DNA of 64,000 nt, taken from assembly GCF_024752355.1 (NCBI RefSeq), contig NZ_JANTHZ010000002.1:744001-808000 (forward strand). The letters run 5' to 3'. This DNA comes from Ancylobacter mangrovi. Its GTDB lineage: Bacteria; Pseudomonadota; Alphaproteobacteria; Rhizobiales; Xanthobacteraceae. Under the pieces are notes generated by a model that searched no databases, was not told the DNA's origin, and saw nothing but the letters and a program-made list of their open reading frames with translations. Below are positions 1-64,000 of the stretch, piece by piece; the stretch's first letter is position 1, and the number at the start of each line of letters is the position of its first letter. The position numbers and the translations under genes were made by a program.

Positions 1-837
1 ATCCGCAAGGGCCAGGACAAGCCGATCGAGGTGACCCTGGTTCGCGACATCATCAACATCAAGTCGGTGCGTTCGCGGGTCGAGAACGGCGACATCGGCT
101 ACATCCGCATCACCTCCTTCAGCGAGCAGACCGGCGACGGGCTGAAGAAGGCGATCGAGGACCTGACCAAGCAGATCGGCGAGGACAAGCTCAAGGGCTT
201 CATCATCGACCTGCGCAACAATCCCGGCGGCCTGCTCGACCAGGCGATCGACGTGTCCGACACCTTCCTCGACCATGGCGAGATCGTCTCGACCCGCGGT
301 CGCGAGGCGGACGAGACCGAGCGGCGCAACGCCCGCCCGGGCGACCTGAGCGACGGCAAGCCGGTGATCGTGCTGGTGAACGGCGGTTCGGCCTCGGCCT
401 CCGAGATCGTGGCCGGCGCGCTGCAGGACCACAAGCGCGCGACCATCCTCGGCTCGCTCACCTTCGGCAAGGGCTCGGTGCAGACCGTGATCCCGGTGTC
501 GGGCAACGCCGCGATCAAGCTGACCACGGCGCGCTACTACACGCCGTCGGGCCGCTCGATCCAGGCCAAGGGCATCCAGCCCGACATCGAGCTGGTGCAG
601 GACGTGCCGGCCGACATGAAGGAAAAGGCGGAAGCCGCCGGCGTCGAGATCACCCATGGCGAGGCTTCGCTCAAGGGTCACCTCAAGAACGGCGAGGACG
701 AGAAGACGGGTTCGCCCGCCTATGTGCCGCCGGACCCGAAGGACGACACCCAGCTCAAGCTGGCGGTCGACCTGATGGAAGGCGTGCAGAAGAACGCCGC
801 CTATCCGGCCGACCCGAAGGCGGCCGTGCCGAACTGA
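1..837 (+). CDS. ctpA: Carboxy-terminal processing protease CtpA (S41), 3' part
   Basis: The reading frame is open from the first base, so the start lies before the window; 278 residues remain. The first residues are the end of a PDZ domain, followed by the S41 protease core. The catalytic Ser-Lys dyad is visible: Ser at about fragment residue 132 in GGSASASE and Lys at about 157 in FGKGSVQT, with the conserved Asp at about 143. The 25-residue Ser-to-Lys spacing matches the known Tsp/Ctp arrangement. The family works in the periplasm, trimming C-termini of envelope proteins. The acidic, Pro-rich tail after the core is usual for alphaproteobacterial CtpA. A clear terminator follows, so the gene ends its transcript. 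Confidence 0.95.
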   Translation: MRKGQDKPIEVTLVRDIINIKSVRSRVENGDIGYIRITSFSEQTGDGLKKAIEDLTKQIGEDKLKGFIIDLRNNPGGLLDQAIDVSDTFLDHGEIVSTRGREADETERRNARPGDLSDGKPVIVLVNGGSASASEIVAGALQDHKRATILGSLTFGKGSVQTVIPVSGNAAIKLTTARYYTPSGRSIQAKGIQPDIELVQDVPADMKEKAEAAGVEITHGEASLKGHLKNGEDEKTGSPAYVPPDPKDDTQLKLAVDLMEGVQKNAAYPADPKAAVPN

Positions 838-864
838 GCCGGTGCCTTCGCGCTGCGATATCGG

Positions 865-898
865 AAACCCCGCCACCGTGCGGGGTTTCTTCGTTTTG
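865..898 (+). terminator. Rho-independent terminator after ctpA
   Basis: A perfect 9-bp stem, AAACCCCGC (865-873) with GCGGGGTTT (880-888), has a 6-nt loop and is followed by a T-rich run containing TTTT at 894-897. It starts 27 bp after the ctpA stop codon. Confidence 0.85.
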
Positions 899-987
899 GG
901 CGGCTTTTTCGTTCCGGGGCGATCCCTGCCGCCGCAAGACCTTCGCCTTGCCGCGATCCTGCCTTGGTCCGGGTCGACAAGAGCGCC

Positions 988-1395
988 ATGAGATCGCCTG
1001 ATGACCCGTCGGCGCCTGCGCCGGCCGCCACGCATGAGCCTGCCGGTCCGCTCGACCGCGACGCGGTGCGCGATGGCGATCTTTCCAACGCCGCCTTCGG
1101 TATCTTCGGCCTCGCCGGCCTTGCCATCGTCGCCGTCGCGTCGGTCTGGTTCCTGACCCGGCCCGGCGCGGACGAGGATGTCGGCCTCGACCGCCTGTTC
1201 GCGACCGAGAACGCGCCGGTCCCGGCCGACGCGCCGATGCTGCGCTCGGGCTTCGACCTCGATTCCGTTCCCGGCGGCGGGCCCGGCGGCTTCACCTTCC
1301 TCGACGGTGCCACCGGCGAGCGCGAGGTGATCGGCACCGTGCCGGCCCCGGCTTCCGCGCGGGCCGACGTCGAGCCGGTGACGGTCACCCGCTAG
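988..1395 (+). CDS. Small single-pass membrane protein, unknown function
   Basis: A 135-residue protein of no family I can name. The N-terminal 35 residues are Pro/Ala/Asp-rich and probably cytoplasmic. One hydrophobic segment of about 20 residues (about 37-57) is followed by an acidic, Gly/Pro-rich tail of about 75 residues that would lie in the periplasm. I prefer the ATG at 988; an in-frame TTG at 964 would add eight residues. Its place between ctpA and rppH is where many alphaproteobacteria carry a divergent polysaccharide deacetylase with a similar N-terminal anchor, so it may be a remnant or short relative of that gene. That link is inference. Confidence 0.55.
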   Translation: MRSPDDPSAPAPAATHEPAGPLDRDAVRDGDLSNAAFGIFGLAGLAIVAVASVWFLTRPGADEDVGLDRLFATENAPVPADAPMLRSGFDLDSVPGGGPGGFTFLDGATGEREVIGTVPAPASARADVEPVTVTR

Positions 1396-1530
1396 CGACG
1401 CCCTCCCCGTGGGCGCTCCGGCAGGGCGGCGCTAAGCATAATGCGAGGCTTGCCTACGCGCCGTCACAGGACCCGCCTATGATTGCCCGGCGGCGACACG
1501 CCCGCCCGTCCATCGTGAAGTCCGGCCAAG

Positions 1531-2040
1531 ATGACCCCGTTCGAACAGCTTCCCTATCGCCCCTGCGTCGGTGTCGTGCTCGTCAATCGCGCGGGACTGG
1601 TGTTTCTCGGCCAGCGCGTCGGCGGCCCCGAGCATGTCGACACCTATCATTCCTGGCAGATGCCGCAGGGCGGCATCGACGAGGGCGAGCAGCCGGGCGA
1701 GGCGGCGCTGCGGGAGCTCTATGAGGAGACCAATGTCTGCTCGGTGGAGCCGCTCGGCGAGTCCGCCGAATGGCTCGCCTACGACCTTCCCGAGCCGATC
1801 GCGCGCTCGGCCTGGAGGGGGCGCTATCGCGGGCAGAAGCAGAAGTGGATCGCGCTGCGCTTCACCGGCGAGGACAGCGAGATCGACGTCACCCGCCCGG
1901 GCGGTGGCAAGCACAAGCCGGAATTCATCAACTGGCGCTGGGAGCACCTCGCGCGGACGCCCTCGCTGATCATCCCGTTCAAGCGGCCGGTCTACGAGCA
2001 GGTCGCCCGCGAGTTCGAGGCGCTGGCGATGCCGGCCTGA
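1531..2040 (+). CDS. rppH: RNA pyrophosphohydrolase RppH (Nudix)
   Basis: 169 residues, normal RppH length. The Nudix box runs from about residue 47 to 69: the Gly of QGGIDEGE, then REL and EE of the REUXEE core, all present. RppH removes pyrophosphate from the 5' triphosphate end of mRNA, which opens the message to RNase E; the family also hydrolyses dinucleoside polyphosphates. The start [11 protein letters not shown] is typical of alphaproteobacterial members. Location after ctpA is common in this order. It is probably transcribed on its own, since a terminator separates it from ctpA. Confidence 0.93.
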
Positions 2041-2103
2041 GGGCGCGGGCGGCGGGCAGGCCAGCACGGTTCCGGCCGGCGAGCCTTGTCGCCCGAAAAA
2101 TGC

Positions 2104-2165
2104 GAACGAACGTTCGTTCTTGACTCGTGCCGCTGCGTGATCTAGGTGAGAACGAACGTTCGCTC
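2104..2165 (+). promoter_or_regulatory. TetR-type double operator flanking a promoter
   Basis: A perfect 16-bp palindrome GAACGAACGTTCGTTC lies at 2104-2119. A near copy, GAACGAACGTTCGCTC, lies at 2150-2165. Their centres are 46 bp apart. Between them is a plausible sigma-70 promoter: TTGACT at 2120-2125, a 17-bp spacer, and TAGGTG at 2143-2148, which is a weak -10. One operator abuts the -35 box and the other covers the likely transcription start, a layout that would let the regulator encoded just downstream repress its own operon. The palindromes are seen directly; their role is inferred. Confidence 0.75.
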
Positions 2166-2182
2166 TCATTCTCGGAGCCTTC

Positions 2183-2830
2183 ATGGCCGCCATTGCCTCC
2201 TCCGCCGCTGCGCCCAAGGCGCCGTCCCGTCCCGACCCGCACCGGCGGGTGCTGGATGCGGCGATCACCTGTTTCACGCGCAACGGCTTCCACGGCACCT
2301 CGATGCATGAGATCTGCGCCGAGGCGGGGATGAGCCCGGGCGGGCTCTATCGCTATTTCCCGTCCAAGGACGCGATCATCATCGCCATCGTCGAGGAGGA
2401 GCGCGCCGCGCGGGCGAGCCTGATGGCCTGCCTCGAGCAGGCGCCGGGCTTCGTCGCCGGGCTGGTCGCGATGGGCGACGCGCTGTTCTCCGGCGCGGTG
2501 CCGATGGCCTGCGTCGAGCTGGCGCCGGAGATTTCCGCCGAGGCCGCGCGCAACCCGGTGCTGAAGGCGAAGTTCGACGAGGTCGAGGCGGAGATGGAAG
2601 AAGTGATCCGCCGCGCCTTCGTCGCCGCCCAGGCGCGCGGCGAGGTCGACCCGGCGCTCGATCCCGACCTCGCGCTGGTCATGATCAACGCCATTGGCGA
2701 CGGCCTGCTGCTGCGCAGCCGCCTCGAACCCGACCTCCCGCTCGCCACCCTGATGCCGCTGCTCGGCGAGCTGATCGCGCGCATGCTCGCGCCGCCGGCG
2801 GCCCCTCCTTCCTCGGACCTCACCCGATGA
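2183..2830 (+). CDS. TetR/AcrR-family regulator of the adjacent RND pump
   Basis: 215 residues. The N-terminal helix-turn-helix domain (about residues 20-65) has the TetR signature ending in GGLYRYFPSKDAI. The rest is the variable ligand-binding and dimerisation domain. It is the first gene of a three-gene operon and overlaps the membrane fusion protein gene by 4 nt (ATGA). Matching palindromes on both sides of the promoter suggest autorepression relieved by a pump substrate, as for AcrR and TtgR; that is inference. The ligand is unknown. Confidence 0.88.
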   Translation: MAAIASSAAAPKAPSRPDPHRRVLDAAITCFTRNGFHGTSMHEICAEAGMSPGGLYRYFPSKDAIIIAIVEEERAARASLMACLEQAPGFVAGLVAMGDALFSGAVPMACVELAPEISAEAARNPVLKAKFDEVEAEMEEVIRRAFVAAQARGEVDPALDPDLALVMINAIGDGLLLRSRLEPDLPLATLMPLLGELIARMLAPPAAPPSSDLTR

Positions 2831-4086
2831 GCGCACGGATTCCCTCGCTGCGCGGGCGCATCGCGCTCGCCCTCACCATGACCGCTGTGGTGGTCGGCGT
2901 CGCCGGCTATGCCTTCCGCGACCGCATCGCCGAAGGGCTGCGGCTGAGCGAACCGGCCGAGGCCCGGGTCGCCGACCCGAAGCCGGACGAGGTGCGCGGC
3001 ATCACCGTGTCGGTCATTCCCGCCTCCACCCGCACCGTCATCGACCGCTTGCCCGTCACCGGCACGCTGGTGGCGCGCGAGGAGATCATGGTCGGCCCGG
3101 AGCTCGACGGCTACCGGATCACCGACATCCTGGTCGAGGAGGGCGACCATGTGGAGAAGGGCGAGGTGCTGGCCCGCCTCTCGCGCGACATGCTGAACAC
3201 GCTGCTGGCGCAGAACACGGCGAACGCGGCCAAGGCCAAGGCGAACATCGCCCAGCAACGCGCCCAGCTCGAGCAGGCGCAGGCGCAGAACACCGAGGCC
3301 GAGGCCTCCGTGGAGCGTGCGCGCACCCTGATCAAGACCGGCGCCACCTCGCAGGAGGTGCTGGACCAGCGTGAGCGCGCCGCCAAGGTGGCGAGCGCGC
3401 AGGTCACGGCGGCGCAGGAGGCGGTGGCGGCGGCCGAGGCCGAGGCGGCGCAGATCGCGGCCAATGGCGACGAGATCCGGGTCCGCCTGTCGCACACCGA
3501 GATCAAGGCGCCGGAGGCCGGCATCATCTCCTCGCGTTCGGCGCGCATCGGCGCCATCGTGCTCTCCGCCAACACCGAGCCGCTGTTCCGCATCGTGCGC
3601 GACGGCGCCATCGACCTCGACGCCGACGTGCCGGAATCGGCGCTGCCGCGCATCCGCGTCGGCATGCAGGTCGCGGTCACGCCGGCCGGCTTCGACACCC
3701 CCTTCGACGGCACCATCCGCCTCGTCGGCGCCAAGGTCGACGCTTCCACCCGCCTCGCCCGGGTCGCGGTGGCGCTGCCGGAGGACCCCCGGCTGCGTCC
3801 GGGCGCCTATGCGCGCGGCGTGATCGAGGTGGCCCGCCATGACGGGCTCGCCCTGCCGCAGTCGGCGGTGCAGTTCGACGCCGACGGCACCTTCGTGCTG
3901 GTGGTGGAGGACGACGTGGTGCACAAGCGCGCCGTCACCACCGGGCTGCGCGGCGAGGGCTATGTCGAGATCGCCGACGGGCTGAAGGCGGGCGAGAAGG
4001 TGATCGCCCGCGCGGGCGGCTTCCTGCGCGACGGCGACCGGGTGACGCCGGTCGCGCTCGCCGACGAAGCGGGGAGCGGCGCCTGA
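2827..4086 (+). CDS. RND efflux periplasmic adaptor (membrane fusion protein)
   Basis: 419 residues, HlyD/AcrA-like. An N-terminal hydrophobic segment (about 10-28) anchors or exports it. A split biotinyl-lipoyl domain (EEGDHVEKGEVLARL near residue 100) brackets an Ala/Gln-rich coiled-coil hairpin (about 130-215). Beta-barrel and membrane-proximal domains follow. In the cell it bridges the inner-membrane pump and an outer-membrane channel. It overlaps the regulator by 4 nt and the pump gene by 1 nt, so the three are translationally coupled. No outer-membrane factor gene is present nearby, so a shared TolC encoded elsewhere is expected. Confidence 0.93.
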   Translation: MSARIPSLRGRIALALTMTAVVVGVAGYAFRDRIAEGLRLSEPAEARVADPKPDEVRGITVSVIPASTRTVIDRLPVTGTLVAREEIMVGPELDGYRITDILVEEGDHVEKGEVLARLSRDMLNTLLAQNTANAAKAKANIAQQRAQLEQAQAQNTEAEASVERARTLIKTGATSQEVLDQRERAAKVASAQVTAAQEAVAAAEAEAAQIAANGDEIRVRLSHTEIKAPEAGIISSRSARIGAIVLSANTEPLFRIVRDGAIDLDADVPESALPRIRVGMQVAVTPAGFDTPFDGTIRLVGAKVDASTRLARVAVALPEDPRLRPGAYARGVIEVARHDGLALPQSAVQFDADGTFVLVVEDDVVHKRAVTTGLRGEGYVEIADGLKAGEKVIARAGGFLRDGDRVTPVALADEAGSGA

Positions 4087-7000
4087 TGGCACTCAACATC
4101 TCCGCCTGGTCGATCCGCAAGCCGGTTCCCTCCATCGTCCTGTTCGTGGTGCTGACCGCGATCGGCCTCTACACCTTCGACCGGCTGCCGATCACGCGCA
4201 TGCCGAACATCGACGTGCCGATCGTCTCGGTGACCGTGACGCAGCCGGGCGCGGCGCCGAGCGAATTGGAGACGCAGGTCACCAAGCAGGTCGAGACCGC
4301 CATCGCCGGCGTGCAAGGGGTGAAGCACATCACCTCCTCCATCACCGAGGGCGTGTCGCTCACCACGGTCGAGTTCCAGCTCGAGACCGCGGTCGACCGC
4401 GCGGTGAACGACGTGCGCGACGCGGTGACCAATATCCGCTCCGAGCTGCCGCAGGACATCGAGGAGCCGCTGATCAAGCGGGTCGACGTCGAGGGCATGG
4501 CGATCGTCACCTATGCCGCCTCGGCGCCGGCCATGACGCCGGACGAGCTGTCCTGGTTCGTCGACGACACGGTGATCCGCTCGCTGCAGGGCGTGCGCGG
4601 CGTGGCGCAGGTGAAGCGCGAGGGCGGCATCGACCGCGAGATCCGCATCTCGCTCGACCCCGACAAGCTGGCCGCGCTCGGCGTGACGGCGGCGGACGTC
4701 AACCGCGCGCTCGCCGCCACCAATGTCGACCTCGCCGGCGGGCGCGGCGACATCGGCACACAGGAGCAGTCGGTGCGCACGCTCGGCGGGGCGACCAGCG
4801 TCGCCGACCTCGCCCAGACCCGGATCGCGCTGCCCGCGGACGGCAGCGGCGCGGCGCGCCAGGTGCGGCTCGCCGATCTCGGCACCGTCACCGACGGCGC
4901 CGCCGAGCCGCGCATCTTCGCCCGGCTCGACGGCAAGCCGGTGGTGGCGTTCGGCATCTACCGCGCCAAGGGCTATTCCGACGTCGTGGTCGCCCAGCGC
5001 GTCGACGAGGAGCTGCGCAAGCTCGAGGCCGCGCATCCGGACGTGCGGATCTCGCTCATCGATTCGACCGTGAAATACACCCAGGCCGACTATGAATCGG
5101 CCATGCACACGCTGATCGAGGGCGCGGTGCTGGCGGTGATCGTGGTCATGCTGTTCCTGCGCGACTGGCGGGCGACGCTGGTCTCGGCGCTGGCGATCCC
5201 GCTGTCCATCCTGCCGACCTTCTGGGTCATGGACCTGCTCGGCTTCTCGCTGAACGGGGTGAGCCTGCTCGCCGTGACGCTGGTCACGGGCATCCTGGTC
5301 GACGACGCCATCGTCGAGATCGAGAACATCGTGCGGCACATGCGCATGGGCAAATCCGCCTATCGCGCGGCCATCGACGCCGCCGACGAGATCGGCCTCG
5401 CCGTGGTGGCGACTACGCTCACCATCGTCGCGGTGTTCCTGCCGGTCAGCTTCATGGGCGGCATCGCCGGGCAGTATTTCCGCCAGTTCGGCATCACGGT
5501 CGCGGTCGCGGTGCTGTTCTCGCTGCTGGTGGCGCGCCTGCTCACGCCGATGCTGGCGGCCTATTTCCTGCGCGCGCACGGCCACGAGCCGGCGACCGAC
5601 GGCGCGATCATGCGCTTCTACATCCGGCTGCTGCGGGCCTCGGTGCGGCATCGCTTCATCACCGTCGCTGGCGGCATCCTGCTGTTCATGGGCTCGATGT
5701 GGCTCTCCACCCTGCTGCCGTCCGGCTTCATTCCCAATTCGGACGTCTCGCGCTCGGTGCTGGCGGTCGAGCTGCCGCCCGGCGCGACTCTGCAGAGCAC
5801 GCAGCGCGTGGTCGACCAGATCTCGGCCGAGCTGAAGGCGCAGCCCGAAGTGGCGAGCGTGTTCGCCACGGCCGGCTCGGGCTCGACCGGTGGCCCGGCC
5901 AACGCCGCCGGCGAGGTGCGCAAGGCGACCCTCATCGTCAACTTGGTGCCGCGCGCGGACCGCACCGAGACCCAGAAGCAGTTCGAGGGGCGGATGCGCG
6001 ACGCGCTCACGCAGATCCCCGACATACGCTTCAATTTCGGCGCCTCGGGCGGGGCGGGCCCCGGCCAGCGCGAGTTCACCGTCATCATGTCCGGCTCGGA
6101 CGGCGCGCAGGTCGAGAAGGCCGCGCTGAAGCTCGAGCGCGAGGTCCGCGCCAAGGTGACCGGCCTCACCAACGTCGTCACCTCGGCGGCGCTGGAGCGG
6201 CCGGAGATCCGCGTGGTGCCCAAGCTCGCCGAGGCGGCCGAGCTCGGCGTCTCGGTAGCCGACATCGCCCAGACCGTGCGCATCGCCACCATCGGCGATG
6301 TGTCGCAGAACCTCGCCAAGTTCTCGGCCGGCGACCGGCAGGTGCCGATCCGGGTCCAGCTCGACGAGGGCGCGCGCGCCAATCTCGGCACCTTCGAGAC
6401 GCTGAAGGTGCGCACCGCCTCGGGCGCGGCGGTGCCGCTGTCCTCGGTCGCGCGGATCAGCTTCGGCACGGGTCCGTCCAGCCTCGACCGCTACGACCGC
6501 GCGCGCCGCGTCGCCATCGAGGGCGACCTTGCCGGCAACACCCAGCTCGGCGAGGCGCTGAAGGAGGTCTACGCGCTTCCCGCGGCGAAGAACCTGCCGC
6601 CCGGCGTCTCGCTGAAGGAGAGCGGCGACGCGGAGATCATGGCCGAGGTGTTCGGCGGCTTCGCCACCGCCATGGGCGCGGGCGTGATGATGGTGCTGGC
6701 GGTGCTGGTTCTGCTGTTCGCCAACGTGCTGCAGCCGATCACCATCCTGATCGCGCTGCCGCTTTCGGTGGGCGGGGCCTTCGTCGCGCTGCTGCTGACC
6801 AACAACGCCATGACGCTGCCGGTGGTGATCGGCTTCCTCATGCTGATGGGCATCGTGACCAAGAACGCGATCCTGCTGGTCGATTTCGCCATCGAGTCGG
6901 TGCATGCCGGGGTCGAGCGCACCACCGCGCTGGTCGAGGCCGGACGCAAGCGCGCGCAGCCGATCGTCATGACCACCATCGCCATGGCGGCGGGCATGAT

Positions 7001-7286
7001 GCCCTCGGCCATCGGGCTCGGCGAGGGCGCCGACTTCCGCTCGCCGATGGCGATCGCGGTGATCGGCGGGCTCATCGCCTCGACCGTGCTGTCGCTGGTG
7101 TTCGTGCCGGCGGTGTTCACGCTGATGGACGATCTCGGCCGGCTGACCGGACGGATCTTCGGCCGCTTCGTCGGCGAGCGCGACGAGCCGCCCGAGCATG
7201 GCGGGCAGGGCGCGGCGGTGCTGCCGACCGTGCATGCCATGCCCCACCCGGTGGAGAACCGCCAGCCGCCCATCGCGGCGGAATGA
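4086..7286 (+). CDS. RND-family efflux pump inner-membrane transporter
   Basis: 1066 residues, slightly longer than AcrB (about 1050). It has the duplicated RND layout: TM1 at the N-terminus, a large periplasmic loop, TM2-6, a second loop and TM8-12. The proton-relay pair Asp406-Asp407 sits in GILVDDAIVE of TM4, and the Lys of the TM10 motif VTKNAILLVDF is present, so it should be active. The periplasmic Asn/Asp start PNIDVPIVSVT is typical of the multidrug/HAE family. The C-terminal tail after TM12 (about 50 residues) is polar. It is the last gene of the operon, with a strong terminator immediately after it. Substrates are not predictable. Confidence 0.95.
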   Translation: MALNISAWSIRKPVPSIVLFVVLTAIGLYTFDRLPITRMPNIDVPIVSVTVTQPGAAPSELETQVTKQVETAIAGVQGVKHITSSITEGVSLTTVEFQLETAVDRAVNDVRDAVTNIRSELPQDIEEPLIKRVDVEGMAIVTYAASAPAMTPDELSWFVDDTVIRSLQGVRGVAQVKREGGIDREIRISLDPDKLAALGVTAADVNRALAATNVDLAGGRGDIGTQEQSVRTLGGATSVADLAQTRIALPADGSGAARQVRLADLGTVTDGAAEPRIFARLDGKPVVAFGIYRAKGYSDVVVAQRVDEELRKLEAAHPDVRISLIDSTVKYTQADYESAMHTLIEGAVLAVIVVMLFLRDWRATLVSALAIPLSILPTFWVMDLLGFSLNGVSLLAVTLVTGILVDDAIVEIENIVRHMRMGKSAYRAAIDAADEIGLAVVATTLTIVAVFLPVSFMGGIAGQYFRQFGITVAVAVLFSLLVARLLTPMLAAYFLRAHGHEPATDGAIMRFYIRLLRASVRHRFITVAGGILLFMGSMWLSTLLPSGFIPNSDVSRSVLAVELPPGATLQSTQRVVDQISAELKAQPEVASVFATAGSGSTGGPANAAGEVRKATLIVNLVPRADRTETQKQFEGRMRDALTQIPDIRFNFGASGGAGPGQREFTVIMSGSDGAQVEKAALKLEREVRAKVTGLTNVVTSAALERPEIRVVPKLAEAAELGVSVADIAQTVRIATIGDVSQNLAKFSAGDRQVPIRVQLDEGARANLGTFETLKVRTASGAAVPLSSVARISFGTGPSSLDRYDRARRVAIEGDLAGNTQLGEALKEVYALPAAKNLPPGVSLKESGDAEIMAEVFGGFATAMGAGVMMVLAVLVLLFANVLQPITILIALPLSVGGAFVALLLTNNAMTLPVVIGFLMLMGIVTKNAILLVDFAIESVHAGVERTTALVEAGRKRAQPIVMTTIAMAAGMMPSAIGLGEGADFRSPMAIAVIGGLIASTVLSLVFVPAVFTLMDDLGRLTGRIFGRFVGERDEPPEHGGQGAAVLPTVHAMPHPVENRQPPIAAE

Positions 7287-7289
7287 ACG

Positions 7290-7325
7290 AAGGCCCGCCC
7301 CCGGCCGGGAGCGGGCCTTCCTTTT
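7290..7325 (+). terminator. Rho-independent terminator of the RND operon
   Basis: A perfect 9-bp stem, AAGGCCCGC (7290-7298) with GCGGGCCTT (7311-7319), is followed by CCTTTT. It begins 3 bp after the RND stop codon. As the stem is flanked by A/T on the other side only weakly, it mainly serves the plus strand. Confidence 0.88.
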
Positions 7326-7362
7326 CAGACAAGAGCTTGAGCGGAATGCCGGGCGCGGCGCG

Positions 7363-8034
7363 CTACTGCAGCGAGCCTTCGCCGTCGCCGCCGCCGGTGC
7401 GCGCCATCGACATCTCCGTCACCGCGACCAGCATGTCGGCCCGCTCGGCGAGGCTCGGCGCCTCCAGCAGCGCCTGTTTCTCGCGTGCGCCGAAGGGCGA
7501 CATCATGGCAAGCGCATTGACCAGCGCCTCGTTCGGCGCCTCCTTGATGCTCGACCAGTCGGCCTCGAGCTTGTTGGCGTCGAGATAGGCGGCGAGCGTT
7601 CGCAGCAGCGCGGCGCGGTCGACCTGCTCGGCGCCGAGATCGGGCGTGAAGTCGCCGGCGAAGTCGCCGAAATCGAGCTCTGCCTGGCGGAAGGGGGTGC
7701 CCGCCTCCACCTCGGCGACCAGCCGGAACCGGGCGACGCCGGTCAGCGTGACCAGGTAGCGCCCGTCCCCGCTCTCGGCGAACTCCGTGATGCGCCCGAC
7801 GCAGCCGACCTTCTGCAGCGCCGGATTGGCGGTGGTCACGAGCGCGGGGACCGGCTGGATCATGCCGATCAGCCGCTCGTTCTTCAGCGCCGCGTCCACC
7901 ATGGCGAGGTAGCGCGGTTCGAAGACGTTGAGCGGCAGCTGGCAGCGCGGCAGCAGCAGCGCGCCGTCGAGCGGGAACAGCGGAACCACGCCAGGCAGCT
8001 CCGAGGGCCCGCCATAGGGGCGATTGATCGCCAT
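7363..8034 (-). CDS. LON peptidase substrate-binding domain protein
   Basis: 223 residues. It contains only the N-terminal (substrate-binding) domain of the Lon protease, without the AAA+ or protease domains. The family start ELPGVVPLFPLDGALLLPRCQLPLNVFEPRY is clear in pieces (VPLFPL, LPLNVFEPRY). The ATG at 8034 is preceded by GGAGG at suitable spacing. Such stand-alone proteins are common in alphaproteobacteria and usually sit beside a YbbN-type thioredoxin, as here (83 bp downstream of that gene on the same strand). The molecular role is not established; a part in protein quality control is a reasonable guess from its neighbour. Confidence 0.9.
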   Translation of the reverse strand: MAINRPYGGPSELPGVVPLFPLDGALLLPRCQLPLNVFEPRYLAMVDAALKNERLIGMIQPVPALVTTANPALQKVGCVGRITEFAESGDGRYLVTLTGVARFRLVAEVEAGTPFRQAELDFGDFAGDFTPDLGAEQVDRAALLRTLAAYLDANKLEADWSSIKEAPNEALVNALAMMSPFGAREKQALLEAPSLAERADMLVAVTEMSMARTGGGDGEGSLQ

Positions 8035-8117
8035 GGATGCCCTCCGGCTCGCGATAGTCTTGCCCGGGAGCGTCCCCGGGAAGTGCCGGCCGGCTTGCGT
8101 GCCGGGCCGGCGCTGGC

Positions 8118-9047
8118 TCAGGCGAAAAGTATCGACGACAGCCGCCGGCGTCCGGCGACGGTGTGCTCGTCGGTCGGGCCCCAGGCCTCGAAGAACTGCA
8201 CGAGCTGCTTGCGCGCGCCGTCGTCGTTCCAGTTGCGGTCCTTGCGCACGATGGCGAGCAGCTCGTCCACCGCCTCCTCGCGCTTGCCGCGGGCGTTGAG
8301 CGCCAAAGCGAGGTCGAACCGGGCCTGGTGGTCGAGCGGGTTGGCCTCGACCCGGGCCGCCAGCTCGCGCACGTCGCCGAGCTCGGCCGCGGCCTCCTCC
8401 AGCTCGATCGCCGCGCGCACGGCGCTGATCGTGGCGTCGTTGGCCGCGCTCTCGGGTGCCAGCGCCAGCGTGGCCTTGGCCTGCGCGAGGCTGCCGGCGG
8501 CGAGCTGGGCGCGGGCGAGGCCGGCGATCGCCTTCAGGTTCGCCGGCTCCTCGGCCAGCACGGCGGTGAAGATCTCCACCGCGCCCATCAGGTCGCCCTC
8601 GGCCAGCGCCGCCTCGCCGCTCGCCACCACGTCGGCGATGTCGCCCGCCTCGCCGCCGCCGGCCGCGACCAGGCGGTCGACCAGCGCCTTGACCTGCGTC
8701 TCGGGCTGGGCGCCCATGAAGCCGTCCACCGGCTGGCCGTTGACGAAGGCGTAGACGGTGGGCAGCGACTGGATGCCGAGCTGCTGGGCGACGGAGGGGT
8801 GCTCGTCGGTGTTCATCTTGGCGAGGCGCACCTTGCCCTTCGCCTCGCGCACCACCTTCTCGATGATCGGGGTGAGCTGCTTGCACGGGCCGCACCACGG
8901 CGCCCAGAAATCGACCAGCACCGGACGGCGGCGGGATTCCTCGACGACGTCGGTCATGAAGCTCCGGGTCGTGACGTCGATCACGACATCGTCGCCGGCC
9001 GCGGCGGCGCCGTCCTGGGCCGGATTGGCGGGCTGGTTCAGCAACAT
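8118..9047 (-). CDS. ybbN: Thioredoxin-TPR co-chaperone CnoX/YbbN
   Basis: 309 residues. The N-terminal thioredoxin domain (about 25-130) carries the active-site sequence WCGPC, so unlike E. coli YbbN (which has SxxC) it should be redox-active, as described for Caulobacter CnoX. The C-terminal half is helical, with TPR-like repeats rich in Ala/Glu. The family holds unfolded proteins and passes them to GroEL/DnaK, protecting thiols from over-oxidation during stress. It precedes the LON-domain gene on the same strand and the two are probably co-transcribed. Confidence 0.92.
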   Translation of the reverse strand: MLLNQPANPAQDGAAAAGDDVVIDVTTRSFMTDVVEESRRRPVLVDFWAPWCGPCKQLTPIIEKVVREAKGKVRLAKMNTDEHPSVAQQLGIQSLPTVYAFVNGQPVDGFMGAQPETQVKALVDRLVAAGGGEAGDIADVVASGEAALAEGDLMGAVEIFTAVLAEEPANLKAIAGLARAQLAAGSLAQAKATLALAPESAANDATISAVRAAIELEEAAAELGDVRELAARVEANPLDHQARFDLALALNARGKREEAVDELLAIVRKDRNWNDDGARKQLVQFFEAWGPTDEHTVAGRRRLSSILFA

Positions 9048-9124
9048 GGATGTCCTCGCAATGCTTGCGCGCTACCGCGCCCTAAAATGGTCCCTGCCCG
9101 CGCAATTGCAACTGCGCCGGCGGC

Positions 9125-9673
9125 TCACGCCTCGTCCGGCGCGTCGGCCCGGCGCGGTACGTCCATGATGACCGGCTCGTGGCCGGTCGCGCGCAGGAAA
9201 CGCACGAGATCGTCGCGCCCGATGGCGGTGGTGGCGGTGTTGACCAGCGGGTGGCAGTTGATCACCTCGTGCTCCAGCAGCACCGCGTCGAGCACCACGG
9301 TGACGCGCCCGGCCGCGTCATTCACCGGGCCGAAGGCGGTGACCGCGCCCGGCTTCACGCCCAGCACCTCCTCGAGCAGCTCGGCGCTGCCGAAGGAGAG
9401 CCGGCTCGCCGCGCCGAGCGGGGCGTGCAGGCTCTTCAGGTCGACCCGCGCCTCCTCGTCCACCACGACGAGGAACAGGTTGCCCTTCTTGTCCTTCAGG
9501 AACAGGTTCTTGGTGTGCCCGCCGGGAATATCGCCGCGCAGCTTCTGCGAATCCTCCACCGTGAACAGCGGGGGATGCTCGATCGTGGTGGTCGCGATGC
9601 CGAGATCGGCGAGGCGGGCGAACAGGTCGTCGGGGGAGAGCGGCATCGGCGTCCGGGAGGGGTTGAGCGGCAT
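9125..9673 (-). CDS. Prolyl-tRNA synthetase-associated (YbaK/ProX) domain protein
   Basis: 182 residues, a single YbaK/aminoacyl-tRNA editing domain, for example HTKNLFLKDKKGN and the Lys-rich nucleotide-facing loop. Relatives (PrdX, ProXp-ala) hydrolyse mischarged Ala-tRNA(Pro) in trans. The in-frame ATG 27 bp further in (9646) is an alternative start, because the first nine residues are poorly conserved in style. It lies 77 bp upstream of cnoX on the same strand. Exact tRNA specificity cannot be told by eye. Confidence 0.87.
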   Translation of the reverse strand: MPLNPSRTPMPLSPDDLFARLADLGIATTTIEHPPLFTVEDSQKLRGDIPGGHTKNLFLKDKKGNLFLVVVDEEARVDLKSLHAPLGAASRLSFGSAELLEEVLGVKPGAVTAFGPVNDAAGRVTVVLDAVLLEHEVINCHPLVNTATTAIGRDDLVRFLRATGHEPVIMDVPRRADAPDEA

Positions 9674-9881
9674 CGGGGCGCGGCAGGATCGGCTGAGGCA
9701 CGTCGGTTGCCGCGCGTTCTAATGCCGGCCCCGGCTGGTGCGCAACTCCCGCCCGCCCGCGACTCCTTCCCGCCGCGCAGGGCGGGCGCGTGCGCCGCGC
9801 ATGCCCTGCGTCCTTCGCCGTGGTTGACAGCCGCCCGGCACCGATCCCACATCGTCGGACGGTTCTGAGGATCGAGACATC

Positions 9882-10685
9882 ATGCGTCCAGTTATCGGCG
9901 TGATCAGCGACGTCAAGCAGGTGGGCGGCCACACCGTCCACGGCGTCACCGAGAAATACATCTACGCGGTCGCGCGCGGGGCGCAGGCCATGCCGGTGCT
10001 GGTGCCCGGCACCATCTCGGCGGTCGATGACGACATGACGCCCGAGCGGGTGGTGATCGAGGAGATCCTCGACCTGTGCGACGGCATCTTCCTGCCCGGC
10101 AGCCCCTCCAATGTCGGCCCGCAGCATTATGGCGACCGGCCGCACGACCCGCCGCTGCCGGCCGATCCCCACCGCGACGACATCTCGCTGCCGCTGATCC
10201 GCGCGGCGCTGGAGCGCGGCGTGCCGCTGTTCGGCGTGTGCCGGGGCTTTCAGGAGATGAACGTCGCCATGGGCGGGACGCTGTTCCAGAAGCTCTACGA
10301 GCAGCCGGGGCGCTTCGACCACCGCGAGGATTCGAGCCTCGATATCGAGGGCCAGTACGCCCCGGTGCACGAGGTGGCGCTGGAGCCGGGCGGGCTGCTG
10401 GAGAGCCTCGCCGGTGCGCCGCGCTGGACGGTGAACTCGCTGCACGGGCAGGGCATCGCCCGCCTCGCGCCGGGGCTCGCCATCGAGGCGCGGGCGGACG
10501 ACGGCACCGTCGAGGCGTTCCGCGTCCCCGACACGCCGGGGTTCAACCTCGCCATCCAGTGGCACCCGGAATGGCGGTTCTGGCAGGACCGGCTGTCGAG
10601 CGCGGTGTTCACCGCCTTCGGCGCCGCCGCAAGGCTGCGGGCGGAGGGCCGGCGCGCCGGCGCGCGCGAGCTGGCGGCGGTCTGA
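9882..10685 (+). CDS. Class I glutamine amidotransferase-like hydrolase (peptidase C26, PuuD-type)
   Basis: 267 residues. The nucleophile elbow is FGVCRGFQ with Cys120, and the second catalytic element is QWHPEW with His228. The family includes PuuD, which hydrolyses gamma-glutamyl-GABA in putrescine breakdown. No other puu genes are nearby, so the substrate is uncertain. It converges with a GntR regulator (15-bp gap between ends), which may or may not control it. The start ATG follows GAGGATCG at fair spacing. Confidence 0.88.
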   Translation: MRPVIGVISDVKQVGGHTVHGVTEKYIYAVARGAQAMPVLVPGTISAVDDDMTPERVVIEEILDLCDGIFLPGSPSNVGPQHYGDRPHDPPLPADPHRDDISLPLIRAALERGVPLFGVCRGFQEMNVAMGGTLFQKLYEQPGRFDHREDSSLDIEGQYAPVHEVALEPGGLLESLAGAPRWTVNSLHGQGIARLAPGLAIEARADDGTVEAFRVPDTPGFNLAIQWHPEWRFWQDRLSSAVFTAFGAAARLRAEGRRAGARELAAV

Positions 10686-10700
10686 CGAGCGGCGTTCGGG

Positions 10701-11375
10701 TCAGCCGAGCTTTTCCAGAAGATGGCCGATGCCGTCGCGTATGTCGGCCTCGATCGCGCGGCGCAGCCCCGCCTCGTCGCCCGCTTCCAGCGCCGCCAGC
10801 GCCTCGGCATGGCGGTCGACCGGGTAGTGCCGCTCGAGATCGGCCAGCGCCATGCGCATGAAGGGGCCGATCTGCAGCCAGACCGATTCGATCAGCGGCA
10901 GCAGCACGCTGTCGGGCCGCGCGCCGTAGAGCGCCGCGTGGAAGGCGAGGTTGGTCTCGATCATCGCCTCGGTGCCGCCCGCCTCCACCGCCGCGTCGCA
11001 GGCGCGGTTGAGCGCCGTGAGCCGCCGCAGCAGGGCGGCATCGGCCGCCGGCAGGGCGCGGGCGGCCGCCTCCACCTCCAGCATGATGCGGGCGGCGAAC
11101 AGCTCGTCGAAGCGCCGGGCGGTCATCTCCGGCACCCGCACCCGGCGATTGTCGAGCAGCACCAGCGCCCGCTCGGCCACCAGCCGGCGCAGCGCCTCGC
11201 GCACCGGCATGGCGGAGACCCCCAGCGCCTCGGCGAGGCCGCGGATCGTCACCGCCTGCCCGGGCGGGAAGCGCCCGGCCATCACGCTGCGGCGCAGGCG
11301 GCGGAACACCCATTGCTGCACGGTCTCGCCGGGCAGGCGCGGTTCGAGGAGAAGATCGGGCGGATTGGGTTCCAT
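10701..11375 (-). CDS. GntR-family (FadR/FCD type) transcriptional regulator
   Basis: 224 residues. The N-terminal winged helix (about 18-85) has the GntR signature, for example GLAEALGVSAMPVREALRRL. The C-terminal FCD helical domain includes the His-containing turn NLAFHAALY, which usually helps bind a metal and small acids. It is convergent with the C26 hydrolase gene and divergent from trm112. The ligand and regulon are unknown. Confidence 0.88.
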   Translation of the reverse strand: MEPNPPDLLLEPRLPGETVQQWVFRRLRRSVMAGRFPPGQAVTIRGLAEALGVSAMPVREALRRLVAERALVLLDNRRVRVPEMTARRFDELFAARIMLEVEAAARALPAADAALLRRLTALNRACDAAVEAGGTEAMIETNLAFHAALYGARPDSVLLPLIESVWLQIGPFMRMALADLERHYPVDRHAEALAALEAGDEAGLRRAIEADIRDGIGHLLEKLG

Positions 11376-11438
11376 CGGCCGGCGGGTGAGGGCGGGTGGG
11401 CAGGCGGCGCCTGTGACGTGAGACTGTCAGCGTAAAGC

Positions 11439-11448
11439 GCTATATAGC
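11439..11448. promoter_or_regulatory. AT-rich palindrome between gntR and trm112
   Basis: GCTATATAGC is a perfect 10-bp palindrome in the 120-bp gap between two divergent genes. TATATA/TATAGC could act as a -10 box on either strand, but I see no good -35 at the right distance, so this is weak. Confidence 0.3.
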
Positions 11449-11495
11449 CCAAATCGGCGGCGCTACCCGCCGGCACGACCTGGAGAGAGACTCAC

Positions 11496-11726
11496 ATGGC
11501 CGAAAAGTCCGACATGCCCGCCGGCCGCGCCGGCTACGAGCTCGATCCGAAGCTGCTGGAGATCCTGGTGTGCCCGGTCACCAAGGGCACGCTGGAATAT
11601 GACCGCGAGGCGCGCGAGCTGATCTCGCGCAGCGCCAAGCTCGCCTACCCGATCCGCGACGGCATCCCGATCATGCTCGCCGACGAGGCGCGCACCCTGA
11701 CCGAGGACGAGCTCGCGGCGCGCTGA
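11496..11726 (+). CDS. Trm112-family protein
   Basis: 76 residues. The core [16 protein letters not shown] and the end [11 protein letters not shown] are diagnostic of Trm112/UPF0434. In eukaryotes and archaea Trm112 activates methyltransferases; bacterial members have the same fold and a less certain role. In this order the gene commonly stands near ubiH-type or tesB-type genes. Its stop is only 2 bp from the stop of the convergent hydroxylase gene. Confidence 0.92.
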
Positions 11727-11728
11727 AG

Positions 11729-12991
11729 CTACAGCGCCTCGCCGCGCAGCAGCTTCGGGGCGGCGCCGGCGATGCCGGCCGCGTCGCGGATGAACACGTT
11801 CTTCAACGAGGGCAGCCGCTCGACCAGGCCGAGCCCGACGTCGCGCACCAGCCGCACCACGTCGGCGCGCTGGGCGAACAGCCGGTTGAGCCCGTCGGTC
11901 GCCACGCCCATGGCCAGCGTATCGAAGCGCCGCCAGCGCTGGTAGCGCTCCAGCACGTCCGGCCCGCCGATGTCGAGGCCGAGCCGGGCGGCGTCGGTGA
12001 CCGATTCGGCCAGCGCCGCGACGTCGCGCAGGCCCATATTGATGCCCTGCCCGGCGATCGGGTGGATGAGATGGGCGGCGTCGCCCAGCAGCGCCAGCCG
12101 GTCGGCGGCGAAGCGCCGCGCCATCTGGAAGCCGAGCGGGAATGCCTTCGGCCGGTCGAGGATTTCGATCGCGCCGAGCTCCAGCCCGAACCGTCGCTCC
12201 AGCTCGTCGAGCAGCAGCACCGGCGGCAGCTCCAGCAGCCGGCCGGCGGTCTCTGTGGGCTCGGTCCAGACGATCGAGCAGCGGTTGCCGGTCAGCGGCA
12301 GCATGGCGAAGGGGCCGCCCGGCAGGAAATGCTCGACAGCGCGGCCGCCATGCGGGCGCTCGTGGCCGACCGTCATCACGATCGCCGACTGGCCGTAGGA
12401 CCAGCCGACCACGCCGATGCCGGCGAGCGCGCGCAGCTTCGAGCGGGCGCCGTCGCAGGCGCAGAGCAGGCTGGCGCGGATTTCTTCCCCGCCGGCGAGC
12501 CGGATGGCGACGTCGCTGGCGCCGGCCTCGAAGCCGGCGATGGAGGCGGGAACTAGGGCGACGCCCCGCTCGCGCGCGAGTTCGGTCATCGCGTCCTGCA
12601 GCGCCGCGTTGGGCAGCATGTGGGCGAAGGGCTCGCCCGGCGCGACGTCGCCGTCGAAGGTGAGGAAGACCGGCCGGGCCGCGTCGCCGAGCTTCGAATC
12701 GGTGATCTCCATGGCGAGGATCGGCTCGGCGAGCGCGCTCACCCGCTCCCAAATGCCGAGCGTCTCGAACAGGCGCCGCGCCCCGGCGGCGAAGGCGGAG
12801 GCGCGCAGATCCGCGCTCGCGGGCAGGTGGCCGCCGGCGCCGCGCGGGCCCGCATAGGCGGGATCGGCGATGGCGAGGCGGGCGCCCGCGCCGAGGCCCT
12901 GGCGCAGGGCAAGGGCGAGGGTGAGCCCGGCGAGGCCGCCGCCGGCGATCACCGCATCGTACCGCTCCGCCTGTCCCTTGGGGGCTCGCAT
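11729..12991 (-). CDS. UbiH/UbiF/Coq6-type FAD-dependent hydroxylase
   Basis: 420 residues from the ATG at 12991, chosen because GGAGG lies 9 nt upstream; an upstream ATG at 13060 would add 23 residues. The FAD-binding GxGxxG motif is AGGGLAGL near the N-terminus. The second signature, LLGDAAHLIHPIAGQGINMGL, is the family's ribose/FAD motif. Members hydroxylate the ubiquinone ring using O2 and NADPH at the inner membrane. Alphaproteobacteria have several paralogues (UbiH, UbiF, UbiL, UbiM), and the ring position cannot be assigned here. Confidence 0.87.
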   Translation of the reverse strand: MRAPKGQAERYDAVIAGGGLAGLTLALALRQGLGAGARLAIADPAYAGPRGAGGHLPASADLRASAFAAGARRLFETLGIWERVSALAEPILAMEITDSKLGDAARPVFLTFDGDVAPGEPFAHMLPNAALQDAMTELARERGVALVPASIAGFEAGASDVAIRLAGGEEIRASLLCACDGARSKLRALAGIGVVGWSYGQSAIVMTVGHERPHGGRAVEHFLPGGPFAMLPLTGNRCSIVWTEPTETAGRLLELPPVLLLDELERRFGLELGAIEILDRPKAFPLGFQMARRFAADRLALLGDAAHLIHPIAGQGINMGLRDVAALAESVTDAARLGLDIGGPDVLERYQRWRRFDTLAMGVATDGLNRLFAQRADVVRLVRDVGLGLVERLPSLKNVFIRDAAGIAGAAPKLLRGEAL

Positions 12992-13143
12992 GGCCGCCGG
13001 CCTCCGTTCCGTTCCGTTCGGCGGCACCGTCTGTTCGGTGCATTGTGCCGGGGCCATCATATGCCTTAGCTACGGCGTGGGGACAATGCGCCGGCCCCGC
13101 GACCTTCCGCTCACCGCCGGCCGCATCACCAGCCGGAGCCGCC

Positions 13144-14064
13144 ATGCCGACCGAGCCGACCGCCGACCGACCCGCCCTCGATCCCTCCTCGCCCGCCAGC
13201 ATCGCCGAGCTGATCGGCCTGCTCGACCTCGAGCGGCTGGAGGACAATCTGTTCCGGGGCGAGAATCCGCCGGAGTCGTGGCCGTTCCGCACCCGCGTCT
13301 TCGGTGGCCAGGTGCTGGCGCAGGCGCTGGTCGCCGCCCAGCGCACGGTCGACGTCGCCGCCCATTCGATGCACGCCTATTTCCTGCTGGCGGGCGACCC
13401 CTCGATCCCGATCCTCTACGAGGTCGAGCGGGTGCGCGACGGGCGCAGCTTCGCCACCCGGCGCACGGTGGCGATCCAGCACGGGCGGCCGATCTTCATC
13501 ATGTCGGTCTCGTTCCATCGCGAAGAGCCGGGGCTCGAGCACCAGCTCGACCTCGACCGGAGCGTGCCCCCGCCCGAGGAGGTGCCGGGCATCAACGAGC
13601 TCGCGCCCGAGGTGCTGGCGCGCCTGCCCGCGCCGGTGCTGGACTACTGGACGCGGCCGCGCCCGATCGAGCTGCGCCCGGTCGGGCTCGGCGAGCCGCG
13701 CAGCGAACCGCGCCGCTTCGTCTGGTTCCGCGCCGGCCGCCCGCTGCCGGACGACCCGGCGATGCACCGCGCGGTGCTGGCCTATGCGAGCGACATGACG
13801 CTGCTGGAGGCGACCACGGTGCTGCACGGCACCAGCGTGCTCGGCACGCGGATCCAGGCGGCGAGCCTCGACCACGCGCTGTGGATGCATCGCCCGTTCC
13901 GCGCCGACGACTGGCTGCTCTACGCCCAGGACAGCCCGAGCGCTTCCGGCGCCCGCGGGCTGGCGCGCGGACTTGTCTATGATCGGGGCGGGCGGCTGGT
14001 CGCATCCGTGGCACAGGAAGGGCTGATCCGTCCTGTCATACCGTCGTCCGACGACCGTGCCTAA
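13144..14064 (+). CDS. tesB: Acyl-CoA thioesterase II (TesB)
   Basis: 306 residues from the ATG at 13144; a longer in-frame ATG at 13045 would add an unlikely low-complexity leader. It is a double-hotdog protein: the first half has FRGENPPESWPFRTRVFGGQVLAQAL, seen in pieces as FGGQVLAQAL, and the second half has the Asp/Thr/Gln-type active-site elements (ASLDHALWMHRPF). TesB hydrolyses medium- and long-chain acyl-CoA. A link of tesB with glnK-amtB is also seen in E. coli, and it precedes them here. Confidence 0.92.
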   Translation: MPTEPTADRPALDPSSPASIAELIGLLDLERLEDNLFRGENPPESWPFRTRVFGGQVLAQALVAAQRTVDVAAHSMHAYFLLAGDPSIPILYEVERVRDGRSFATRRTVAIQHGRPIFIMSVSFHREEPGLEHQLDLDRSVPPPEEVPGINELAPEVLARLPAPVLDYWTRPRPIELRPVGLGEPRSEPRRFVWFRAGRPLPDDPAMHRAVLAYASDMTLLEATTVLHGTSVLGTRIQAASLDHALWMHRPFRADDWLLYAQDSPSASGARGLARGLVYDRGGRLVASVAQEGLIRPVIPSSDDRA

Positions 14065-14238
14065 TTTTTAATCTTCATGTGTCAAAACTTGGGCGGGACG
14101 CGAGGGACCCGATTCGCGCCGACCAAGAAATGGGCAGCTCCCGCGCCGCGCCCCGGCGCGGCCAGAGCCGGCTCACCTTTGGGTGAACACGAGCCGGGCC
14201 GGCCGAAAAGCGGCGAAAACCCGTGCCCGCACCGCGGT

Positions 14239-14254
14239 TGGCACGCGAATTGAT
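14239..14254 (+). promoter_or_regulatory. Sigma-54 (RpoN) promoter for glnK-amtB
   Basis: TGGCACG (14239-14245), 4 bp, then TTGAT (14250-14254) matches the -24/-12 consensus TGGCACG-N4-TTGCW except for A in place of C in the -12 GC. It lies about 112 bp upstream of the glnK start within the otherwise non-coding 14065-14365. NtrC-dependent RpoN promoters are the known control of glnK-amtB under nitrogen limitation. I did not find a clear NtrC site. The rest of this intergenic stretch shows nothing else I can name. Confidence 0.8.
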
Positions 14255-14365
14255 TCCCTTACGCCCGGCTTGACCGAAGGGTTGTGAAAACCTGCCTGGC
14301 CGAGTCCGACATGAAACGCCCGGGGGTCCTGTCAAAGGGTCCGGGGGCAAGCGGGGACAGGAACC

Positions 14366-14704
14366 ATGAAGATCGTCATGGCTATCATCAAGCCTTTCAA
14401 GCTTGAGGAAGTCCGGGATGCGCTCACAGGCATCGGCGTGCACGGACTGACTGTTACGGAGGTCAAGGGATATGGCCGGCAGAAGGGCCACACCGAGATC
14501 TATCGCGGCGCCGAATACGCGGTGAGCTTCCTGCCGAAGCTCAAGATCGAAGTGGCGGTCGCGTCCGATCACGTCGGCAAGGTCATCGACGCCATCACCA
14601 CCTCGGCCAAGACCGGCCAGATCGGCGACGGCAAGATCTTCGTCTACGCGATCGACCAGGCCGTGCGCATCCGTACCGGCGAAACCGACGCCGACGCGCT
14701 GTGA
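14366..14704 (+). CDS. glnK: Nitrogen regulatory protein P-II (GlnK)
   Basis: 112 residues, the exact usual P-II length. Tyr51, the uridylylation site, is in the T-loop sequence HTEIYRGAEY, and the C-terminal signature GKIFVYAIDQAVRIRTGE is complete. P-II trimers sense 2-oxoglutarate, ATP/ADP and, by uridylylation, glutamine. Its place directly before amtB identifies it as the GlnK-type paralogue, which blocks the AmtB channel when nitrogen is plentiful. Confidence 0.96.
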   Translation: MKIVMAIIKPFKLEEVRDALTGIGVHGLTVTEVKGYGRQKGHTEIYRGAEYAVSFLPKLKIEVAVASDHVGKVIDAITTSAKTGQIGDGKIFVYAIDQAVRIRTGETDADAL

Positions 14705-14752
14705 GCCAGCGCCATCTCCCGACATTTTCCGATTGCACGGAGCATTGAACCC

Positions 14753-16117
14753 ATGACGAAGAAGAACTGGATACGCGCGGGCCTTCCCGTGCTGGCGATG
14801 ACGGCGCTGGTAGCGGCCGCCGCATTCGCGCAGGACGCGCCGCAGACCGGCGCGGAGGCCACCACCGAGGCCGCCGCCGCCGTCGCCACCGTGGACAAGG
14901 GCGACATCACCTGGATGATGATCTCCACTGTCCTCGTGCTGTTCATGACCGTTCCGGGCCTCGCCCTCTTCTATGGCGGCCTCGTGCGCGCCAAGAACAT
15001 GCTGTCCGTGCTGATGCAGGTCACGGTGATCTGCGCGGTGATGATGCTGCTGTGGGTGTTCTACGGCTACTCGCTGGCCTTCACCGACGGCAACCCCTTC
15101 ATCGGCGGCCTCTCCAAGGCGTTCCTCGCCGGCGTCAACACCGACAGCCTGGCCGACACCTTCTCCGAGGGCGTGAAGATCCCCGAATACGTCTTCATGG
15201 CGTTCCAGATGACCTTCTCGGCCATCACGCCCGCGCTCATCATCGGCGCCTTCGCCGAGCGCATGAAGTTCTCGGCGATCGTGCTGTTCTGCATCCTGTG
15301 GGTCACGGTGGTTTACTACCCGATCTGCCACATGGTCTGGTTCTCGGGCGGCTACCTGTTCGACCTCGGCGCGCTCGACTTCGCCGGCGGCACCGTGGTG
15401 CACATCAACGCCGGTATCGCGGGCCTCGTCGGCTGCCTGATCATCGGCAAGCGCACCGGCTTCGGCAAGGAACTGATGCCTCCCCACTCGCTGCCCTTCG
15501 CCATGGTCGGCGCCAGCGTGCTGTGGGTCGGCTGGTTCGGCTTCAACGCCGGTTCGAACCTCGAGGCCAATGCGGGCACCACGCTCGCGCTGGTGAACAC
15601 CTTCGTCGCCACCGCCGGCGCCATCGTCGGCTGGACCATCATCGAGTGGATCGCCAAGGGCAAGCCCTCCATGCTCGGCGCCATCTCCGGCATGGTCGCG
15701 GGCCTCGTCGCCGTCACCCCGGCGGCCGGCCTCTCGGGCCCGATCGGCGCGATCGTGCTCGGCTTCGTCGCCTCCATCATCTGCTTCTTCTTCGTCACCA
15801 CGGTGAAGAACGCGCTCGGCTATGACGACAGCCTCGACGTGTTCGGCGTCCACGGCATCGGCGGCATCGTCGGCGCCATCGGCACCGGCATCGTGGTCGC
15901 CCCCTCGCTCGGCGGCCCCGGCATCGACGGCTACGAGATGGGCCACCAGGTGTGGGTCCAGATCCAGGCGGTCGCCACCACCATCGTGTGGTGCGGCGTG
16001 CTGTCGGCGATCCTCTACTGGATCGTGAACATCGTCGTCGGCCTGCGTCCCTCGGTGGAGCGCGAGCGCGAGGGTCTCGACATCGTCGAGCACGGCGAGC
16101 GCGCCTACCACAGCTGA
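14753..16117 (+). CDS. amtB: Ammonium transporter AmtB
   Basis: 454 residues with an N-terminal signal peptide ending near AFAQD and 11 predicted membrane segments. The twin-histidine pore pair is present: His217 in GGTVVHINAG and His367 in FGVHGIGG, 150 residues apart exactly as His168/His318 of E. coli AmtB. It forms a trimeric ammonium channel in the inner membrane. It is 48 bp after glnK and shares its promoter. A strong terminator follows. Confidence 0.96.
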   Translation: MTKKNWIRAGLPVLAMTALVAAAAFAQDAPQTGAEATTEAAAAVATVDKGDITWMMISTVLVLFMTVPGLALFYGGLVRAKNMLSVLMQVTVICAVMMLLWVFYGYSLAFTDGNPFIGGLSKAFLAGVNTDSLADTFSEGVKIPEYVFMAFQMTFSAITPALIIGAFAERMKFSAIVLFCILWVTVVYYPICHMVWFSGGYLFDLGALDFAGGTVVHINAGIAGLVGCLIIGKRTGFGKELMPPHSLPFAMVGASVLWVGWFGFNAGSNLEANAGTTLALVNTFVATAGAIVGWTIIEWIAKGKPSMLGAISGMVAGLVAVTPAAGLSGPIGAIVLGFVASIICFFFVTTVKNALGYDDSLDVFGVHGIGGIVGAIGTGIVVAPSLGGPGIDGYEMGHQVWVQIQAVATTIVWCGVLSAILYWIVNIVVGLRPSVEREREGLDIVEHGERAYHS

Positions 16118-16180
16118 GCGACTTCCGGGCGCGGTCCGCCGCGCCCGGCCCTTCCGAACGCCGCAGCTTCCCGCTGCCTC

Positions 16181-16210
16181 AAGGCCCCGGTCTCGTGCCG
16201 GGGTCTTTTT
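16181..16210 (+). terminator. Rho-independent terminator of glnK-amtB
   Basis: A stem of up to 10 bp pairs AAGGCCCCGG (16181-16190) with CCGGGGTCTT (16198-16207), with one G-T pair and a 7-nt loop. The T-tract is part of the 3' side and continues to 16210. Confidence 0.88.
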
Positions 16211-16620
16211 CATTGCGGGGGCCGGTGCGAAACCTGCTGCCGATTCATTGCTGGGACAACTCGCGGCACCGCCGGTCGCGGGACGCGCCGTCACCGGCGG
16301 GTTGCGGAAGGTCTGGATCTGCCGGGCTGGCCGTGCAGCCGCCCCGTTTGAGGCTCCCGGCCCGGCTTTCATGCCGATCCGCCAAGGCGCCCGCGCGCGC
16401 CCGTTTGCCCGGCCCGGATCGCCGCTCCCGGCCGACGGCCTGCCCGGCGGCGTTCGTACGGGGTGATGGCGTCCCGGCGCCGTGCGCTTAGACTGATCCC
16501 TCCGCGCCGCGCCACGCCGTCGTCCCCACCTGCCGCCTCGCCTGCCATCGTTCGTCCATGGTTAAGGGCGCCTTTACCGCAGCCCCGCTATGGTGCGGGC
16601 GAACCCCGCTCCGTGCGGAC
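16211..16620. other. Intergenic region, no recognisable gene
   Basis: About 400 bp between the amtB terminator and the aminotransferase gene. Base composition is like that of coding DNA, but I see no frame with a family resemblance. It probably holds the promoter for the aminotransferase-ftsK group, though I cannot point to one. Confidence 0.4.
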
Positions 16621-17877
16621 ATGGCGAGATCGTTCCGAGTGTCAGAGCCAGCCCTCCAGCCCGCCCCCTCCGCGGCGCCCGATCCGGGCCCGGCCGCGCG
16701 CTCGCCCTTCGTGCGGCTCACCGAGCTGCTCGCCGGGCTGACGCCGGGCAAGCCGGCGCTGAGCCTGGCGGTGGGCGAGCCGCGCCATGCCATGCCGGAC
16801 TTCGTCGGGTCGGTGCTGGCCGGCCATCTCGACGGTTTCGGGCGCTATCCCGCCGGCAAGGGCCTGCCCGAGTTCCGCGCTGCCGCCGCCGACTGGTTCG
16901 GGCGGCGCTACGCGCTTTCCCGCCCGCTCGACCCGGAGCGCGAGGTGCTGGTGCTCAACGGCTCGCGCGAGGGCCTGTTCTTCGCGGCGACGATGGCGCG
17001 CCGCCTCGCCTCGCCCGCCAAGCTCGCGCGCCTCGCCGGCGGCGCGCCGCTGGTGCTGCTGCCCAACCCGTTCTACGCCGCCTATGGCGCCGGGGCGGAG
17101 GCGGCGGGCTGCGAGAGCTTCGCCCTGCCGCTGCCCGCCGGGGGCGGCTGGCTGCCGGACCTCGACGCGCTGACACCCGAGCTGATGGGCCGCGCCATCG
17201 CACTCTATTTCGCCTCGCCCGCCAATCCGCAGGGCACCATCGCCCCGCGTGCCTATCTGGAGCGGCTGGTCGCGCTGTGCCGCGCCCATGAGGTGATGGT
17301 GTTCGCGGACGAATGCTATTCCGAGATCTGGCTCGGCGACGCGCCGCCCACCGGCATACTGGAAGTGTCGGGGCCGGACCATGCCGGCGTGGTTGCCTTC
17401 AACTCGCTGTCGAAGCGCTCCAGCCTGCCCGGTCTCCGGGTGGGCTTCTGCGCCGGGGACGCGGCCTTCATGGCCGCCTTCGCCGAGTTCCGCAACGTCG
17501 CCGCGCCGCAGGTGCCCGAGCCGCTGCAGCACGTCGCCATCGCCGCGCTGGCGGACGAGGCGCATGTGAGCGCGAGCCGCGACCTCTACCGCGCCAAGTT
17601 CGACATCGCCGACCGCGTGCTCGCCGGCCGCTTCGGCTATGAGCGGCCCGATGGCGGCTTCTTCCTGTGGCTCGACGTGGCTTCGGCCGGCGGCGGCGAA
17701 GAAGCGGCGCGCCGGCTGTGGGAGCGCGAGGGCCTGCGCACCGTGCCGGGCGGCTATCTGTGCCGCAGCGACGCGCAGGGCCGCAATCCCGGCGAGAACT
17801 ATCTGCGCATCGCGCTGGTGCAGGATGTCGAGACCACGCAGGCGGCGCTGCCACGCCTCCTGGCGGGGCTGAGCTGA
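16621..17877 (+). CDS. Class I/II aminotransferase (PLP-dependent)
   Basis: 418 residues from the ATG at 16621. Later starts are possible, because the first 35 residues are low-complexity Pro/Ala. The PLP lysine is about Lys265 in SLSKRSSLPGLR, and the conserved Asn (SPANPQG) and Asp/Tyr (FADECYSEIW) of fold type I are present. The sequence style is that of N-succinyldiaminopimelate or LL-diaminopimelate-like aminotransferases, which would fit lysA further downstream, but the substrate is not certain. An aminotransferase of this kind often precedes ftsK in this order. The gap to ftsK is 18 bp. Confidence 0.85.
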   Translation: MARSFRVSEPALQPAPSAAPDPGPAARSPFVRLTELLAGLTPGKPALSLAVGEPRHAMPDFVGSVLAGHLDGFGRYPAGKGLPEFRAAAADWFGRRYALSRPLDPEREVLVLNGSREGLFFAATMARRLASPAKLARLAGGAPLVLLPNPFYAAYGAGAEAAGCESFALPLPAGGGWLPDLDALTPELMGRAIALYFASPANPQGTIAPRAYLERLVALCRAHEVMVFADECYSEIWLGDAPPTGILEVSGPDHAGVVAFNSLSKRSSLPGLRVGFCAGDAAFMAAFAEFRNVAAPQVPEPLQHVAIAALADEAHVSASRDLYRAKFDIADRVLAGRFGYERPDGGFFLWLDVASAGGGEEAARRLWEREGLRTVPGGYLCRSDAQGRNPGENYLRIALVQDVETTQAALPRLLAGLS

Positions 17878-17895
17878 CGACGCGAAGGGGGAAGT

Positions 17896-20628
17896 ATGGG
17901 GCGGCAGGCACAGACCATGCGGACGCCACGGGACGAGAGCGTCAGCGCCCGTCCCGGACGCGCCTCCGCCTCGCGGACGGCTTCCGGCAAGGGCGCCGGC
18001 GCGTCGGCCAAGCTCGGCGGCAAGGCGCCGGGCAAACCGGCATTGGGCAAATCGGGCGGCAGCGCCGGGGCGCGGGCCGCCCGCCGCGCGGCGCGTGAGC
18101 CCTCGGCGGCCGATCGCCGATCCCTCGCCCGCATGGGCGCCTTCCTGCCCGAGGAGGTGCGCGGCGCGCTGCGCCGGCGGCTCGCCGAGCTGGCGGGCCT
18201 CGTGCTGCTCGTGGTCTGCGCGCTGCTGTTCGTCGCGCTCGCGACCTGGTCGGTCAACGATCCGAGCCTCTCGCGCTCGAGCGATTCGGCGCCGGCCAAC
18301 CTGCTCGGCCTGCCGGGCGCGGCGATCGCCGACCTGCTGATGCAGCTCTTCGGCGTCGCCGCGGTGGCGGTGGTATTGCCGATGGGCATCTGGGGCTGGC
18401 TGATCCTGACCCATCGCCGCCCGCGCCGGGGACGGGCGCGGCTCGTCGCCGGCATCGTCGGCGTCGTCTGCGCCGCCGGCTTCGCTGCCTGCCTGCCGCG
18501 TTTCGGGGCGTGGCCGCTGCCGAGCGGGCTCGGCGGGGTGATGGGCGAGGCGGTGCTTGCCGTGCCGGACGCGCTGCGCTCCACCTGGCTCAGCGGCTTC
18601 GACTACGCGGTGGTCGGCGGGATCTGCCTGTTCGGCGCCGTGATCGGATTGCCGATCGCGGTCGGCATCGGGCTGAAGGCGCCGGCCGGGCTAGAGGACG
18701 AGGACGTCTTCGAGGCCGATGACGATGACGAGGGAGACGAGGAGACAGGCCGCTTCGGGGTCGCGCTCGGCATGGCGACCCATTGGCTGCTGTCGCTGAA
18801 GGCCCGGCTGATGCCGGCCCGCGCCCGCCGCACCTATGGCGCGTCCCGCCCGGGCATCTCCGCCCGGCTGCGCGGCCTGTCCGGCCTCGACGAGGAGGAG
18901 GAAGGCTTTGCGCGCGGCGGCCGGATGGAGCCGAGCTTCGGTGCCGCCGATATCGAGGACGAGGAGGAGTTTGCCGGCTACGCTTCCGACGACACGCCGT
19001 TCGACGAGGACGAGGAGGAGCCGCCTGCGCCGCCGCCGAGCCGCTCGAAGCGCCGCCCGCCGCTGCGCTCGATCAAGGGCGGGCGCGCCATGGCGGAGGA
19101 GGCGCGCCGGCGCTACCAGCCGCCGGGGCTCGACCTGCTCACCGCACCGGCCGGCCGCGCCGGCCCCGCCCTGCCCCGCGATGTGCTGGACGACAATGCC
19201 CGCGACCTCGAGGGGGTGCTGGAGGATTTCGGCGTGCGCGGCGCCATCGTCAATGCGCGTCCCGGCCCGGTGGTCACGCTCTACGAGCTGGAGCCGGCGC
19301 CCGGCATCAAGTCGAGCCGCGTCATCGGCCTGTCGGACGACATCGCCCGCTCGATGAGCGCGATCTCCGCGCGCGTGGCGGTGATCCCGGGCAAGAACGC
19401 GATCGGCATCGAGCTGCCCAACCCCAAGCGCGACAAGGTGCTGCTGCGCGAGATCCTGTCCTCCAAGGACCTCGGCGAGGCCGCCTACAAGCTGCCCATC
19501 GCGCTCGGCAAGACCATTGGCGGCGACCCCGTCATCGTCGACCTCGCCCGCATGCCGCATCTGCTCGTGGCCGGCACCACCGGCTCGGGCAAGTCGGTCG
19601 CCATCAACACCATGATCCTGAGCCTGCTCTACCGGCACCGGCCGGAGCAGTGCCGCCTGATCATGATCGACCCCAAGATGCTGGAACTCTCGACCTATGA
19701 GGGCATCCCGCACCTCCTCACCCCCGTCGTCACCGACCCGAAGAAGGCGGTGGTCGCCCTGAAATGGGCGGTGCGCGAGATGGAGGAGCGCTACAAGAAG
19801 ATGTCGAAGGTCGGCGTGCGCAACATCGACGGCTTCAACGCCCGCGTCATCGAGGCGATGGCGAAGGGCGAGACGATCGTGCGCACGGTGCAGACCGGCT
19901 TCGACCGCGAGACCGGCGAGGCGATCTACGAGCGCGAGGAGATGGACCTCTCCCCGCTCCCCTACATCGTGATCGTGGTCGACGAGATGGCCGACCTGAT
20001 GATGGTCGCCGGCAAGGAGATCGAGGGCGCGATCCAGCGCCTCGCCCAGATGGCCCGTGCCGCCGGCATCCACCTCATCATGGCGACGCAGCGTCCCTCG
20101 GTGGACGTCATCACCGGCACCATCAAGGCCAACTTCCCGACCCGCATCTCCTTCCAGGTCACCTCGAAGATCGACTCGCGCACCATCCTCGGCGAGATGG
20201 GCGCCGAGCAGCTGCTCGGCCAAGGCGACATGCTCTACATGGCCGGCGGCGGACGCATCTCGCGCGTCCACGGCCCGTTCGTCTCCGACCAGGAGGTCGA
20301 GCGCATCGTCGACCACCTGAAGACGCAGGGCGCGCCCGACTATGTCGAGGAGGTCACGGCCGACCTCGACGGCGAGGGCGAGGACGGCGCGGTGTTCGAC
20401 AAGGGCTCCTTCGGCGAGGAGGGAGGCGATCTCTATTCGCAGGCGGTGGCGGTGGTGATGCGCGACAAGAAGTGCTCCACCTCCTACATCCAGCGCCGGC
20501 TGCAGATCGGCTACAACCGCGCCGCCTCGCTGGTCGAGCGGATGGAGCATGAGGGGCTGGTCGGCCCGGCCAACCATGCCGGCAAGCGCGAGATCCTGAT
20601 CGAACCGACCGGTGCCGACGAGCGTTGA
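17896..20628 (+). CDS. ftsK: DNA translocase FtsK
   Basis: 910 residues; ATG with GGGGGAAG just upstream. The order is: a basic disordered leader (1-75), four membrane segments (about 95-265), an acidic disordered linker with runs of Asp/Glu (about 270-390), the motor domain, and a C-terminal winged-helix gamma domain (about 845-905). Walker A GTTGSGKS is at 560-567 and Walker B ends at Asp696-Glu697 (VVDEMADL). FtsK sits at the division septum and pumps DNA towards dif, using KOPS recognition by the gamma domain to activate XerCD. The linker is short compared with E. coli. Confidence 0.96.
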
Positions 20629-20802
20629 TGGCGTGCCGACAGCCGCGCATGCAGGCTGCGTCCGCCCGGCCGGTGCCGGGCTGACCTTGCGTCCATGCCG
20701 GCGGTGCGGGCCACAGGATCGCCACAGCGGGCCGCTACCGGCTAGAAGACCTTGACGATGGATTTCGACGATTCGCGCCGTGCGCGCCAGCGAGAGGGCC
20801 TC

Positions 20803-21552
20803 ATGCGCCATTTGCTCACCGCCTGCGCAGTTTCCTGCCTGCTGGCCGCCGCGGGCCTGCCTGCGCACGCGCAGGTGCCCCCGCCCTTCGCCCCGCCGAA
20901 GAAGCCGTCGGCGGCCGTGATGGCGCAGAGCACGCCGGCCAAGCCGAAGGCGCAGGTTCAGGCCCAGGCGACCGCCGCCGCGCCGGGCGCCGACCCCAAC
21001 ATCCAGATGTCGACCGTCGCCGGCCAGGGCGCGGCGGCGAACACGGTCCAGCGCATCAACCAGTACTTCAACAGCTTCAAGGCGATGAGCGGCAATTTCG
21101 TGCAGGTCGACCCCGACGGCACCCGCCGCCAGGGCCAGTTCTACCTGCTCAAGCCCGGCCGCGTGCTGTTCGAATACGACCCGCCGAGCCCGATCGAGCT
21201 GGTCGCCGACGGGCGCTCGGTGGCGGTGCGCGACAAGCGGCTGAAGACGCAGGACATCACCCCGCTCTCGGCGACGCCGCTGCGCTTCCTGCTGGCGGAG
21301 AACTTCAACCTCGCGCGCAACGCCAACGTCACCGGCGTCTACCAGGACGACGTGTTCGCCACCGTGGTGCTGGAGGAGAAGCAGCCCATGGTCGGCACCT
21401 ACCGGCTGATGATCATGTTCGACGCCAAGACCATGCAGCTCAAGCAGTGGACGGTGACCGACCCGCAGGGCTACGACACCACGGTCGCGGTCTCGAACCT
21501 CAACACCACGGATCGTCCCGACCCGATGCTGTTCGTCATCAACCGCGATTGA
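20803..21552 (+). CDS. lolA: Outer-membrane lipoprotein carrier protein LolA family
   Basis: 249 residues from the ATG at 20803, which has GAGAGG upstream and begins a good signal peptide (MRHLLTACAVSCLLAAAG, cleavage near AHAQ). A Pro/Ala/Lys-rich linker (about 25-80) precedes the LolA fold, visible from INQYFNSFKAMSGNFVQV onward, with GQFYLLKPGRVLFEY. LolA carries lipoproteins across the periplasm from LolCDE to LolB or the outer membrane. ftsK-lolA is a conserved pair in many proteobacteria. Confidence 0.92.
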   Translation: MRHLLTACAVSCLLAAAGLPAHAQVPPPFAPPKKPSAAVMAQSTPAKPKAQVQAQATAAAPGADPNIQMSTVAGQGAAANTVQRINQYFNSFKAMSGNFVQVDPDGTRRQGQFYLLKPGRVLFEYDPPSPIELVADGRSVAVRDKRLKTQDITPLSATPLRFLLAENFNLARNANVTGVYQDDVFATVVLEEKQPMVGTYRLMIMFDAKTMQLKQWTVTDPQGYDTTVAVSNLNTTDRPDPMLFVINRD

Positions 21553-21584
21553 TGCCGAGGCGGTTATTCCGGCAGCCTGACGGG

Positions 21585-21839
21585 ATGACCGACGAGAAAT
21601 CGGATATTGCCCAGGTCTGGCAGGCCGGTGCGTGGCTTTGCATCGGCATAGAGGACGCTCTGCGTCATCGTCCCGAACGCATGCGGTGCCGCGAATGCCA
21701 TGGCCGCGTCCGCGCCCACAAGGAGGGGACGACCGGCCAGCGCGCACATTTCGAGCATCGCGTGGCCCATCCGGGATGTTCGCTCAAACGGTCCACATTC
21801 TCTGGTCATCGCTCACTTCATCCCGACGCGCTGGATTGA
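21585..21839 (+). CDS. Small zinc-ribbon-like protein, unknown function
   Basis: 84 residues from the ATG at 21585; an earlier in-frame ATG at 21552 overlaps the lolA stop by 1 nt and is a real alternative. The middle has CRECHGRVRAHK followed by AHFEHRVAHPGCSL. This cluster of two Cys and several His suggests a small metal-binding domain. Similar short proteins occur in related bacteria, but no function is known to me. The opposite strand is also open here (21564-21809), but the Cys/His pattern favours this strand. Confidence 0.65.
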   Translation: MTDEKSDIAQVWQAGAWLCIGIEDALRHRPERMRCRECHGRVRAHKEGTTGQRAHFEHRVAHPGCSLKRSTFSGHRSLHPDALD

Positions 21840-21905
21840 TATTGAGGGGAACCTGTTCCTCCATCGCGGTCGCCTGATGCCGCGTCCGCAAAGGTCCCGT
21901 CCTCC

Positions 21906-22724
21906 GTGCCGCTCTCCATCGCCACCTGGAACATCAATTCGGTGCGCCTGCGCATCGAGCTCGTCGCCAAGCTCGCCCGCGAGCACCAGCCGGACGTCAT
22001 CTGCCTGCAGGAGACCAAGACGCCCGACGACCGCTTCCCGCTGAAGGACGCGGCGAAGTTCGGCTATCCGCACGCGGCGATCCATGGCCAGAAGGGCTAT
22101 CACGGCGTCGCCATCCTCTCGAAGCGACCGTTCGAAAGCGTGAGCCGGCAGGGTTTCTGCGACATGGGCGACGCGCGCCACATCAGCGCGGTGCTGGGCC
22201 GCGAGGCCGGGCTCGACGCGCCGCTGACGATCCACAATTTCTACATCCCGGCCGGCGGCGACATTCCCGACCCGGCGGTCAACGAGAAGTTCCGCCACAA
22301 GCTCGCCTTCCTCGACGAGGCGACCGCCTGGGAGGCGCTACATCCGCTCGCGCCCGGCGCGCGCTCGATCCTGGTCGGCGACCTCAATATCGCGCCGCTC
22401 GAGACCGACGTGTGGAGCCACAAGCAGCTTCTCGACGTGGTCAGCCACACGCCGATCGAGGTGGAGAAGCTCGGCGCGCTGCAGGCGGCGGGCGGCTGGG
22501 TCGACGTGATGCGCAACTTCATCCCGCCGCAGGACAAGCTGTTCACCTGGTGGAGCTACCGCGCCGCCGACTGGGCGGCCTCCAATCGCGGACGCCGGCT
22601 CGACCATGTGTGGGCGAGCCCCGCCCTGGCGCCGGCGGCCACCGGGCTCACCGTGCTTCGCGAGGCGCGCGGCTGGGAGCGTCCGTCCGACCACGTGCCG
22701 GTGATCGTGAGCCTCGATGCGTGA
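21906..22724 (+). CDS. xthA: Exodeoxyribonuclease III
   Basis: 272 residues, usual ExoIII/XthA length. The metal-binding Asn (IATWNINSVR), the Glu in CLQETK, the Asp-Asn pair in LVGDLNIAPLE and the final His in RPSDHVPV are all present, as is RRLDHVW. It repairs DNA by cutting abasic sites and degrading 3' ends. It probably forms its own unit or follows the small Cys/His gene. Confidence 0.95.
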   Translation: MPLSIATWNINSVRLRIELVAKLAREHQPDVICLQETKTPDDRFPLKDAAKFGYPHAAIHGQKGYHGVAILSKRPFESVSRQGFCDMGDARHISAVLGREAGLDAPLTIHNFYIPAGGDIPDPAVNEKFRHKLAFLDEATAWEALHPLAPGARSILVGDLNIAPLETDVWSHKQLLDVVSHTPIEVEKLGALQAAGGWVDVMRNFIPPQDKLFTWWSYRAADWAASNRGRRLDHVWASPALAPAATGLTVLREARGWERPSDHVPVIVSLDA

Positions 22725-22821
22725 GGGCGCGCGGGCGGGCTCGCCTTTGGCGGAGGCTCGTTATAGGTTGCGCCAGACGCCGTCCCGCCGCCCGCTTCGC
22801 CGCCAGCCCGAGGATCCTTCC

Positions 22822-23034
22822 TTGACCCGCCGCCTCCTGTCCCGCCCATCCCGATACCTCGCCGCCGCGCTCGTTCTCGGCGGGGCGCTGGCGCTCGGCG
22901 GCTGCGGCGTCAAAGGCCCGCTGGAGCCGCCGCCGGATTCGCCGATGGGCCATCCCGGGCCGGACGGCAAGATGCCCAAGGACACCGGGCCGATAAAGCC
23001 GGACAAGCCCTTCATCCTCGACGGCCTGCTCTGA
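22822..23034 (+). CDS. lptM: LptM-like small lipoprotein
   Basis: 70 residues from a TTG at 22822, supported by GAGGAT 7-12 bp upstream and by the signal peptide that starts there. The lipobox is ALGG followed by Cys, then the family signature GVKGPLEPPP. LptM (formerly YifL) helps LptD assemble in the outer membrane in E. coli. In alphaproteobacteria the gene normally lies directly before lysA, as here (16-bp gap). An upstream ATG (22717) in the same frame would bury the signal peptide and is unlikely. Confidence 0.85.
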   Translation: MTRRLLSRPSRYLAAALVLGGALALGGCGVKGPLEPPPDSPMGHPGPDGKMPKDTGPIKPDKPFILDGLL

Positions 23035-23050
23035 TCGGCGCGCCCCGGCC

Positions 23051-24319
23051 ATGCACCATTTCGCCTATCGCGACGGCATCCTCCACGCCGAGGATGTGAA
23101 CCTCGCCGACATCGCCCAGGCGGTCGGCACGCCGACCTATGTCTATTCGAGCGCGACGCTGGAGCGACACCACCGGGTGTTCACCGAGGCGTTCGAGGGC
23201 ATGAACACCACGCTGTGCTACGCGGTGAAGGCCAATTCCAACCAGGCCGTGATCCGCACCTTCGCCCGGCTCGGCGCCGGCGCCGACATCGTCTCCGGCG
23301 GCGAGCTGAAGCGGGCGTTGGCGGCGGGGGTGGCGCCGCACCGGATCGTGTTCTCAGGCGTCGGCAAGACACGCGAGGAGATCGCGGCCGCGCTCGACGC
23401 CGGCATCATGTGTTTCAACGTCGAGAGCGAGCCGGAGCTGCTCACCCTCTCCGAGGTGGCGGTCAGCCACGGCGTCGCCGCGCCGGTCTCGATCCGCGTC
23501 AATCCGGACGTCGACGCCCGGACCCACCACAAGATCTCGACCGGCAAGTCGGAGAACAAATTCGGCATCCCGGTCTCGCGGGCGCGCGAGGTCTATGCCC
23601 ATGCGGCGGCGCTGCCGGGCATCCGCATCACCGGCGTCGACATGCATATCGGCAGCCAGATCACCGATCTCGGCCCGTTCGACAACGCCACCGCGCTGCT
23701 CGTCGAGCTCGCCCGCGACCTGCTGGCGGACGGCCACCCGCTGACCCATCTCGATCTCGGCGGCGGGCTCGGCGTTCCCTATGTCGCCGGCGAGCCCGAG
23801 CCGCCGCTGCCGGCCGCCTATGCGGCGCTGGTGAAGCGCCATACGCACAATCTCGGCCTCGGCCTGGTGTTCGAGATCGGCCGCATGCTGGTCGCCAATG
23901 CCGGCATCCTGCTGACCCGCGTGCTCTATGTGAAGGAAGGCGAGGGCAAGCACTTCGTCATCGTCGACGCGGCGATGAACGATCTCATCCGTCCCACCCT
24001 CTACGACGCTCATCACGAAATTTTGCCCGTGCGCGCGCCGGTAGAGGGGCAGGGGCAGATGGTCGCGGATGTGGTCGGGCCGGTGTGCGAATCCGGCGAT
24101 TTCCTGGCGCTGGGGCGGCGGCTGCCGGCGCTGCGCAGCGGCGACATCGTCGCGGTGATGACCGCCGGCGCCTATGGCGCGGTGCAGGCCTCGACCTACA
24201 ATACCCGCCCGCTGGTGCCCGAGGTTCTGGTGAAGGGCGGGCAGTTCGCGCTGGTGCGCCCGCGCCTCGACGCCGATGCGCTGATCGCGCTCGACCACCT
24301 GCCCGGGTGGCTCGCCTGA
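23051..24319 (+). CDS. lysA: Diaminopimelate decarboxylase
   Basis: 422 residues, normal length. PLP lysine Lys60 lies in YAVKANSN, the barrel signature HIGSQITDL is present, and the partner-subunit Cys346 lies in CESGD. It converts meso-diaminopimelate to lysine and CO2, the last step of lysine synthesis. The frame and start (ATG) are clear. Confidence 0.96.
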   Translation: MHHFAYRDGILHAEDVNLADIAQAVGTPTYVYSSATLERHHRVFTEAFEGMNTTLCYAVKANSNQAVIRTFARLGAGADIVSGGELKRALAAGVAPHRIVFSGVGKTREEIAAALDAGIMCFNVESEPELLTLSEVAVSHGVAAPVSIRVNPDVDARTHHKISTGKSENKFGIPVSRAREVYAHAAALPGIRITGVDMHIGSQITDLGPFDNATALLVELARDLLADGHPLTHLDLGGGLGVPYVAGEPEPPLPAAYAALVKRHTHNLGLGLVFEIGRMLVANAGILLTRVLYVKEGEGKHFVIVDAAMNDLIRPTLYDAHHEILPVRAPVEGQGQMVADVVGPVCESGDFLALGRRLPALRSGDIVAVMTAGAYGAVQASTYNTRPLVPEVLVKGGQFALVRPRLDADALIALDHLPGWLA

Positions 24320-24473
24320 CGCCGCTGCCGGCCGCCACATTTGCCGCGCCGGGCGGTCACGATCTGATTATCGATTGGGCGCGCCCGCGAAAGCGGCAGG
24401 GCTGGCGCCCCTCGCTGCGCATGCTAAGCTGACGTTGGGGCTGGTGTGCGGTTCAGGGTCGGAGGACGATCGC

Positions 24474-27323
24474 GTGACGGCGGCACCGGAAGGACAGTCG
24501 GAAACCGGCGGCGACATGCGGGCCGAGGATCGGGTGCGCGCCGCGATCCGCCGCGCCGAGAAGCGCATGGACGCGGCGCAGCAGCGCGCCTATGCCGCGA
24601 TCCTGTGGGAGCGCAGCTGGCCGGCCATCGCGGCCGTGGCGGCGGCGCTGGGCGTGTTCCTCATCGCCTCCTGGCTCGGCCTGTGGGTGGCGCTGACGCC
24701 GCTCTGGCGCATGGCGCTGCTCGTGCCCTTCGCGCTGCTCGTCCTCGCCGCGCTCATTCCCCTATTCCGCATCCGCCCGCCCTCGGCCGCCGAGACGCTG
24801 GCCCGGCTCGACCGCACCAGCCGGCTGCCGCATCGCCCGGTCACCGCGCTGGCGGACCACCTCGCCACCCGGCCGGACGATCCCGTGGGCGCCGCGCTGT
24901 GGCGGGCCCATGTGACGCGCGCCTCGAACCAGCTCGGCAGCCTCAGGGCCGGCCTGCCCTCGCCGCGCCTTGCCGCGATCGACGGGCGCGCCGTGCGGGC
25001 GCTGGTGCTGCTGGGCGTGGTCGCCACCTTCTTCATGGCGCCGGGAGACCATCTCCGGCGCATCTCGGCGGCCTTCGACTGGCAGACGCCGGTGCCGCCG
25101 GTGCCCTACCGCATCGACGCCTGGGTCACGCCGCCAGGCTACACGGCGCGCCCGCCGGTGATGCTGCCGGGGCTGCGCTCGCTCGACGTCGCGCAGAACG
25201 CCAATGCCGCCAGCGCCGCCGAGGCGCCGTCCGACCCCTCCACCCCGTCCTATGACGCCGCCGCGCTCACGGTGCCGGCGGGCAGCGAGCTGGTGGTGCG
25301 GGTGACCGGCCCGATAACCGCCCGGCCCAGCGTCGAGGGCGGCATCGCCCCGGCGGAAGAGGCCAAGGCCGAAGAGAAGACCGACGGGAAGACGGGCGAA
25401 GAGAAGGCGGCGGACGCGACCGGCAAGGGCCCGAATGCTGCGACCGCCGGCACCGCGACGGCATCCTCGTCCTCGACGTCGACCTCCTCGTCCGGCAGCG
25501 GCCGCACGGCCGCCAACGAGCATCACTTCCTCATCAAGGCCGACGGCTCGGCGCGCATTACCGGGCCGGACGGGCGCGTCGTCGCCTGGCACTTCCGTGC
25601 CGTGCCGGACGAGCCGCCGAGCATCGAGCTCACCCGCGAGCCGCAGGCCTCCGGCCGCACCGGGCTGATCCTCGCCTACAAGGCCGAGGACGATTACGGC
25701 GTCGCCGCCGCCGAGGCGACCTTCGCCGCCGTGCCGCCCGCCCCGCCGCTGCATGCGCTGAGCAACGCGCCGGCGAAGCCCGCCGCGCGCGTGCTGGTCG
25801 GCCCGCCGAACTTCCCGCTGCCGCTCTCGGGCGGGCGCGGCAAGGTCGCCACCGGGCAGACCACGCGCGACCTCACCGAGAGCCCGTGGGCCGGCACCCG
25901 CGTGACCATGACGCTGACCGCGCGCGACCAGGCCGGCAATGTCGGCATGTCGCGCCCGCGCCGCTTCGTGCTGCCGGAGCGGCTGTTCACCAACCCGCTC
26001 GCCCGCGCGCTGATCGACGAGCGCAGCCGCCTCGCCCTCGACGCCAACCAGCGCGAGCGGGTGGAGGCGGCGCTCGACGGCCTCGCCATCGCGCCCGACC
26101 GCTTCACCCCCGACGCTTCGCAGTATATGGGCCTGCGCACGGCCTACTGGCGGCTCGTCAACGCGAAGACCGACGACGAACTGCGCGGGGTGGTCGACTA
26201 TCTGTGGGAGGTCGCGATCCGGATCGAGGACGGCGACCTGTCCGATGTCGAGAAGCGCCTGCGCGACGCCCAGCAGGCGCTGCAGAACGCGCTCGAGAAC
26301 AACGCCAGCGACGACGACATCAAGCGCCTGACCGACGAGCTGCGCCAGGCGATGCAGAAGTTTATGCAGGAGCTGGCCAAGGAGGCGATGCGCAATCGCG
26401 ACCAGGCCGACAGCTCCCAGCCGATGGACCCCAACACCCGCTTCGTGCGCCCGCAGGACCTGCAGAAGATGCTCGACCGCATCGAGCAGATGGCCCGTAA
26501 CGGGGCGCGCGACGCGGCGCGGCAGATGCTGAGCGAGCTGCAGAACATGCTCAACGGCCTGCAGGCCGGCCGCCAGCAGCAGCGCCGCGGCCAGAGCCAG
26601 ATGTCGCAGGCGATGGACCAGCTCGGCGACATGATCCGCCGCCAGCAGCAGCTGCGCGACCGCACCTTCAAGCAGGGCCAGCAGGGTCAGCAGGGCGAGA
26701 ACGGCCAGCAGGGCCAGCAAGGCCAGCAAGGCGAGCAGGGGCAGAACGGCCAGCAGTTCGGCGACCTGCGCCAGAGCCAGGAGCAGCTTCGCGAGCAGCT
26801 CCGCCAGCTCCGCGAGAAGATGGAGCAGGCCATGCGCGGCCGCCAGCCCGGCCAGCAGGGCGAGGGCCAGCAGGGCGAACAGGGCCAGCAAGGGCAGCAG
26901 GGACAGAACGGCCAGGGCGGCATGCCCGGCGAATCGGGCCTCGGCCAGGCCGAGCAGGCGATGCGCGAGGCCGAGGAGGCGCTCGGCCAGGGCGACGGCA
27001 CCGGCGCCGTCGACGCCCAGAGCGAGGCGCTGCAGGCGCTGCGCCGCGGTGCCCAGCAGATGGCCGAGGCGATGCAGCAGCAGGAGGGCGGCCCCGGCGG
27101 CCAGCCGGGCGGTCCCTCCGGCGAGATGGCCGAGCGCAACGACCCGCTCGGCCGGCCGCTGCGCTCGCGCGACTATGGCGACGACGTCACCGTGAAGGTG
27201 CCGGACGAGATGGACATGCAGCGCGCCCGACAGGTGCTGGAGGAGCTGCGCCGCCGCTTCAGCGACCCCTCGCGCCCGCGCCTCGAGCTCGATTATCTCG
27301 AAAGGCTGCTGCACGACTTCTGA
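24474..27323 (+). CDS. TIGR02302-family (DUF4175) Gln-rich membrane protein
   Basis: 949 residues from a GTG at 24474, chosen because GGAGG lies 8 nt upstream. Two N-terminal hydrophobic segments (about 45-65 and 75-100) and one more near 185-200 anchor it. A large region follows with PPGYTARPPV and an Ala/Lys/Thr-rich linker. The C-terminal third is helical and ends in an unusual Gln/Gly-rich low-complexity tract. The family is largely confined to Alphaproteobacteria and its function is unknown. It directly follows lysA, which is the usual place. Confidence 0.88.
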   Translation: MTAAPEGQSETGGDMRAEDRVRAAIRRAEKRMDAAQQRAYAAILWERSWPAIAAVAAALGVFLIASWLGLWVALTPLWRMALLVPFALLVLAALIPLFRIRPPSAAETLARLDRTSRLPHRPVTALADHLATRPDDPVGAALWRAHVTRASNQLGSLRAGLPSPRLAAIDGRAVRALVLLGVVATFFMAPGDHLRRISAAFDWQTPVPPVPYRIDAWVTPPGYTARPPVMLPGLRSLDVAQNANAASAAEAPSDPSTPSYDAAALTVPAGSELVVRVTGPITARPSVEGGIAPAEEAKAEEKTDGKTGEEKAADATGKGPNAATAGTATASSSSTSTSSSGSGRTAANEHHFLIKADGSARITGPDGRVVAWHFRAVPDEPPSIELTREPQASGRTGLILAYKAEDDYGVAAAEATFAAVPPAPPLHALSNAPAKPAARVLVGPPNFPLPLSGGRGKVATGQTTRDLTESPWAGTRVTMTLTARDQAGNVGMSRPRRFVLPERLFTNPLARALIDERSRLALDANQRERVEAALDGLAIAPDRFTPDASQYMGLRTAYWRLVNAKTDDELRGVVDYLWEVAIRIEDGDLSDVEKRLRDAQQALQNALENNASDDDIKRLTDELRQAMQKFMQELAKEAMRNRDQADSSQPMDPNTRFVRPQDLQKMLDRIEQMARNGARDAARQMLSELQNMLNGLQAGRQQQRRGQSQMSQAMDQLGDMIRRQQQLRDRTFKQGQQGQQGENGQQGQQGQQGEQGQNGQQFGDLRQSQEQLREQLRQLREKMEQAMRGRQPGQQGEGQQGEQGQQGQQGQNGQGGMPGESGLGQAEQAMREAEEALGQGDGTGAVDAQSEALQALRRGAQQMAEAMQQQEGGPGGQPGGPSGEMAERNDPLGRPLRSRDYGDDVTVKVPDEMDMQRARQVLEELRRRFSDPSRPRLELDYLERLLHDF
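26670..26930 (+). repeat. Coding low-complexity repeat, Gly-Gln-Gln units
   Basis: Two blocks of degenerate CAGCAGGGC-type units encode runs of GQQGQ and GEQGQN-like triplets. They lie in the Gln-rich tail of the TIGR02302 protein, separated by an amphipathic helix. The period is 9 nt (three residues) in places. This could be a site of replication slippage and length variation. Confidence 0.75.
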
Positions 27324-27337
27324 CCGGTCGCGCGTGC

Positions 27338-27355
27338 CGGCCGCATGGGCGGCCG
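27338..27355. terminator. GC hairpin between converging genes
   Basis: CGGCCGC (27338-27344) pairs with GCGGCCG (27349-27355) over a 4-nt loop, 14 bp after the upstream gene. No T-tract follows, so it is at best a weak or bidirectional terminator. The rest of 27324-27523 shows no gene. Confidence 0.4.
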
Positions 27356-27523
27356 CCGCGAGGCCGGCCGTCCGGCGCCTCGGGGAAGCGCGCGGAGCGC
27401 CGGCGGGGTTCGGCTGGGCATGCCCGGCATCCGCCCGGCGTTCGCCATGCCCGCCCCTTCACGCGTCGAACGCCCGCCGCGTCGCCCGCCCCTTGGCGCG
27501 TCACCGGGGCCGGCGCGCGGGGG

Positions 27524-28132
27524 TCAGCCTTCCTGGCCGGGGATGTGGCCGATGAAGGGAAGCTGGCGGTAGGCGTGCGAGACGTCCATGCCGTAGCCGA
27601 CCACGAAATAGTCCGGGCACTCGAAGCCGACGAAATCGGCGTCCACCTGCACCGCCCGCTTCTGCGGCTTCTCCAGCAGCACGCACACCATCACCCGCCG
27701 CGCCCCGCGGGCGGCGAGCAGGTCCTTGGCGAAGGCGAGCGTGCGGCCCGATTCGAGGATGTCGTCGATCAGCAGCACGTCGCGCCCGCGCACGTCGCTG
27801 TCGATGTCGCGCAGCACCGTGACCTGGCCGGAGGAGACCCGCGCGTCGCGGTAGCTCGACAGGGTGATGAACTCTACCTCCGGCGCCAGCCCGGCGGCAT
27901 GCATGGCGCGGATGAGGTCGGCGGCGAACACGAAGCTGCCCTTCAGCACCGCGATCACCACCAGCTTCTCAGGCTTCGCTGCCACGATCTCGGCCGCCAG
28001 CTCGCGGTTGCGCGCGGCGATGGTCTCGGCGTCGAACAGCACCTCGATATGGGCGGCCTCGGTGGATGAGCCGGCCGCAGAGGCGGCGGATTCGGCGGGC
28101 GTGCCAGCAGGACGGTCGGTCTTGTCGCTCAT
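27524..28132 (-). CDS. hpt: Hypoxanthine phosphoribosyltransferase
   Basis: 202 residues from the ATG at 28132; an ATG 18 bp upstream is also possible. The first 30 residues are a low-complexity Ala/Ser leader, longer than in E. coli Hpt. The PRPP-binding motif VLLIDDILESGRTL is present, as are LKGSFVFAADLIR and VGYGMD. It salvages hypoxanthine and guanine to IMP and GMP. It is divergent from ftsE across about 217 bp, a common arrangement in this order. Confidence 0.94.
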   Translation of the reverse strand: MSDKTDRPAGTPAESAASAAGSSTEAAHIEVLFDAETIAARNRELAAEIVAAKPEKLVVIAVLKGSFVFAADLIRAMHAAGLAPEVEFITLSSYRDARVSSGQVTVLRDIDSDVRGRDVLLIDDILESGRTLAFAKDLLAARGARRVMVCVLLEKPQKRAVQVDADFVGFECPDYFVVGYGMDVSHAYRQLPFIGHIPGQEG

Positions 28133-28349
28133 CTTTCTCCCCGTCGGCATGGGCGGCCCGATTCCGGACCGCGCTTTTGCCGGGCACCATGACCGGCCGA
28201 TGTCGCGCCGTCCAGTTGCCGCTCTTTTGCGCGCCCGCTTTTGTCGCGCCTTGGGCAGGCTATGTTAGAAGCCGCGAGCAGAGTGAATCGCCGTGCTGCC
28301 GACCGCGTGCCGGCAGCGCCCCGCCGCAGGCCATCCTTGGGGAACAGCC

Positions 28350-29009
28350 TTGGTTCGTTTCGAGAATGTCGGTTTGCGCTACGGCATGGGCCCGGAAGTG
28401 CTGCGCGACGTCACCTTCGGCATTCCGCCGCACTCGTTCCAGTTCCTCACCGGCCCCTCGGGCGCGGGAAAGACCACGCTGCTGCGGCTGATGTTCCTGT
28501 CGCTGCGCCCCACGCGCGGGCTGATCAACATGTTCGGCCGCGATGCGGCCAAACTCGCCCCCGATGAAACGGCGTCGATGCGCCGGCGCATCGGCATCGT
28601 GTTCCAGGATTTCCGCTTGCTCGACCACCTCACTACCTATGAAAATGTGGCGCTGCCGCTGCGCGTGCAGGAGCGCGAGGAGGCGGGCTATCGCGCCGAG
28701 GTGCAGGAGCTGCTGCAATGGGTGGGCCTTGGCGAGCGCATGCACGTGCTGCCGCCGGTGCTGTCGGGCGGCGAGAAGCAGCGCGCCGCCATCGCCCGCG
28801 CGCTGATCAGCCGGCCGGAGATCCTGCTGGCGGACGAGCCCACCGGCAATGTCGATCCCGGCCTCGCCCGGCGGCTGATGCGGCTGTTCCTCGAGCTGCA
28901 CAAGAGCGGCACCTCCGTGCTCATCGCCACCCACGACATCGCGCTGATGGACCAGTTCGACGCGCGCCGGCTGGTCATCCACCAGGGACGATTGACGGTC
29001 TATGATTGA
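28350..29009 (+). CDS. ftsE: Cell division ATP-binding protein FtsE
   Basis: 219 residues, the standard FtsE length, from a TTG start at 28350 with GGGGAACA upstream. The N-terminus VRFENVGLRYGMGPEVL fits the family exactly at this start. Walker A GPSGAGKTT, signature LSGGEKQR, and Walker B LLADEPTG are intact. FtsEX is a type VII ABC complex that controls cell-wall hydrolases at the septum. It overlaps ftsX by 8 nt. Confidence 0.95.
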   Translation: MVRFENVGLRYGMGPEVLRDVTFGIPPHSFQFLTGPSGAGKTTLLRLMFLSLRPTRGLINMFGRDAAKLAPDETASMRRRIGIVFQDFRLLDHLTTYENVALPLRVQEREEAGYRAEVQELLQWVGLGERMHVLPPVLSGGEKQRAAIARALISRPEILLADEPTGNVDPGLARRLMRLFLELHKSGTSVLIATHDIALMDQFDARRLVIHQGRLTVYD

Positions 29010-29988
29010 GGCGACCTCCCCACAACAGCCCGACACCCCGCTCCGCGCCCTGCGGCTGCGCCTGCGCCGCGCCGACGCACACCCGGACGAGCATCCCCGC
29101 TCCGGCCGCTCGATCGTGCCGCGCGCCAGCGTTACCGCCAATGCGCTGGTGGCGGTGGTGGCGATCATGACCTTCCTCGCCGGCATCACCATCGGCAGCG
29201 TCGCCGCCGTGCGCACGGTCGCCGCCGACTGGACCTCCGACATAGCCCGCGAGACCACGATCGAGATCAAGCCCGGCGACGGGCTCGACGTGCCCGCCGC
29301 GCTGAGCCGCGCCGTCGCGCTCGCCCGGCAGACGCCCGGCATCGCCGACGCGCGCGCGCTCGACGAGCGCGAGACCGCCGACCTGCTGGAGCCCTGGCTC
29401 GGCTCCGGGCTCGACGTGTCGAACCTGCCGGTGCCGCGCCTCGTGGTGGTGACGCTCGGCCCGGATGCCGGGCGCCAGACCATCGCCGACCTGCGCGCCA
29501 GCCTCGCGAACGAGGTGCCCTCGGCCAGCCTCGACGACCACCGGCAATGGACTGAGCGGCTTTCCTCCACCGCGCGTACGGTGGTGGTGATCGGCCTCGC
29601 CATACTGGCGCTGGTGGGGGCGGCGACGGTGCTTTGCGTGGTGTTCGCGACCCGCGCGGCGGTGGACGCGGCGCGCGGCATCGTCGAGGTGCTGCATTTC
29701 ATCGGCGCGCGCGACACCTTCATCGCCCGCGAGTTCCAGCACCACTTCCTCACCATCGGCTTCAAGGGCGGCGCGATCGGCGGCGGCGCGGCGATGGCGC
29801 TGTTCTTCCTCGGTTCGACCCTGCCGGGCTGGCTTGCCGCGGGCGACCCGGCCGATACGCTGATCGGCGCCATGCGGCTCGACCCGCGCGGCTATGGCGG
29901 CATTCTCGGTGTCGCCGTGCTGGTGGCGCTGGTGACGGCGATCACCTCGCGGGTGACGGTGTTCCGCACCCTGCGCGGCATCAGCTAG
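29002..29988 (+). CDS. ftsX: Cell division protein FtsX
   Basis: 328 residues with four membrane segments: one near residue 45, a periplasmic loop of about 130 residues, then three at the C-terminal side (about 195-310). The ending VTVFRTLRGIS is typical of alphaproteobacterial FtsX. The N-terminal 35 residues are polar and charged, facing the cytoplasm. The 8-nt overlap with ftsE gives a fixed ratio of the two subunits. Confidence 0.92.
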   Translation: MIEATSPQQPDTPLRALRLRLRRADAHPDEHPRSGRSIVPRASVTANALVAVVAIMTFLAGITIGSVAAVRTVAADWTSDIARETTIEIKPGDGLDVPAALSRAVALARQTPGIADARALDERETADLLEPWLGSGLDVSNLPVPRLVVVTLGPDAGRQTIADLRASLANEVPSASLDDHRQWTERLSSTARTVVVIGLAILALVGAATVLCVVFATRAAVDAARGIVEVLHFIGARDTFIAREFQHHFLTIGFKGGAIGGGAAMALFFLGSTLPGWLAAGDPADTLIGAMRLDPRGYGGILGVAVLVALVTAITSRVTVFRTLRGIS

Positions 29989-29999
29989 GCGACGCCTTC

Positions 30000-30671
30000 G
30001 TGTCCCGCACCGACCCTCACGATCCCGCCGGCACGCAGGCCCCGCTGCGGCGCGTCCGGCGCCTCGTCCGCGCCGCGCTGGTGCTCGTGGTCGCGGCGCT
30101 GGTGTCGGTGCTGGCCGGCTTCGCCCTGTTCGTCGCCAGCCTGCAGGGCCGGGAAGCGCAGCCGACCCGCAGCGCCGACGGCATCGTCGTGCTCACCGGC
30201 GGGGCGGAGCGCATTCCCGACGCGACGATCCTGCTCGCCCAGCACCGCGGCCAGCGCCTGCTCATCACCGGGGTCCACCCCAGCACCACGCTGACCGAGA
30301 TCGGCCGTGCCGCGCAGGTGCCCGACGACGTGCTCAAATGCTGCGTCGAGCTCGGCCGCTCGGCGCTGAACACGCGCGGCAATGCCATCGAGACCGCGCA
30401 ATGGGCGCGCGAGCGCGGCTTCCACTCGCTGCTCGTCGTCACCTCCTCCTGGCACATGCCGCGCGCGCTGGTGGAGCTTCGCCGGGCGATGCCGGACATC
30501 GAGCTGGTGCCGTTCCCGGTGGTGGCGCGCGAGGACGAGGAGAAGGGCCTGCGCAGCACGCTGGCGAGCGCGCGGCTGCTGTTCGGCGAATATGTGAAGT
30601 TCGTCGGCACCTGGCTCGGCGTGCGCTCCTGGCCGGCGCTGGCGCCGCAGTCCGGCATCTCGCGGTCCTGA
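30000..30671 (+). CDS. YdcF/ElyC/SanA-family (DUF218) membrane-anchored protein
   Basis: 223 residues from a GTG at 30000, 11 bp after ftsX. One membrane segment (about 25-47) is followed by the DUF218 domain: DGIVVLTGGAERI, then RSALNTRGNA and VTSSWHMPRA. E. coli ElyC and SanA act in cell-envelope maintenance, and an ftsEX-ydcF grouping is recurrent in rhizobia. The catalytic role is not established; the Asp/Gly loop suggests binding of a phosphorylated ligand. Confidence 0.88.
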   Translation: MSRTDPHDPAGTQAPLRRVRRLVRAALVLVVAALVSVLAGFALFVASLQGREAQPTRSADGIVVLTGGAERIPDATILLAQHRGQRLLITGVHPSTTLTEIGRAAQVPDDVLKCCVELGRSALNTRGNAIETAQWARERGFHSLLVVTSSWHMPRALVELRRAMPDIELVPFPVVAREDEEKGLRSTLASARLLFGEYVKFVGTWLGVRSWPALAPQSGISRS

Positions 30672-30782
30672 AGCGCGCGGTCGCAACCGGCGGGCGGGAA
30701 CAATCGGCGGCATCGCGGATTCACTTCAATGAAACCATTCTGGCGCATTGACGTCATCCACAGATGTTCTAGATTTGTTCCC

Positions 30783-31109
30783 ATGATGACACACGACATC
30801 ACTTATGGCGATTCGCTCACCGACGACGGCCCGCTGCGCGCGGCGGACACGCTGCTGGCGCGCCGCTTCCGGCTCTGGCGCGGTCCGGACGGGCGTCGGC
30901 AGGTCTATTCGGTCTATCCCGTCGAGGACGCGCCGGACTATCCGGATGCGGTGGCGATGGCGGTGCGCTCGGAGAACGGGCGCTGCGTTCCGCTATGGTC
31001 GGGTCCGGCCGGGGCCAAGGCCCGGCTGATGGCCCGGGTCATGGGCGCGCAGGAGATCCATCTGCGCATCCTGCCCGAGACCGAGAGCGGGTCGCTCGCG
31101 CCGTCCTGA
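30783..31109 (+). CDS. Small soluble hypothetical protein
   Basis: 108 residues starting Met-Met-Thr-His-Asp (ATG at 30783; the next codon is also ATG). It has no signal peptide or membrane segment. Its middle (FRLWRGPDGRRQVYSVYPVEDAPDYPDAV, seen in pieces) is rich in aromatic and charged residues, and coding bias is normal for the genome. Short proteins of this style are common in related bacteria, but I cannot assign a family. It probably has its own promoter in the AT-richer DNA just upstream. Confidence 0.65.
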   Translation: MMTHDITYGDSLTDDGPLRAADTLLARRFRLWRGPDGRRQVYSVYPVEDAPDYPDAVAMAVRSENGRCVPLWSGPAGAKARLMARVMGAQEIHLRILPETESGSLAPS

Positions 31110-31245
31110 GCACGTCCCCCTGACGTGCTCGCTTCCGACCCGCGCCGTCCTCACGCCTGCGCCGCTGCGACGCGGCGCATGGCGGGATGGCGGCGCAGGG
31201 AGCCGAGGGATCGTTTCGGTACCGGTCCGATTGCGCCCGCGCGGC

Positions 31246-31818
31246 TCACAGCCGCTGCGTCAGCCAGTCGATCTCCGCGTCCCGGATGCCGAGCTCGGCG
31301 AGGTGGCGCGCGGTGGCGCTGACATAGTCGGTGTTCGGCCCGCCCACGCCGTGGCCCTGGCGGATCAGGTGCAGGCGCTCGTCCGGGCTCAGCCGGCCCG
31401 CATACTGGGTATGGCCGCGATCGACCAGGAAGGCGACGGCGGGAACGGTGCGCGCGCTGCCGTCCTTCAGCCAGACCCGGCGCACCGCCTCGCGATAGAT
31501 GTTGGTCACCTGCTCGCGCTCGCGCAGATAGGCGAGCGTCGCCTCTGCCTTGGCCGCCGCGACGCGGAAGGCGATGCCGACGCAGGCCCCGCCGCGGTCG
31601 AGGCCGAGCACCAGGCCCGGCTTTTCCGGCGTGCCGCGCCAGTGCACCGAGAGCACGCAGAAGGAGCGGTGGGCACCGATCAGCTTGCCGGTCACCCGCT
31701 CCTCGAAGTCGAAGCCCGGGTTCCACATCAGCGAGCCGTAGCCGAACACCCACAGCTCGCCCGCGCCCGGGCCTGCCGCACCGGCGGGGTCGATGGTAGC
31801 GGGAAGGATGACGTCCAT
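31246..31818 (-). CDS. Gamma-glutamylcyclotransferase, ChaC type
   Basis: 190 residues. The substrate-loop motif FGYGSLMWNPGF near residue 28 is diagnostic. The catalytic Glu of the family is expected in the LREREQV region (about residue 99). ChaC enzymes split glutathione into 5-oxoproline and Cys-Gly in the cytoplasm. It stands alone, divergent from the DUF2125 gene across about 260 bp with no other gene. Confidence 0.9.
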   Translation of the reverse strand: MDVILPATIDPAGAAGPGAGELWVFGYGSLMWNPGFDFEERVTGKLIGAHRSFCVLSVHWRGTPEKPGLVLGLDRGGACVGIAFRVAAAKAEATLAYLREREQVTNIYREAVRRVWLKDGSARTVPAVAFLVDRGHTQYAGRLSPDERLHLIRQGHGVGGPNTDYVSATARHLAELGIRDAEIDWLTQRL

Positions 31819-32079
31819 GGCGGCGGGACCGAAATCGGGTTAAGGGCTTCGATAAGGAAACGCAGCCCTGCCGTCGCACGAGCCGGCCATCGCGCGCAAG
31901 ATGCCGCGCGGCACGCCGGGCGGGAGGCACGATGCCCGGCTGCGCTCCGCCGGTCCACGATCCGTCCACGGGCGCCGCGCGGTCCATGCGCCGGCCCCGG
32001 GGGCGGTCCCGCCACGCCATATGCGCGCCGCACCGGCATAGGAATGTGCCCGCCGCCCGCGTCCCGCTGGAGTCTGCCG

Positions 32080-33162
32080 ATGAGCCTTCCCGACGTCCCC
32101 TCCGATCCGGCCGCCCCGACCGGCGAGACGCCGCCGCCCGCGAGCGCGCCCCGCTCCCACCGGCGCTGGCTGATCACGCTGCCGGTGGCGCTGCTGCTAT
32201 TGCTGGCGCTCGGCTGGTGCGGGGTGTGGTTCTACGCCTCGGGCCGGGTCGACAAGGAGGTCGACGCCTGGATCGCGGCGGAGGCGGTACAGGGGCGGAC
32301 CTGGAGCTGCGCCAACCGGCAGATCGGCGGCTTCCCGTTCCGCTTCGAGCTGATCTGCGACCAGCCGACCGTTGAGTTCGCCGGCATCGACAAATGGACC
32401 GCCACCGCCGTGCGCGCCCATGCGGTGGCGCAGGTCTGGGACCCCGGCCACATCATCGCTGAGTTCCAGGGCCCGGCGAAGCTCACCGAGGCGGCGACCG
32501 GGCGCGAGGCGATCGCCGACTGGTCGCTGCTGCAGCTCAGCGGCGTCGGCAGCGGCGGGCGGCCGGAGCGGGTCTCGATGCTGGCCAAGGACTACACGCT
32601 GACCACCCAGGGCACGACCGTGCTCACCGCGCGCGAGGCGGTGCTGCATGTGCGCCACCATCCGGGCGAGGCCGACAGCACGCTCGACATCGCCACCGCG
32701 GTGAAGGGCGCGAAGGGCCTGTTCATCGCCGGCGCGGCGGGGCCGGAAGTGGATGGCGAGATGCAGGCGACGGTGACGCAGGTGCCCGATTTCCGCGCCA
32801 TGCCGCCGCTCGAGCGCATCAATCTGTGGCAGGCCGCGGGCGGCCGGGTGAAGCTGCTCGAGGCCCAGCTCAGCGCCGCCGGCGGGGTGATCAGCGCGAG
32901 CGGCGAGCTCGGGCTCGACTCGCATCGCCGGCTCGACGGCACGCTCGACCTCTCGCTCGCCAATGCGCCGGCCCTGTTCGGGGCGCTGTCGAGCGCGGGG
33001 CTGATGCCCGACTTCATGGTGAACCTGGCGCCGGCCATGATGGCGATGGGCTCGCCCACCACCATCGACGGCGCCCCCGCCTCCGGCTTCCGCTTCGCCT
33101 TCCGCCGCGGGCAGGTCACGCTCGGCATGATCCCGCTCGGCAAGATCGGCCCGGTGCTCTAG
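32080..33162 (+). CDS. DUF2125 domain protein, membrane anchored
   Basis: 360 residues from the ATG at 32080, where a plausible signal anchor begins (basic [19 protein letters not shown], residues 28-46). The rest is a predicted periplasmic beta-rich domain with the family's start [15 protein letters not shown] and [12 protein letters not shown], features of the AsmA-like DUF2125 group found mostly in Alphaproteobacteria. The function is unknown. It converges with edd (19-bp gap). Confidence 0.85.
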
Positions 33163-33181
33163 CGGGCGCGGGGCGCGCGCC

Positions 33182-35026
<1,845 letters not shown>

Positions 35027-35130
35027 GCTGCTCTCCTCAAGATCGTCATCGGCCGGCGGGTGCCGGCCGGGTCGGCTCGGGCGGTGCCCCGGCGGCACCG
35101 CGGTCGGGCGTGGCGCCTCGCGCGGCGAGG

Positions 35131-35832
35131 CTACGGGGCCCAGAAGATGTCCAGCGGGCGCTCGGCCCGCAGCACGGCGCGGATCGGCATGTCGGTCGCA
35201 GGGCCCTCGCCGAGCGCCTTCTCCAGCACCGGACGCTTGGCCGCGCCCTCGATATGGAGCGCCAGCGCATCCGCCGCCAGCAGCACCGGCAGGGTGAGGG
35301 TGATGCGCGGCTCGCCGGCGCCTTCCGCGTGCATCGGGATGAGACCGAGCGTCCCCTCGGGGTCGAGCGCCTCCTCCAGATGATCCCCGCCCGGGAAGAA
35401 GGAGGCGGTGTGGCCGTCGTCGCCCATGCCGAGCACGGCGCAGGCGAGCGGCCAGGAGAGCTCCTCCAGCGATTCATTGACGGCGAACAGCCCCGCCTCG
35501 GGGCTCGGCGCGTCGTTGGCGAGCGGGATGAAGCGCGCCGCCGCCGCCTTGCCCTTCAGGAGGTGCTGGCGCACGAGCCGGGCATTGGAGCGGTCGGAGG
35601 TCTCGCGCACCCAGCGCTCGTCGACCAGCGTGACGCCGATCTTGTCCCAGGGCAGGTCGCGGGTTGAGAGCTCCTCGAAGAAGCGCGTGGGGGTGCGCCC
35701 GCCCGACAGGGCTAGGCTCGCCAGGCCGTCGCGCTCGACGCGCGCGGCGAGGGCGGCGGCGACATAGTCCGCAAGGGCCTTCGCGACGGCGGCGCCGTCG
35801 GCGAATTCGTGCAGCGTGTGGCTCACGACCAT
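35131..35832 (-). CDS. pgl: 6-Phosphogluconolactonase
   Basis: 233 residues from the ATG at 35832, with GAGG 7 nt upstream; a longer frame from 35892 runs through a repeat and is unlikely. The family motifs LALSGGRTP and [16 protein letters not shown] are intact. It hydrolyses 6-phosphogluconolactone made by Zwf to 6-phosphogluconate. It lies between zwf and edd, all on the minus strand, so the three likely form an operon. Confidence 0.94.
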
Positions 35833-35892
35833 CTCCAAACCTCGGCGCAGCCGGCAGGGCGCCGTTCCAGAACCGGGCGCCTGCCGCGCCAT

Positions 35893-35956
35893 GTCAGCCC
35901 GCCTGCAAGCCAGCCCGCCTGCAGCTCAGCCCGCCCGCAGGTCAGCCCGCCTGCCG
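35893..35956. repeat. Four 16-bp tandem repeats between zwf and pgl
   Basis: Four imperfect copies of a unit like GTCAGCCCGCCTGCAG lie end to end (35893-35908, 35909-35924, 35925-35940, 35941-35956), differing at one to four positions. They fill most of the gap between the end of zwf and the start of pgl. In the minus-strand mRNA each unit contains GCAGGCGGGCTG. Confidence 0.85.
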
Positions 35957-35981
35957 GCGCTGGCTTTCCGGGCGGCGCCGC

Positions 35982-37457
35982 TCAGGCGCCGTCCTCAAGC
36001 CAGGTGCGTCCGTCGCGCTCGATCAGCGCGATGGCGGCGGAAGGGCCCCAGGTGCCGGCGGTGTAGGGCCGCGGCGGGTCCTTGGCGCCGCGCCAGGCGC
36101 TGAGGATCGGGTCAACCCAGCGCCAGGCCGCCTCGACCTCGTCGCGGCGCATGAACAGGGTCTGGTTGCCGCGCACCACGTCGAGCAGCAGGCGCTCATA
36201 GGCGTCCGGGTTGCGGACCTTGAACGCCTTGGCGAAGCTCATGTCGAGCGGCACGTGGGTGAGGCGGATGCCGCCCGGGCCGGGGTCCTTGATCATCAGC
36301 CACAGCTTGACGCCCTCGTCCGGCTGCAGGCGGATGACGAGCCGGTTCGGGACGATGGCGCCGACCGCGTCGCCGAACACCGAATGCGGCACCGGGCGGA
36401 AGCCGACCACGATCTCCGACACGCGCGAGGCGAGGCGCTTGCCGGTGCGCAGATAGAACGGCACGCCGGCCCAGCGCCAGTTCTCGACCTCGGCCTTCAC
36501 GGCGACGAAGGTCTCGGTCTCGCTGCGCTCGGAGCCGAGCTCCTCGAGATAGCCCGGCACGGCGCCGCCGGCCGAGGCGCCGGCGCGGTACTGCCCGCGC
36601 ACGGTGACGCTCGCCATGTTGTGGTCGTCGATCGGCTTCAGCGCGCGCAGCACCTTCAGCTTTTCGTCGCGCACCGCGTCGGCCTCCAGCGAGGAGGGCG
36701 GCTCCATGGCGACGAGGCACAGGAGCTGCAGCATGTGGTTCTGCACCATGTCGCGCATGGCGCCGGCGGTGTCGTAATAGCCCGCGCGGTCCTCGACCCC
36801 GAGCGCCTCGGCGACCGTGATCTGCACATGGTCGATATGGGCGTTGTTCCACAGCGGCTCGAACAGCGCGTTGGCGAAGCGCAGCGCCATCAGGTTCTGC
36901 ACCGTCTCCTTACCGAGGTAGTGGTCGATGCGGTAGACCTGGTCCTCGGGGAAGATCTTGCCGACCTGCTCGTTCAGCTTGAGAGCCGATTCGAGGTCCT
37001 TGCCGATCGGCTTCTCGATCACCACCCGGCCGTGATCGGCGAGGCCGAACTTGCCCAGCCGCTCGCAGATCGGGCCGAACAGGTGCGGAGCCGTGGCGAG
37101 ATAGTAGACCGGGATGTGGCCGGGGAGGCCCGAGACCCGGTGGGCGAGCTCGGGCCAGCCGGGATCGGCGTCGGCATCGGCGGCGATGTAGGACAGGCGG
37201 CCGAGGAACCGCTCCAGCGCGCCGCCTTCGAGGTCGCTCTCGGCGACATGGTCGACGAGGGCCTGGCGGGCGAAATTGCGGAATTCCTCGTCGCTCAGCG
37301 GGCGGCGCGAGACGCCGATGATCACCGCGTCGTCGGGGATCTGCCCGTCAATGTCGCGGTGGAACAGGGCCGGCAGCAGCTTGCGCCGCGACAGGTCGCC
37401 CGTGGCACCGAAAACGGTGAGCACGAAAGGAGCCACCGGAATCAAGCGACTGGTCAT
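35982..37457 (-). CDS. zwf: Glucose-6-phosphate 1-dehydrogenase
   Basis: 491 residues, usual length. The NADP-binding motif [17 protein letters not shown] is near the N-terminus and the active-site motif [13 protein letters not shown] is in the middle, with both the substrate Lys and the catalytic His present. It opens the oxidative pentose phosphate and Entner-Doudoroff pathways. It is the first gene of zwf-pgl-edd on the minus strand, with its promoter in the long intergenic region to the right. Confidence 0.96.
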
Positions 37458-37777
37458 TGAACAGCGTCTCCCAAATCAGTTCGCGTCCGGCAACTCGATG
37501 GCTGGACCGGTGTCGGCTCCCGGCCAGCATGCTCCCGCGTTTGCCGATTCCTAGCAAAAACGATTCCGCGCGGCGATGGGGATGGCCCCGCCCCGCACGG
37601 AGGTTTGTCCCACGGTTGCACGACCATGGGATGATCGCCCCTTCGGGCTTCCCCGCCAGCCGGCGAAGCACCTGCGGCGACGAGAAAAATATTGTGCAAC
37701 GCAGCAAAATGGCGAAATTTAGGGGGAATGGCGTGAAAATCAGGGCAGGGCGACAGGACGTAGAGGAAATCCTCGCC

Positions 37778-37842
37778 TTCCCTAAATGGCGTCTGCCCTT
37801 GGGAGATCCGCCCTTCACCCTGCGACAGGCGACGTTAGGGAA
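37778..37842. other. Inverted repeat, possible structured RNA or regulatory element
   Basis: TTCCCTAA (37778-37785) is perfectly inverted as TTAGGGAA (37835-37842). Inside, CGTC (37790-37793) and GACG (37831-37834) extend the pairing after a 4-nt bulge, and GCC/GGC continue it. The outer arms are 49 nt apart. A 5-bp hairpin (GAGGA-AA-TCCTC, 37763-37774) lies just to the left. It could fold on either strand; its role is unknown. Confidence 0.45.
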
Positions 37843-37975
37843 ACCGGATTGGCCATCCGAAAAGACGTTCTCCGACAATGGCTTAATTAATAAGATATCT
37901 CGCACACCGCATGAATTATAACGTATACCAGAACTGTTATGCCAAATACATAATTATTGGAATATGTAATACCCG

Positions 37976-38041
37976 TTGACCTTGCGTCGCACCATTTCTC
38001 TTTAGAATTAGGGGCTTGGCTTAAAGCTAATCTTGGTACAA
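37976..38041 (+). promoter_or_regulatory. Possible promoter and GntR-type operator for tctCBA
   Basis: TTGACC (37976-37981) and TAGAAT (38003-38008) resemble -35 and -10 boxes, but the 21-bp spacer is too long. TTGCGT at 37982-37987 gives a 15-bp spacer instead. Just downstream, TTGGTACAA (38033-38041) is a TTG-N3-CAA inverted repeat of the general kind bound by FadR/FCD GntR proteins. The regulator gene at 41.8 kb follows tctA. Both calls are tentative. Confidence 0.35.
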
Positions 38042-38190
38042 CTTATTCCACGGAATATCCGGCTGAGAGACACAAGAAAGACTGCCGGAGATCGCGGTGC
38101 TTTCGCGGCTAGGCTCTGCGGAAGGACCCAAAAAAGGCCGGCGGACAAAGGATCCGGCCATTCGCGAAACCCTTTGGGAAGGAAACGCCA

Positions 38191-39201
38191 ATGAAACACT
38201 TGCAAGCCTTCGGACTTGGAGCGGTGACCGCTCTCGGCATGACGGCCATGTCCATGCTGCCCGCGGCGGCGGCCTGGCAGCCCACCCGGCCGGTCGAGTT
38301 CATCGTCCCTGCCGGCACCGGCGGCGGCGCCGACCAGATGGCCCGCACGCTTCAGGGCATCATCGCCAAGCACGACCTGATGCCGACGCAGCTCGTGGTG
38401 ATCAACAAGTCCGGTGGTGCCGGCGGCGAGGGCTTCCTCGACGTGAAGAGCAGCAAGGGCAATCCGCACAAGATCGTCATTACGCTGTCGAACCTGTTCA
38501 CCACCCCGCTCGCCACCGGCATTCCCTTCAACTGGAAGGACCTGACCCCGGTCGCGATGCTGGCGCTGGACGAGTTCGTGCTGTGGGTGAACGCCCAGGA
38601 GCCCTACAAGACCGTCCAGGAATATGTCGACGCCATCAAGGCGAAGCCTGACGGCACCTTCAAGATGGGTGGCACCGGCTCCAAGCAGGAAGACCAGATC
38701 ATCACCGTCGCCTTCCAGAAGGCGGTCGGCAAGAAGCTGACCTACATCCCGTACAAGGGCGGCGGCGAAGTGGCCGTGCAGCTCGTGGGCGGCCACATCA
38801 ACTCGTCGGTCAACAACCCGATCGAGGCGGTCTCCCAGTGGCGTGGCGACAAGCTGCGTCCGCTGTGCGTGTTCGACGAGAAGCAGCTCCCCTACACCGA
38901 CAAGATCCTCGGCGACCAGTCCTGGTCCTCGATCCCGACCTGTAAGTCGGCCGGTGTGGACGTCGAATACCTGATGCTCCGCGGCATCTTCATGCCCCCG
39001 GGCGTGAGCGACGAGCAGGTCGCCTACTTCGTCGACGTGTTCAAGAAGGTCCGCGAGACCCCCGAGTGGAAGCAGCTCATGAAGGATGGTGCCTTCAACC
39101 AGTCCTTCATGGCCGGCGACGAGTTCAAGGCCTGGATCGAGCAGGCCGAGGCCAACCACAAGGACCTGATGCAGGAAGCCGGCTTCATCGCGGGCAACTG
39201 A
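38191..39201 (+). CDS. Tripartite tricarboxylate transporter substrate-binding protein (TctC/Bug)
   Basis: 336 residues with a signal peptide (cleavage near AAAAWQ). The TctC/Bug fold shows as WQPTRPVEFIVPAGTGGGADQMAR at the mature start, seen as the pieces VEFIVPAG and GGGADQ. Typical Bug proteins bind carboxylates or related small acids through two water molecules. It is the first gene of tctC-tctB-tctA; a hairpin follows it. The ligand is not predictable. TTT systems are secondary, ion-coupled importers. Confidence 0.92.
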   Translation: MKHLQAFGLGAVTALGMTAMSMLPAAAAWQPTRPVEFIVPAGTGGGADQMARTLQGIIAKHDLMPTQLVVINKSGGAGGEGFLDVKSSKGNPHKIVITLSNLFTTPLATGIPFNWKDLTPVAMLALDEFVLWVNAQEPYKTVQEYVDAIKAKPDGTFKMGGTGSKQEDQIITVAFQKAVGKKLTYIPYKGGGEVAVQLVGGHINSSVNNPIEAVSQWRGDKLRPLCVFDEKQLPYTDKILGDQSWSSIPTCKSAGVDVEYLMLRGIFMPPGVSDEQVAYFVDVFKKVRETPEWKQLMKDGAFNQSFMAGDEFKAWIEQAEANHKDLMQEAGFIAGN

Positions 39202-39239
39202 TCGGCGGGCGACCGATGTCGCAAGCCCGATGACCTGAA

Positions 39240-39258
39240 GGCCGGCCGGGTGCCGGCC
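39240..39258 (+). other. GC stem-loop after tctC
   Basis: A 7-bp stem, GGCCGGC with GCCGGCC, has a 5-nt loop and lies 38 bp after the tctC stop. There is no T-tract. It is like the stem-loops after the two ABC binding-protein genes below, and could protect the binding-protein part of the mRNA or reduce read-through. Confidence 0.55.
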
Positions 39259-39467
39259 GTACGGAACGGATCCCCCGGGAGGGATCACGTCAGCCGCGGA
39301 TCGAGGCGGGGAAGTTCGGGCCGGTGCCTTCGGGCAGGTGCCGCGCTTTCCCGCCGAGCGGCCCGAAGCAAAGCAACGAAAACATAGAGCGAGCTGGCGA
39401 CAAGCGTACCGCCGACGGGTTCGTCCCGCCGGGTGGTCCTTTGCGCGGATTTTCGGAGACAATCGTG

Positions 39468-39968
39468 ATGGAACAGGCTCATCAAGGGGCCGGCGGTGGG
39501 GGACCCAAGCAGCGTGCCGTCGAACTCGGCACGGCGCTGCTGACCCTGCTGTTCGGCTTCATCGTCGTCTATGGAAGCCTCAGGGTCGGCGCCGGCTGGG
39601 ACGGCGGACCGCAGGCCGGCTTCTTTCCCTTCTATGTCGGACTCATCATCATCGGCTGCAGCGTGCTGAACCTGGTCTCCGCCTATCGCGAGGACCCGGT
39701 GGCTCTCTTCGCCGAATACAGCCAGCTCGGGCAGGTGCTGAAGGTTCTCGTCCCCTCCTGCATCTATGTCGCCCTGGTGCCGGCGCTGGGCATCTACGTC
39801 CCGTCGATCCTGCTCATCTTCGTCTTCATGGTGTGGCTGGGCAAATACGGCATCCCGCTGTCGCTCGCCGTGGCGTTCGGCGTGCCGATCTTCTTCTACA
39901 TCACGCTTGAGCGCTGGTTCCTCATCCCGCTCCCCAAGGGGCCGGTCGAGGCATTGCTCGGACTCTGA
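39468..39968 (+). CDS. Tripartite tricarboxylate transporter small subunit (TctB)
   Basis: 166 residues from the ATG at 39468, which has GGAG upstream. It has four hydrophobic segments (about 20-40, 50-70, 90-115 and 120-145) and the family feature GPQAGFFPFYVGLIII. TctB is the poorly conserved small membrane subunit of the transporter. The gap to tctA is 15 bp. Confidence 0.9.
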   Translation: MEQAHQGAGGGGPKQRAVELGTALLTLLFGFIVVYGSLRVGAGWDGGPQAGFFPFYVGLIIIGCSVLNLVSAYREDPVALFAEYSQLGQVLKVLVPSCIYVALVPALGIYVPSILLIFVFMVWLGKYGIPLSLAVAFGVPIFFYITLERWFLIPLPKGPVEALLGL

Positions 39969-39983
39969 CCAAGGACAGCGCCC

Positions 39984-41492
39984 ATGTTCGACAATTTCCT
40001 CAATCTGTACCACGGGTTCGGGATAGCCGCCGACCCGTTCAACATCCTCCTGATGGTGATCGGCATCCTGCTCGGCGTCATCATCGGCGTGCTGCCGGGA
40101 CTCGGCGGCGCCAACGGCGTCGCGATCCTGCTGCCGCTCACCTTCTCCATGTCGCCGACCTCGGCGATCATCCTGCTCAGCTGCATCTACTGGGGCGCGC
40201 TGTTCGGCGGCGCCATCACCTCGGTCCTGTTCAACATTCCAGGCGAACCATGGTCCGTGGCGACAACCTTCGACGGCCACCCGATGGCGCGGTCGGGGCG
40301 GGCGGGTGAAGCACTCACCGCGGCCTTCACCTCGTCCTTCGTCGGCGCCTTCTTCGCCATCATCATGATCACGCTGATCGCGCCGCTGGTCGCCCAGTTC
40401 GCGCTCCAGTTCGGTCCGGCCGAGAAGTTCGCGGTCTACTTCCTCGCCTTTGCCTCCTTCGTGGGCATGAGCAAGGAGCCGCCGGCCAAGACCGTCGTGT
40501 CGATGATGATCGGCTTCGCCCTCGCCTGCGTCGGCCTCGACATGGTGACCGGCCAGCTGCGCCTGACCTTCGGCTTCACCGAGCTGCTCAACGGCTTCGA
40601 CTTCCTCATCGCGGTCATCGGCCTGTTCGGCATCGGCGAAATCCTGCTGACGATGGAAGAGGGGCTCGAGTTCCGCGGCAAGGCGGCGAAGATCGATCCC
40701 AAGGTGGTGTGGAAGACCTGGAAGACGCTGCCGCGCTTCTGGGTGACCTCGCTGCGCTCCTGCATCATCGGCTGCTGGATGGGCATCACGCCCGCCGGCG
40801 CGACCCCGGCCTCGTTCATGTCCTACGGCATCGCCAAGCGCGTGTCGAAGAACGGCAAGAACTTCGGCAATGGCGAGATCGAGGGCGTCGTGGCGCCGGA
40901 GACCGCCGCGCACGCCGCCGGCACCTCGGCCCTGCTGCCGATGCTGGCGCTGGGCGTCCCCGGTTCGCCGACCGCCGCGGTTCTGCTCGGCGGCCTGCTG
41001 ATCTGGGGCCTGCAGCCGGGTCCGATGCTGTTCGTCGAGCAGTCCGAGTTCGTGTGGGGCCTCATCGCCTCCATGTATCTCGGCAACGTGGTCGGCCTCG
41101 CCCTGGTGCTGACGACCGTGCCGCTGTTCGCCGCGATCCTGCGCATCCCCTTCTCGATCATCGCTCCGGTGATCCTGGTGATCTGCGCGATCGGTGCCTA
41201 CACGGTGAACAACAACGTGTTCGACGTGCTGATGATGATGGTGTTCGGTGTTCTCGGCTACCTGCTGAAGAAGACCAACTACCCGCTCGCCCCGCTGGTG
41301 CTGGCGATCGTTCTCGGCCCCAGCGCCGAGGAAGCGTTCCGCCAGTCGCTGCTGACCTCGGGCGGCTCGGTCACCATCTTCTGGTCGAACCCGCTGGTGT
41401 CGACGATCATGGGCCTCGGCCTGCTGGCCGGCCTGTGGCCGCTGGTGTCGCTCCTCCTCGCCAAGCTGCGCACGACGCCGCAGCCGGCCTGA
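39984..41492 (+). CDS. Tripartite tricarboxylate transporter large permease (TctA)
   Basis: 502 residues with about 12 membrane segments. The conserved TctA opening GVIIGVLPGLGGANGVAILLPLTF is visible in pieces (GVLPGLGG, ILLPLTF), and the second repeat has GVPGSPTAAVLLGGLLIWGLQPGP. It forms the ion-coupled channel with TctB, fed by TctC. A GC hairpin follows the stop. Confidence 0.95.
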   Translation: MFDNFLNLYHGFGIAADPFNILLMVIGILLGVIIGVLPGLGGANGVAILLPLTFSMSPTSAIILLSCIYWGALFGGAITSVLFNIPGEPWSVATTFDGHPMARSGRAGEALTAAFTSSFVGAFFAIIMITLIAPLVAQFALQFGPAEKFAVYFLAFASFVGMSKEPPAKTVVSMMIGFALACVGLDMVTGQLRLTFGFTELLNGFDFLIAVIGLFGIGEILLTMEEGLEFRGKAAKIDPKVVWKTWKTLPRFWVTSLRSCIIGCWMGITPAGATPASFMSYGIAKRVSKNGKNFGNGEIEGVVAPETAAHAAGTSALLPMLALGVPGSPTAAVLLGGLLIWGLQPGPMLFVEQSEFVWGLIASMYLGNVVGLALVLTTVPLFAAILRIPFSIIAPVILVICAIGAYTVNNNVFDVLMMMVFGVLGYLLKKTNYPLAPLVLAIVLGPSAEEAFRQSLLTSGGSVTIFWSNPLVSTIMGLGLLAGLWPLVSLLLAKLRTTPQPA

Positions 41493-41512
41493 GGACGCAT
41501 CCGACGAACCGG

Positions 41513-41538
41513 CCCGCCGCGTCTCCCGACGCGGCGGG
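41513..41538 (+). terminator. Strong GC hairpin after tctA
   Basis: A perfect 11-bp stem, CCCGCCGCGTC (41513-41523) with GACGCGGCGGG (41528-41538), has a 4-nt loop and starts 21 bp after the tctA stop. No T-tract follows, so termination would be partial or factor-assisted. The remaining 41539-41823 shows no gene I can support. Confidence 0.5.
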
Positions 41539-41823
41539 CGTCGAAGCGGCCGGGATCCCCCCAAGGTCCGGCCGCCGCCCATGCGAAGAGCGGCCGAGCC
41601 GCTCCCCGCCGGCTCCCTCACCCCCGGAGAGCGGAGATCGGGCAAAACGGGCGCCCGAGCGCTGCGCAGCCGCCCACCCCAGAAGGCGGCCCGCGACGGG
41701 CAGGGCGATACCGCACGGGAACGGGGAACGGGAGGCAATGCACATGCTCTACGCTTTTCACACCGCATCCGGGTCAGGGTCCCGCCGGGGCCACGCGACA
41801 CGACTTCTCGGGAAATGGACACG

Positions 41824-42555
41824 ATGATGAGCATCGAGAGCACCATTCGCCGAGTGAACGGAGGGGTCGCCAAGCTCTCCGTCGCGCCGCTGGAGGACAC
41901 GTCGACCTTCAAGAATCGCGCCTATGCGGCCCTCAAGGAAGTCATCGTCTCGCTCAACATCTACGACCAGCCCCATGAGGTGCGCCTCGACGAGCGCCAG
42001 CTCGCCCAGAGCCTCGGGGTCAGCCGCACGCCGGTGCGCGAGGCCATGGCCCAGCTCGAGCGCGAGGGCTTCGTCCACTCGGTGCCGCGCCGCGGCATCT
42101 ATGTGGTGCGCAAGACCAAGCGCGAGGTGATCGAGATGATCCAGGTCTGGGCGGCGCTGGAAAGCCTCGCCGCCCGCCTGATCACCCTGCACGCGACCGA
42201 CGAGGAGATCGGCCGGCTGCGCGAGATGTTCGCCTCCTTCGACGAGGGCGACGAGGCTCCGCACGCCAAGCTCGACGAATATTCGGAAGTGAACATCCAG
42301 TTCCACCAGACCATCATCGCCATGGGCGGCAACGGCATCCTGGTCAACCTGGCCGAGAACCTGTTCACCCACATGCGGATGATCCGGCGCAAGACGATCG
42401 GCGAGGAGGACCGGGCGGACCGCTCGATCCAGGACCACCTCGCCATCATCCAGGCGCTGGAGGCGCGCGACACCGACGCGGCCGAGCTTCTGGTGCGCAA
42501 CCACGCGCTCGGCCTCGCCGACCATGTGGCGCGCTTCGCCGACTATCTCGAATAG
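41824..42555 (+). CDS. GntR-family (FCD) regulator, probably of tctCBA
   Basis: 243 residues from the ATG at 41824; ATGs at 41815 and 41827 are also possible. The winged helix (about 25-90) has LDERQLAQSLGVSRTPVREAMAQLEREGF, seen as SRTPVREAM. The FCD domain (about 95-235) keeps metal-binding His-type positions (NIQFHQTI, RSIQDH and RNHALG). FCD regulators usually sense organic acids. Following tctCBA on the same strand, it is the likely local regulator; that is inference. A terminator follows. Confidence 0.87.
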   Translation: MMSIESTIRRVNGGVAKLSVAPLEDTSTFKNRAYAALKEVIVSLNIYDQPHEVRLDERQLAQSLGVSRTPVREAMAQLEREGFVHSVPRRGIYVVRKTKREVIEMIQVWAALESLAARLITLHATDEEIGRLREMFASFDEGDEAPHAKLDEYSEVNIQFHQTIIAMGGNGILVNLAENLFTHMRMIRRKTIGEEDRADRSIQDHLAIIQALEARDTDAAELLVRNHALGLADHVARFADYLE

Positions 42556-42631
42556 GCGGGTCCGGGCCGCGGCGCGACGGCGCCGCAGTCCTTCCAGGCC
42601 GGGCACCGGTTGCCCGAATGCCGACCTCTCC

Positions 42632-42665
42632 CCCGGCGGGTTCCTCGACCCCGTCGGGTCTTTTT
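42632..42665 (+). terminator. Rho-independent terminator after gntR
   Basis: CCCGGCGGG (42632-42640) pairs with CCCGTCGGG (42650-42658), with one G-T pair, followed by TC and TTTTT. An inner GACCC/GGGTC hairpin ending at the T-tract is an alternative fold. Confidence 0.75.
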
Positions 42666-42818
42666 GTTCCGGCCCGGCCGGGGCGGGGCCGCGCGTGCTT
42701 GTGACCGGGCCGGCGTTGCGCCGTGGCGGCGATTGCGATACCGACGAGGCGCGGGTCCCAAGCCGGCCCGCCACCCATCCCGTTGTGTCCGCCCGTGAAC
42801 GCAGGAGAGCCGGCCGGC

Positions 42819-43286
42819 ATGCTGCGCAGTCTGACCGATTTTATTGCCGAGATCGCCGGCGGCGTCCGCGACGAGGCCAGCTTCGCCGAGAACGACTACC
42901 GCCTCGCGGCGGCGGCGCTGCTGGTCCATGTGGTGACCATCGACGGCGTGATCGGCGCCGACGAGATGGCGAAGCTGCGCCGCCTGATCGCCTCCCGCTT
43001 CTCGATGGACGAGAACGAGGCCGAGGCGCTGCTGGAGGCGGCGATCGCGCGCGACGCCGAGGCGGTGGACCTCTACGCCTTCACCAGCGTGCTCAACCGC
43101 GCGCTCGACGACGAGGGCCGCCAGCGCATCGTCGAGATGATGTTCGAGGTCGGCTATGCCGATGGCGGGCTGACCGAGTTCGAGGACAATCTGGTCTGGC
43201 GCGCGGCGGAGCTGCTCAATGTCAGCTCGCGCGACCGGGTGCAGATCCGCAGGAAGGTGCGCGAGGGATTCGGAGAGGACGAATGA
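42819..43286 (+). CDS. TerB-family (tellurite resistance-like) protein
   Basis: 155 residues from the ATG at 42819, with AGGAG 11 nt upstream. It is an all-helical, acidic TerB fold: AAAALLVHVVTIDGVIGADE starts the first half and VGYADGGLTEFEDNLVWRAAELL the second, each with a metal-binding-like Asp/Glu turn. Stand-alone TerB proteins are common in Alphaproteobacteria and are not evidence of tellurite resistance. The gene precedes a glutamine amidotransferase gene on the same strand. Confidence 0.87.
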   Translation: MLRSLTDFIAEIAGGVRDEASFAENDYRLAAAALLVHVVTIDGVIGADEMAKLRRLIASRFSMDENEAEALLEAAIARDAEAVDLYAFTSVLNRALDDEGRQRIVEMMFEVGYADGGLTEFEDNLVWRAAELLNVSSRDRVQIRRKVREGFGEDE

Positions 43287-43390
43287 GCGCGCCGGCGCCG
43301 CGCCGCCTCGAAAGCGCCGAATCTGGCGCCTTCCTTGCTTGTCGATTCACTCCTCCGCGCCGCGCGCGCGCCTGACCGCTGCTGGAGACG

Positions 43391-44131
43391 ATGCCTCTTC
43401 CCGTCCTGATCGTCCTCCACCAGGAACATTCCTCCCCCGGCCGGGTCGGGCGTCTCCTGGTCGAGCGCGGCCATACGCTGGACATACGCCGGCCCTGCCT
43501 CGGCGAGGCGCTGCCGGATACGCTGGGCGCCCATGCCGGGGCGGTGATCTTCGGCGGCCCGCAGAGCGCCAACGACGTCCATGACTATGTGAAGGCCGAG
43601 ATCGACTGGATCGGCGTGCCGCTCGCCGAAGCCAAGCCGTTCCTCGGCATCTGCCTCGGCGCGCAGATGCTGGCCCGCACGCTGGGCGCGCGGGTGGCGC
43701 CCCATCCCGAGGGTCTGGTCGAGATCGGCTACTACCCGATCCGCGCCACCGGGGCGGCCGAGGCGCTGCTGGCGCCGCCGCCGGACGCCGAGGCCGACCT
43801 GTGTGAGCTCTGGCCCGATCACGTCTATCACTGGCACCGCGAGGGCTTCGAGCTGGCCGAGGGGGCGGAACTGCTCGCCGCCGGCGAGACCTTCCCGAAC
43901 CAAGCCTTCCGCTACGGGCCGGCCGCCTACGGGATCCAGTTCCACCCCGAGGTGACGCACCAGATGATGTGCCGCTGGACCGTGCGCGGCAGCGAGCGGC
44001 TCAGCCTGCCCGGGGCGCGTCCCTCGCGCGCCCATTTCCTCGACCGGCTGCAGCATGACGGGCGCATCCGCCTGTGGCTCGACGCCTTTCTCGACCACTG
44101 GCTGGCGAGCGGGCGCGTCTCGCCGGCCTGA
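43391..44131 (+). CDS. GMP synthase-like class I glutamine amidotransferase
   Basis: 246 residues. Nucleophile Cys88 lies in FLGICLGAQ and the His185-Glu187 pair in QFHPEV, so the triad is complete. It is a stand-alone amidotransferase domain, not GuaA; relatives with this layout act in glutamine or gamma-glutamyl-compound hydrolysis. It is convergent with a TetR gene (27-bp gap). The substrate is unknown. Confidence 0.87.
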   Translation: MPLPVLIVLHQEHSSPGRVGRLLVERGHTLDIRRPCLGEALPDTLGAHAGAVIFGGPQSANDVHDYVKAEIDWIGVPLAEAKPFLGICLGAQMLARTLGARVAPHPEGLVEIGYYPIRATGAAEALLAPPPDAEADLCELWPDHVYHWHREGFELAEGAELLAAGETFPNQAFRYGPAAYGIQFHPEVTHQMMCRWTVRGSERLSLPGARPSRAHFLDRLQHDGRIRLWLDAFLDHWLASGRVSPA

Positions 44132-44158
44132 GCGGCGAGCGGGCGCACCGGGCCGGAT

Positions 44159-44779
44159 TCAGGCCGCGTCCGGCTGGGGCGTGAGCATCAGGTCGAGGAA
44201 CTCACCGAGATCGCGCACGTCCTCCTCGATCCGGTCGTCGCGGCGGCTCGCCGAGGCGTGGAAGATGCCGTCGAGCATCAGGCCGATGCGCCGCGCGGTC
44301 TTGGCGGTGTCGGTCGGCCGGAACAGCCCGGATTCGATGCCCCGCCGCAGCGCGCCCTCGAGCAACACCTTCTCGCGGGCGTAGAAGCCGGCGATCATGG
44401 CCTCGATGGCGGGGTCGCTGGTGCCCGCGCTCGCATAGTCCGACATCAGCTTCACCATCAGCGCGGTGGTGGGGGCGAAGCTGATATGGGCGTCCAGCCA
44501 GGCGTTGATCTCGTCGCGCGGGTTGCCGGTGGCGACGCGGCGCTGCTCGTAGCCGGCGACGAGCTGCTCGATCGCGTGGCCCAGCGCGCAGCGCACCAGG
44601 TCGTCCTTGTTCTCGAAATAGTGGTAGAGCAGCCCGACATTGATGTCGCACACCATGGCGATGTCGCGCACGGTGACGACCGAATAGTGCCGCTCGGCGA
44701 ACAGCCGGAGCGCTTCCTCCAGGATCATTTCCCGACGCTCGGCCGGGTTGAGGCGCCGCCTCGCCGCCTTCGCGGTCAT
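44159..44779 (-). CDS. TetR/AcrR-family regulator divergent from ABC importer
   Basis: 206 residues. The helix-turn-helix lies at about 12-60, with VTVRDIAMVCDINVGLLYHYFENKDDLV visible as GLLYHYFENKDDL. It is divergently transcribed from the first ABC-monooxygenase operon across 137 bp. A 16-bp palindrome overlaps its own ribosome-binding region, which suggests autoregulation and joint control of the divergent operon. That is inference; the ligand is probably the importer's substrate or a product. Confidence 0.87.
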   Translation of the reverse strand: MTAKAARRRLNPAERREMILEEALRLFAERHYSVVTVRDIAMVCDINVGLLYHYFENKDDLVRCALGHAIEQLVAGYEQRRVATGNPRDEINAWLDAHISFAPTTALMVKLMSDYASAGTSDPAIEAMIAGFYAREKVLLEGALRRGIESGLFRPTDTAKTARRIGLMLDGIFHASASRRDDRIEEDVRDLGEFLDLMLTPQPDAA

Positions 44780-44788
44780 TGTGTCTCC

Positions 44789-44804
44789 TCCGTAGAACTA
44801 CGGA
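44789..44804. promoter_or_regulatory. Candidate TetR operator
   Basis: TCCGTAGAACTACGGA is an inverted repeat with 6-bp arms and a 4-bp centre. It starts 10 bp upstream of the tetR start codon and overlaps the GGAGG ribosome-binding site of that gene on the minus strand. It is the clearest palindrome in the divergent region. Confidence 0.6.
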
Positions 44805-44847
44805 ATTTTTGCCTTGCCTGTATGCTATGCATGCCCATTTGTTGGGC

Positions 44848-44876
44848 TTGCAGTCGATATTAAGTCACCGTTTAAT
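44848..44876 (+). promoter_or_regulatory. Possible promoter of the ABC1-monooxygenase operon
   Basis: TTGCAG (44848-44853), a 17-bp spacer, then TTTAAT (44871-44876). The -10 matches consensus at five of six positions and the -35 at three of six. It lies 40 bp upstream of the substrate-binding-protein start, in an AT-rich stretch. Confidence 0.45.
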
Positions 44877-44916
44877 AGCCTGGTCCAGCCCAATTCAGCG
44901 ACCAGGAGCTGCCCCG

Positions 44917-45996
44917 ATGAAGCGTATCTTTCAGGCCGCGGCCCTCGCCGTCGGCCTCGCCGCCGCGACCTTTGCAGGTTCGCTTCCCGCAGATGCCGCG
45001 CCGAAGAAGAGTTTCAAGCTCGCCTACACGGTCTACATCGGCTTCATGCCCTTCGCCTATCTCAAGCAGTCGGGCATCATGAAAAAATGGGCCGACAAGT
45101 ACGGCATCGATGTCGAGCTCATCCAGACCAATGACTATGTCGGGGGCGTCAACCAGTTCATCGCCGGCGACATGGACGCGGTCGGCGTCGCTTCGATGGA
45201 CGGGCTGACCATGCCGGCGGCCGGCGGCGTCGATACTTCGGTCTTCCTCATCACCGACTATTCGAACGGCAACGACATCCTCATGTCGAAGACCGCCAAG
45301 AGCGTGAAGGATCTGGTCGGCCAGGACGTCTACCTGCTGCAGTATTCGGTCTCGCACTATCTGCTGAACCGCGCCCTGCAGATGAACGGCATCGAGGACA
45401 CCTCCTCCGCCAAGGCGGTGAACATTTCCGACGCCGATATCTCGGCCGCCTATGTCTCGCAGGACACTGTGAAGAACGCGGTCTCCTGGAAGCCGCTGAC
45501 CGAGGACATGGAGAAGGTGCCGGGCACCACGGTGCTGTTCGATTCCTCGAAGATTCCCGGCGAGATCATGGACGTGTTCATCGCCCATACCGCGACGCTG
45601 AAGGACAACCCCGAATTCGCCAAGGCGGTGATCGGCGCCTGGTACGAGGCGCTCGGCATCCTGAAGGCGGGCGGCCCGAAGGCGGACGAGATGCGCGCCA
45701 TCATGACCAGCGCCATGGGCACGGATGCGAGCGGGCTGCAGTCGCAGATCGACACCACCCACTTCTTCTACACGCCGACCGAGGCCTACGACTTCCTGAC
45801 CTCGCCGGACAACGAGAAGATCTGGGACAACATCCGCACCTTCTGCTTCGACCAGGGCCTGTTCGGCCAGGGCGCGACCAGCGTGGATTCGATCGGCATC
45901 GAGGTCGCCGACGGCAACGTGCTGGGCGACAAGGGCAACATCAAGATGCGGATCAACGCCAGCTTCACCAAGGAAGCGGCCGACGGCAAGCTCTGA
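44917..45996 (+). CDS. ABC importer substrate-binding protein, urea-carboxylase-associated type
   Basis: 359 residues from the ATG at 44917 (AGGAG upstream), starting with a signal peptide that ends near ADAAPKK. The NMT1/THI5-like fold begins YTVYIGFMPFAYLKQSGIMKKW, seen as GFMPFAY. NDYVGGVNQF, DGLTMPAAGGVD and DYSNGND strongly recall the family found with urea carboxylase and guanidine metabolism. No carboxylase gene is present here; a flavin monooxygenase follows instead. The ligand is therefore open. A GC stem-loop follows the gene. Confidence 0.85.
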   Translation: MKRIFQAAALAVGLAAATFAGSLPADAAPKKSFKLAYTVYIGFMPFAYLKQSGIMKKWADKYGIDVELIQTNDYVGGVNQFIAGDMDAVGVASMDGLTMPAAGGVDTSVFLITDYSNGNDILMSKTAKSVKDLVGQDVYLLQYSVSHYLLNRALQMNGIEDTSSAKAVNISDADISAAYVSQDTVKNAVSWKPLTEDMEKVPGTTVLFDSSKIPGEIMDVFIAHTATLKDNPEFAKAVIGAWYEALGILKAGGPKADEMRAIMTSAMGTDASGLQSQIDTTHFFYTPTEAYDFLTSPDNEKIWDNIRTFCFDQGLFGQGATSVDSIGIEVADGNVLGDKGNIKMRINASFTKEAADGKL

Positions 45997-46014
45997 GCGC
46001 GCCCAAGGCGCGGC

Positions 46015-46040
46015 GCCGGCGCGGCTCCTCCCGCGCCGGC
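46015..46040 (+). other. GC stem-loop after the first ABC binding-protein gene
   Basis: A perfect 10-bp stem, GCCGGCGCGG (46015-46024) with CCGCGCCGGC (46031-46040), and a 6-nt loop start 18 bp after the stop. There is no T-tract. It separates the binding-protein gene from its permease gene. Confidence 0.7.
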
Positions 46041-46117
46041 CTGCCCGATCCCGACCGACGTAACCGCCCGACCCGTCCGTCTCCGGCCCCCTCGGCCCGC
46101 ATTCCGGCCCGGAAGGC

Positions 46118-46942
46118 ATGACCATGCGCCGCATCATCAACTACGCGCCCCGTCCGGGCGTGCGCATCATCCTCGCCGCCCTGCCCTTCATCGCGGTGCT
46201 GGCGATCTATGTGCTCGCCTCCAATGCGCGCCTCGCCGTCGAGCCGAACGACAAGCTCATGCCGGCGCTCGCGACCTTCTGGGCGACGCTGGTGCGCATG
46301 GCGACCACGGTCGACGTCGCCACCAAGACCTACCTGTTCTGGTGGGACACCTGGCTCAGCCTGTGGCGGCTGTTCCTCGGGCTCGGCATCTCGGCGCTGG
46401 TGGGGCTGGTGCTCGGCATCGTGGTCGGCTTCATCCCCTATCTGCGCTCGACCTTCGAGCCCTTCTTCGCCGCCTTCTCGCTGATCCCGCCGCTGGCGGT
46501 TCTGCCGATCCTGTTCATCATCTTCGGCCTCGGCGAGGTGTCGAAGATCGTGCTGATCGTGTTCGGCATCGCCCCCTTCATCATCCGCGACGTGATGCTG
46601 AGGGTGGCCTCGCTGCCCACCGAGCAGATCGTCAAGGCGCAGACGCTCGGCGCTTCCACCTGGCAGATGATCTCCGGCGTGGTGCTGCCGCAGGTGATGC
46701 CGCGCCTCATCGATTCGGTGCGGCTCTCGCTCGGCGCGGCGTGGCTGTTCGTCATCGCCGCCGAGGCCATCACCGCGGAGGGCGGGCTCGGCTACCGCAT
46801 CTTCCTGGTGCGGCGCTATCTCGCCATGGACGTGATCCTTCCCTACGTCGCCTGGATCACCCTGCTCGCCTTTCTCATGGATTACGTGCTGCGCAGGCTC
46901 TCCGCCGCCGCCTATCCGTGGGACAAGATCAAGGCGGCCTGA
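46118..46942 (+). CDS. ABC importer permease (ABC1)
   Basis: 274 residues with six membrane segments. The BPD/EAA loop appears as QIVKAQTLGASTWQMISGVVLPQVMPRLIDSVR, visible as TLGASTWQMI and VLPQVMPRLI. It belongs to the NitT/TauT/SsuC group and especially resembles permeases of the urea-carboxylase-associated importers. The ATPase gene starts directly after its stop codon (no gap). Confidence 0.9.
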   Translation: MTMRRIINYAPRPGVRIILAALPFIAVLAIYVLASNARLAVEPNDKLMPALATFWATLVRMATTVDVATKTYLFWWDTWLSLWRLFLGLGISALVGLVLGIVVGFIPYLRSTFEPFFAAFSLIPPLAVLPILFIIFGLGEVSKIVLIVFGIAPFIIRDVMLRVASLPTEQIVKAQTLGASTWQMISGVVLPQVMPRLIDSVRLSLGAAWLFVIAAEAITAEGGLGYRIFLVRRYLAMDVILPYVAWITLLAFLMDYVLRRLSAAAYPWDKIKAA

Positions 46943-47779
46943 ATGACCAAGATCGTCATCGACAACGTCTGGAAGGAATATGACGACCGGGTCGTGCTGG
47001 AGCGCGTCAACCTCGCGCTCGACGACCACGAGTTCCTCGTCATCATCGGCCCTTCCGGGGTCGGCAAGACCACGCTGCTGCGCCTGCTGCTGAGCCAGGA
47101 GACGCCCACGCGCGGGCGCATCCTGATCGACGGCGAGCCGATCGCCCCCGAGCCGACCGCCGATCGCGGCGTGGTGTTCCAGCGCTATTCGGTGTTCCCG
47201 CACAAGACCGTGCTGGGCAACGTGATGCTGGGCCCGCAATGGGCCGCCTCGCCGGTGCTCGGCCGGCTGTTCGGTGCGCGTCGGCGCGCGCTCGAGGCGC
47301 GGGCAATGGGGCTGCTGGAGCGGGTCGGCCTCGCCGATTCGGCGGACAAGTACCCCGCCCAGCTCTCCGGCGGCATGCAGCAGCGCCTCGCCCTCGCCCA
47401 GGCGCTGATCATGAAGCCGAAGGTGCTGCTGCTCGACGAGCCGTTCGGCGCGCTCGACCCGGGCACCCGCAAGTCGATGCACGAGCTGGTGCACGAATTG
47501 TGGGAGGAGAACGAGATGACCATCGTCATGGTCACGCACGACCTCTCCGAAGCCTTCCTGCTGGGCACCCGCGTGATCGCGGTCGACCGCCCGCGCACCG
47601 ACCCGCAGGCCCCCGAGCGGTTCGGCGCCACCATCGCCTCCGACTTCGAGGCCAAGATCCGCGCCGTGCGCGACTCCCACCGTTTCGAGAGTGAGCGCGA
47701 GAAGCTCCGCCTCACGCTCGTCTCCTCCCACGACCTGCCTGCGGATGGCCCGGCCGTCCGCGCCCTTGTGAAGGACTGA
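46943..47779 (+). CDS. ABC importer ATP-binding protein (ABC1)
   Basis: 278 residues. Walker A GPSGVGKTT, Q-loop VVFQRYSVFPHK, signature LSGGMQQRLALAQAL, Walker [12 protein letters not shown] and the H-loop VTHDLSEAFLLG are complete. The C-terminal 60 residues after the core are charged and are typical of the urea-carboxylase-associated branch rather than of SsuB/TauB. It follows the permease without a gap and precedes the monooxygenase by 5 bp, so all four genes are one transcript. Confidence 0.92.
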   Translation: MTKIVIDNVWKEYDDRVVLERVNLALDDHEFLVIIGPSGVGKTTLLRLLLSQETPTRGRILIDGEPIAPEPTADRGVVFQRYSVFPHKTVLGNVMLGPQWAASPVLGRLFGARRRALEARAMGLLERVGLADSADKYPAQLSGGMQQRLALAQALIMKPKVLLLDEPFGALDPGTRKSMHELVHELWEENEMTIVMVTHDLSEAFLLGTRVIAVDRPRTDPQAPERFGATIASDFEAKIRAVRDSHRFESEREKLRLTLVSSHDLPADGPAVRALVKD

Positions 47780-47784
47780 CGTCA

Positions 47785-49098
47785 ATGGCCGACAAGCGCT
47801 TCCATCTCGCCTGGTTTATGAACTTCACGCCCGACGAGTGGCGCGAGCCGTTCGGCCAGGGCGGCTATCCCTGGGACGGGCAGTTCTACATCGACATGGC
47901 GCAGTCGATGGAGCGCGCCTGCTTCGATCTCATCATGATCGAGGACAAGCTGATGGTGCCGGAGACCTATGGCGGCTCGCGCGACCTCTCGCTCAAGCAC
48001 GCCATGATGGTGCCGAAGGCCGATCCGGCGCCGCTCGCCGTCGCCATGGGCATGGCCACCAAGCATCTGGGCGTGGTCGCCACCATGTCGACCATGGCCT
48101 ACCCGCCCTTCATGCTGGCGCGCCTGTCCTCGACCATCGACAGCCTGACCAAGGGCCGCTTCGGCTGGAACGTCGTCACCTCGGCCGAGGACCTGATGGC
48201 GAAGAACTTCGGCATGGACAGGCTGCCCGCGCGCGAGGACCGCTACGCCATGGCGGACGAGTACATGGACGTGGTCGGCAAGCTGTTCGAGAGCTGGGAG
48301 CCGGACGCGGTGGTGCTCGACCGCAAGAACGGCGTCTATGCGGACGGCTCGAAGATCCACACCGTCGACCACAAGGGCAAGTACTACCAGGTGCGCGGGC
48401 CGCTCAACACCGTGCCCTCGCCGCAGCGCCGCCCGGTCTACCTTCAGGCCGGCGCCTCGCCGCGCGGGCGCGACTTCGCCGCCCAGCACGCGGACGCCAT
48501 CGTCTCGGTGGCGAACGGGGTGGAGGGGATGAAGGAGTTCCGCAGCGACATCCGCGCCCGGGCCGAGAAGTTCGGCCGCAACCCGGACGACATCAAGGTG
48601 TTCTTCTGCATCTGCCCGAGCCTCGGCGAGACCGAGGAGGAGGCGCAGGCGCGCTACCGGAACGTCACCATGTCGGACAATTTCGTCACCGACGTGCTGA
48701 TCTCGATTTCCGCCATCACCGAGATCGACTTCGCGCAGTTCGAGCTCGACAAGCCGCTGCCCGAGAAGCTCGTCACCAATGGCGAGTCCGGCACGCTCGA
48801 CAAGTTCCAGCAATGGGGCTCGGGCAAGACGCTGCGCCAGCTCGCGGCCGATGGCGGCGGCGGCCTCGTCTCCTCCATGGAGCTGATCGGCACGCCGGCG
48901 CAGGTGGCTGAGAAGATGGGCGCGGCGATGGCCGAGGTCGGGGGCGACGGCTTCCTCATCACCACGCCGGTGCTGCGGGTCTCGCGCCGCTACATCACCG
49001 AGATCTGCGACGGCCTGGTGCCGGAGCTGCAGTCGCGCGGGCTGGTGCGCACCGAATACAAGCACCAGCTCCTGCGCGACAATCTGCGGGAATTCTGA
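47785..49098 (+). CDS. NtaA/DmoA/SnaA-type FMNH2-dependent monooxygenase
   Basis: 437 residues, the typical length of the NtaA/SnaA/DszA/DmoA group of luciferase-like (LLM) flavoproteins. The fold begins FHLAWFMNF and includes MEDKLMVPETYGGS-like, GRFGWNVVTSAED and GKYYQVRGPLN elements of this subgroup. Such enzymes use FMNH2 from a partner reductase and O2 to cleave C-N or C-S bonds (nitrilotriacetate, EDTA, dimethyl sulfide, sulfones). It is encoded in one operon with an importer and a flavin reductase. The substrate is not deducible. Confidence 0.92.
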   Translation: MADKRFHLAWFMNFTPDEWREPFGQGGYPWDGQFYIDMAQSMERACFDLIMIEDKLMVPETYGGSRDLSLKHAMMVPKADPAPLAVAMGMATKHLGVVATMSTMAYPPFMLARLSSTIDSLTKGRFGWNVVTSAEDLMAKNFGMDRLPAREDRYAMADEYMDVVGKLFESWEPDAVVLDRKNGVYADGSKIHTVDHKGKYYQVRGPLNTVPSPQRRPVYLQAGASPRGRDFAAQHADAIVSVANGVEGMKEFRSDIRARAEKFGRNPDDIKVFFCICPSLGETEEEAQARYRNVTMSDNFVTDVLISISAITEIDFAQFELDKPLPEKLVTNGESGTLDKFQQWGSGKTLRQLAADGGGGLVSSMELIGTPAQVAEKMGAAMAEVGGDGFLITTPVLRVSRRYITEICDGLVPELQSRGLVRTEYKHQLLRDNLREF

Positions 49099-49143
49099 CG
49101 CCGCCCCATAGCCGCTTAGCCGGCTATCTGACGGAAGGGAGAG

Positions 49144-49704
49144 ATGGACATGGTCCCGTCTGTTCAGGACGACGTCCCCGGCCCGGCGCCCGGGCGGATC
49201 GCCGGGGTGACGCGCCAGCAATATCGTGACGCGATGGCCCGGCTCGGCGCCGCGGTGAACATCGTGACCACGGACGGCCCGGCCGGGCGCCACGGCTTCA
49301 CCGCCTCGGCGGTGTGCTCGGTGACCGACACGCCGCCGACCCTGCTGGTCTGCCTCAACAAGGGCAGCTCGGCGAGCGCGGTGTTCCACGCCAACGGCGT
49401 GCTGTGCGTGAACACGCTGGCGGCGGGGCACGAGGCGCTCTCCAACCTGTTCGGCGGGCGCACCCCGCCCGCCGAGCGCTTCGCAGCGGCGCAGTGGAAG
49501 GTGGCCGCCACCGGCGCGCCGATGCTGGTGGACGCGGTTGCGGCCTTCGACTGCCGGATCGTGCGCACGGTCGAGGTCGGCACCCATGACGTGCTGTTCT
49601 GCGAGGTGGTCGGCCTCGCCGAGGGCGGGGTCCCGCATGGCCTGATCTATTTCAGCCGCCGCTACCACGCCATTCGCGGCGGCCATGGCGGCGGGGAGGA
49701 GTGA
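49144..49704 (+). CDS. Flavin reductase (FMN-binding, RutF/HpaC-like)
   Basis: 186 residues. The split-barrel flavin reductase core is clear: [44 protein letters not shown] (as [12 protein letters not shown]) and [11 protein letters not shown]. It reduces FMN with NADH or NADPH and supplies FMNH2 to the monooxygenase encoded 45 bp upstream. It is the last gene of the ABC1-monooxygenase operon. Confidence 0.92.
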
Positions 49705-50138
49705 GCCGTGTGGAGGCTCTCCGGGCCGCCACGCGCGCCGGGCGTAAAGATCAGGCATGCAACCGCGTGCGAGCTTACCTTGGCGGGAAAAATCCCCACG
49801 GCTGTGCGGTTTGAAGCTTACGTGCCGGGCGTGTGTGTGACACCAGAACGGGCGAGCATCGCCTAAAACATAGGCGTGCCTGCATAGTGGATTTGGCATA
49901 GCGTCAGACGTTGTTCCGTGTCGGTGGCGCATGACCGGAAAAGGAACCTAACCATCTGTAATCAGGTCGGTTTCGCGGTGCTAAGGATAGAAACAGTCGC
50001 GATGCGCGCGAAACCGCACCAACGCCCCGCCTCCGCCCCGGCCGATGCCGAGATCGGCAGCCGCAGGGCGGGGTGCTTTCACAAGGCGCCTGCGCGCCGG
50101 TTCGCTGCCCAGCGTCCTATTCCTCAGGGAGACCCATC
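49705..50138. promoter_or_regulatory. Intergenic region upstream of the second ABC importer
   Basis: 434 bp without a supportable gene, less GC-rich than its surroundings. GCCTA-AAACA-TAGGC (49861-49875) is an inverted repeat with 5-bp arms and could be an operator. I found no convincing -35/-10 pair. The next gene's start is marked by AGGGAG at about 50126. A new promoter here is expected because the importer downstream is a separate module. Confidence 0.45.
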
Positions 50139-51125
50139 ATGCTGACTAAGAGCCTGCGCCGGTGCCTTGCCGGCGCGTTCACCGGGGCGGTCATGGCCGC
50201 GGCGGCGGCGCAGCCCGCCTCCGCCGGCAAGATCTCGATCGGTCACACGATCTGGGTCGGCTACGGGCCGCTCTACCTCGCCAGGGAGCTCGGCTACTTC
50301 AAGGACAACGGCGTCGACGTCGACTTCCAGGTGGTCGACGATTCCGCCCTCGCCATGGCGGCCCAGGCGGCCGGCAAGCTCGACGGCACCGCCACCACGC
50401 TGGACGAGATCCTGAAGTACCGCTCCGACAAGTTCTGCTTCAAGGCGGTGGCGCTGTTCGACGAGAGCCATGGCGGCGACGGCATGGTATCGGTGAAGGA
50501 GATCAACTCGCTGGACGACCTGAAGGGCAAGACGGTCGCCCTGAACGAGGGCTCGACCTCGCAGTTCTGGTTCTCCTACCTGCTGAAGAAGCAGGGCATC
50601 CCGCTCAAGGACGTCGAGGTGCTCAACATGAGCGCCGATGCCGCCGCGGCCGCCTTCATCGCCGGCCAGGTGCCGGTCGCCGTGACCTGGGAGCCGAACC
50701 TCACCCTGGTGAAGACCAAGAACGCCGGCAAGGTGCTGATGGACAGCGCCGCGACGCCGGGCGTCATCATCGACGTGCTGGAGATCTCCTGCTCGGTGCT
50801 GAAGGACCGTCCCGAGGACGTGAAGGGCTTCATCGCCGGGCTGCAGAAGGCGGTTGACTACATCAAGACCAACCCCGACAAGGCCTATGCCATCATGGCC
50901 AAAGGCGTCGGCGGCTATCTCACCGACCCGAAGGACTTCGCCGACGCCGCCTCGGGTGTGAAGTTCTACGATAAGCAGATGACGATCGACTATTTCGGCA
51001 CGCCGGAGAAGCCCGGCCCGGCCGCGGACGTGATCAAGCTCGGCAACGAGATCTGGACCGACCTCGGCAAGATCAAGACGCCGATCACCTACGACCAGAT
51101 CATCGACCCCAGCTTCACCCAGTGA
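50139..51125 (+). CDS. NitT/TauT-type ABC importer substrate-binding protein (ABC2)
   Basis: 328 residues from the ATG at 50139. Signal peptide ending near PASAGK; then KISIGHTIWVGYGPLYLARELGYFK, a classic SsuA/TauA/NMT1 start, visible as GYGPLYLAREL. NEGSTSQFWFSYLLKK is the second-lobe hallmark. It is distinct from the ABC1 binding protein and more like those for aliphatic sulfonates, taurine or pyrimidines. The ligand is unknown. A 13-bp stem-loop follows. Confidence 0.9.
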   Translation: MLTKSLRRCLAGAFTGAVMAAAAAQPASAGKISIGHTIWVGYGPLYLARELGYFKDNGVDVDFQVVDDSALAMAAQAAGKLDGTATTLDEILKYRSDKFCFKAVALFDESHGGDGMVSVKEINSLDDLKGKTVALNEGSTSQFWFSYLLKKQGIPLKDVEVLNMSADAAAAAFIAGQVPVAVTWEPNLTLVKTKNAGKVLMDSAATPGVIIDVLEISCSVLKDRPEDVKGFIAGLQKAVDYIKTNPDKAYAIMAKGVGGYLTDPKDFADAASGVKFYDKQMTIDYFGTPEKPGPAADVIKLGNEIWTDLGKIKTPITYDQIIDPSFTQ

Positions 51126-51131
51126 TCGCCG

Positions 51132-51163
51132 CCGGGGGCGCGCGCGAGGTCGCGCGTCCCCGG
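51132..51163 (+). other. Long GC stem-loop after the second ABC binding-protein gene
   Basis: CCGGGGGCGCGCG (51132-51144) pairs with CGCGCGTCCCCGG (51151-51163): 13 bp with one G-T, and a 6-nt loop, starting 6 bp after the stop. There is no T-tract. It is the strongest of three such stem-loops. Confidence 0.75.
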
Positions 51164-51192
51164 TTCCGATCCCGTGCCGGATGCGAGTTGCC

Positions 51193-51996
51193 ATGGCCCG
51201 CAAGCGTTCCATCATCGACCTCTGCCTGACGCCCAAGGCCGAAGTGCCGGGCCCGCTGCGCTATGCCGTCGCGACCTTCGTCTGGGTGCTGGTCATCGCC
51301 ATCTGGTCGATCCTGACCTATGGCGGCATCATGCAGGACATCTTCCTGCCCTCGCCGACCGCGGTGATGGGCGCCTTCTTCCGCCTGTTCGAGGACGGCA
51401 CGCTCAGCCAGCACATCTGGGCGAGCCTGCAGGTGGTCCTCATGGGCTTCATCATCTCTTCTATCATCGCCGTGCCGCTCGGCCTGCTGATGGGCACGTT
51501 CCGCGTGGTGCAGGCGGGGCTCGAGCCGCTGGTGAACTTCATCCGCTACCTGCCCGTGACCTCCTTCGTGCCGCTGTTCATCCTGTGGATCGGCATCGGC
51601 ATCGAGCAGCGGGTCACCGTCATCTTCTTCGGCACCTTCTTCCAGCAGCTCGTCATGATCGCCGACGTCTCGCGCGGCGTGTCGAAGGACCTGCTCAACG
51701 CGTCCTACACGCTCGGCGCCTCGCGGCGCGACGCGCTGCTCCACGTGCTCACCCCGGCGGCGCTGCCGGGTATCATGGACACGCTGCGCGTCACCATGGG
51801 CTGGGCCTGGACCTATCTGGTGGTCGCCGAACTCGTCGCCGCCTCCTCGGGCCTCGGCTACATCTCGATGAAGGCGATGCGCGGCTTTCAGGTCGACGTG
51901 ATCTTCCTGGCCATCGCGGTGATCGGCCTGCTCGGCCTGTTCACCGACCTCATCTTCCGCCTGATCAGCAACCGGCTCGTCGGGTGGGCGAACTGA
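51193..51996 (+). CDS. ABC importer permease (ABC2)
   Basis: 267 residues from the ATG at 51193; an ATG 12 bp upstream (51181) is equally possible. Six membrane segments and the EAA loop ASYTLGASRRDALLHVLTPAALPGIMDTLR, visible as TLGASRRDAL and TPAALPGIM, place it in the NitT/TauT group (SsuC-like). The ATPase gene follows after 56 bp. Confidence 0.9.
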   Translation: MARKRSIIDLCLTPKAEVPGPLRYAVATFVWVLVIAIWSILTYGGIMQDIFLPSPTAVMGAFFRLFEDGTLSQHIWASLQVVLMGFIISSIIAVPLGLLMGTFRVVQAGLEPLVNFIRYLPVTSFVPLFILWIGIGIEQRVTVIFFGTFFQQLVMIADVSRGVSKDLLNASYTLGASRRDALLHVLTPAALPGIMDTLRVTMGWAWTYLVVAELVAASSGLGYISMKAMRGFQVDVIFLAIAVIGLLGLFTDLIFRLISNRLVGWAN

Positions 51997-52052
51997 ATGG
52001 GCCGGCCGTTCGCGGACTACCTGAATTTCCTACCGACCAGCGAGGCAATGCC

Positions 52053-52904
52053 ATGAGCGTCGCGAATGTTCTGCGCGAGGAGCCGGTGCCGGCCGTCACG
52101 CCCGGCGAGGCGCCTGCCGCCAAGGCGCCGCCGCTCCTGCGCATCAAGGACGTGCGTCTCGAATACACCACCAAGACCAAGACCGTGGTGGCGATCGACA
52201 ACATCTCGATCGACGTGCCGGACAACCAGTTCGCCGTCATCGTCGGCCCCTCGGGCTGCGGCAAGTCGAGCCTGCTCTATCTCGTCGCCGGCCTGAACGA
52301 GCCGACCTCAGGCGAGATCCTGCTCGGCAATGAGGAGATCGACGGGCCGGGGCCGGACCGGGGCATGGTGTTCCAGTCCTACACGCTGTTCCCCTGGCTC
52401 ACCGTGCGCGAGAATGTCGAGTTCGGACTCAAGCGCCGCCACGTGCCGGCGGCCGAGCGCGAGGACATCGTCAACCGCTACCTCAACGAGACCGGCCTCG
52501 CCGCCTTCCACGACGCCTATCCCAAGCAGCTCTCGGGCGGCATGATGCAGCGCGTGGCGATCGCCCGCGCGCTCGCCAACGACCCGAAGATCCTGCTGAT
52601 GGACGAGCCCTTCGGCGCGCTCGACAGCCAGACCCGCAACTCGATGCAGAAGCTGCTGCTGCGGGTGTGGGAGCAGCACAAGAAGACCGTGCTGTTCGTC
52701 ACCCACGACATCGACGAGGCGATCCTGCTCGGCGACCGCATCTATGTGATGACCGCCCGCCCGGGCCGGCTGAAGGAAGAGGTGGTGGTGCCGATCGCCC
52801 GTCCGCGCAACATGGACATGGTGATGGACCCGTCCTTCATCGCCGTGAAGCGGCGGATCCTCGAGCTGCTCAAGAACGAGATCAAGGACGACGACGAGCA
52901 TTGA
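52053..52904 (+). CDS. ABC importer ATP-binding protein (ABC2)
   Basis: 283 residues. Walker [11 protein letters not shown]-loop [14 protein letters not shown], signature [15 protein letters not shown], Walker [12 protein letters not shown] and the H-loop [14 protein letters not shown] are intact. It is of SsuB/TauB type. The 25-residue N-terminal leader before [10 protein letters not shown] is Pro/Ala-rich. It is probably co-transcribed with the binding protein and permease, and possibly with the enzymes downstream. Confidence 0.92.
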
Positions 52905-53041
52905 GGCGCGCCGCGCCGCCTGGGGGCGGGCGGACCCAGCAGGGGGCCGGTGCTCCCGCGCCGTTTCCCCGTCCTCTTGCTCCGCCCGCGCGGCCGCCGC
53001 ACAGTCGCGGCGGTCCCCCGATCCGGTACGCGGCGAAAGCG

Positions 53042-54124
53042 ATGACCGACAATGCGCAGACCGGGCTCCCGCCTTCCGCGACGGGCTGGGAGCCGGCGCC
53101 GGCCGACACCCGCGCCCGGGCGGCGGCGCGGCTGTCCGGCCTCGCGGCGCATTTCGAGGGTTGGGCGGACGCCAATCTCCACGGCGTGGTGATGGTCCAT
53201 CGCGGCAGGCTGCTCTACGAGCACTATTTCACCGGCGAGGACCGCGCCTTCGCCCGACCGCTCGGCCGGGTCGCCTATCATGCAGGGCTGCGCCACGACC
53301 TGCGCTCGATCACCAAGAGCGTCGTCTCGCTGCTGGTCGGTATCGGCGTCGGCGAGGGCTGGATCGGCGATCTGGACACGCCGGTGCTGGCGCTGTTTCC
53401 CGAGCCTGCCCGCCACGCGACGCCGGAGAAGGCCGCCATCACGCTCCGGCACCTGCTCACCATGTCGGCCGGCCTCGCCTGGAACGAGGATCTTCCCTAC
53501 AGCGACCCCGCCAACAGCGAGCGCCGCATGATCGATGCGCCGGACCGCTGCGGCTATGTGCTGGCGCAGCCGCTGGTGCGCACGCCGGGTGCCGCCTATC
53601 GCTACAATGGCGGCCTCACCCTCTTGCTGGCCACGGCGCTGGAGCGCGGCTCCGGCCGGACCATCGACGCGCTGGCGCGCGACCTGCTGTTCGCCCCGCT
53701 CGGCATCGCGGATGTGGAATGGCACCGCTATGACGACGGCGCGGCCAATCCGGTGTCGGGCCTGCGGCTCGTCCCGCGCGACGTGGCGCGGCTCGGCGAA
53801 CTGGTGCTGCGCGGCGGCCGGTACGCGGGCCGGCAGGTCGTGCCCGAGGGCTGGATCGCCGAATCGACGGCGCCGCAGATCCATGGCGAAGGGCTCTATT
53901 TCTACGGCTTCCACTGGTGGCTCGGCCGTTCGCTGGTCGCGCGGCGGGAGATCCGCTGGATCGCCGGCATCGGCTATGGCGGCCAGCGCCTCTACATCGT
54001 GCCGGAGCTCGACCTCGTGGTGGCGGTGACCGCCGGCCTCTATGACGAGCCGGTGCTCCAAGGCATGGTCGGCGACGTCGTCCTGCGCCGCTACGCGCTG
54101 CCCGCCGCACTGGAAGCGGGGTGA
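53042..54124 (+). CDS. Serine hydrolase, beta-lactamase/class C-like fold
   Basis: 360 residues. The Ser-x-x-Lys motif is SITK with Ser89 and Lys92, in LRSITKSVVSLLVG. A Tyr/Asn element (YRYNGG) at about 186-189 stands for the second motif, and a GYGGQ segment near 310 for the third. This family contains esterases, amidases and 6-aminohexanoate-dimer hydrolases; no signal peptide is present, so it acts in the cytoplasm. It lies 137 bp after the ABC2 ATPase gene and may cleave an imported ester or amide. Confidence 0.85.
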   Translation: MTDNAQTGLPPSATGWEPAPADTRARAAARLSGLAAHFEGWADANLHGVVMVHRGRLLYEHYFTGEDRAFARPLGRVAYHAGLRHDLRSITKSVVSLLVGIGVGEGWIGDLDTPVLALFPEPARHATPEKAAITLRHLLTMSAGLAWNEDLPYSDPANSERRMIDAPDRCGYVLAQPLVRTPGAAYRYNGGLTLLLATALERGSGRTIDALARDLLFAPLGIADVEWHRYDDGAANPVSGLRLVPRDVARLGELVLRGGRYAGRQVVPEGWIAESTAPQIHGEGLYFYGFHWWLGRSLVARREIRWIAGIGYGGQRLYIVPELDLVVAVTAGLYDEPVLQGMVGDVVLRRYALPAALEAG

Positions 54125-54181
54125 CGCGCCGTGCTTCGCCCCGGATCCCCCTTTCCCGACCTTCGAGCCGATCGGTAGACC

Positions 54182-54952
54182 ATGACCCGACCCTCCCTGT
54201 TCGATCTTGCCGGCCGCAAGGCCCTGGTGACCGGCGCCAGCCGCGGCATCGGCCGCCGGATCGCCGGCGCGCTCGCTGCCGCCGGTGCCGATGTCGCAGT
54301 GGCCGCGCGCGGGCTCGACGCGCTCGCCGACACGGCAAGCGACATCGCCGCGCTCGGCCGCCGCGCGGTGCCGCTGGCGCTCGACGTGACCGACGCCGAG
54401 CGCTGCCGCCTCGCGGTGGAGGCGGCGGCGGGCGAGCTGGGCGGGCTCGACATCCTCGTCAACAATGCCGGCATGGAGCAGGTCCGCCCCTCGCTGGAGG
54501 TGGACGAGGCGCTGTGGGACGCGATCCTCGACACCAATCTCAAGGGTGCCTTCTTCTGCGCCCAGTCCGCCGCCCGGCTGATGAAGGGGGCGGGCGGGGG
54601 GGCGATCATCAATCTGTGCTCGCTGACATCGCAGGTCGGCATCCCGACCGCCGTTCCCTATGGCTCGTCCAAGTCCGGCCTGCTCGGCATGACGCGCGCG
54701 CTGGCGGCGGAGTGGGCGGGGCTCGGCATCCGCGTCAACGCCATCGCGCCGGGCTATTTCCGCACCGCCATGACCGAGGTGTTCTACGAAGATGCCGGCT
54801 GGCAGGACGCGATGCTGGCCAAGATCCCGATGCGCCGCTTCGGCGAGCTGGCCGATCTCGACGGCATCGCGGTGTTCCTCGCCTCCGACGCCTCGGCCTA
54901 CATTACCGGCCAATGCTTCCCGGTGGACGGCGGCTTCCTCGCCTCGATCTGA
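54182..54952 (+). CDS. SDR-family oxidoreductase
   Basis: 256 residues, classical SDR. Cofactor-binding TGASRGIG is near residue 20, NNAG near 95, catalytic Tyr160 and Lys164 lie in PYGSSKSG, with a Ser about 13 residues before. The Asp/Arg after the second strand (AARGLDAL) suggests NADP(H), but this is uncertain. It probably oxidises or reduces a hydroxyl of the pathway intermediate. The gap to the upstream hydrolase is 57 bp. Confidence 0.9.
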   Translation: MTRPSLFDLAGRKALVTGASRGIGRRIAGALAAAGADVAVAARGLDALADTASDIAALGRRAVPLALDVTDAERCRLAVEAAAGELGGLDILVNNAGMEQVRPSLEVDEALWDAILDTNLKGAFFCAQSAARLMKGAGGGAIINLCSLTSQVGIPTAVPYGSSKSGLLGMTRALAAEWAGLGIRVNAIAPGYFRTAMTEVFYEDAGWQDAMLAKIPMRRFGELADLDGIAVFLASDASAYITGQCFPVDGGFLASI

Positions 54953-55072
54953 GGAACGGAGCCGGGCCGCGCCTGCCGATTGGGCAGCGGGAGCGACAAG
55001 TTTGGTCTCCCCTCGCCGTGATTAAGACTATACATATTTCCGTCCCGGATGAGGCGGCTGAGAGGTTCTGTC

Positions 55073-56401
55073 ATGACCGACATCTGCAATTTCCACGAGC
55101 TCGCCACCATGGACGCGGCCGCCCGCGCCGGCCTGCTTAAGCGTTCGGAGACCGACCTCTCGACCTTCATCGAGAAGGTCCGCCCGATCGTCGAGGCGGT
55201 ACGCACGGAAGGCGACGAGGCGCTGGCGCGCTTCGGCCGCGAGCTCGACAGGGCCGACGTCACGGCCGACCGGCTGAAGGCCAGCGAGGCGGAATTCGAC
55301 GAGGCGTTCCGGCTGGTCGCCCCCGAGGTGATCGAATCGATCGAGTTCGGCATTTCCAATATCCGCAGCTTTCACGAGGAGCAGGCGCCCGAGCCGATGT
55401 GGCTGAAGGAGGTGCGCCCCGGCGCCTTCGCCGGCGACCGCTGGACGCCGATCGAATCCGCCGCGCTCTACGTGCCGCGCGGCAAGGGCGCCTTTCCCTC
55501 GGTGACGATGATGACCGCCGTGCCGGCGAGCGTCGCCAAGGTGCCGAACATCTCGATCGTGACCCCGCCGACCGAGACCGGCGGCGTCGACGCCGCGACC
55601 CTCGTCGCCGCCCGGCTCGCCGGCGTCGAGACGGTCTACAAGTGCGGCGGCGCGCAGGCGGTGGCGGCGGTCGCCTACGGCACGCAGACGGTGAGGAAGG
55701 CGATCAAGATCGTCGGCCCCGGCTCGCCCTGGCTGGTGGCCGCCAAGCGCCTGCTCTCCGACATCATCGACACCGGGCTCCCCGCCGGCCCCTCGGAGGC
55801 GATCATCTTCGCCGACGGCACGGTGAACGGCGCGGTTGCGGCGCTCGACCTGCTGATCGAGGCCGAGCACGGGCCGGATTCCTCCGCCTATCTCGTTACC
55901 CATTCGCGCGAGCTGGCGGAAGCCGCGCGCGCCGCCCTGCCCGGGCATTGGGGGCGGATGAGCGAGCAGCGCGTCGCCTTTTCGAAGGCGGTGCTGAGCG
56001 GCAAGTGCGGGGGCATCGTGCTGACCTCCTCGCTGGAGGAGAGCTACGACTTCGTCAACGCCTATGCGCCCGAGCACCTCGAGATCCTCTCCACCGACCC
56101 GTTCGCGCATCTGGGGCGGATCACCGAGGCGGCGGAGGTGCTGATGGGACCCTATACGCCGGTGACCATCGCCAATTTCACCCTCGGCCCCAATGCCGTG
56201 CTGCCGACCAGCCGCTGGGCACGCACCTACGGGCCGCTCTCGGTCACCGACTTCCTCAAGCGCTCCTCGGTCGGCTACGTCACCGGCACCGCCTATCCGG
56301 AATTCGCCGGCCACGCCCGCCGGCTCGCGCGCTATGAGGGCTTCTCCAGCCATGAGAACGCGGTCTCCGGGCTGCGCGACGACCTGCTGAAGGGCGGCTG
56401 A
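55073..56401 (+). CDS. Histidinol-dehydrogenase paralogue, catabolic type
   Basis: 442 residues from the ATG at 55073, with GAGAGG upstream. It has the HisD fold throughout. The catalytic Glu334-His335 pair (YAPEHLEI) is kept. The zinc-ligand positions differ from HisD: the Gln before AEH is Glu263, the Asp of GDY is Asn368 and the substrate His of NHVLPT is Ala375, while His266 and His427 remain. No his gene is near. Relatives include sulfopropanediol 3-dehydrogenase (HpsN). It is likely an NAD-dependent dehydrogenase of a small polyol or sulfonate, not a histidine enzyme. ADH follows after 3 bp. Confidence 0.88.
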   Translation: MTDICNFHELATMDAAARAGLLKRSETDLSTFIEKVRPIVEAVRTEGDEALARFGRELDRADVTADRLKASEAEFDEAFRLVAPEVIESIEFGISNIRSFHEEQAPEPMWLKEVRPGAFAGDRWTPIESAALYVPRGKGAFPSVTMMTAVPASVAKVPNISIVTPPTETGGVDAATLVAARLAGVETVYKCGGAQAVAAVAYGTQTVRKAIKIVGPGSPWLVAAKRLLSDIIDTGLPAGPSEAIIFADGTVNGAVAALDLLIEAEHGPDSSAYLVTHSRELAEAARAALPGHWGRMSEQRVAFSKAVLSGKCGGIVLTSSLEESYDFVNAYAPEHLEILSTDPFAHLGRITEAAEVLMGPYTPVTIANFTLGPNAVLPTSRWARTYGPLSVTDFLKRSSVGYVTGTAYPEFAGHARRLARYEGFSSHENAVSGLRDDLLKGG

Positions 56402-56404
56402 GGC

Positions 56405-57436
56405 ATGAAGGCGGTCCGGCTCCACGGCGCGGGCGACCTGAGGGTCGAGGAGGTGCCGCCTCCCGGCACGCCGGCGGCCGGCTGGGTGCGGCTGAAGGTC
56501 GGCGCGGCCGGCATCTGCGGTTCGGACATCCACAATTTCCGCACCGGCCAGTGGATCACCCGCGCGCCGTCCATCGCCGGCCACGAGCTGACCGGGGTGG
56601 TGGTCGAGACCGGCGCGGGCGTCGAAGGCTTCGCGCCGGGCGACGCGGTGGTGGCGGATTCGCGCTTCTGGTGCGGGGATTGCCCGGCCTGCCGGGCGGG
56701 GCGGCATCATCTGTGCGAGAAGCTCGGTTTCGTCGGCGAGGCATGCGATGGCGGCTTCGCGGAGGAGGTGGTGCTGCCCGCGCGGCTGCTGCTGCCGGTT
56801 CCGGCCGAGCTCGCCCCGGCGGTGGCGGCGATGGCCGAGCCGCTGGCGGTGGCGCTGCACGCGGTGCGCCGGCTGGCGCCGCAACCGGGCGAGCCGGTGC
56901 TGGTGGTGGGCTGCGGGCCGATCGGCGGGCTCGCGGCGCTCGTCCTCGCGCGGGGAGGCGACGGGGTGCCTCATGACGGGCCGGTCCTCGTCGCCGACCG
57001 CAATGGCGCGCGGGCGGCTCTTGTGGCGGAGGTGACCGGCGCGCAGAGCGTCGCGCTCGACGCCGGCGACCTCCGCGCGGCGCTGGACGGCCGGCTTCCC
57101 GCCGCCTCCATCGAGGCGACCGGCAGCCCGGCGGCGCTCTCGGCCTTGACCGGGGTGATGGAGGGCGGCGGACGGGTGGCGCTGGTCGGCATCTATCACG
57201 GCCGTCTCGACCTCGATCCGAACCGGATGGTCGAGCACGAATTGTCGATGATCGGCTGCCACGCCTTCACCGACGAGCTGCCGCAGGCGGTGACGCTGCT
57301 ACCCGCGCTCCAGAGCGACCTCCTGCGCCTCGTCGACCGCGAGATCGGCCTCGACGAGGTGCCCGCCGCCTATGAGCGGCTGATCGCGGGTGAGGCGGAC
57401 GGGCTCAAGACCATCATCCGCCCGGGCCGGCCGTGA
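56405..57436 (+). CDS. Zinc-dependent medium-chain alcohol dehydrogenase
   Basis: 343 residues. The catalytic zinc site has Cys in GICGSDIH and His in AGHELTG; the structural zinc site has four Cys in CGDCPACRAGRHHLC. The Rossmann motif is VVGCGPIGGLAA. The sequence style is that of sorbitol, threonine or idonate dehydrogenases, which act on a secondary alcohol of a polyol. It starts 3 bp after the HisD paralogue and its stop overlaps the kinase start (GTGA). Confidence 0.92.
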   Translation: MKAVRLHGAGDLRVEEVPPPGTPAAGWVRLKVGAAGICGSDIHNFRTGQWITRAPSIAGHELTGVVVETGAGVEGFAPGDAVVADSRFWCGDCPACRAGRHHLCEKLGFVGEACDGGFAEEVVLPARLLLPVPAELAPAVAAMAEPLAVALHAVRRLAPQPGEPVLVVGCGPIGGLAALVLARGGDGVPHDGPVLVADRNGARAALVAEVTGAQSVALDAGDLRAALDGRLPAASIEATGSPAALSALTGVMEGGGRVALVGIYHGRLDLDPNRMVEHELSMIGCHAFTDELPQAVTLLPALQSDLLRLVDREIGLDEVPAAYERLIAGEADGLKTIIRPGRP

Positions 57437-58743
57437 GCATGTCGAGCCGCACCGCGCAGATCCGCGCGCTGGCGCAGCGCGACCCGGCACTCGCCGAGGC
57501 GCCGCTCGCCGCGCTGCTGGCCGACCTGTTCGGCATCGCGCCGCGCAACGTGGCGATCAATCTCGACCGCTACAGCCTCAACTCGCTCAACGGCTTCTTC
57601 GAGACCGATGCGGAGGCCTTCTTCTTCAAGTTCCATCAGGAGGAAGGCGAGGAGGCGATGGCCGGCGAGTATTACCGTGCCGACATCCTCGCCCGCGCCG
57701 GCCTTCCGGTGGACCAGCCGGTGCATGTCTCGGCCGAGCCCGGCGAGCAGATCCTGGTCTATCGCCGCCGCGACGAGCCGCGCTTTTCCGACGTGCTGCG
57801 CGCGCTCGACATGGAGGACGACCCGGCGGCGCGGGCGGTGGCGGTGGAGGCCGAGCGCGGGCTCAGCCGCGCCCTCATCGCCACCTATCGCGCCAGCCTG
57901 CATCCCGTCACGGCGGGGGAGGTGGCGGCCGAGCCGATCCACCGGCTGTTCCACGAGCGGCTGGTCACGCATGGCGCGGCGGGGGAAGCCTATCCCGGCG
58001 GGCGCTACCGGGAGTTCTATCTCGGCCGCCGCTTCGCCTTTCCCGGCCTCGCGCTCGACTGGGCGGACCTGTCGACGCGGCGCTTCACCGTCAACGGCGT
58101 GACCTATGCCCGTACGCTCGGCGAGCTGTTCGACGCGGCAGAGGCCCGCCTGCGCCCGGAGCGGCTCGCCGATGCCGGTGGGGTGGTCGCTCATGGCGAC
58201 GCGCACAACGCCAATGTCTGGTTCACTCGTGGCGACAGAAACGGCGAAGCGGGCGCGCGGCTCTCCTTCTTCGACCCGGCCTTTGCGGGGGAGAACGTGC
58301 CGGCCCTGCTGGCCGAGGTGAAGGCGACGTTCCACAACGTGTTCGCCCATCCGTTCTGGCTCTACGACCCGGACCTCGCCAGCACGCGCTTTTCCGCCGC
58401 TGCGCGGCTCGCCCCGGGCGAATTGATCGTCGAGACCGACTGGGCGCCGAGCCCGGTGCGCGCCGATCTCCTCGCCGTGAAGGCGGACGAGGTGTGGCGC
58501 CCGCTGCTCGCCGAGCTCGCGGCCCGCGCCCTGCTGCCGCCCGACTGGCGCGAGGTGATCCGCCTCGCCCTGTTCCTGTGCCCGACGCTGGTGATGGATC
58601 TGCGCGCCGGCGCGCGCACCCACACGCCGATCTCCTCATTGATCGGCCTGTCGGTCGCGGTCATGGTCGGCTCCCCGCCGCTCCAGGGCGCGGACGCCGT
58701 CACCCGTTTCCTCGACCGCATCGACCCGGACCTGCCCCGATGA
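57433..58743 (+). CDS. APH-fold small-molecule kinase (phosphotransferase)
   Basis: 436 residues from a GTG at 57433, which overlaps the upstream stop by 4 nt; an ATG at 57439 is also possible. The catalytic loop HGDAHNAN has His254 and Asp256, and the magnesium Asp281 is in FFDPAF, as in choline and aminoglycoside kinases. It should phosphorylate a small hydroxylated molecule with ATP. Given the polyol-type dehydrogenases on both sides, a sugar-like or alcohol intermediate is more likely than an antibiotic. It overlaps the next gene by 4 nt. Confidence 0.85.
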   Translation: MSMSSRTAQIRALAQRDPALAEAPLAALLADLFGIAPRNVAINLDRYSLNSLNGFFETDAEAFFFKFHQEEGEEAMAGEYYRADILARAGLPVDQPVHVSAEPGEQILVYRRRDEPRFSDVLRALDMEDDPAARAVAVEAERGLSRALIATYRASLHPVTAGEVAAEPIHRLFHERLVTHGAAGEAYPGGRYREFYLGRRFAFPGLALDWADLSTRRFTVNGVTYARTLGELFDAAEARLRPERLADAGGVVAHGDAHNANVWFTRGDRNGEAGARLSFFDPAFAGENVPALLAEVKATFHNVFAHPFWLYDPDLASTRFSAAARLAPGELIVETDWAPSPVRADLLAVKADEVWRPLLAELAARALLPPDWREVIRLALFLCPTLVMDLRAGARTHTPISSLIGLSVAVMVGSPPLQGADAVTRFLDRIDPDLPR

Positions 58744-59885
58744 GCCTCATCAATGTCGACGACGCCCGCGCCATCGCCCGGCGCCGTCTGCCGCGCATCT
58801 TCTTCGATTATGTCGACGGCGGCGCCTTCGCCGAGGACACGCTGCGGGCCAACCGGGAGGATTTCGGCCGCTGGACGCTGGTGCAGCGCGTGCTCAACGA
58901 CATCTCGGTGCGCGATCTCTCGACCGAGTTCCTCGGCACCCGCCACCCGCTGCCCTTCATGCTGGGGCCGGTCGGCTTCCTCGGGCTCTACGCCGCGCGC
59001 GGCGAGATCGCGGCGGCGCGGGCCGCCCATGCCGCGGGCATCCCGCTGTGCCTGTCGACCTTCTCCATCGCCTCGCTGACCGAGCTCCGGGCGGCGACGC
59101 AGGGGCCGCTGCATTTCCAGCTCTATGTCATGTCGGACCGTGCCATCGGCGAGGAGCTGATCGCGCAGGCCCGCGCGGCCGGGGTCGATACGCTCTACCT
59201 CACCGTCGACACCGCGATCACCAGCGTGCGCGAGCGCGACCTGCGCAACGGCTTCCGCTCGCTCACCCGGATCACGCCGGGTCTCGCCCTGCGCCTCGCC
59301 ACCCGCCCCGGCTGGTGCGTCGAGATGCTGCGCGCGGGGATGCCGGAGGTCGGCGCGGTCAAGCACCGGCCCGAGTTCGGCCGGGGCGCGCTGGAGCAGG
59401 CGAGCAACCTGTCGCGGCGGATCGACACCCGCCTGTCCTGGAAGGATGTCGACTGGCTGCGCGCGCGCTGGGACGGCAAGCTGGTGCTGAAGGGCGTGCT
59501 CGCGCCCGAGGACGCGATGACCGCCCGCGCGACCGGCGTTGACGCGATCGTGGTCTCCAACCATGGCGGGCGCCAGCTCGACGGTGCCTCCTCCACCATC
59601 GCCGCGCTGCCGGCGATCGCCGACGCGCTGGGCGGCGACCTCGACATATTGTTCGACGGCGGGGTGCGGCGCGGTGCCGACATCGTGAAGGCGCTCGCGC
59701 TCGGCGCCTCCGGCGTACTGCTCGGTCGGGCCTATGTGTTCGGCCTCGGCGCCGCCGGGGAGGCGGGCGTCGCCCGCATGATCGCGCATCTGCGCGAGGA
59801 GGTGGACATCACGCTGGCGCTGATGGGGCTGACCTCGATCGACGCGCTGAAACGGCTCGGGCGCGCGGCATTGAACCCGCGCTGA
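58740..59885 (+). CDS. FMN-dependent alpha-hydroxy-acid oxidase/dehydrogenase
   Basis: 381 residues, a TIM-barrel member of the LldD/glycolate oxidase family. The active-site His275 and Arg278 are in SNHGGRQLDG; the start FDYVDGGA and RVLNDISVRDLSTEFLG are usual. It oxidises a 2-hydroxy acid (lactate, glycolate, mandelate or similar) to the 2-oxo acid. It overlaps the kinase gene by 4 nt and ends the tight ADH-kinase-oxidase group. Confidence 0.92.
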   Translation: MSLINVDDARAIARRRLPRIFFDYVDGGAFAEDTLRANREDFGRWTLVQRVLNDISVRDLSTEFLGTRHPLPFMLGPVGFLGLYAARGEIAAARAAHAAGIPLCLSTFSIASLTELRAATQGPLHFQLYVMSDRAIGEELIAQARAAGVDTLYLTVDTAITSVRERDLRNGFRSLTRITPGLALRLATRPGWCVEMLRAGMPEVGAVKHRPEFGRGALEQASNLSRRIDTRLSWKDVDWLRARWDGKLVLKGVLAPEDAMTARATGVDAIVVSNHGGRQLDGASSTIAALPAIADALGGDLDILFDGGVRRGADIVKALALGASGVLLGRAYVFGLGAAGEAGVARMIAHLREEVDITLALMGLTSIDALKRLGRAALNPR

Positions 59886-59917
59886 CGCGCGGCGCGCTTT
59901 TCCGAAAGCAGGGAAGT

Positions 59918-59958
59918 TTCGTTCGAAGCATTGAAAAGCGTCATTCGACGCGTATAGC
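59918..59958 (+). promoter_or_regulatory. Probable glpDK promoter with nearby palindrome
   Basis: TTGAAA (59931-59936), a 16-bp spacer and TATAGC (59953-59958) form a good sigma-70 promoter, 59 bp before the glpD start. Just upstream is TTCG-TT-CGAA (59918-59927), and GCTTT-TCCG-AAAGC lies at 59896-59909. These TTCG/CGAA arms resemble sites of DeoR-type regulators such as GlpR, but no regulator gene is in view. Confidence 0.6.
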
Positions 59959-60016
59959 CTCCGCCCGAGGCGGGAAACGAAAGCGTTGCCGTCGGTCCAG
60001 CCTGCGGAGACGCCGT

Positions 60017-61567
60017 GTGACCCGTCAAGCCACCGATCCGATCTACGACATCGCCATCATCGGCGGCGGGGTGAACGGCTGCGGCATCGCCCGCGACGCC
60101 GCCGGGCGGGGCGCCTCGGTGGTGCTGTTCGAGCAGGGCGACTTCGCCGGCGCGACCTCCTCGGCCTCCACCAAGCTGATCCATGGCGGGCTGCGCTATC
60201 TCGAGCAGTACGAGTTCCGGCTCGTGCACGAGGCGCTCGCCGAGCGCGAGGTGCTGTGGAAGATCGCGCCGCACATCATCGGCCCGCTGCGCTTCGTGCT
60301 GCCGCACCACAAGGGGCTGCGCCCGGCCTGGCTGCTGCGGCTCGGCCTGTTCATCTACGACCATCTCGGCGGGCGCCGGCTGCTGCCGGCGACGCGCACG
60401 CTCGACCTCTCGAGCGACGTGACCGGCCGGCCGCTGCGCGAGGGCTACCGGCGCGGCTTCGAATATTCCGACTGCCGGGTCGACGACAGCCGCCTCGTGG
60501 TGCTGAACGCGCTGGACGCGGCCGAGCGCGGCGCCGACATCCGCCCGCGCACGCGCGTCGTCTCCGCCCGGCGCGAGAGCGAGTTCTGGCGCATCGAGGT
60601 GGAAGCGGGCGGCATCTCGCAGCTCGTCCATGCGCGCGTGCTGGTTAATGCGGCGGGGCCGTGGGTGCACCAGGTGCTGAGCGAGGTCGCCGGCGTCAGC
60701 TCGCCGGCCGAGGTGCGGCTGGTGCAGGGCAGCCACATCGTGGTGCGCAAGCTCTACGACCACGACCGCGCCTACATCTTCCAGAACCCGGACGGGCGGA
60801 TCATCTTCGCCATTCCCTACCATGACGATTTCACGCTGATCGGCACCACCGACCGCGACTTCGGCCACACGCCCGGCGCGCCGGTCGCGAGCGCGGAGGA
60901 GATCGCCTATCTGTGCGCCGCGGCCGACGAGTATTTCCGCGCGCCGGTGAGCCCGGACGACGTGGTGTGGGCCTATTCCGGCGTGCGCCCGCTCTATGAC
61001 GACGGCGCCTCCAAGGCGCAGGAAGCCACGCGCGACTACGTGCTGGAGCTCGACGACGCCGACGGCCAAGTGCCCGTGCTCTCGGTGTTCGGCGGCAAGA
61101 TCACCACCTATCGCCGGCTCGCCGAGCACGCCATGCGCAAGCTCGCGCCGTTCCTGCCCGCGGCCTCGGCCCGGCCCTGGACCGGGGGTGCGCCGCTGCC
61201 GGGCGGGGATTTCGGCGTCGAGGACCGGGCGCGGCTGGAAGGCCAGCTGCGCCGCGCCCATGCCGGGCTCGACGAGCGGCTCGCGCGCCGGCTGGTGCGC
61301 AGCTACGGGACCCGGGCGATGCGCATCCTCGACGGCGCGCGCACGCCCGGCGACCTCGGCTCCGTGTTCGGCGCCGACCTGACCGAGGCCGAGGTGCTCC
61401 ACCTCATGCGCGAGGAATGGGCGCTGACCGCCGAGGATGTGCTCTGGCGCCGCACCAAGCTCGGCCTGCATTTCTCGGCCGAGGAGACGGCGGCGCTCGA
61501 GGACTTCATGCGCAGGGCGGGGGAGATGGCCGGCTCCCCGCCCGCGACGCGCAGCGTTCCGGCATGA
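60017..61567 (+). CDS. glpD: Glycerol-3-phosphate dehydrogenase (FAD)
   Basis: 516 residues from a GTG at 60017. FAD motif [17 protein letters not shown] begins at about residue 16 and the family mark [21 protein letters not shown] follows, visible as [11 protein letters not shown]. The membrane-bound enzyme oxidises glycerol 3-phosphate to dihydroxyacetone phosphate and passes electrons to ubiquinone. glpK follows after 10 bp. Confidence 0.96.
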
Positions 61568-61577
61568 GTGCCTTTGC

Positions 61578-63077
61578 ATGAGCAGCCATATTCTCGCGAT
61601 CGACCAGGGGACGACCTCCTCGCGCGCCATCCTGTTCCGCCCGGACACCAGTATTGCCGCCGAGGCGCAGCAGGAATTCGCCCAGCACTTCCCCTCCTCG
61701 GGCTGGGTCGAGCACGAGGCGGAGGACCTGTGGAACACCACGGTCTCCACCTGCCGGCAGGCGATCGCCGAGGCGGGCATCGGCCCGGCCGACATCGCCG
61801 CGATCGGCATCACCAACCAGCGAGAGACGGTGGTGGTGTGGGACCGGCAGAGCGGGCGGGCGATCTACCGCGCCATCGTCTGGCAGGACCGGCGCACCGC
61901 CGCCCATTCCGCCCGGCTGAAGGGGGAGGGGCACGAGGAACTGGTCACGGCGCGCACCGGGTTGATCCTCGATCCCTATTTCTCGGCCACCAAGATCGGC
62001 TGGATCCTCGATCACGTGCCGGGGGCGCGCAAGCGCGCGGAGCGCGGCGAGCTCGCCTTCGGCACGGTGGATTCCTGGCTGCTGTGGCGCCTCACCGGCG
62101 GCAAGGTGCACGCCACCGACATCACCAACGCCTCGCGCACCTCGCTGTTCAACATCCATGAGGGCCGCTGGGACGACGACATGCTGGCGCTGTTCGGCGT
62201 GCCGCGCTCCATGCTGCCGGAAGTGAAGGAGTGCGCCGACGATTTCGGCGAGACCCTGCCGGAGCTGTTCGGCGGGCCGCTGCCGATCCGCGGCGTGGCT
62301 GGCGACCAGCAGGCGGCGACGATCGGCCAGGCCTGCTTCGAGCCCGGCATGATCAAGTCGACCTACGGCACCGGCTGCTTCGCCCTGCTCAACACCGGCG
62401 AGACCGTCGTCGCCTCGGCGAACCGGCTGCTCAGCACCATCGCCTACCAGATCGACGGGCGCCGCTGCTACGCGCTGGAGGGCTCGATCTTCGTCGCCGG
62501 CGCCGCGGTGCAGTGGCTGCGCGACGGCATCGGCATCATCGCCAGCTCGGCCGAGAGCGAGAAGCTGGCGGAGGCCGCCGATGCCGGCCAGCACGTCTAT
62601 CTGGTGCCGGCCTTCGTCGGGCTCGGCGCGCCCTATTGGGAGCCGGAGGTGCGCGGCGCCATGTTCGGCCTCACCCGCGCCACCACCAGCGCCGAGATCG
62701 CGCTGGCGACGCTGGAGAGCGTGTCCTACCAGACCGCCGACCTGATCGACGCCATGCACGCGGACTGGCAGGCGTCGGGCGCCGGCGCGGCGCCGACGGT
62801 GCTGCGCGTCGACGGCGGCATGAGCGCCTCGAACTTCTTCGTGCAGCGCCTCGCCGACATCATCGCCGCCCCGGTCGACCGTCCGGTGGTGCGCGAGACC
62901 ACCGCGCTCGGCGCGGCCTATCTCGCCGGCTACAAGTCCGGGATCTTCCCCGCGCCCGAGCATTTCGCTGACCTGTGGCGGCTCGAACGGCATTTCACCC
63001 CGTCCATGCCGGCGGTGACGCGCGAGCGCAAGCTGGCCGGCTGGCGCGACGCGGTGTGGCGGCTGACCATGGCGTGA
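61578..63077 (+). CDS. glpK: Glycerol kinase
   Basis: 499 residues from the ATG at 61578, exactly the GlpK length. The phosphate-binding [14 protein letters not shown] start and the FGGY signatures ([10 protein letters not shown]-like [11 protein letters not shown], and [29 protein letters not shown]) are present. It phosphorylates glycerol to glycerol 3-phosphate, the substrate of GlpD. No glycerol facilitator or transporter gene is seen before the window ends. Confidence 0.96.
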
Positions 63078-63262
63078 AATCGCCCATTCGCGGGATGCTG
63101 AAGCGCGGAACGCGCGCGCGTGGCGAATCGATAGAGGTAATTAGATACGCCGACGTGATCGGCCGGCTGCTCTATAATGGATCGCAACAACGGCAAGATT
63201 ATACAATTTCGGACGCAGGGTTTGGTAATTGTCTGACCTAGCGTCATCAGGGGGCTGGTGTG

Positions 63263-64000
63263 ATGGACGTGGTTTGCGCAGAGGCGGATGCGGCTTCCGG
63301 CCTCGGCGGCGGGACGGCGGAGGCGTCTGTGCGCCGTCTGAAGGTCTGCCTGATCAATCCCCGGTTCGAGATTTCCTTCTTCGGCATGCAGCACGCGCTG
63401 CCGATCCTGCCGGGCGAGAGGAAGGCGATGATGCCGCCGGGCTCGCTGCCCCTGCTCGCGGCGCTGGTTCCGCCCGAGCACGAGGTGACGATCATCGACG
63501 AGAACGCCGAGGAGATCGATTTCGAGCGCCTGCGCTCCTATGACGTGATCGGCCTCACCGGGATGATCGTGCAGCGCCAGCGCATGGATGAGATTCTGCG
63601 CACCCTGCGCGAGACGACGGACGCGCTTTTGTGCGTCGGCGGGCCCTATGTGACGGTCGACGAGACGCATTTCGACGGGCTGTGCGACGTCGTTTTCCTG
63701 GGCGAGGCCGACGAGACCTGGGGCGTGTTCATCGCCGATTACGCGGCCGGGCGGCCGACGGAGCGGCGCTACAAGCAGGCCGAACCGACCAACATGGAGA
63801 CGGTGCCCTGCCCGCGCTACGACCTGCTCGATCCCAAGCACTACGTGTCGGTGGCGATGCAGTTCTCGCGGGGCTGCCCGTTCCTGTGCGAATTCTGCGA
63901 CATCATCGTGATCTTCGGGCGCAAGCCTCGCCTGAAGAAGGCGGCGCAGATCACCGCTGAACTCGACCGCCTGAAGGCGCTTGGCACCAGGGCGGTGTTC
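63263..64000 (+). CDS. B12-binding domain radical SAM protein, 5' part
   Basis: 246 residues are visible; the gene runs off the window. The ATG at 63263 is preceded by GGGGG. Residues about 28-165 form a B12-binding (Rossmann-like) domain, ending before QFSRGCPFLCEFCD, the CxxxCxxC radical SAM cluster motif (about residue 200). FGRKPRLKK follows. This is the layout of the HpnP/HpnJ and DUF4070-type enzymes of hopanoid and related metabolism, but several functions share it. About 185 bp of AT-rich DNA with a TATAAT at 63173-63178 precede it. Confidence 0.85.
   Translation, partial: MDVVCAEADAASGLGGGTAEASVRRLKVCLINPRFEISFFGMQHALPILPGERKAMMPPGSLPLLAALVPPEHEVTIIDENAEEIDFERLRSYDVIGLTGMIVQRQRMDEILRTLRETTDALLCVGGPYVTVDETHFDGLCDVVFLGEADETWGVFIADYAAGRPTERRYKQAEPTNMETVPCPRYDLLDPKHYVSVAMQFSRGCPFLCEFCDIIVIFGRKPRLKKAAQITAELDRLKALGTRAVF

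What the first reader, a model, noticed from the sequence alone, without database searches (positions are those of the whole stretch)
50139..59885. Undescribed catabolic module: importer, hydrolase, three dehydrogenases, kinase, 2-hydroxy-acid oxidase
On one strand and with mostly small gaps lie a NitT/TauT ABC importer, a serine hydrolase, an SDR, a HisD paralogue, a zinc ADH, an APH-fold kinase and an FMN oxidase. No known pathway I can recall has this set. A logical order would be import, ester or amide cleavage, oxidation of hydroxyls, phosphorylation, and oxidation of a hydroxy acid. The following glpDK fits an outflow to dihydroxyacetone phosphate. This is the best candidate for a new system in the window.
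Basis: inference. Interest (0 to 1): 0.8.

Follow-up and report, generated by a model that had tools for sequence, protein, structure and literature searches.

The report
Probable histidine-feeding imidazole-alcohol catabolic operon
A conserved set of bacterial genes probably imports a small imidazole-bearing alcohol and oxidises it, with an unusual form of the enzyme histidinol dehydrogenase, to histidine or a close relative that the cell then burns for carbon and nitrogen.

Summary
The genes are real and in line. An SDR, a HisD-family dehydrogenase, a zinc ADH, an APH-fold kinase and sometimes an FMN hydroxy-acid oxidase, with one of three ABC importers, recur together across 101 examined loci of alphaproteobacteria. 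The serine hydrolase and glpD do not recur (0 of 101 each). The HisD copy is neither canonical HisD nor the sulfonate enzyme HpsN: it belongs to a separate clade, mostly with motif GKG[AS]F, whose two zinc-ligand positions read Glu and Asn instead of Gln and Asp. Members of this clade are the only HisD-family match in 15 genomes that also have IGPD (HisB), and some lie in his clusters, so the clade probably makes histidine from histidinol. Module relatives carry a HutC-like regulator (57 of 101), a HisC-like or aromatic transaminase (46 of 82) and hut genes within 4 kb (16 of 101; canonical HisD loci 0 of 20). In S. meliloti a matching gene set falls together with hut and nitrogen-regulation genes (PMC2912261, passages). 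Best reading: an imidazolyl C3 alcohol is imported and oxidised to histidine for Hut. Substrate and kinase step are unproven.

The parts
50139..51125 (+). NitT/TauT (SsuA-like) solute-binding protein of the importer
   Evidence: Pfam NMT1 99 bits; 89-91% identical SBP beside the module in six of seven Ancylobacter loci; nearest solved structure only 46 bits, so the ligand is not predictable
51181..51996 (+). ABC permease of the importer
   Evidence: Pfam BPD_transp_1 85 bits; 85-87% identical in the same six Ancylobacter loci
52053..52904 (+). ABC ATPase of the importer
   Evidence: Pfam ABC_tran 115 bits; 84-92% identical in the same six Ancylobacter loci
53042..54124 (+). beta-lactamase-fold serine hydrolase; lies in the run but is probably NOT part of the module
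   Evidence: Pfam Beta-lactamase 113.7 bits; found in 0 of 101 module loci
54182..54952 (+). short-chain dehydrogenase (gluconate-5-dehydrogenase-like), in the place that HpsO has in the DHPS trio
   Evidence: in 87 of 101 loci; best solved match 4j2h 372 bits, HpsO 8wwf 162 bits
55073..56401 (+). HisD-family alcohol dehydrogenase of the 'E/N' clade (motif RGKGAFPS; Glu263 and Asn368 at zinc-ligand positions; catalytic Glu334/His335)
   Evidence: Pfam Histidinol_dh 442 bits, TIGR00069 418 bits over cut-off 243.8; residues conserved in 88 of 88 aligned rows; clade; in 98 of 101 loci
56405..57436 (+). zinc-dependent medium-chain alcohol dehydrogenase (threonine/butanediol-dehydrogenase-like), in the place that HpsP has in the DHPS trio
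   Evidence: Pfam ADH_N 100 bits; in 88 of 101 loci; PDB matches
57433..58743 (+). APH-fold small-molecule kinase; GTG start overlaps the ADH stop codon
58743..59885 (+). FMN-dependent L-2-hydroxyacid dehydrogenase/oxidase (mandelate/lactate type)
   Evidence: Pfam FMN_dh 433 bits; in 31 of 101 loci; lactate oxidase 7f22 301 bits, mandelate dehydrogenase 6bfg 277 bits

Best explanation
A nitrogen- and carbon-scavenging operon for an imidazole compound with an oxygenated three-carbon side chain (histidinol, or the deaminated relatives imidazolyl-propanediol, imidazole acetol, imidazolelactate). The ABC importer brings it in. SDR and zinc ADH interconvert the stereoisomers or oxidise the secondary alcohol, like HpsO and HpsP in dihydroxypropanesulfonate catabolism. 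The E/N-type HisD oxidises the terminal CH2OH to COOH in one four-electron step, giving histidine (from histidinol) or imidazolelactate (from the diol). Where present, the FMN oxidase turns imidazolelactate into imidazolepyruvate, and a transaminase (HisC-like or aromatic type in relatives; a generic one in this genome) makes histidine. Histidine enters the genome's own hut pathway (HutH, U, I, G, F and HutC homologues on contig C18). The kinase probably phosphorylates the side-chain hydroxyl on a branch that uses a HisC-like transaminase (imidazole acetol phosphate to histidinol phosphate). Shown: the gene set, its conservation, its linkage to hut, HutC-like and HisC-like genes in relatives, and the separate HisD clade with his-cluster members. 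Inferred: every chemical step, the substrate, and the role of the kinase.
For: Conservation: of 101 kinase loci, HisD in 98, ADH 88, SDR 87. Link to histidine: HutC-like regulator 57 of 101; a hut catabolic gene in 16 of 101, always 0.26-3.7 kb from a core gene, in about ten lineages; transaminase in 46 of 82 well-flanked loci (HisC-like 41, aromatic 5, never both). Kinase-less relatives: SDR-HisD-ADH beside a full hut cluster in L195; HisD on the same strand 0.35-1.2 kb behind hutU in L202, L281 and L280. Controls: hut genes near canonical HisD 0 of 20, near HpsN-like genes 0 of 14. The E/N clade probably does histidinol chemistry: only HisD-family match in 15 genomes with IGPD, beside hisF/A/H/B in L299 and hisC-hisB and hisF in L298. 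Module copies and 14 his-cluster, sole or second copies share the mapped zinc (263, 266, 368, 427) and catalytic (334, 335) residues without exception. In an S. meliloti tolC mutant a gene set of the same order (hisC3, ABC, hisD2, GntR) falls 8- to 23-fold, with hutU, hutG, hutH, ntrB and ntrC (PMC2912261, passages). This genome has hutH over its cut-off and homologues of the other hut genes.
Against: The window cluster itself has no HutC-like regulator, transaminase or hut gene; its hut cluster is on another contig and no gene over the NF003496 cut-off (HisC3 type) is in the genome. The FMN oxidase is in only 31 of 101 loci. The kinase is absent from seven SDR-HisD-ADH loci (four of them one genus), so its step is not essential. 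If HisD simply makes histidine from histidinol, SDR, ADH and kinase are hard to place. Seven columns (79, 187, 210, 222, 364, 371, 401) separate module copies from the other E/N copies, 371 close to Asn368, so the substrates may differ. The residue that holds the imidazole in HisD (MtHDH Glu455) is also kept in HpsN and does not prove an imidazole substrate. Hut adjacency may reflect shared nitrogen control rather than shared chemistry; 85 of 101 loci show no hut catabolic gene in the fetched flanks. The loci are not an independent sample (many Mesorhizobium and Rhizobium).
Confidence: 0.6

Rival explanations
1. The substrate is not an imidazole. The HutC-like, HisC-like and HisD-like proteins are paralogues recruited for another nitrogenous alcohol, and lie near hut because both are nitrogen-scavenging operons.
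For: HutC-like and HisC-like families are broad; the two module HutC-like proteins scanned score over TIGR02018 but below the stricter PRK14999 cut-off (about 242 bits against 424). The other enzymes' nearest relatives are generic. S. meliloti co-regulation was with the wider nitrogen regulon. Seven HisD columns differ from the his-cluster copies.
Against: Three histidine-family gene types plus hut adjacency in about ten lineages, HisD on the same strand behind hutU in L202, L280 and L281, and shared zinc and catalytic columns with his-cluster copies.
Confidence: 0.2
2. Salvage rather than catabolism: the module turns imported histidinol-type compounds into histidine for protein synthesis.
For: E/N HisD is the only HisD-family match in 15 genomes with IGPD; kinase-bearing L132 and L133 come from genomes (94% complete each) with no IGPD match, so they may need exogenous precursors.
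Against: Link to hut catabolic genes and HutC-like repressors; this genome has its own canonical HisD and hut genes; nitrogen-regulon behaviour in S. meliloti.
Confidence: 0.1
3. Dihydroxypropanesulfonate (or another sulfonated or plain C3 polyol) catabolism; the trio SDR + HisD family + zinc ADH equals HpsO + HpsN + HpsP.
For: Same three superfamilies as HpsO/HpsN/HpsP (PMC11131964, passages); the window SBP matches SsuA-type sulfonate binders best, though under their cut-off (137 bits against 163.5); the FMN enzyme could act on a sulfolactate-like acid.
Against: HpsN motif G-R-Y-A/S-H absent (88 of 88 rows have G-K-G-A/S-F); the HisD copy scores 254 bits to HisD and 166 to HpsN; the SDR is nearer to other enzymes than to HpsO, the ADH nearer to others than to 8wwd, which I take to be HpsP from its neighbouring PDB codes. 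The genome has a separate HpsN-family protein elsewhere (398 bits).
Confidence: 0.06
4. One reading: ester or amide cleavage by the serine hydrolase, then oxidation and phosphorylation, with outflow through glpDK to dihydroxyacetone phosphate.
For: The genes are neighbours on one strand in this window.
Against: Hydrolase and GlpD homologues in 0 of 101 module loci; in Ancylobacter L028 the ATPase gene is followed by the SDR with no room for the hydrolase.
Confidence: 0.03

Closest known systems
HpsO-HpsN-HpsP dihydroxypropanesulfonate dehydrogenases (hpsRNOUPsuyAB of Cupriavidus pinatubonensis; Roseobacteraceae)
   Same: SDR + HisD-family + zinc ADH in one operon with an importer; the HisD-family enzyme there does a four-electron alcohol-to-acid oxidation
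   Different: HisD copy lacks the HpsN motif and the Lys that follows the zinc Asp in HpsN; the SDR is not closest to HpsO; kinase, HutC-like regulator, transaminase and hut linkage in relatives; no sulfolyase was looked for
Canonical histidinol dehydrogenase HisD (EC 1.1.1.23)
   Same: Fold family, catalytic Glu-His pair, both zinc His positions, TIGR00069 over cut-off
   Different: 39% identical to this genome's own HisD; Glu for Gln and Asn for Asp at zinc-ligand positions; GKGAF motif; catabolic gene neighbourhood
Hut histidine utilisation pathway (hutHUIGF, HutC repressor)
   Same: Relatives of the module share the regulator type and in 16 of 101 loci lie beside hut genes
   Different: Hut starts at histidine; this module would feed it from an alcohol precursor
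S. meliloti pSymA hisC3 / ABC / hisD2 / GntR region (SMa0387-SMa0402)
   Same: Gene order and names match locus L108; falls with hut and nitrogen genes in a tolC mutant (PMC2912261)
   Different: Polyamine-type importer instead of NitT/TauT; no function assigned in the passages seen

Membership tests
DHPS catabolism (HpsN) | HpsN motif G-R-Y-A/S-H (PMC11382572, passages) | tested here: not met
   G-K-G-A/S-F in 88 of 88 aligned rows, two of them duplicate loci
DHPS catabolism (HpsN) | Closest solved relative is HpsN | tested here: not met
   HisD 4g07 254 bits, HpsN 8wwe 166 and 8v35 165 bits
DHPS catabolism (HpsN) | SDR + HisD-family + zinc ADH in one operon | tested here: met
   window gene order; trio conserved
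DHPS catabolism (HpsN) | Sulfolactate-degrading genes (SuyAB, Xsc) alongside | not tested
   no search was made with these families
Histidinol dehydrogenase (HisD) | TIGR00069 equivalog-domain model over cut-off | tested here: met
   418.1 bits against 243.8
Histidinol dehydrogenase (HisD) | Zinc ligands Gln, His, Asp, His | tested here: not met
   Glu263, His266, Asn368, His427 in 88 of 88 rows; positions mapped
Histidinol dehydrogenase (HisD) | Catalytic Glu-His pair | tested here: met
   Glu334-His335, 88 of 88 rows
Histidinol dehydrogenase (HisD) | Activity on L-histidinol | not testable with these tools
   clade members are the only HisD-family match in 15 genomes with IGPD, which makes it likely for the clade
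Hut-linked catabolic module | hut catabolic genes in the neighbourhood more often than for control genes | tested here: met
   16 of 101 kinase loci against 0 of 20 canonical HisD and 0 of 14 HpsN-like loci
Hut-linked catabolic module | hut or HutC-like genes beside the window copy | tested here: not met
   none of the hut or HutC queries matched the window; hut cluster on contig C18
APH-type small-molecule kinases | Fold | tested here: met
APH-type small-molecule kinases | Pfam APH gathering score | tested here: not met
   18.5 bits against 23.2
NitT/TauT ABC importers | NMT1-type solute-binding protein with permease and ATPase | tested here: met

The most novel reading that the evidence does not exclude
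A dedicated pathway reuses the last steps of histidine biosynthesis for catabolism of free imidazole alcohols: SDR/ADH make imidazole acetol from imidazolyl-propanediol, the APH-fold kinase makes imidazole acetol phosphate, a HisC paralogue makes histidinol phosphate, and a second, zinc-ligand-swapped class of histidinol dehydrogenase makes histidine for Hut. In favour: HisC-like genes occur in 46 of 101 kinase loci and 0 of 7 kinase-less trio loci (Fisher p 0.02; related loci, so weak).
Probability: 0.2. Interest if true: 0.8.

Novelty: new variant of a known kind. Interest (0 to 1): 0.6.

Why it matters
It would add an entry route to the Hut pathway in rhizobia and other alphaproteobacteria, pointing to an overlooked imidazole nutrient in soil and rhizosphere. 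It also defines a second class of histidinol dehydrogenase with a changed zinc site, which seems to serve biosynthesis in some genomes and catabolism in others; both are directly testable with one purified enzyme and one deletion in a laboratory strain. Genes annotated as spare hisD, hisC and hutC copies would get a function.

Tried and rejected
Rejected: DHPS/polyol pathway (motif and scores). Rejected: serine hydrolase and glpD as members (0 of 101 each). Rejected as diagnostic: the imidazole-holding Glu, because HpsN has it too; and the His-to-Ala change at position 375, because other E/N copies show His, Ala or Asn there. Led nowhere: importer specificity (nearest solved SBPs 46 and 44 bits); neighbourhoods of the kinase-less loci L269, L270, L272, L274 and L288, read by eye, gave no further substrate hint. 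Gene associations within the 101 kinase loci: FMN oxidase with HisC3 p 0.13, FMN oxidase with HutC2 p 0.66, HisC3 with PotD p 0.32; FMN oxidase occurs only where ADH does (31 of 88 against 0 of 13, p 0.008).

Dropped before counts: L017 and L018 as duplicates of L057 and L105; the residue counts (88 HisD rows, 92 kinase rows) still contain these two. Exceptions: L020, L073 and L095 hold the kinase without HisD; L073 is a 6-kb contig, L020 and L095 are about 20 kb; in the genome of L020 (G085) an E/N HisD lies elsewhere (L274). L301 is on the E/N side but reads GKNQY instead of GKG[AS]F, and L294 reads GKGCF. L296 holds a second, short HisD-like match of 18% of the query, below the limit. The control stretches L188 and L207 are 11 and 13 kb instead of 20. 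Of 16 stretches fetched two (L195, L202) proved to be E/N copies and are not in the control of 14. The tree program warned that long branches meet between the HpsN-like rows and the E/N rows; the residue split does not depend on the tree.
Full report

Is it a unit? A search of 199 genomes of the order found the kinase in 13, one of them a weak 80-residue match. In the species collection 240 stretches encode a relative, of which the best 80 were kept. I compared gene order around the kinase in 101 loci: 80, 9 after dropping the duplicates L017 and L018, 8 more distant alphaproteobacterial ones and 4 plasmid loci picked by HisD. HisD was present in 98, ADH in 88, SDR in 87, FMN oxidase in 31, the serine hydrolase in 0 and GlpD in 0 (identity thresholds in the script). 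Of 82 loci with at least 7 kb on both sides, 78 carried one of three importers: the window's NitT/TauT type (7), a second NitT/TauT type (33) or a PotABCD-like type (38). So the module is real, but without the hydrolase and glpD. The nearest relatives are seven Ancylobacter loci: four have the same order as the window without the hydrolase, two have the importer on the other side and strand, and L075 lacks the importer; HisD is 88-90% identical in six and 78% in L075. The one genome of the same genus and the five of the same family searched lack the kinase and the E/N HisD, so the distribution is patchy.

Link to histidine. Many relatives carry three more gene types that the window copy lacks. 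One is a GntR/HutC-like regulator between ADH and kinase (57 of 101; TIGR02018 274 and 287 bits against cut-off 220 in the two scanned). One is a transaminase, HisC-like (NF003496 over cut-off in the two scanned) or aromatic type (one scanned), in 46 of 82 well-flanked loci and never both. The third is hut genes: 16 of 101 loci hold at least one hut catabolic gene (hutH in 11), always 0.26-3.7 kb from a core gene, among them Aureimonas, Devosia, Pleomorphomonas, Shinella and Metarhizobium. In L021 and L024 the hutF, H and I genes, and in L024 also hutG and hutU, were over NCBIfam cut-offs. Controls: 20 canonical HisD loci and 14 HpsN-like loci have no hut gene. E/N HisD loci without the kinase show the same link: L195 has HutC-SDR-HisD-ADH facing hutF, U, G, H, I; L202 and L281 have hutI, H, G, U and then HisD on the same strand, 0.35 and 0.46 kb on; L280 has hutI, G and U and then HisD 1.2 kb on, with no hutH match. 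The window's genome has HutC, U, G, H, I and F homologues together on contig C18 (hutH over its cut-off).

The HisD copy. This genome has three HisD-family proteins: a canonical one (L002, 39% identical), an HpsN-family one (L003, 398 bits to CpHpsN) and the window copy. The published motifs that separate HisD (G-S-A-P-L) from HpsN (G-R-Y-A/S-H) (PMC11382572, passages) do not fit it: the window and all 87 aligned module relatives have G-K-G-A/S-F. At the zinc-ligand positions (Gln299, His302, Asp401, His460* in Medicago HDH; PMC5585171, passages; mapped through) they have Glu, His, Asn, His in 88 of 88; the catalytic Glu-His pair is kept. A profile search found close relatives in 34 of 199 order genomes and 23 of 385 class genomes. 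All the E/N proteins compared have Glu and Asn, and all but L301 have GKG followed by A, S or C and F. In a tree of 62 rows the 49 E/N proteins lie on one side of a branch with SH-aLRT 99. Of 30 genomes checked, 18 have the E/N protein as their only HisD-family match at E<=1e-30, and 15 of these 18 have IGPD/HisB (G181 is only 86% complete). In G514, G433, G333, G533, G232, G457 and G503 it lies within 4.3 kb of hisB by the coordinates. L299 has hisF, A, H and B around it, all over NCBIfam cut-offs; L298 has hisC (over cut-off) fused to an IGPD domain, and hisF. Sixteen module or trio copies and 14 his-cluster, sole or second copies share all mapped zinc and catalytic residues; within the motif they differ only through L301 and the A/S position, they vary at 369 and 375, and they are separated by seven other columns. 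I infer that E/N proteins are histidinol dehydrogenases of a second zinc-site class, and that the module copy acts on histidinol or a close analogue.

Published expression. In S. meliloti 1021 a tolC mutant showed SMa0387 hisC3 -11.4, SMa0391/0392/0394/0396 -8 to -23.5, SMa0398 hisD2 -10.6 and SMa0402 GntR -8.4, together with hutU, hutG, hutH, ntrB and ntrC; the authors call the transporter of unknown function and connect the drop to NtrC (PMC2912261, passages). The order and names match the pSymA locus L108 of another strain; I did not align the SMa sequences themselves. Two other papers mention the region: SMa0392 as a target of the small RNAs AbcR1/2 (PMC8844928, passages), and hisD2 and SMa0391 in tables of a PhaR study (PMC12542648, passages); neither passage gives a substrate. 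This supports a nitrogen-bearing substrate and co-regulation.

Mechanism and rivals. The closest working parallel is DHPS catabolism, where an SDR, a HisD-family enzyme and a zinc ADH handle the two enantiomers (PMC11131964, passages). Replacing the sulfonate by an imidazole gives: imidazolyl-propanediol to imidazolelactate (HisD), to imidazolepyruvate (FMN oxidase), to histidine (transaminase), to Hut; or, with kinase and HisC-like enzyme, through imidazole acetol phosphate and histidinol phosphate to histidinol and histidine. HisC-like genes are absent from the 7 kinase-less SDR-HisD-ADH loci (four of one genus) but present in 46 of 101 kinase loci (Fisher p 0.02; related loci). Which branch runs, and which compound is imported, remains inference. 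Rivals are listed with their evidence.

Literature. Searches showed no description of this module in what they listed: 'histidinol utilization' 0 papers; the papers listed (20 of 353; 25 of 33) held none of the phrases searched for histidinol catabolism or utilisation. Unlisted papers were not seen and the library is open-access only. I recall older reports of bacteria growing on histidinol (Arthrobacter histidinolovorans), not checked here.

Noticed in passing
window 44159-49704: Just upstream lies another set: a TetR-like reading frame on the other strand, a second NitT/TauT-like importer (by eye), an NtaA/DmoA-family FMN monooxygenase (423.9 bits, cut-off 279.7) and a RutF-like flavin reductase (250.6 bits, just under cut-off 254.75), which looks like a separate two-component oxidation operon.
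   Followed up: partly
L295-L301, L282-L284, L277, L202, L280, L278, L292: E/N-type HisD is the only HisD-family match in 15 genomes with IGPD, some inside his clusters: apparently a second, unrecognised zinc-site class of biosynthetic histidinol dehydrogenase.
   Followed up: yes
L003/L208 (this genome), L196, L198, L200, L203: HpsN-like proteins with G-K-Y/F-P-M instead of the published HpsN motif G-R-Y-A/S-H, possibly yet another substrate class.
   Followed up: no
L132, L133: In two small alphaproteobacterial genomes with no IGPD match, HisD and kinase lie near a class-I glutamine amidotransferase-like protein (by eye in L132, Pfam in L133), and in L133 also a Cys/Met-type PLP enzyme.
   Followed up: partly
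L108 11163-11959 (S. meliloti ml56 pSymA): The second permease gene of the PotABCD-like importer matches in two overlapping pieces and is not in the gene table, so it may be disrupted in this strain.
   Followed up: no
window 43391-44131: A class-I glutamine amidotransferase-like protein (Pfam GATase 55 bits) of unknown role.
   Followed up: no
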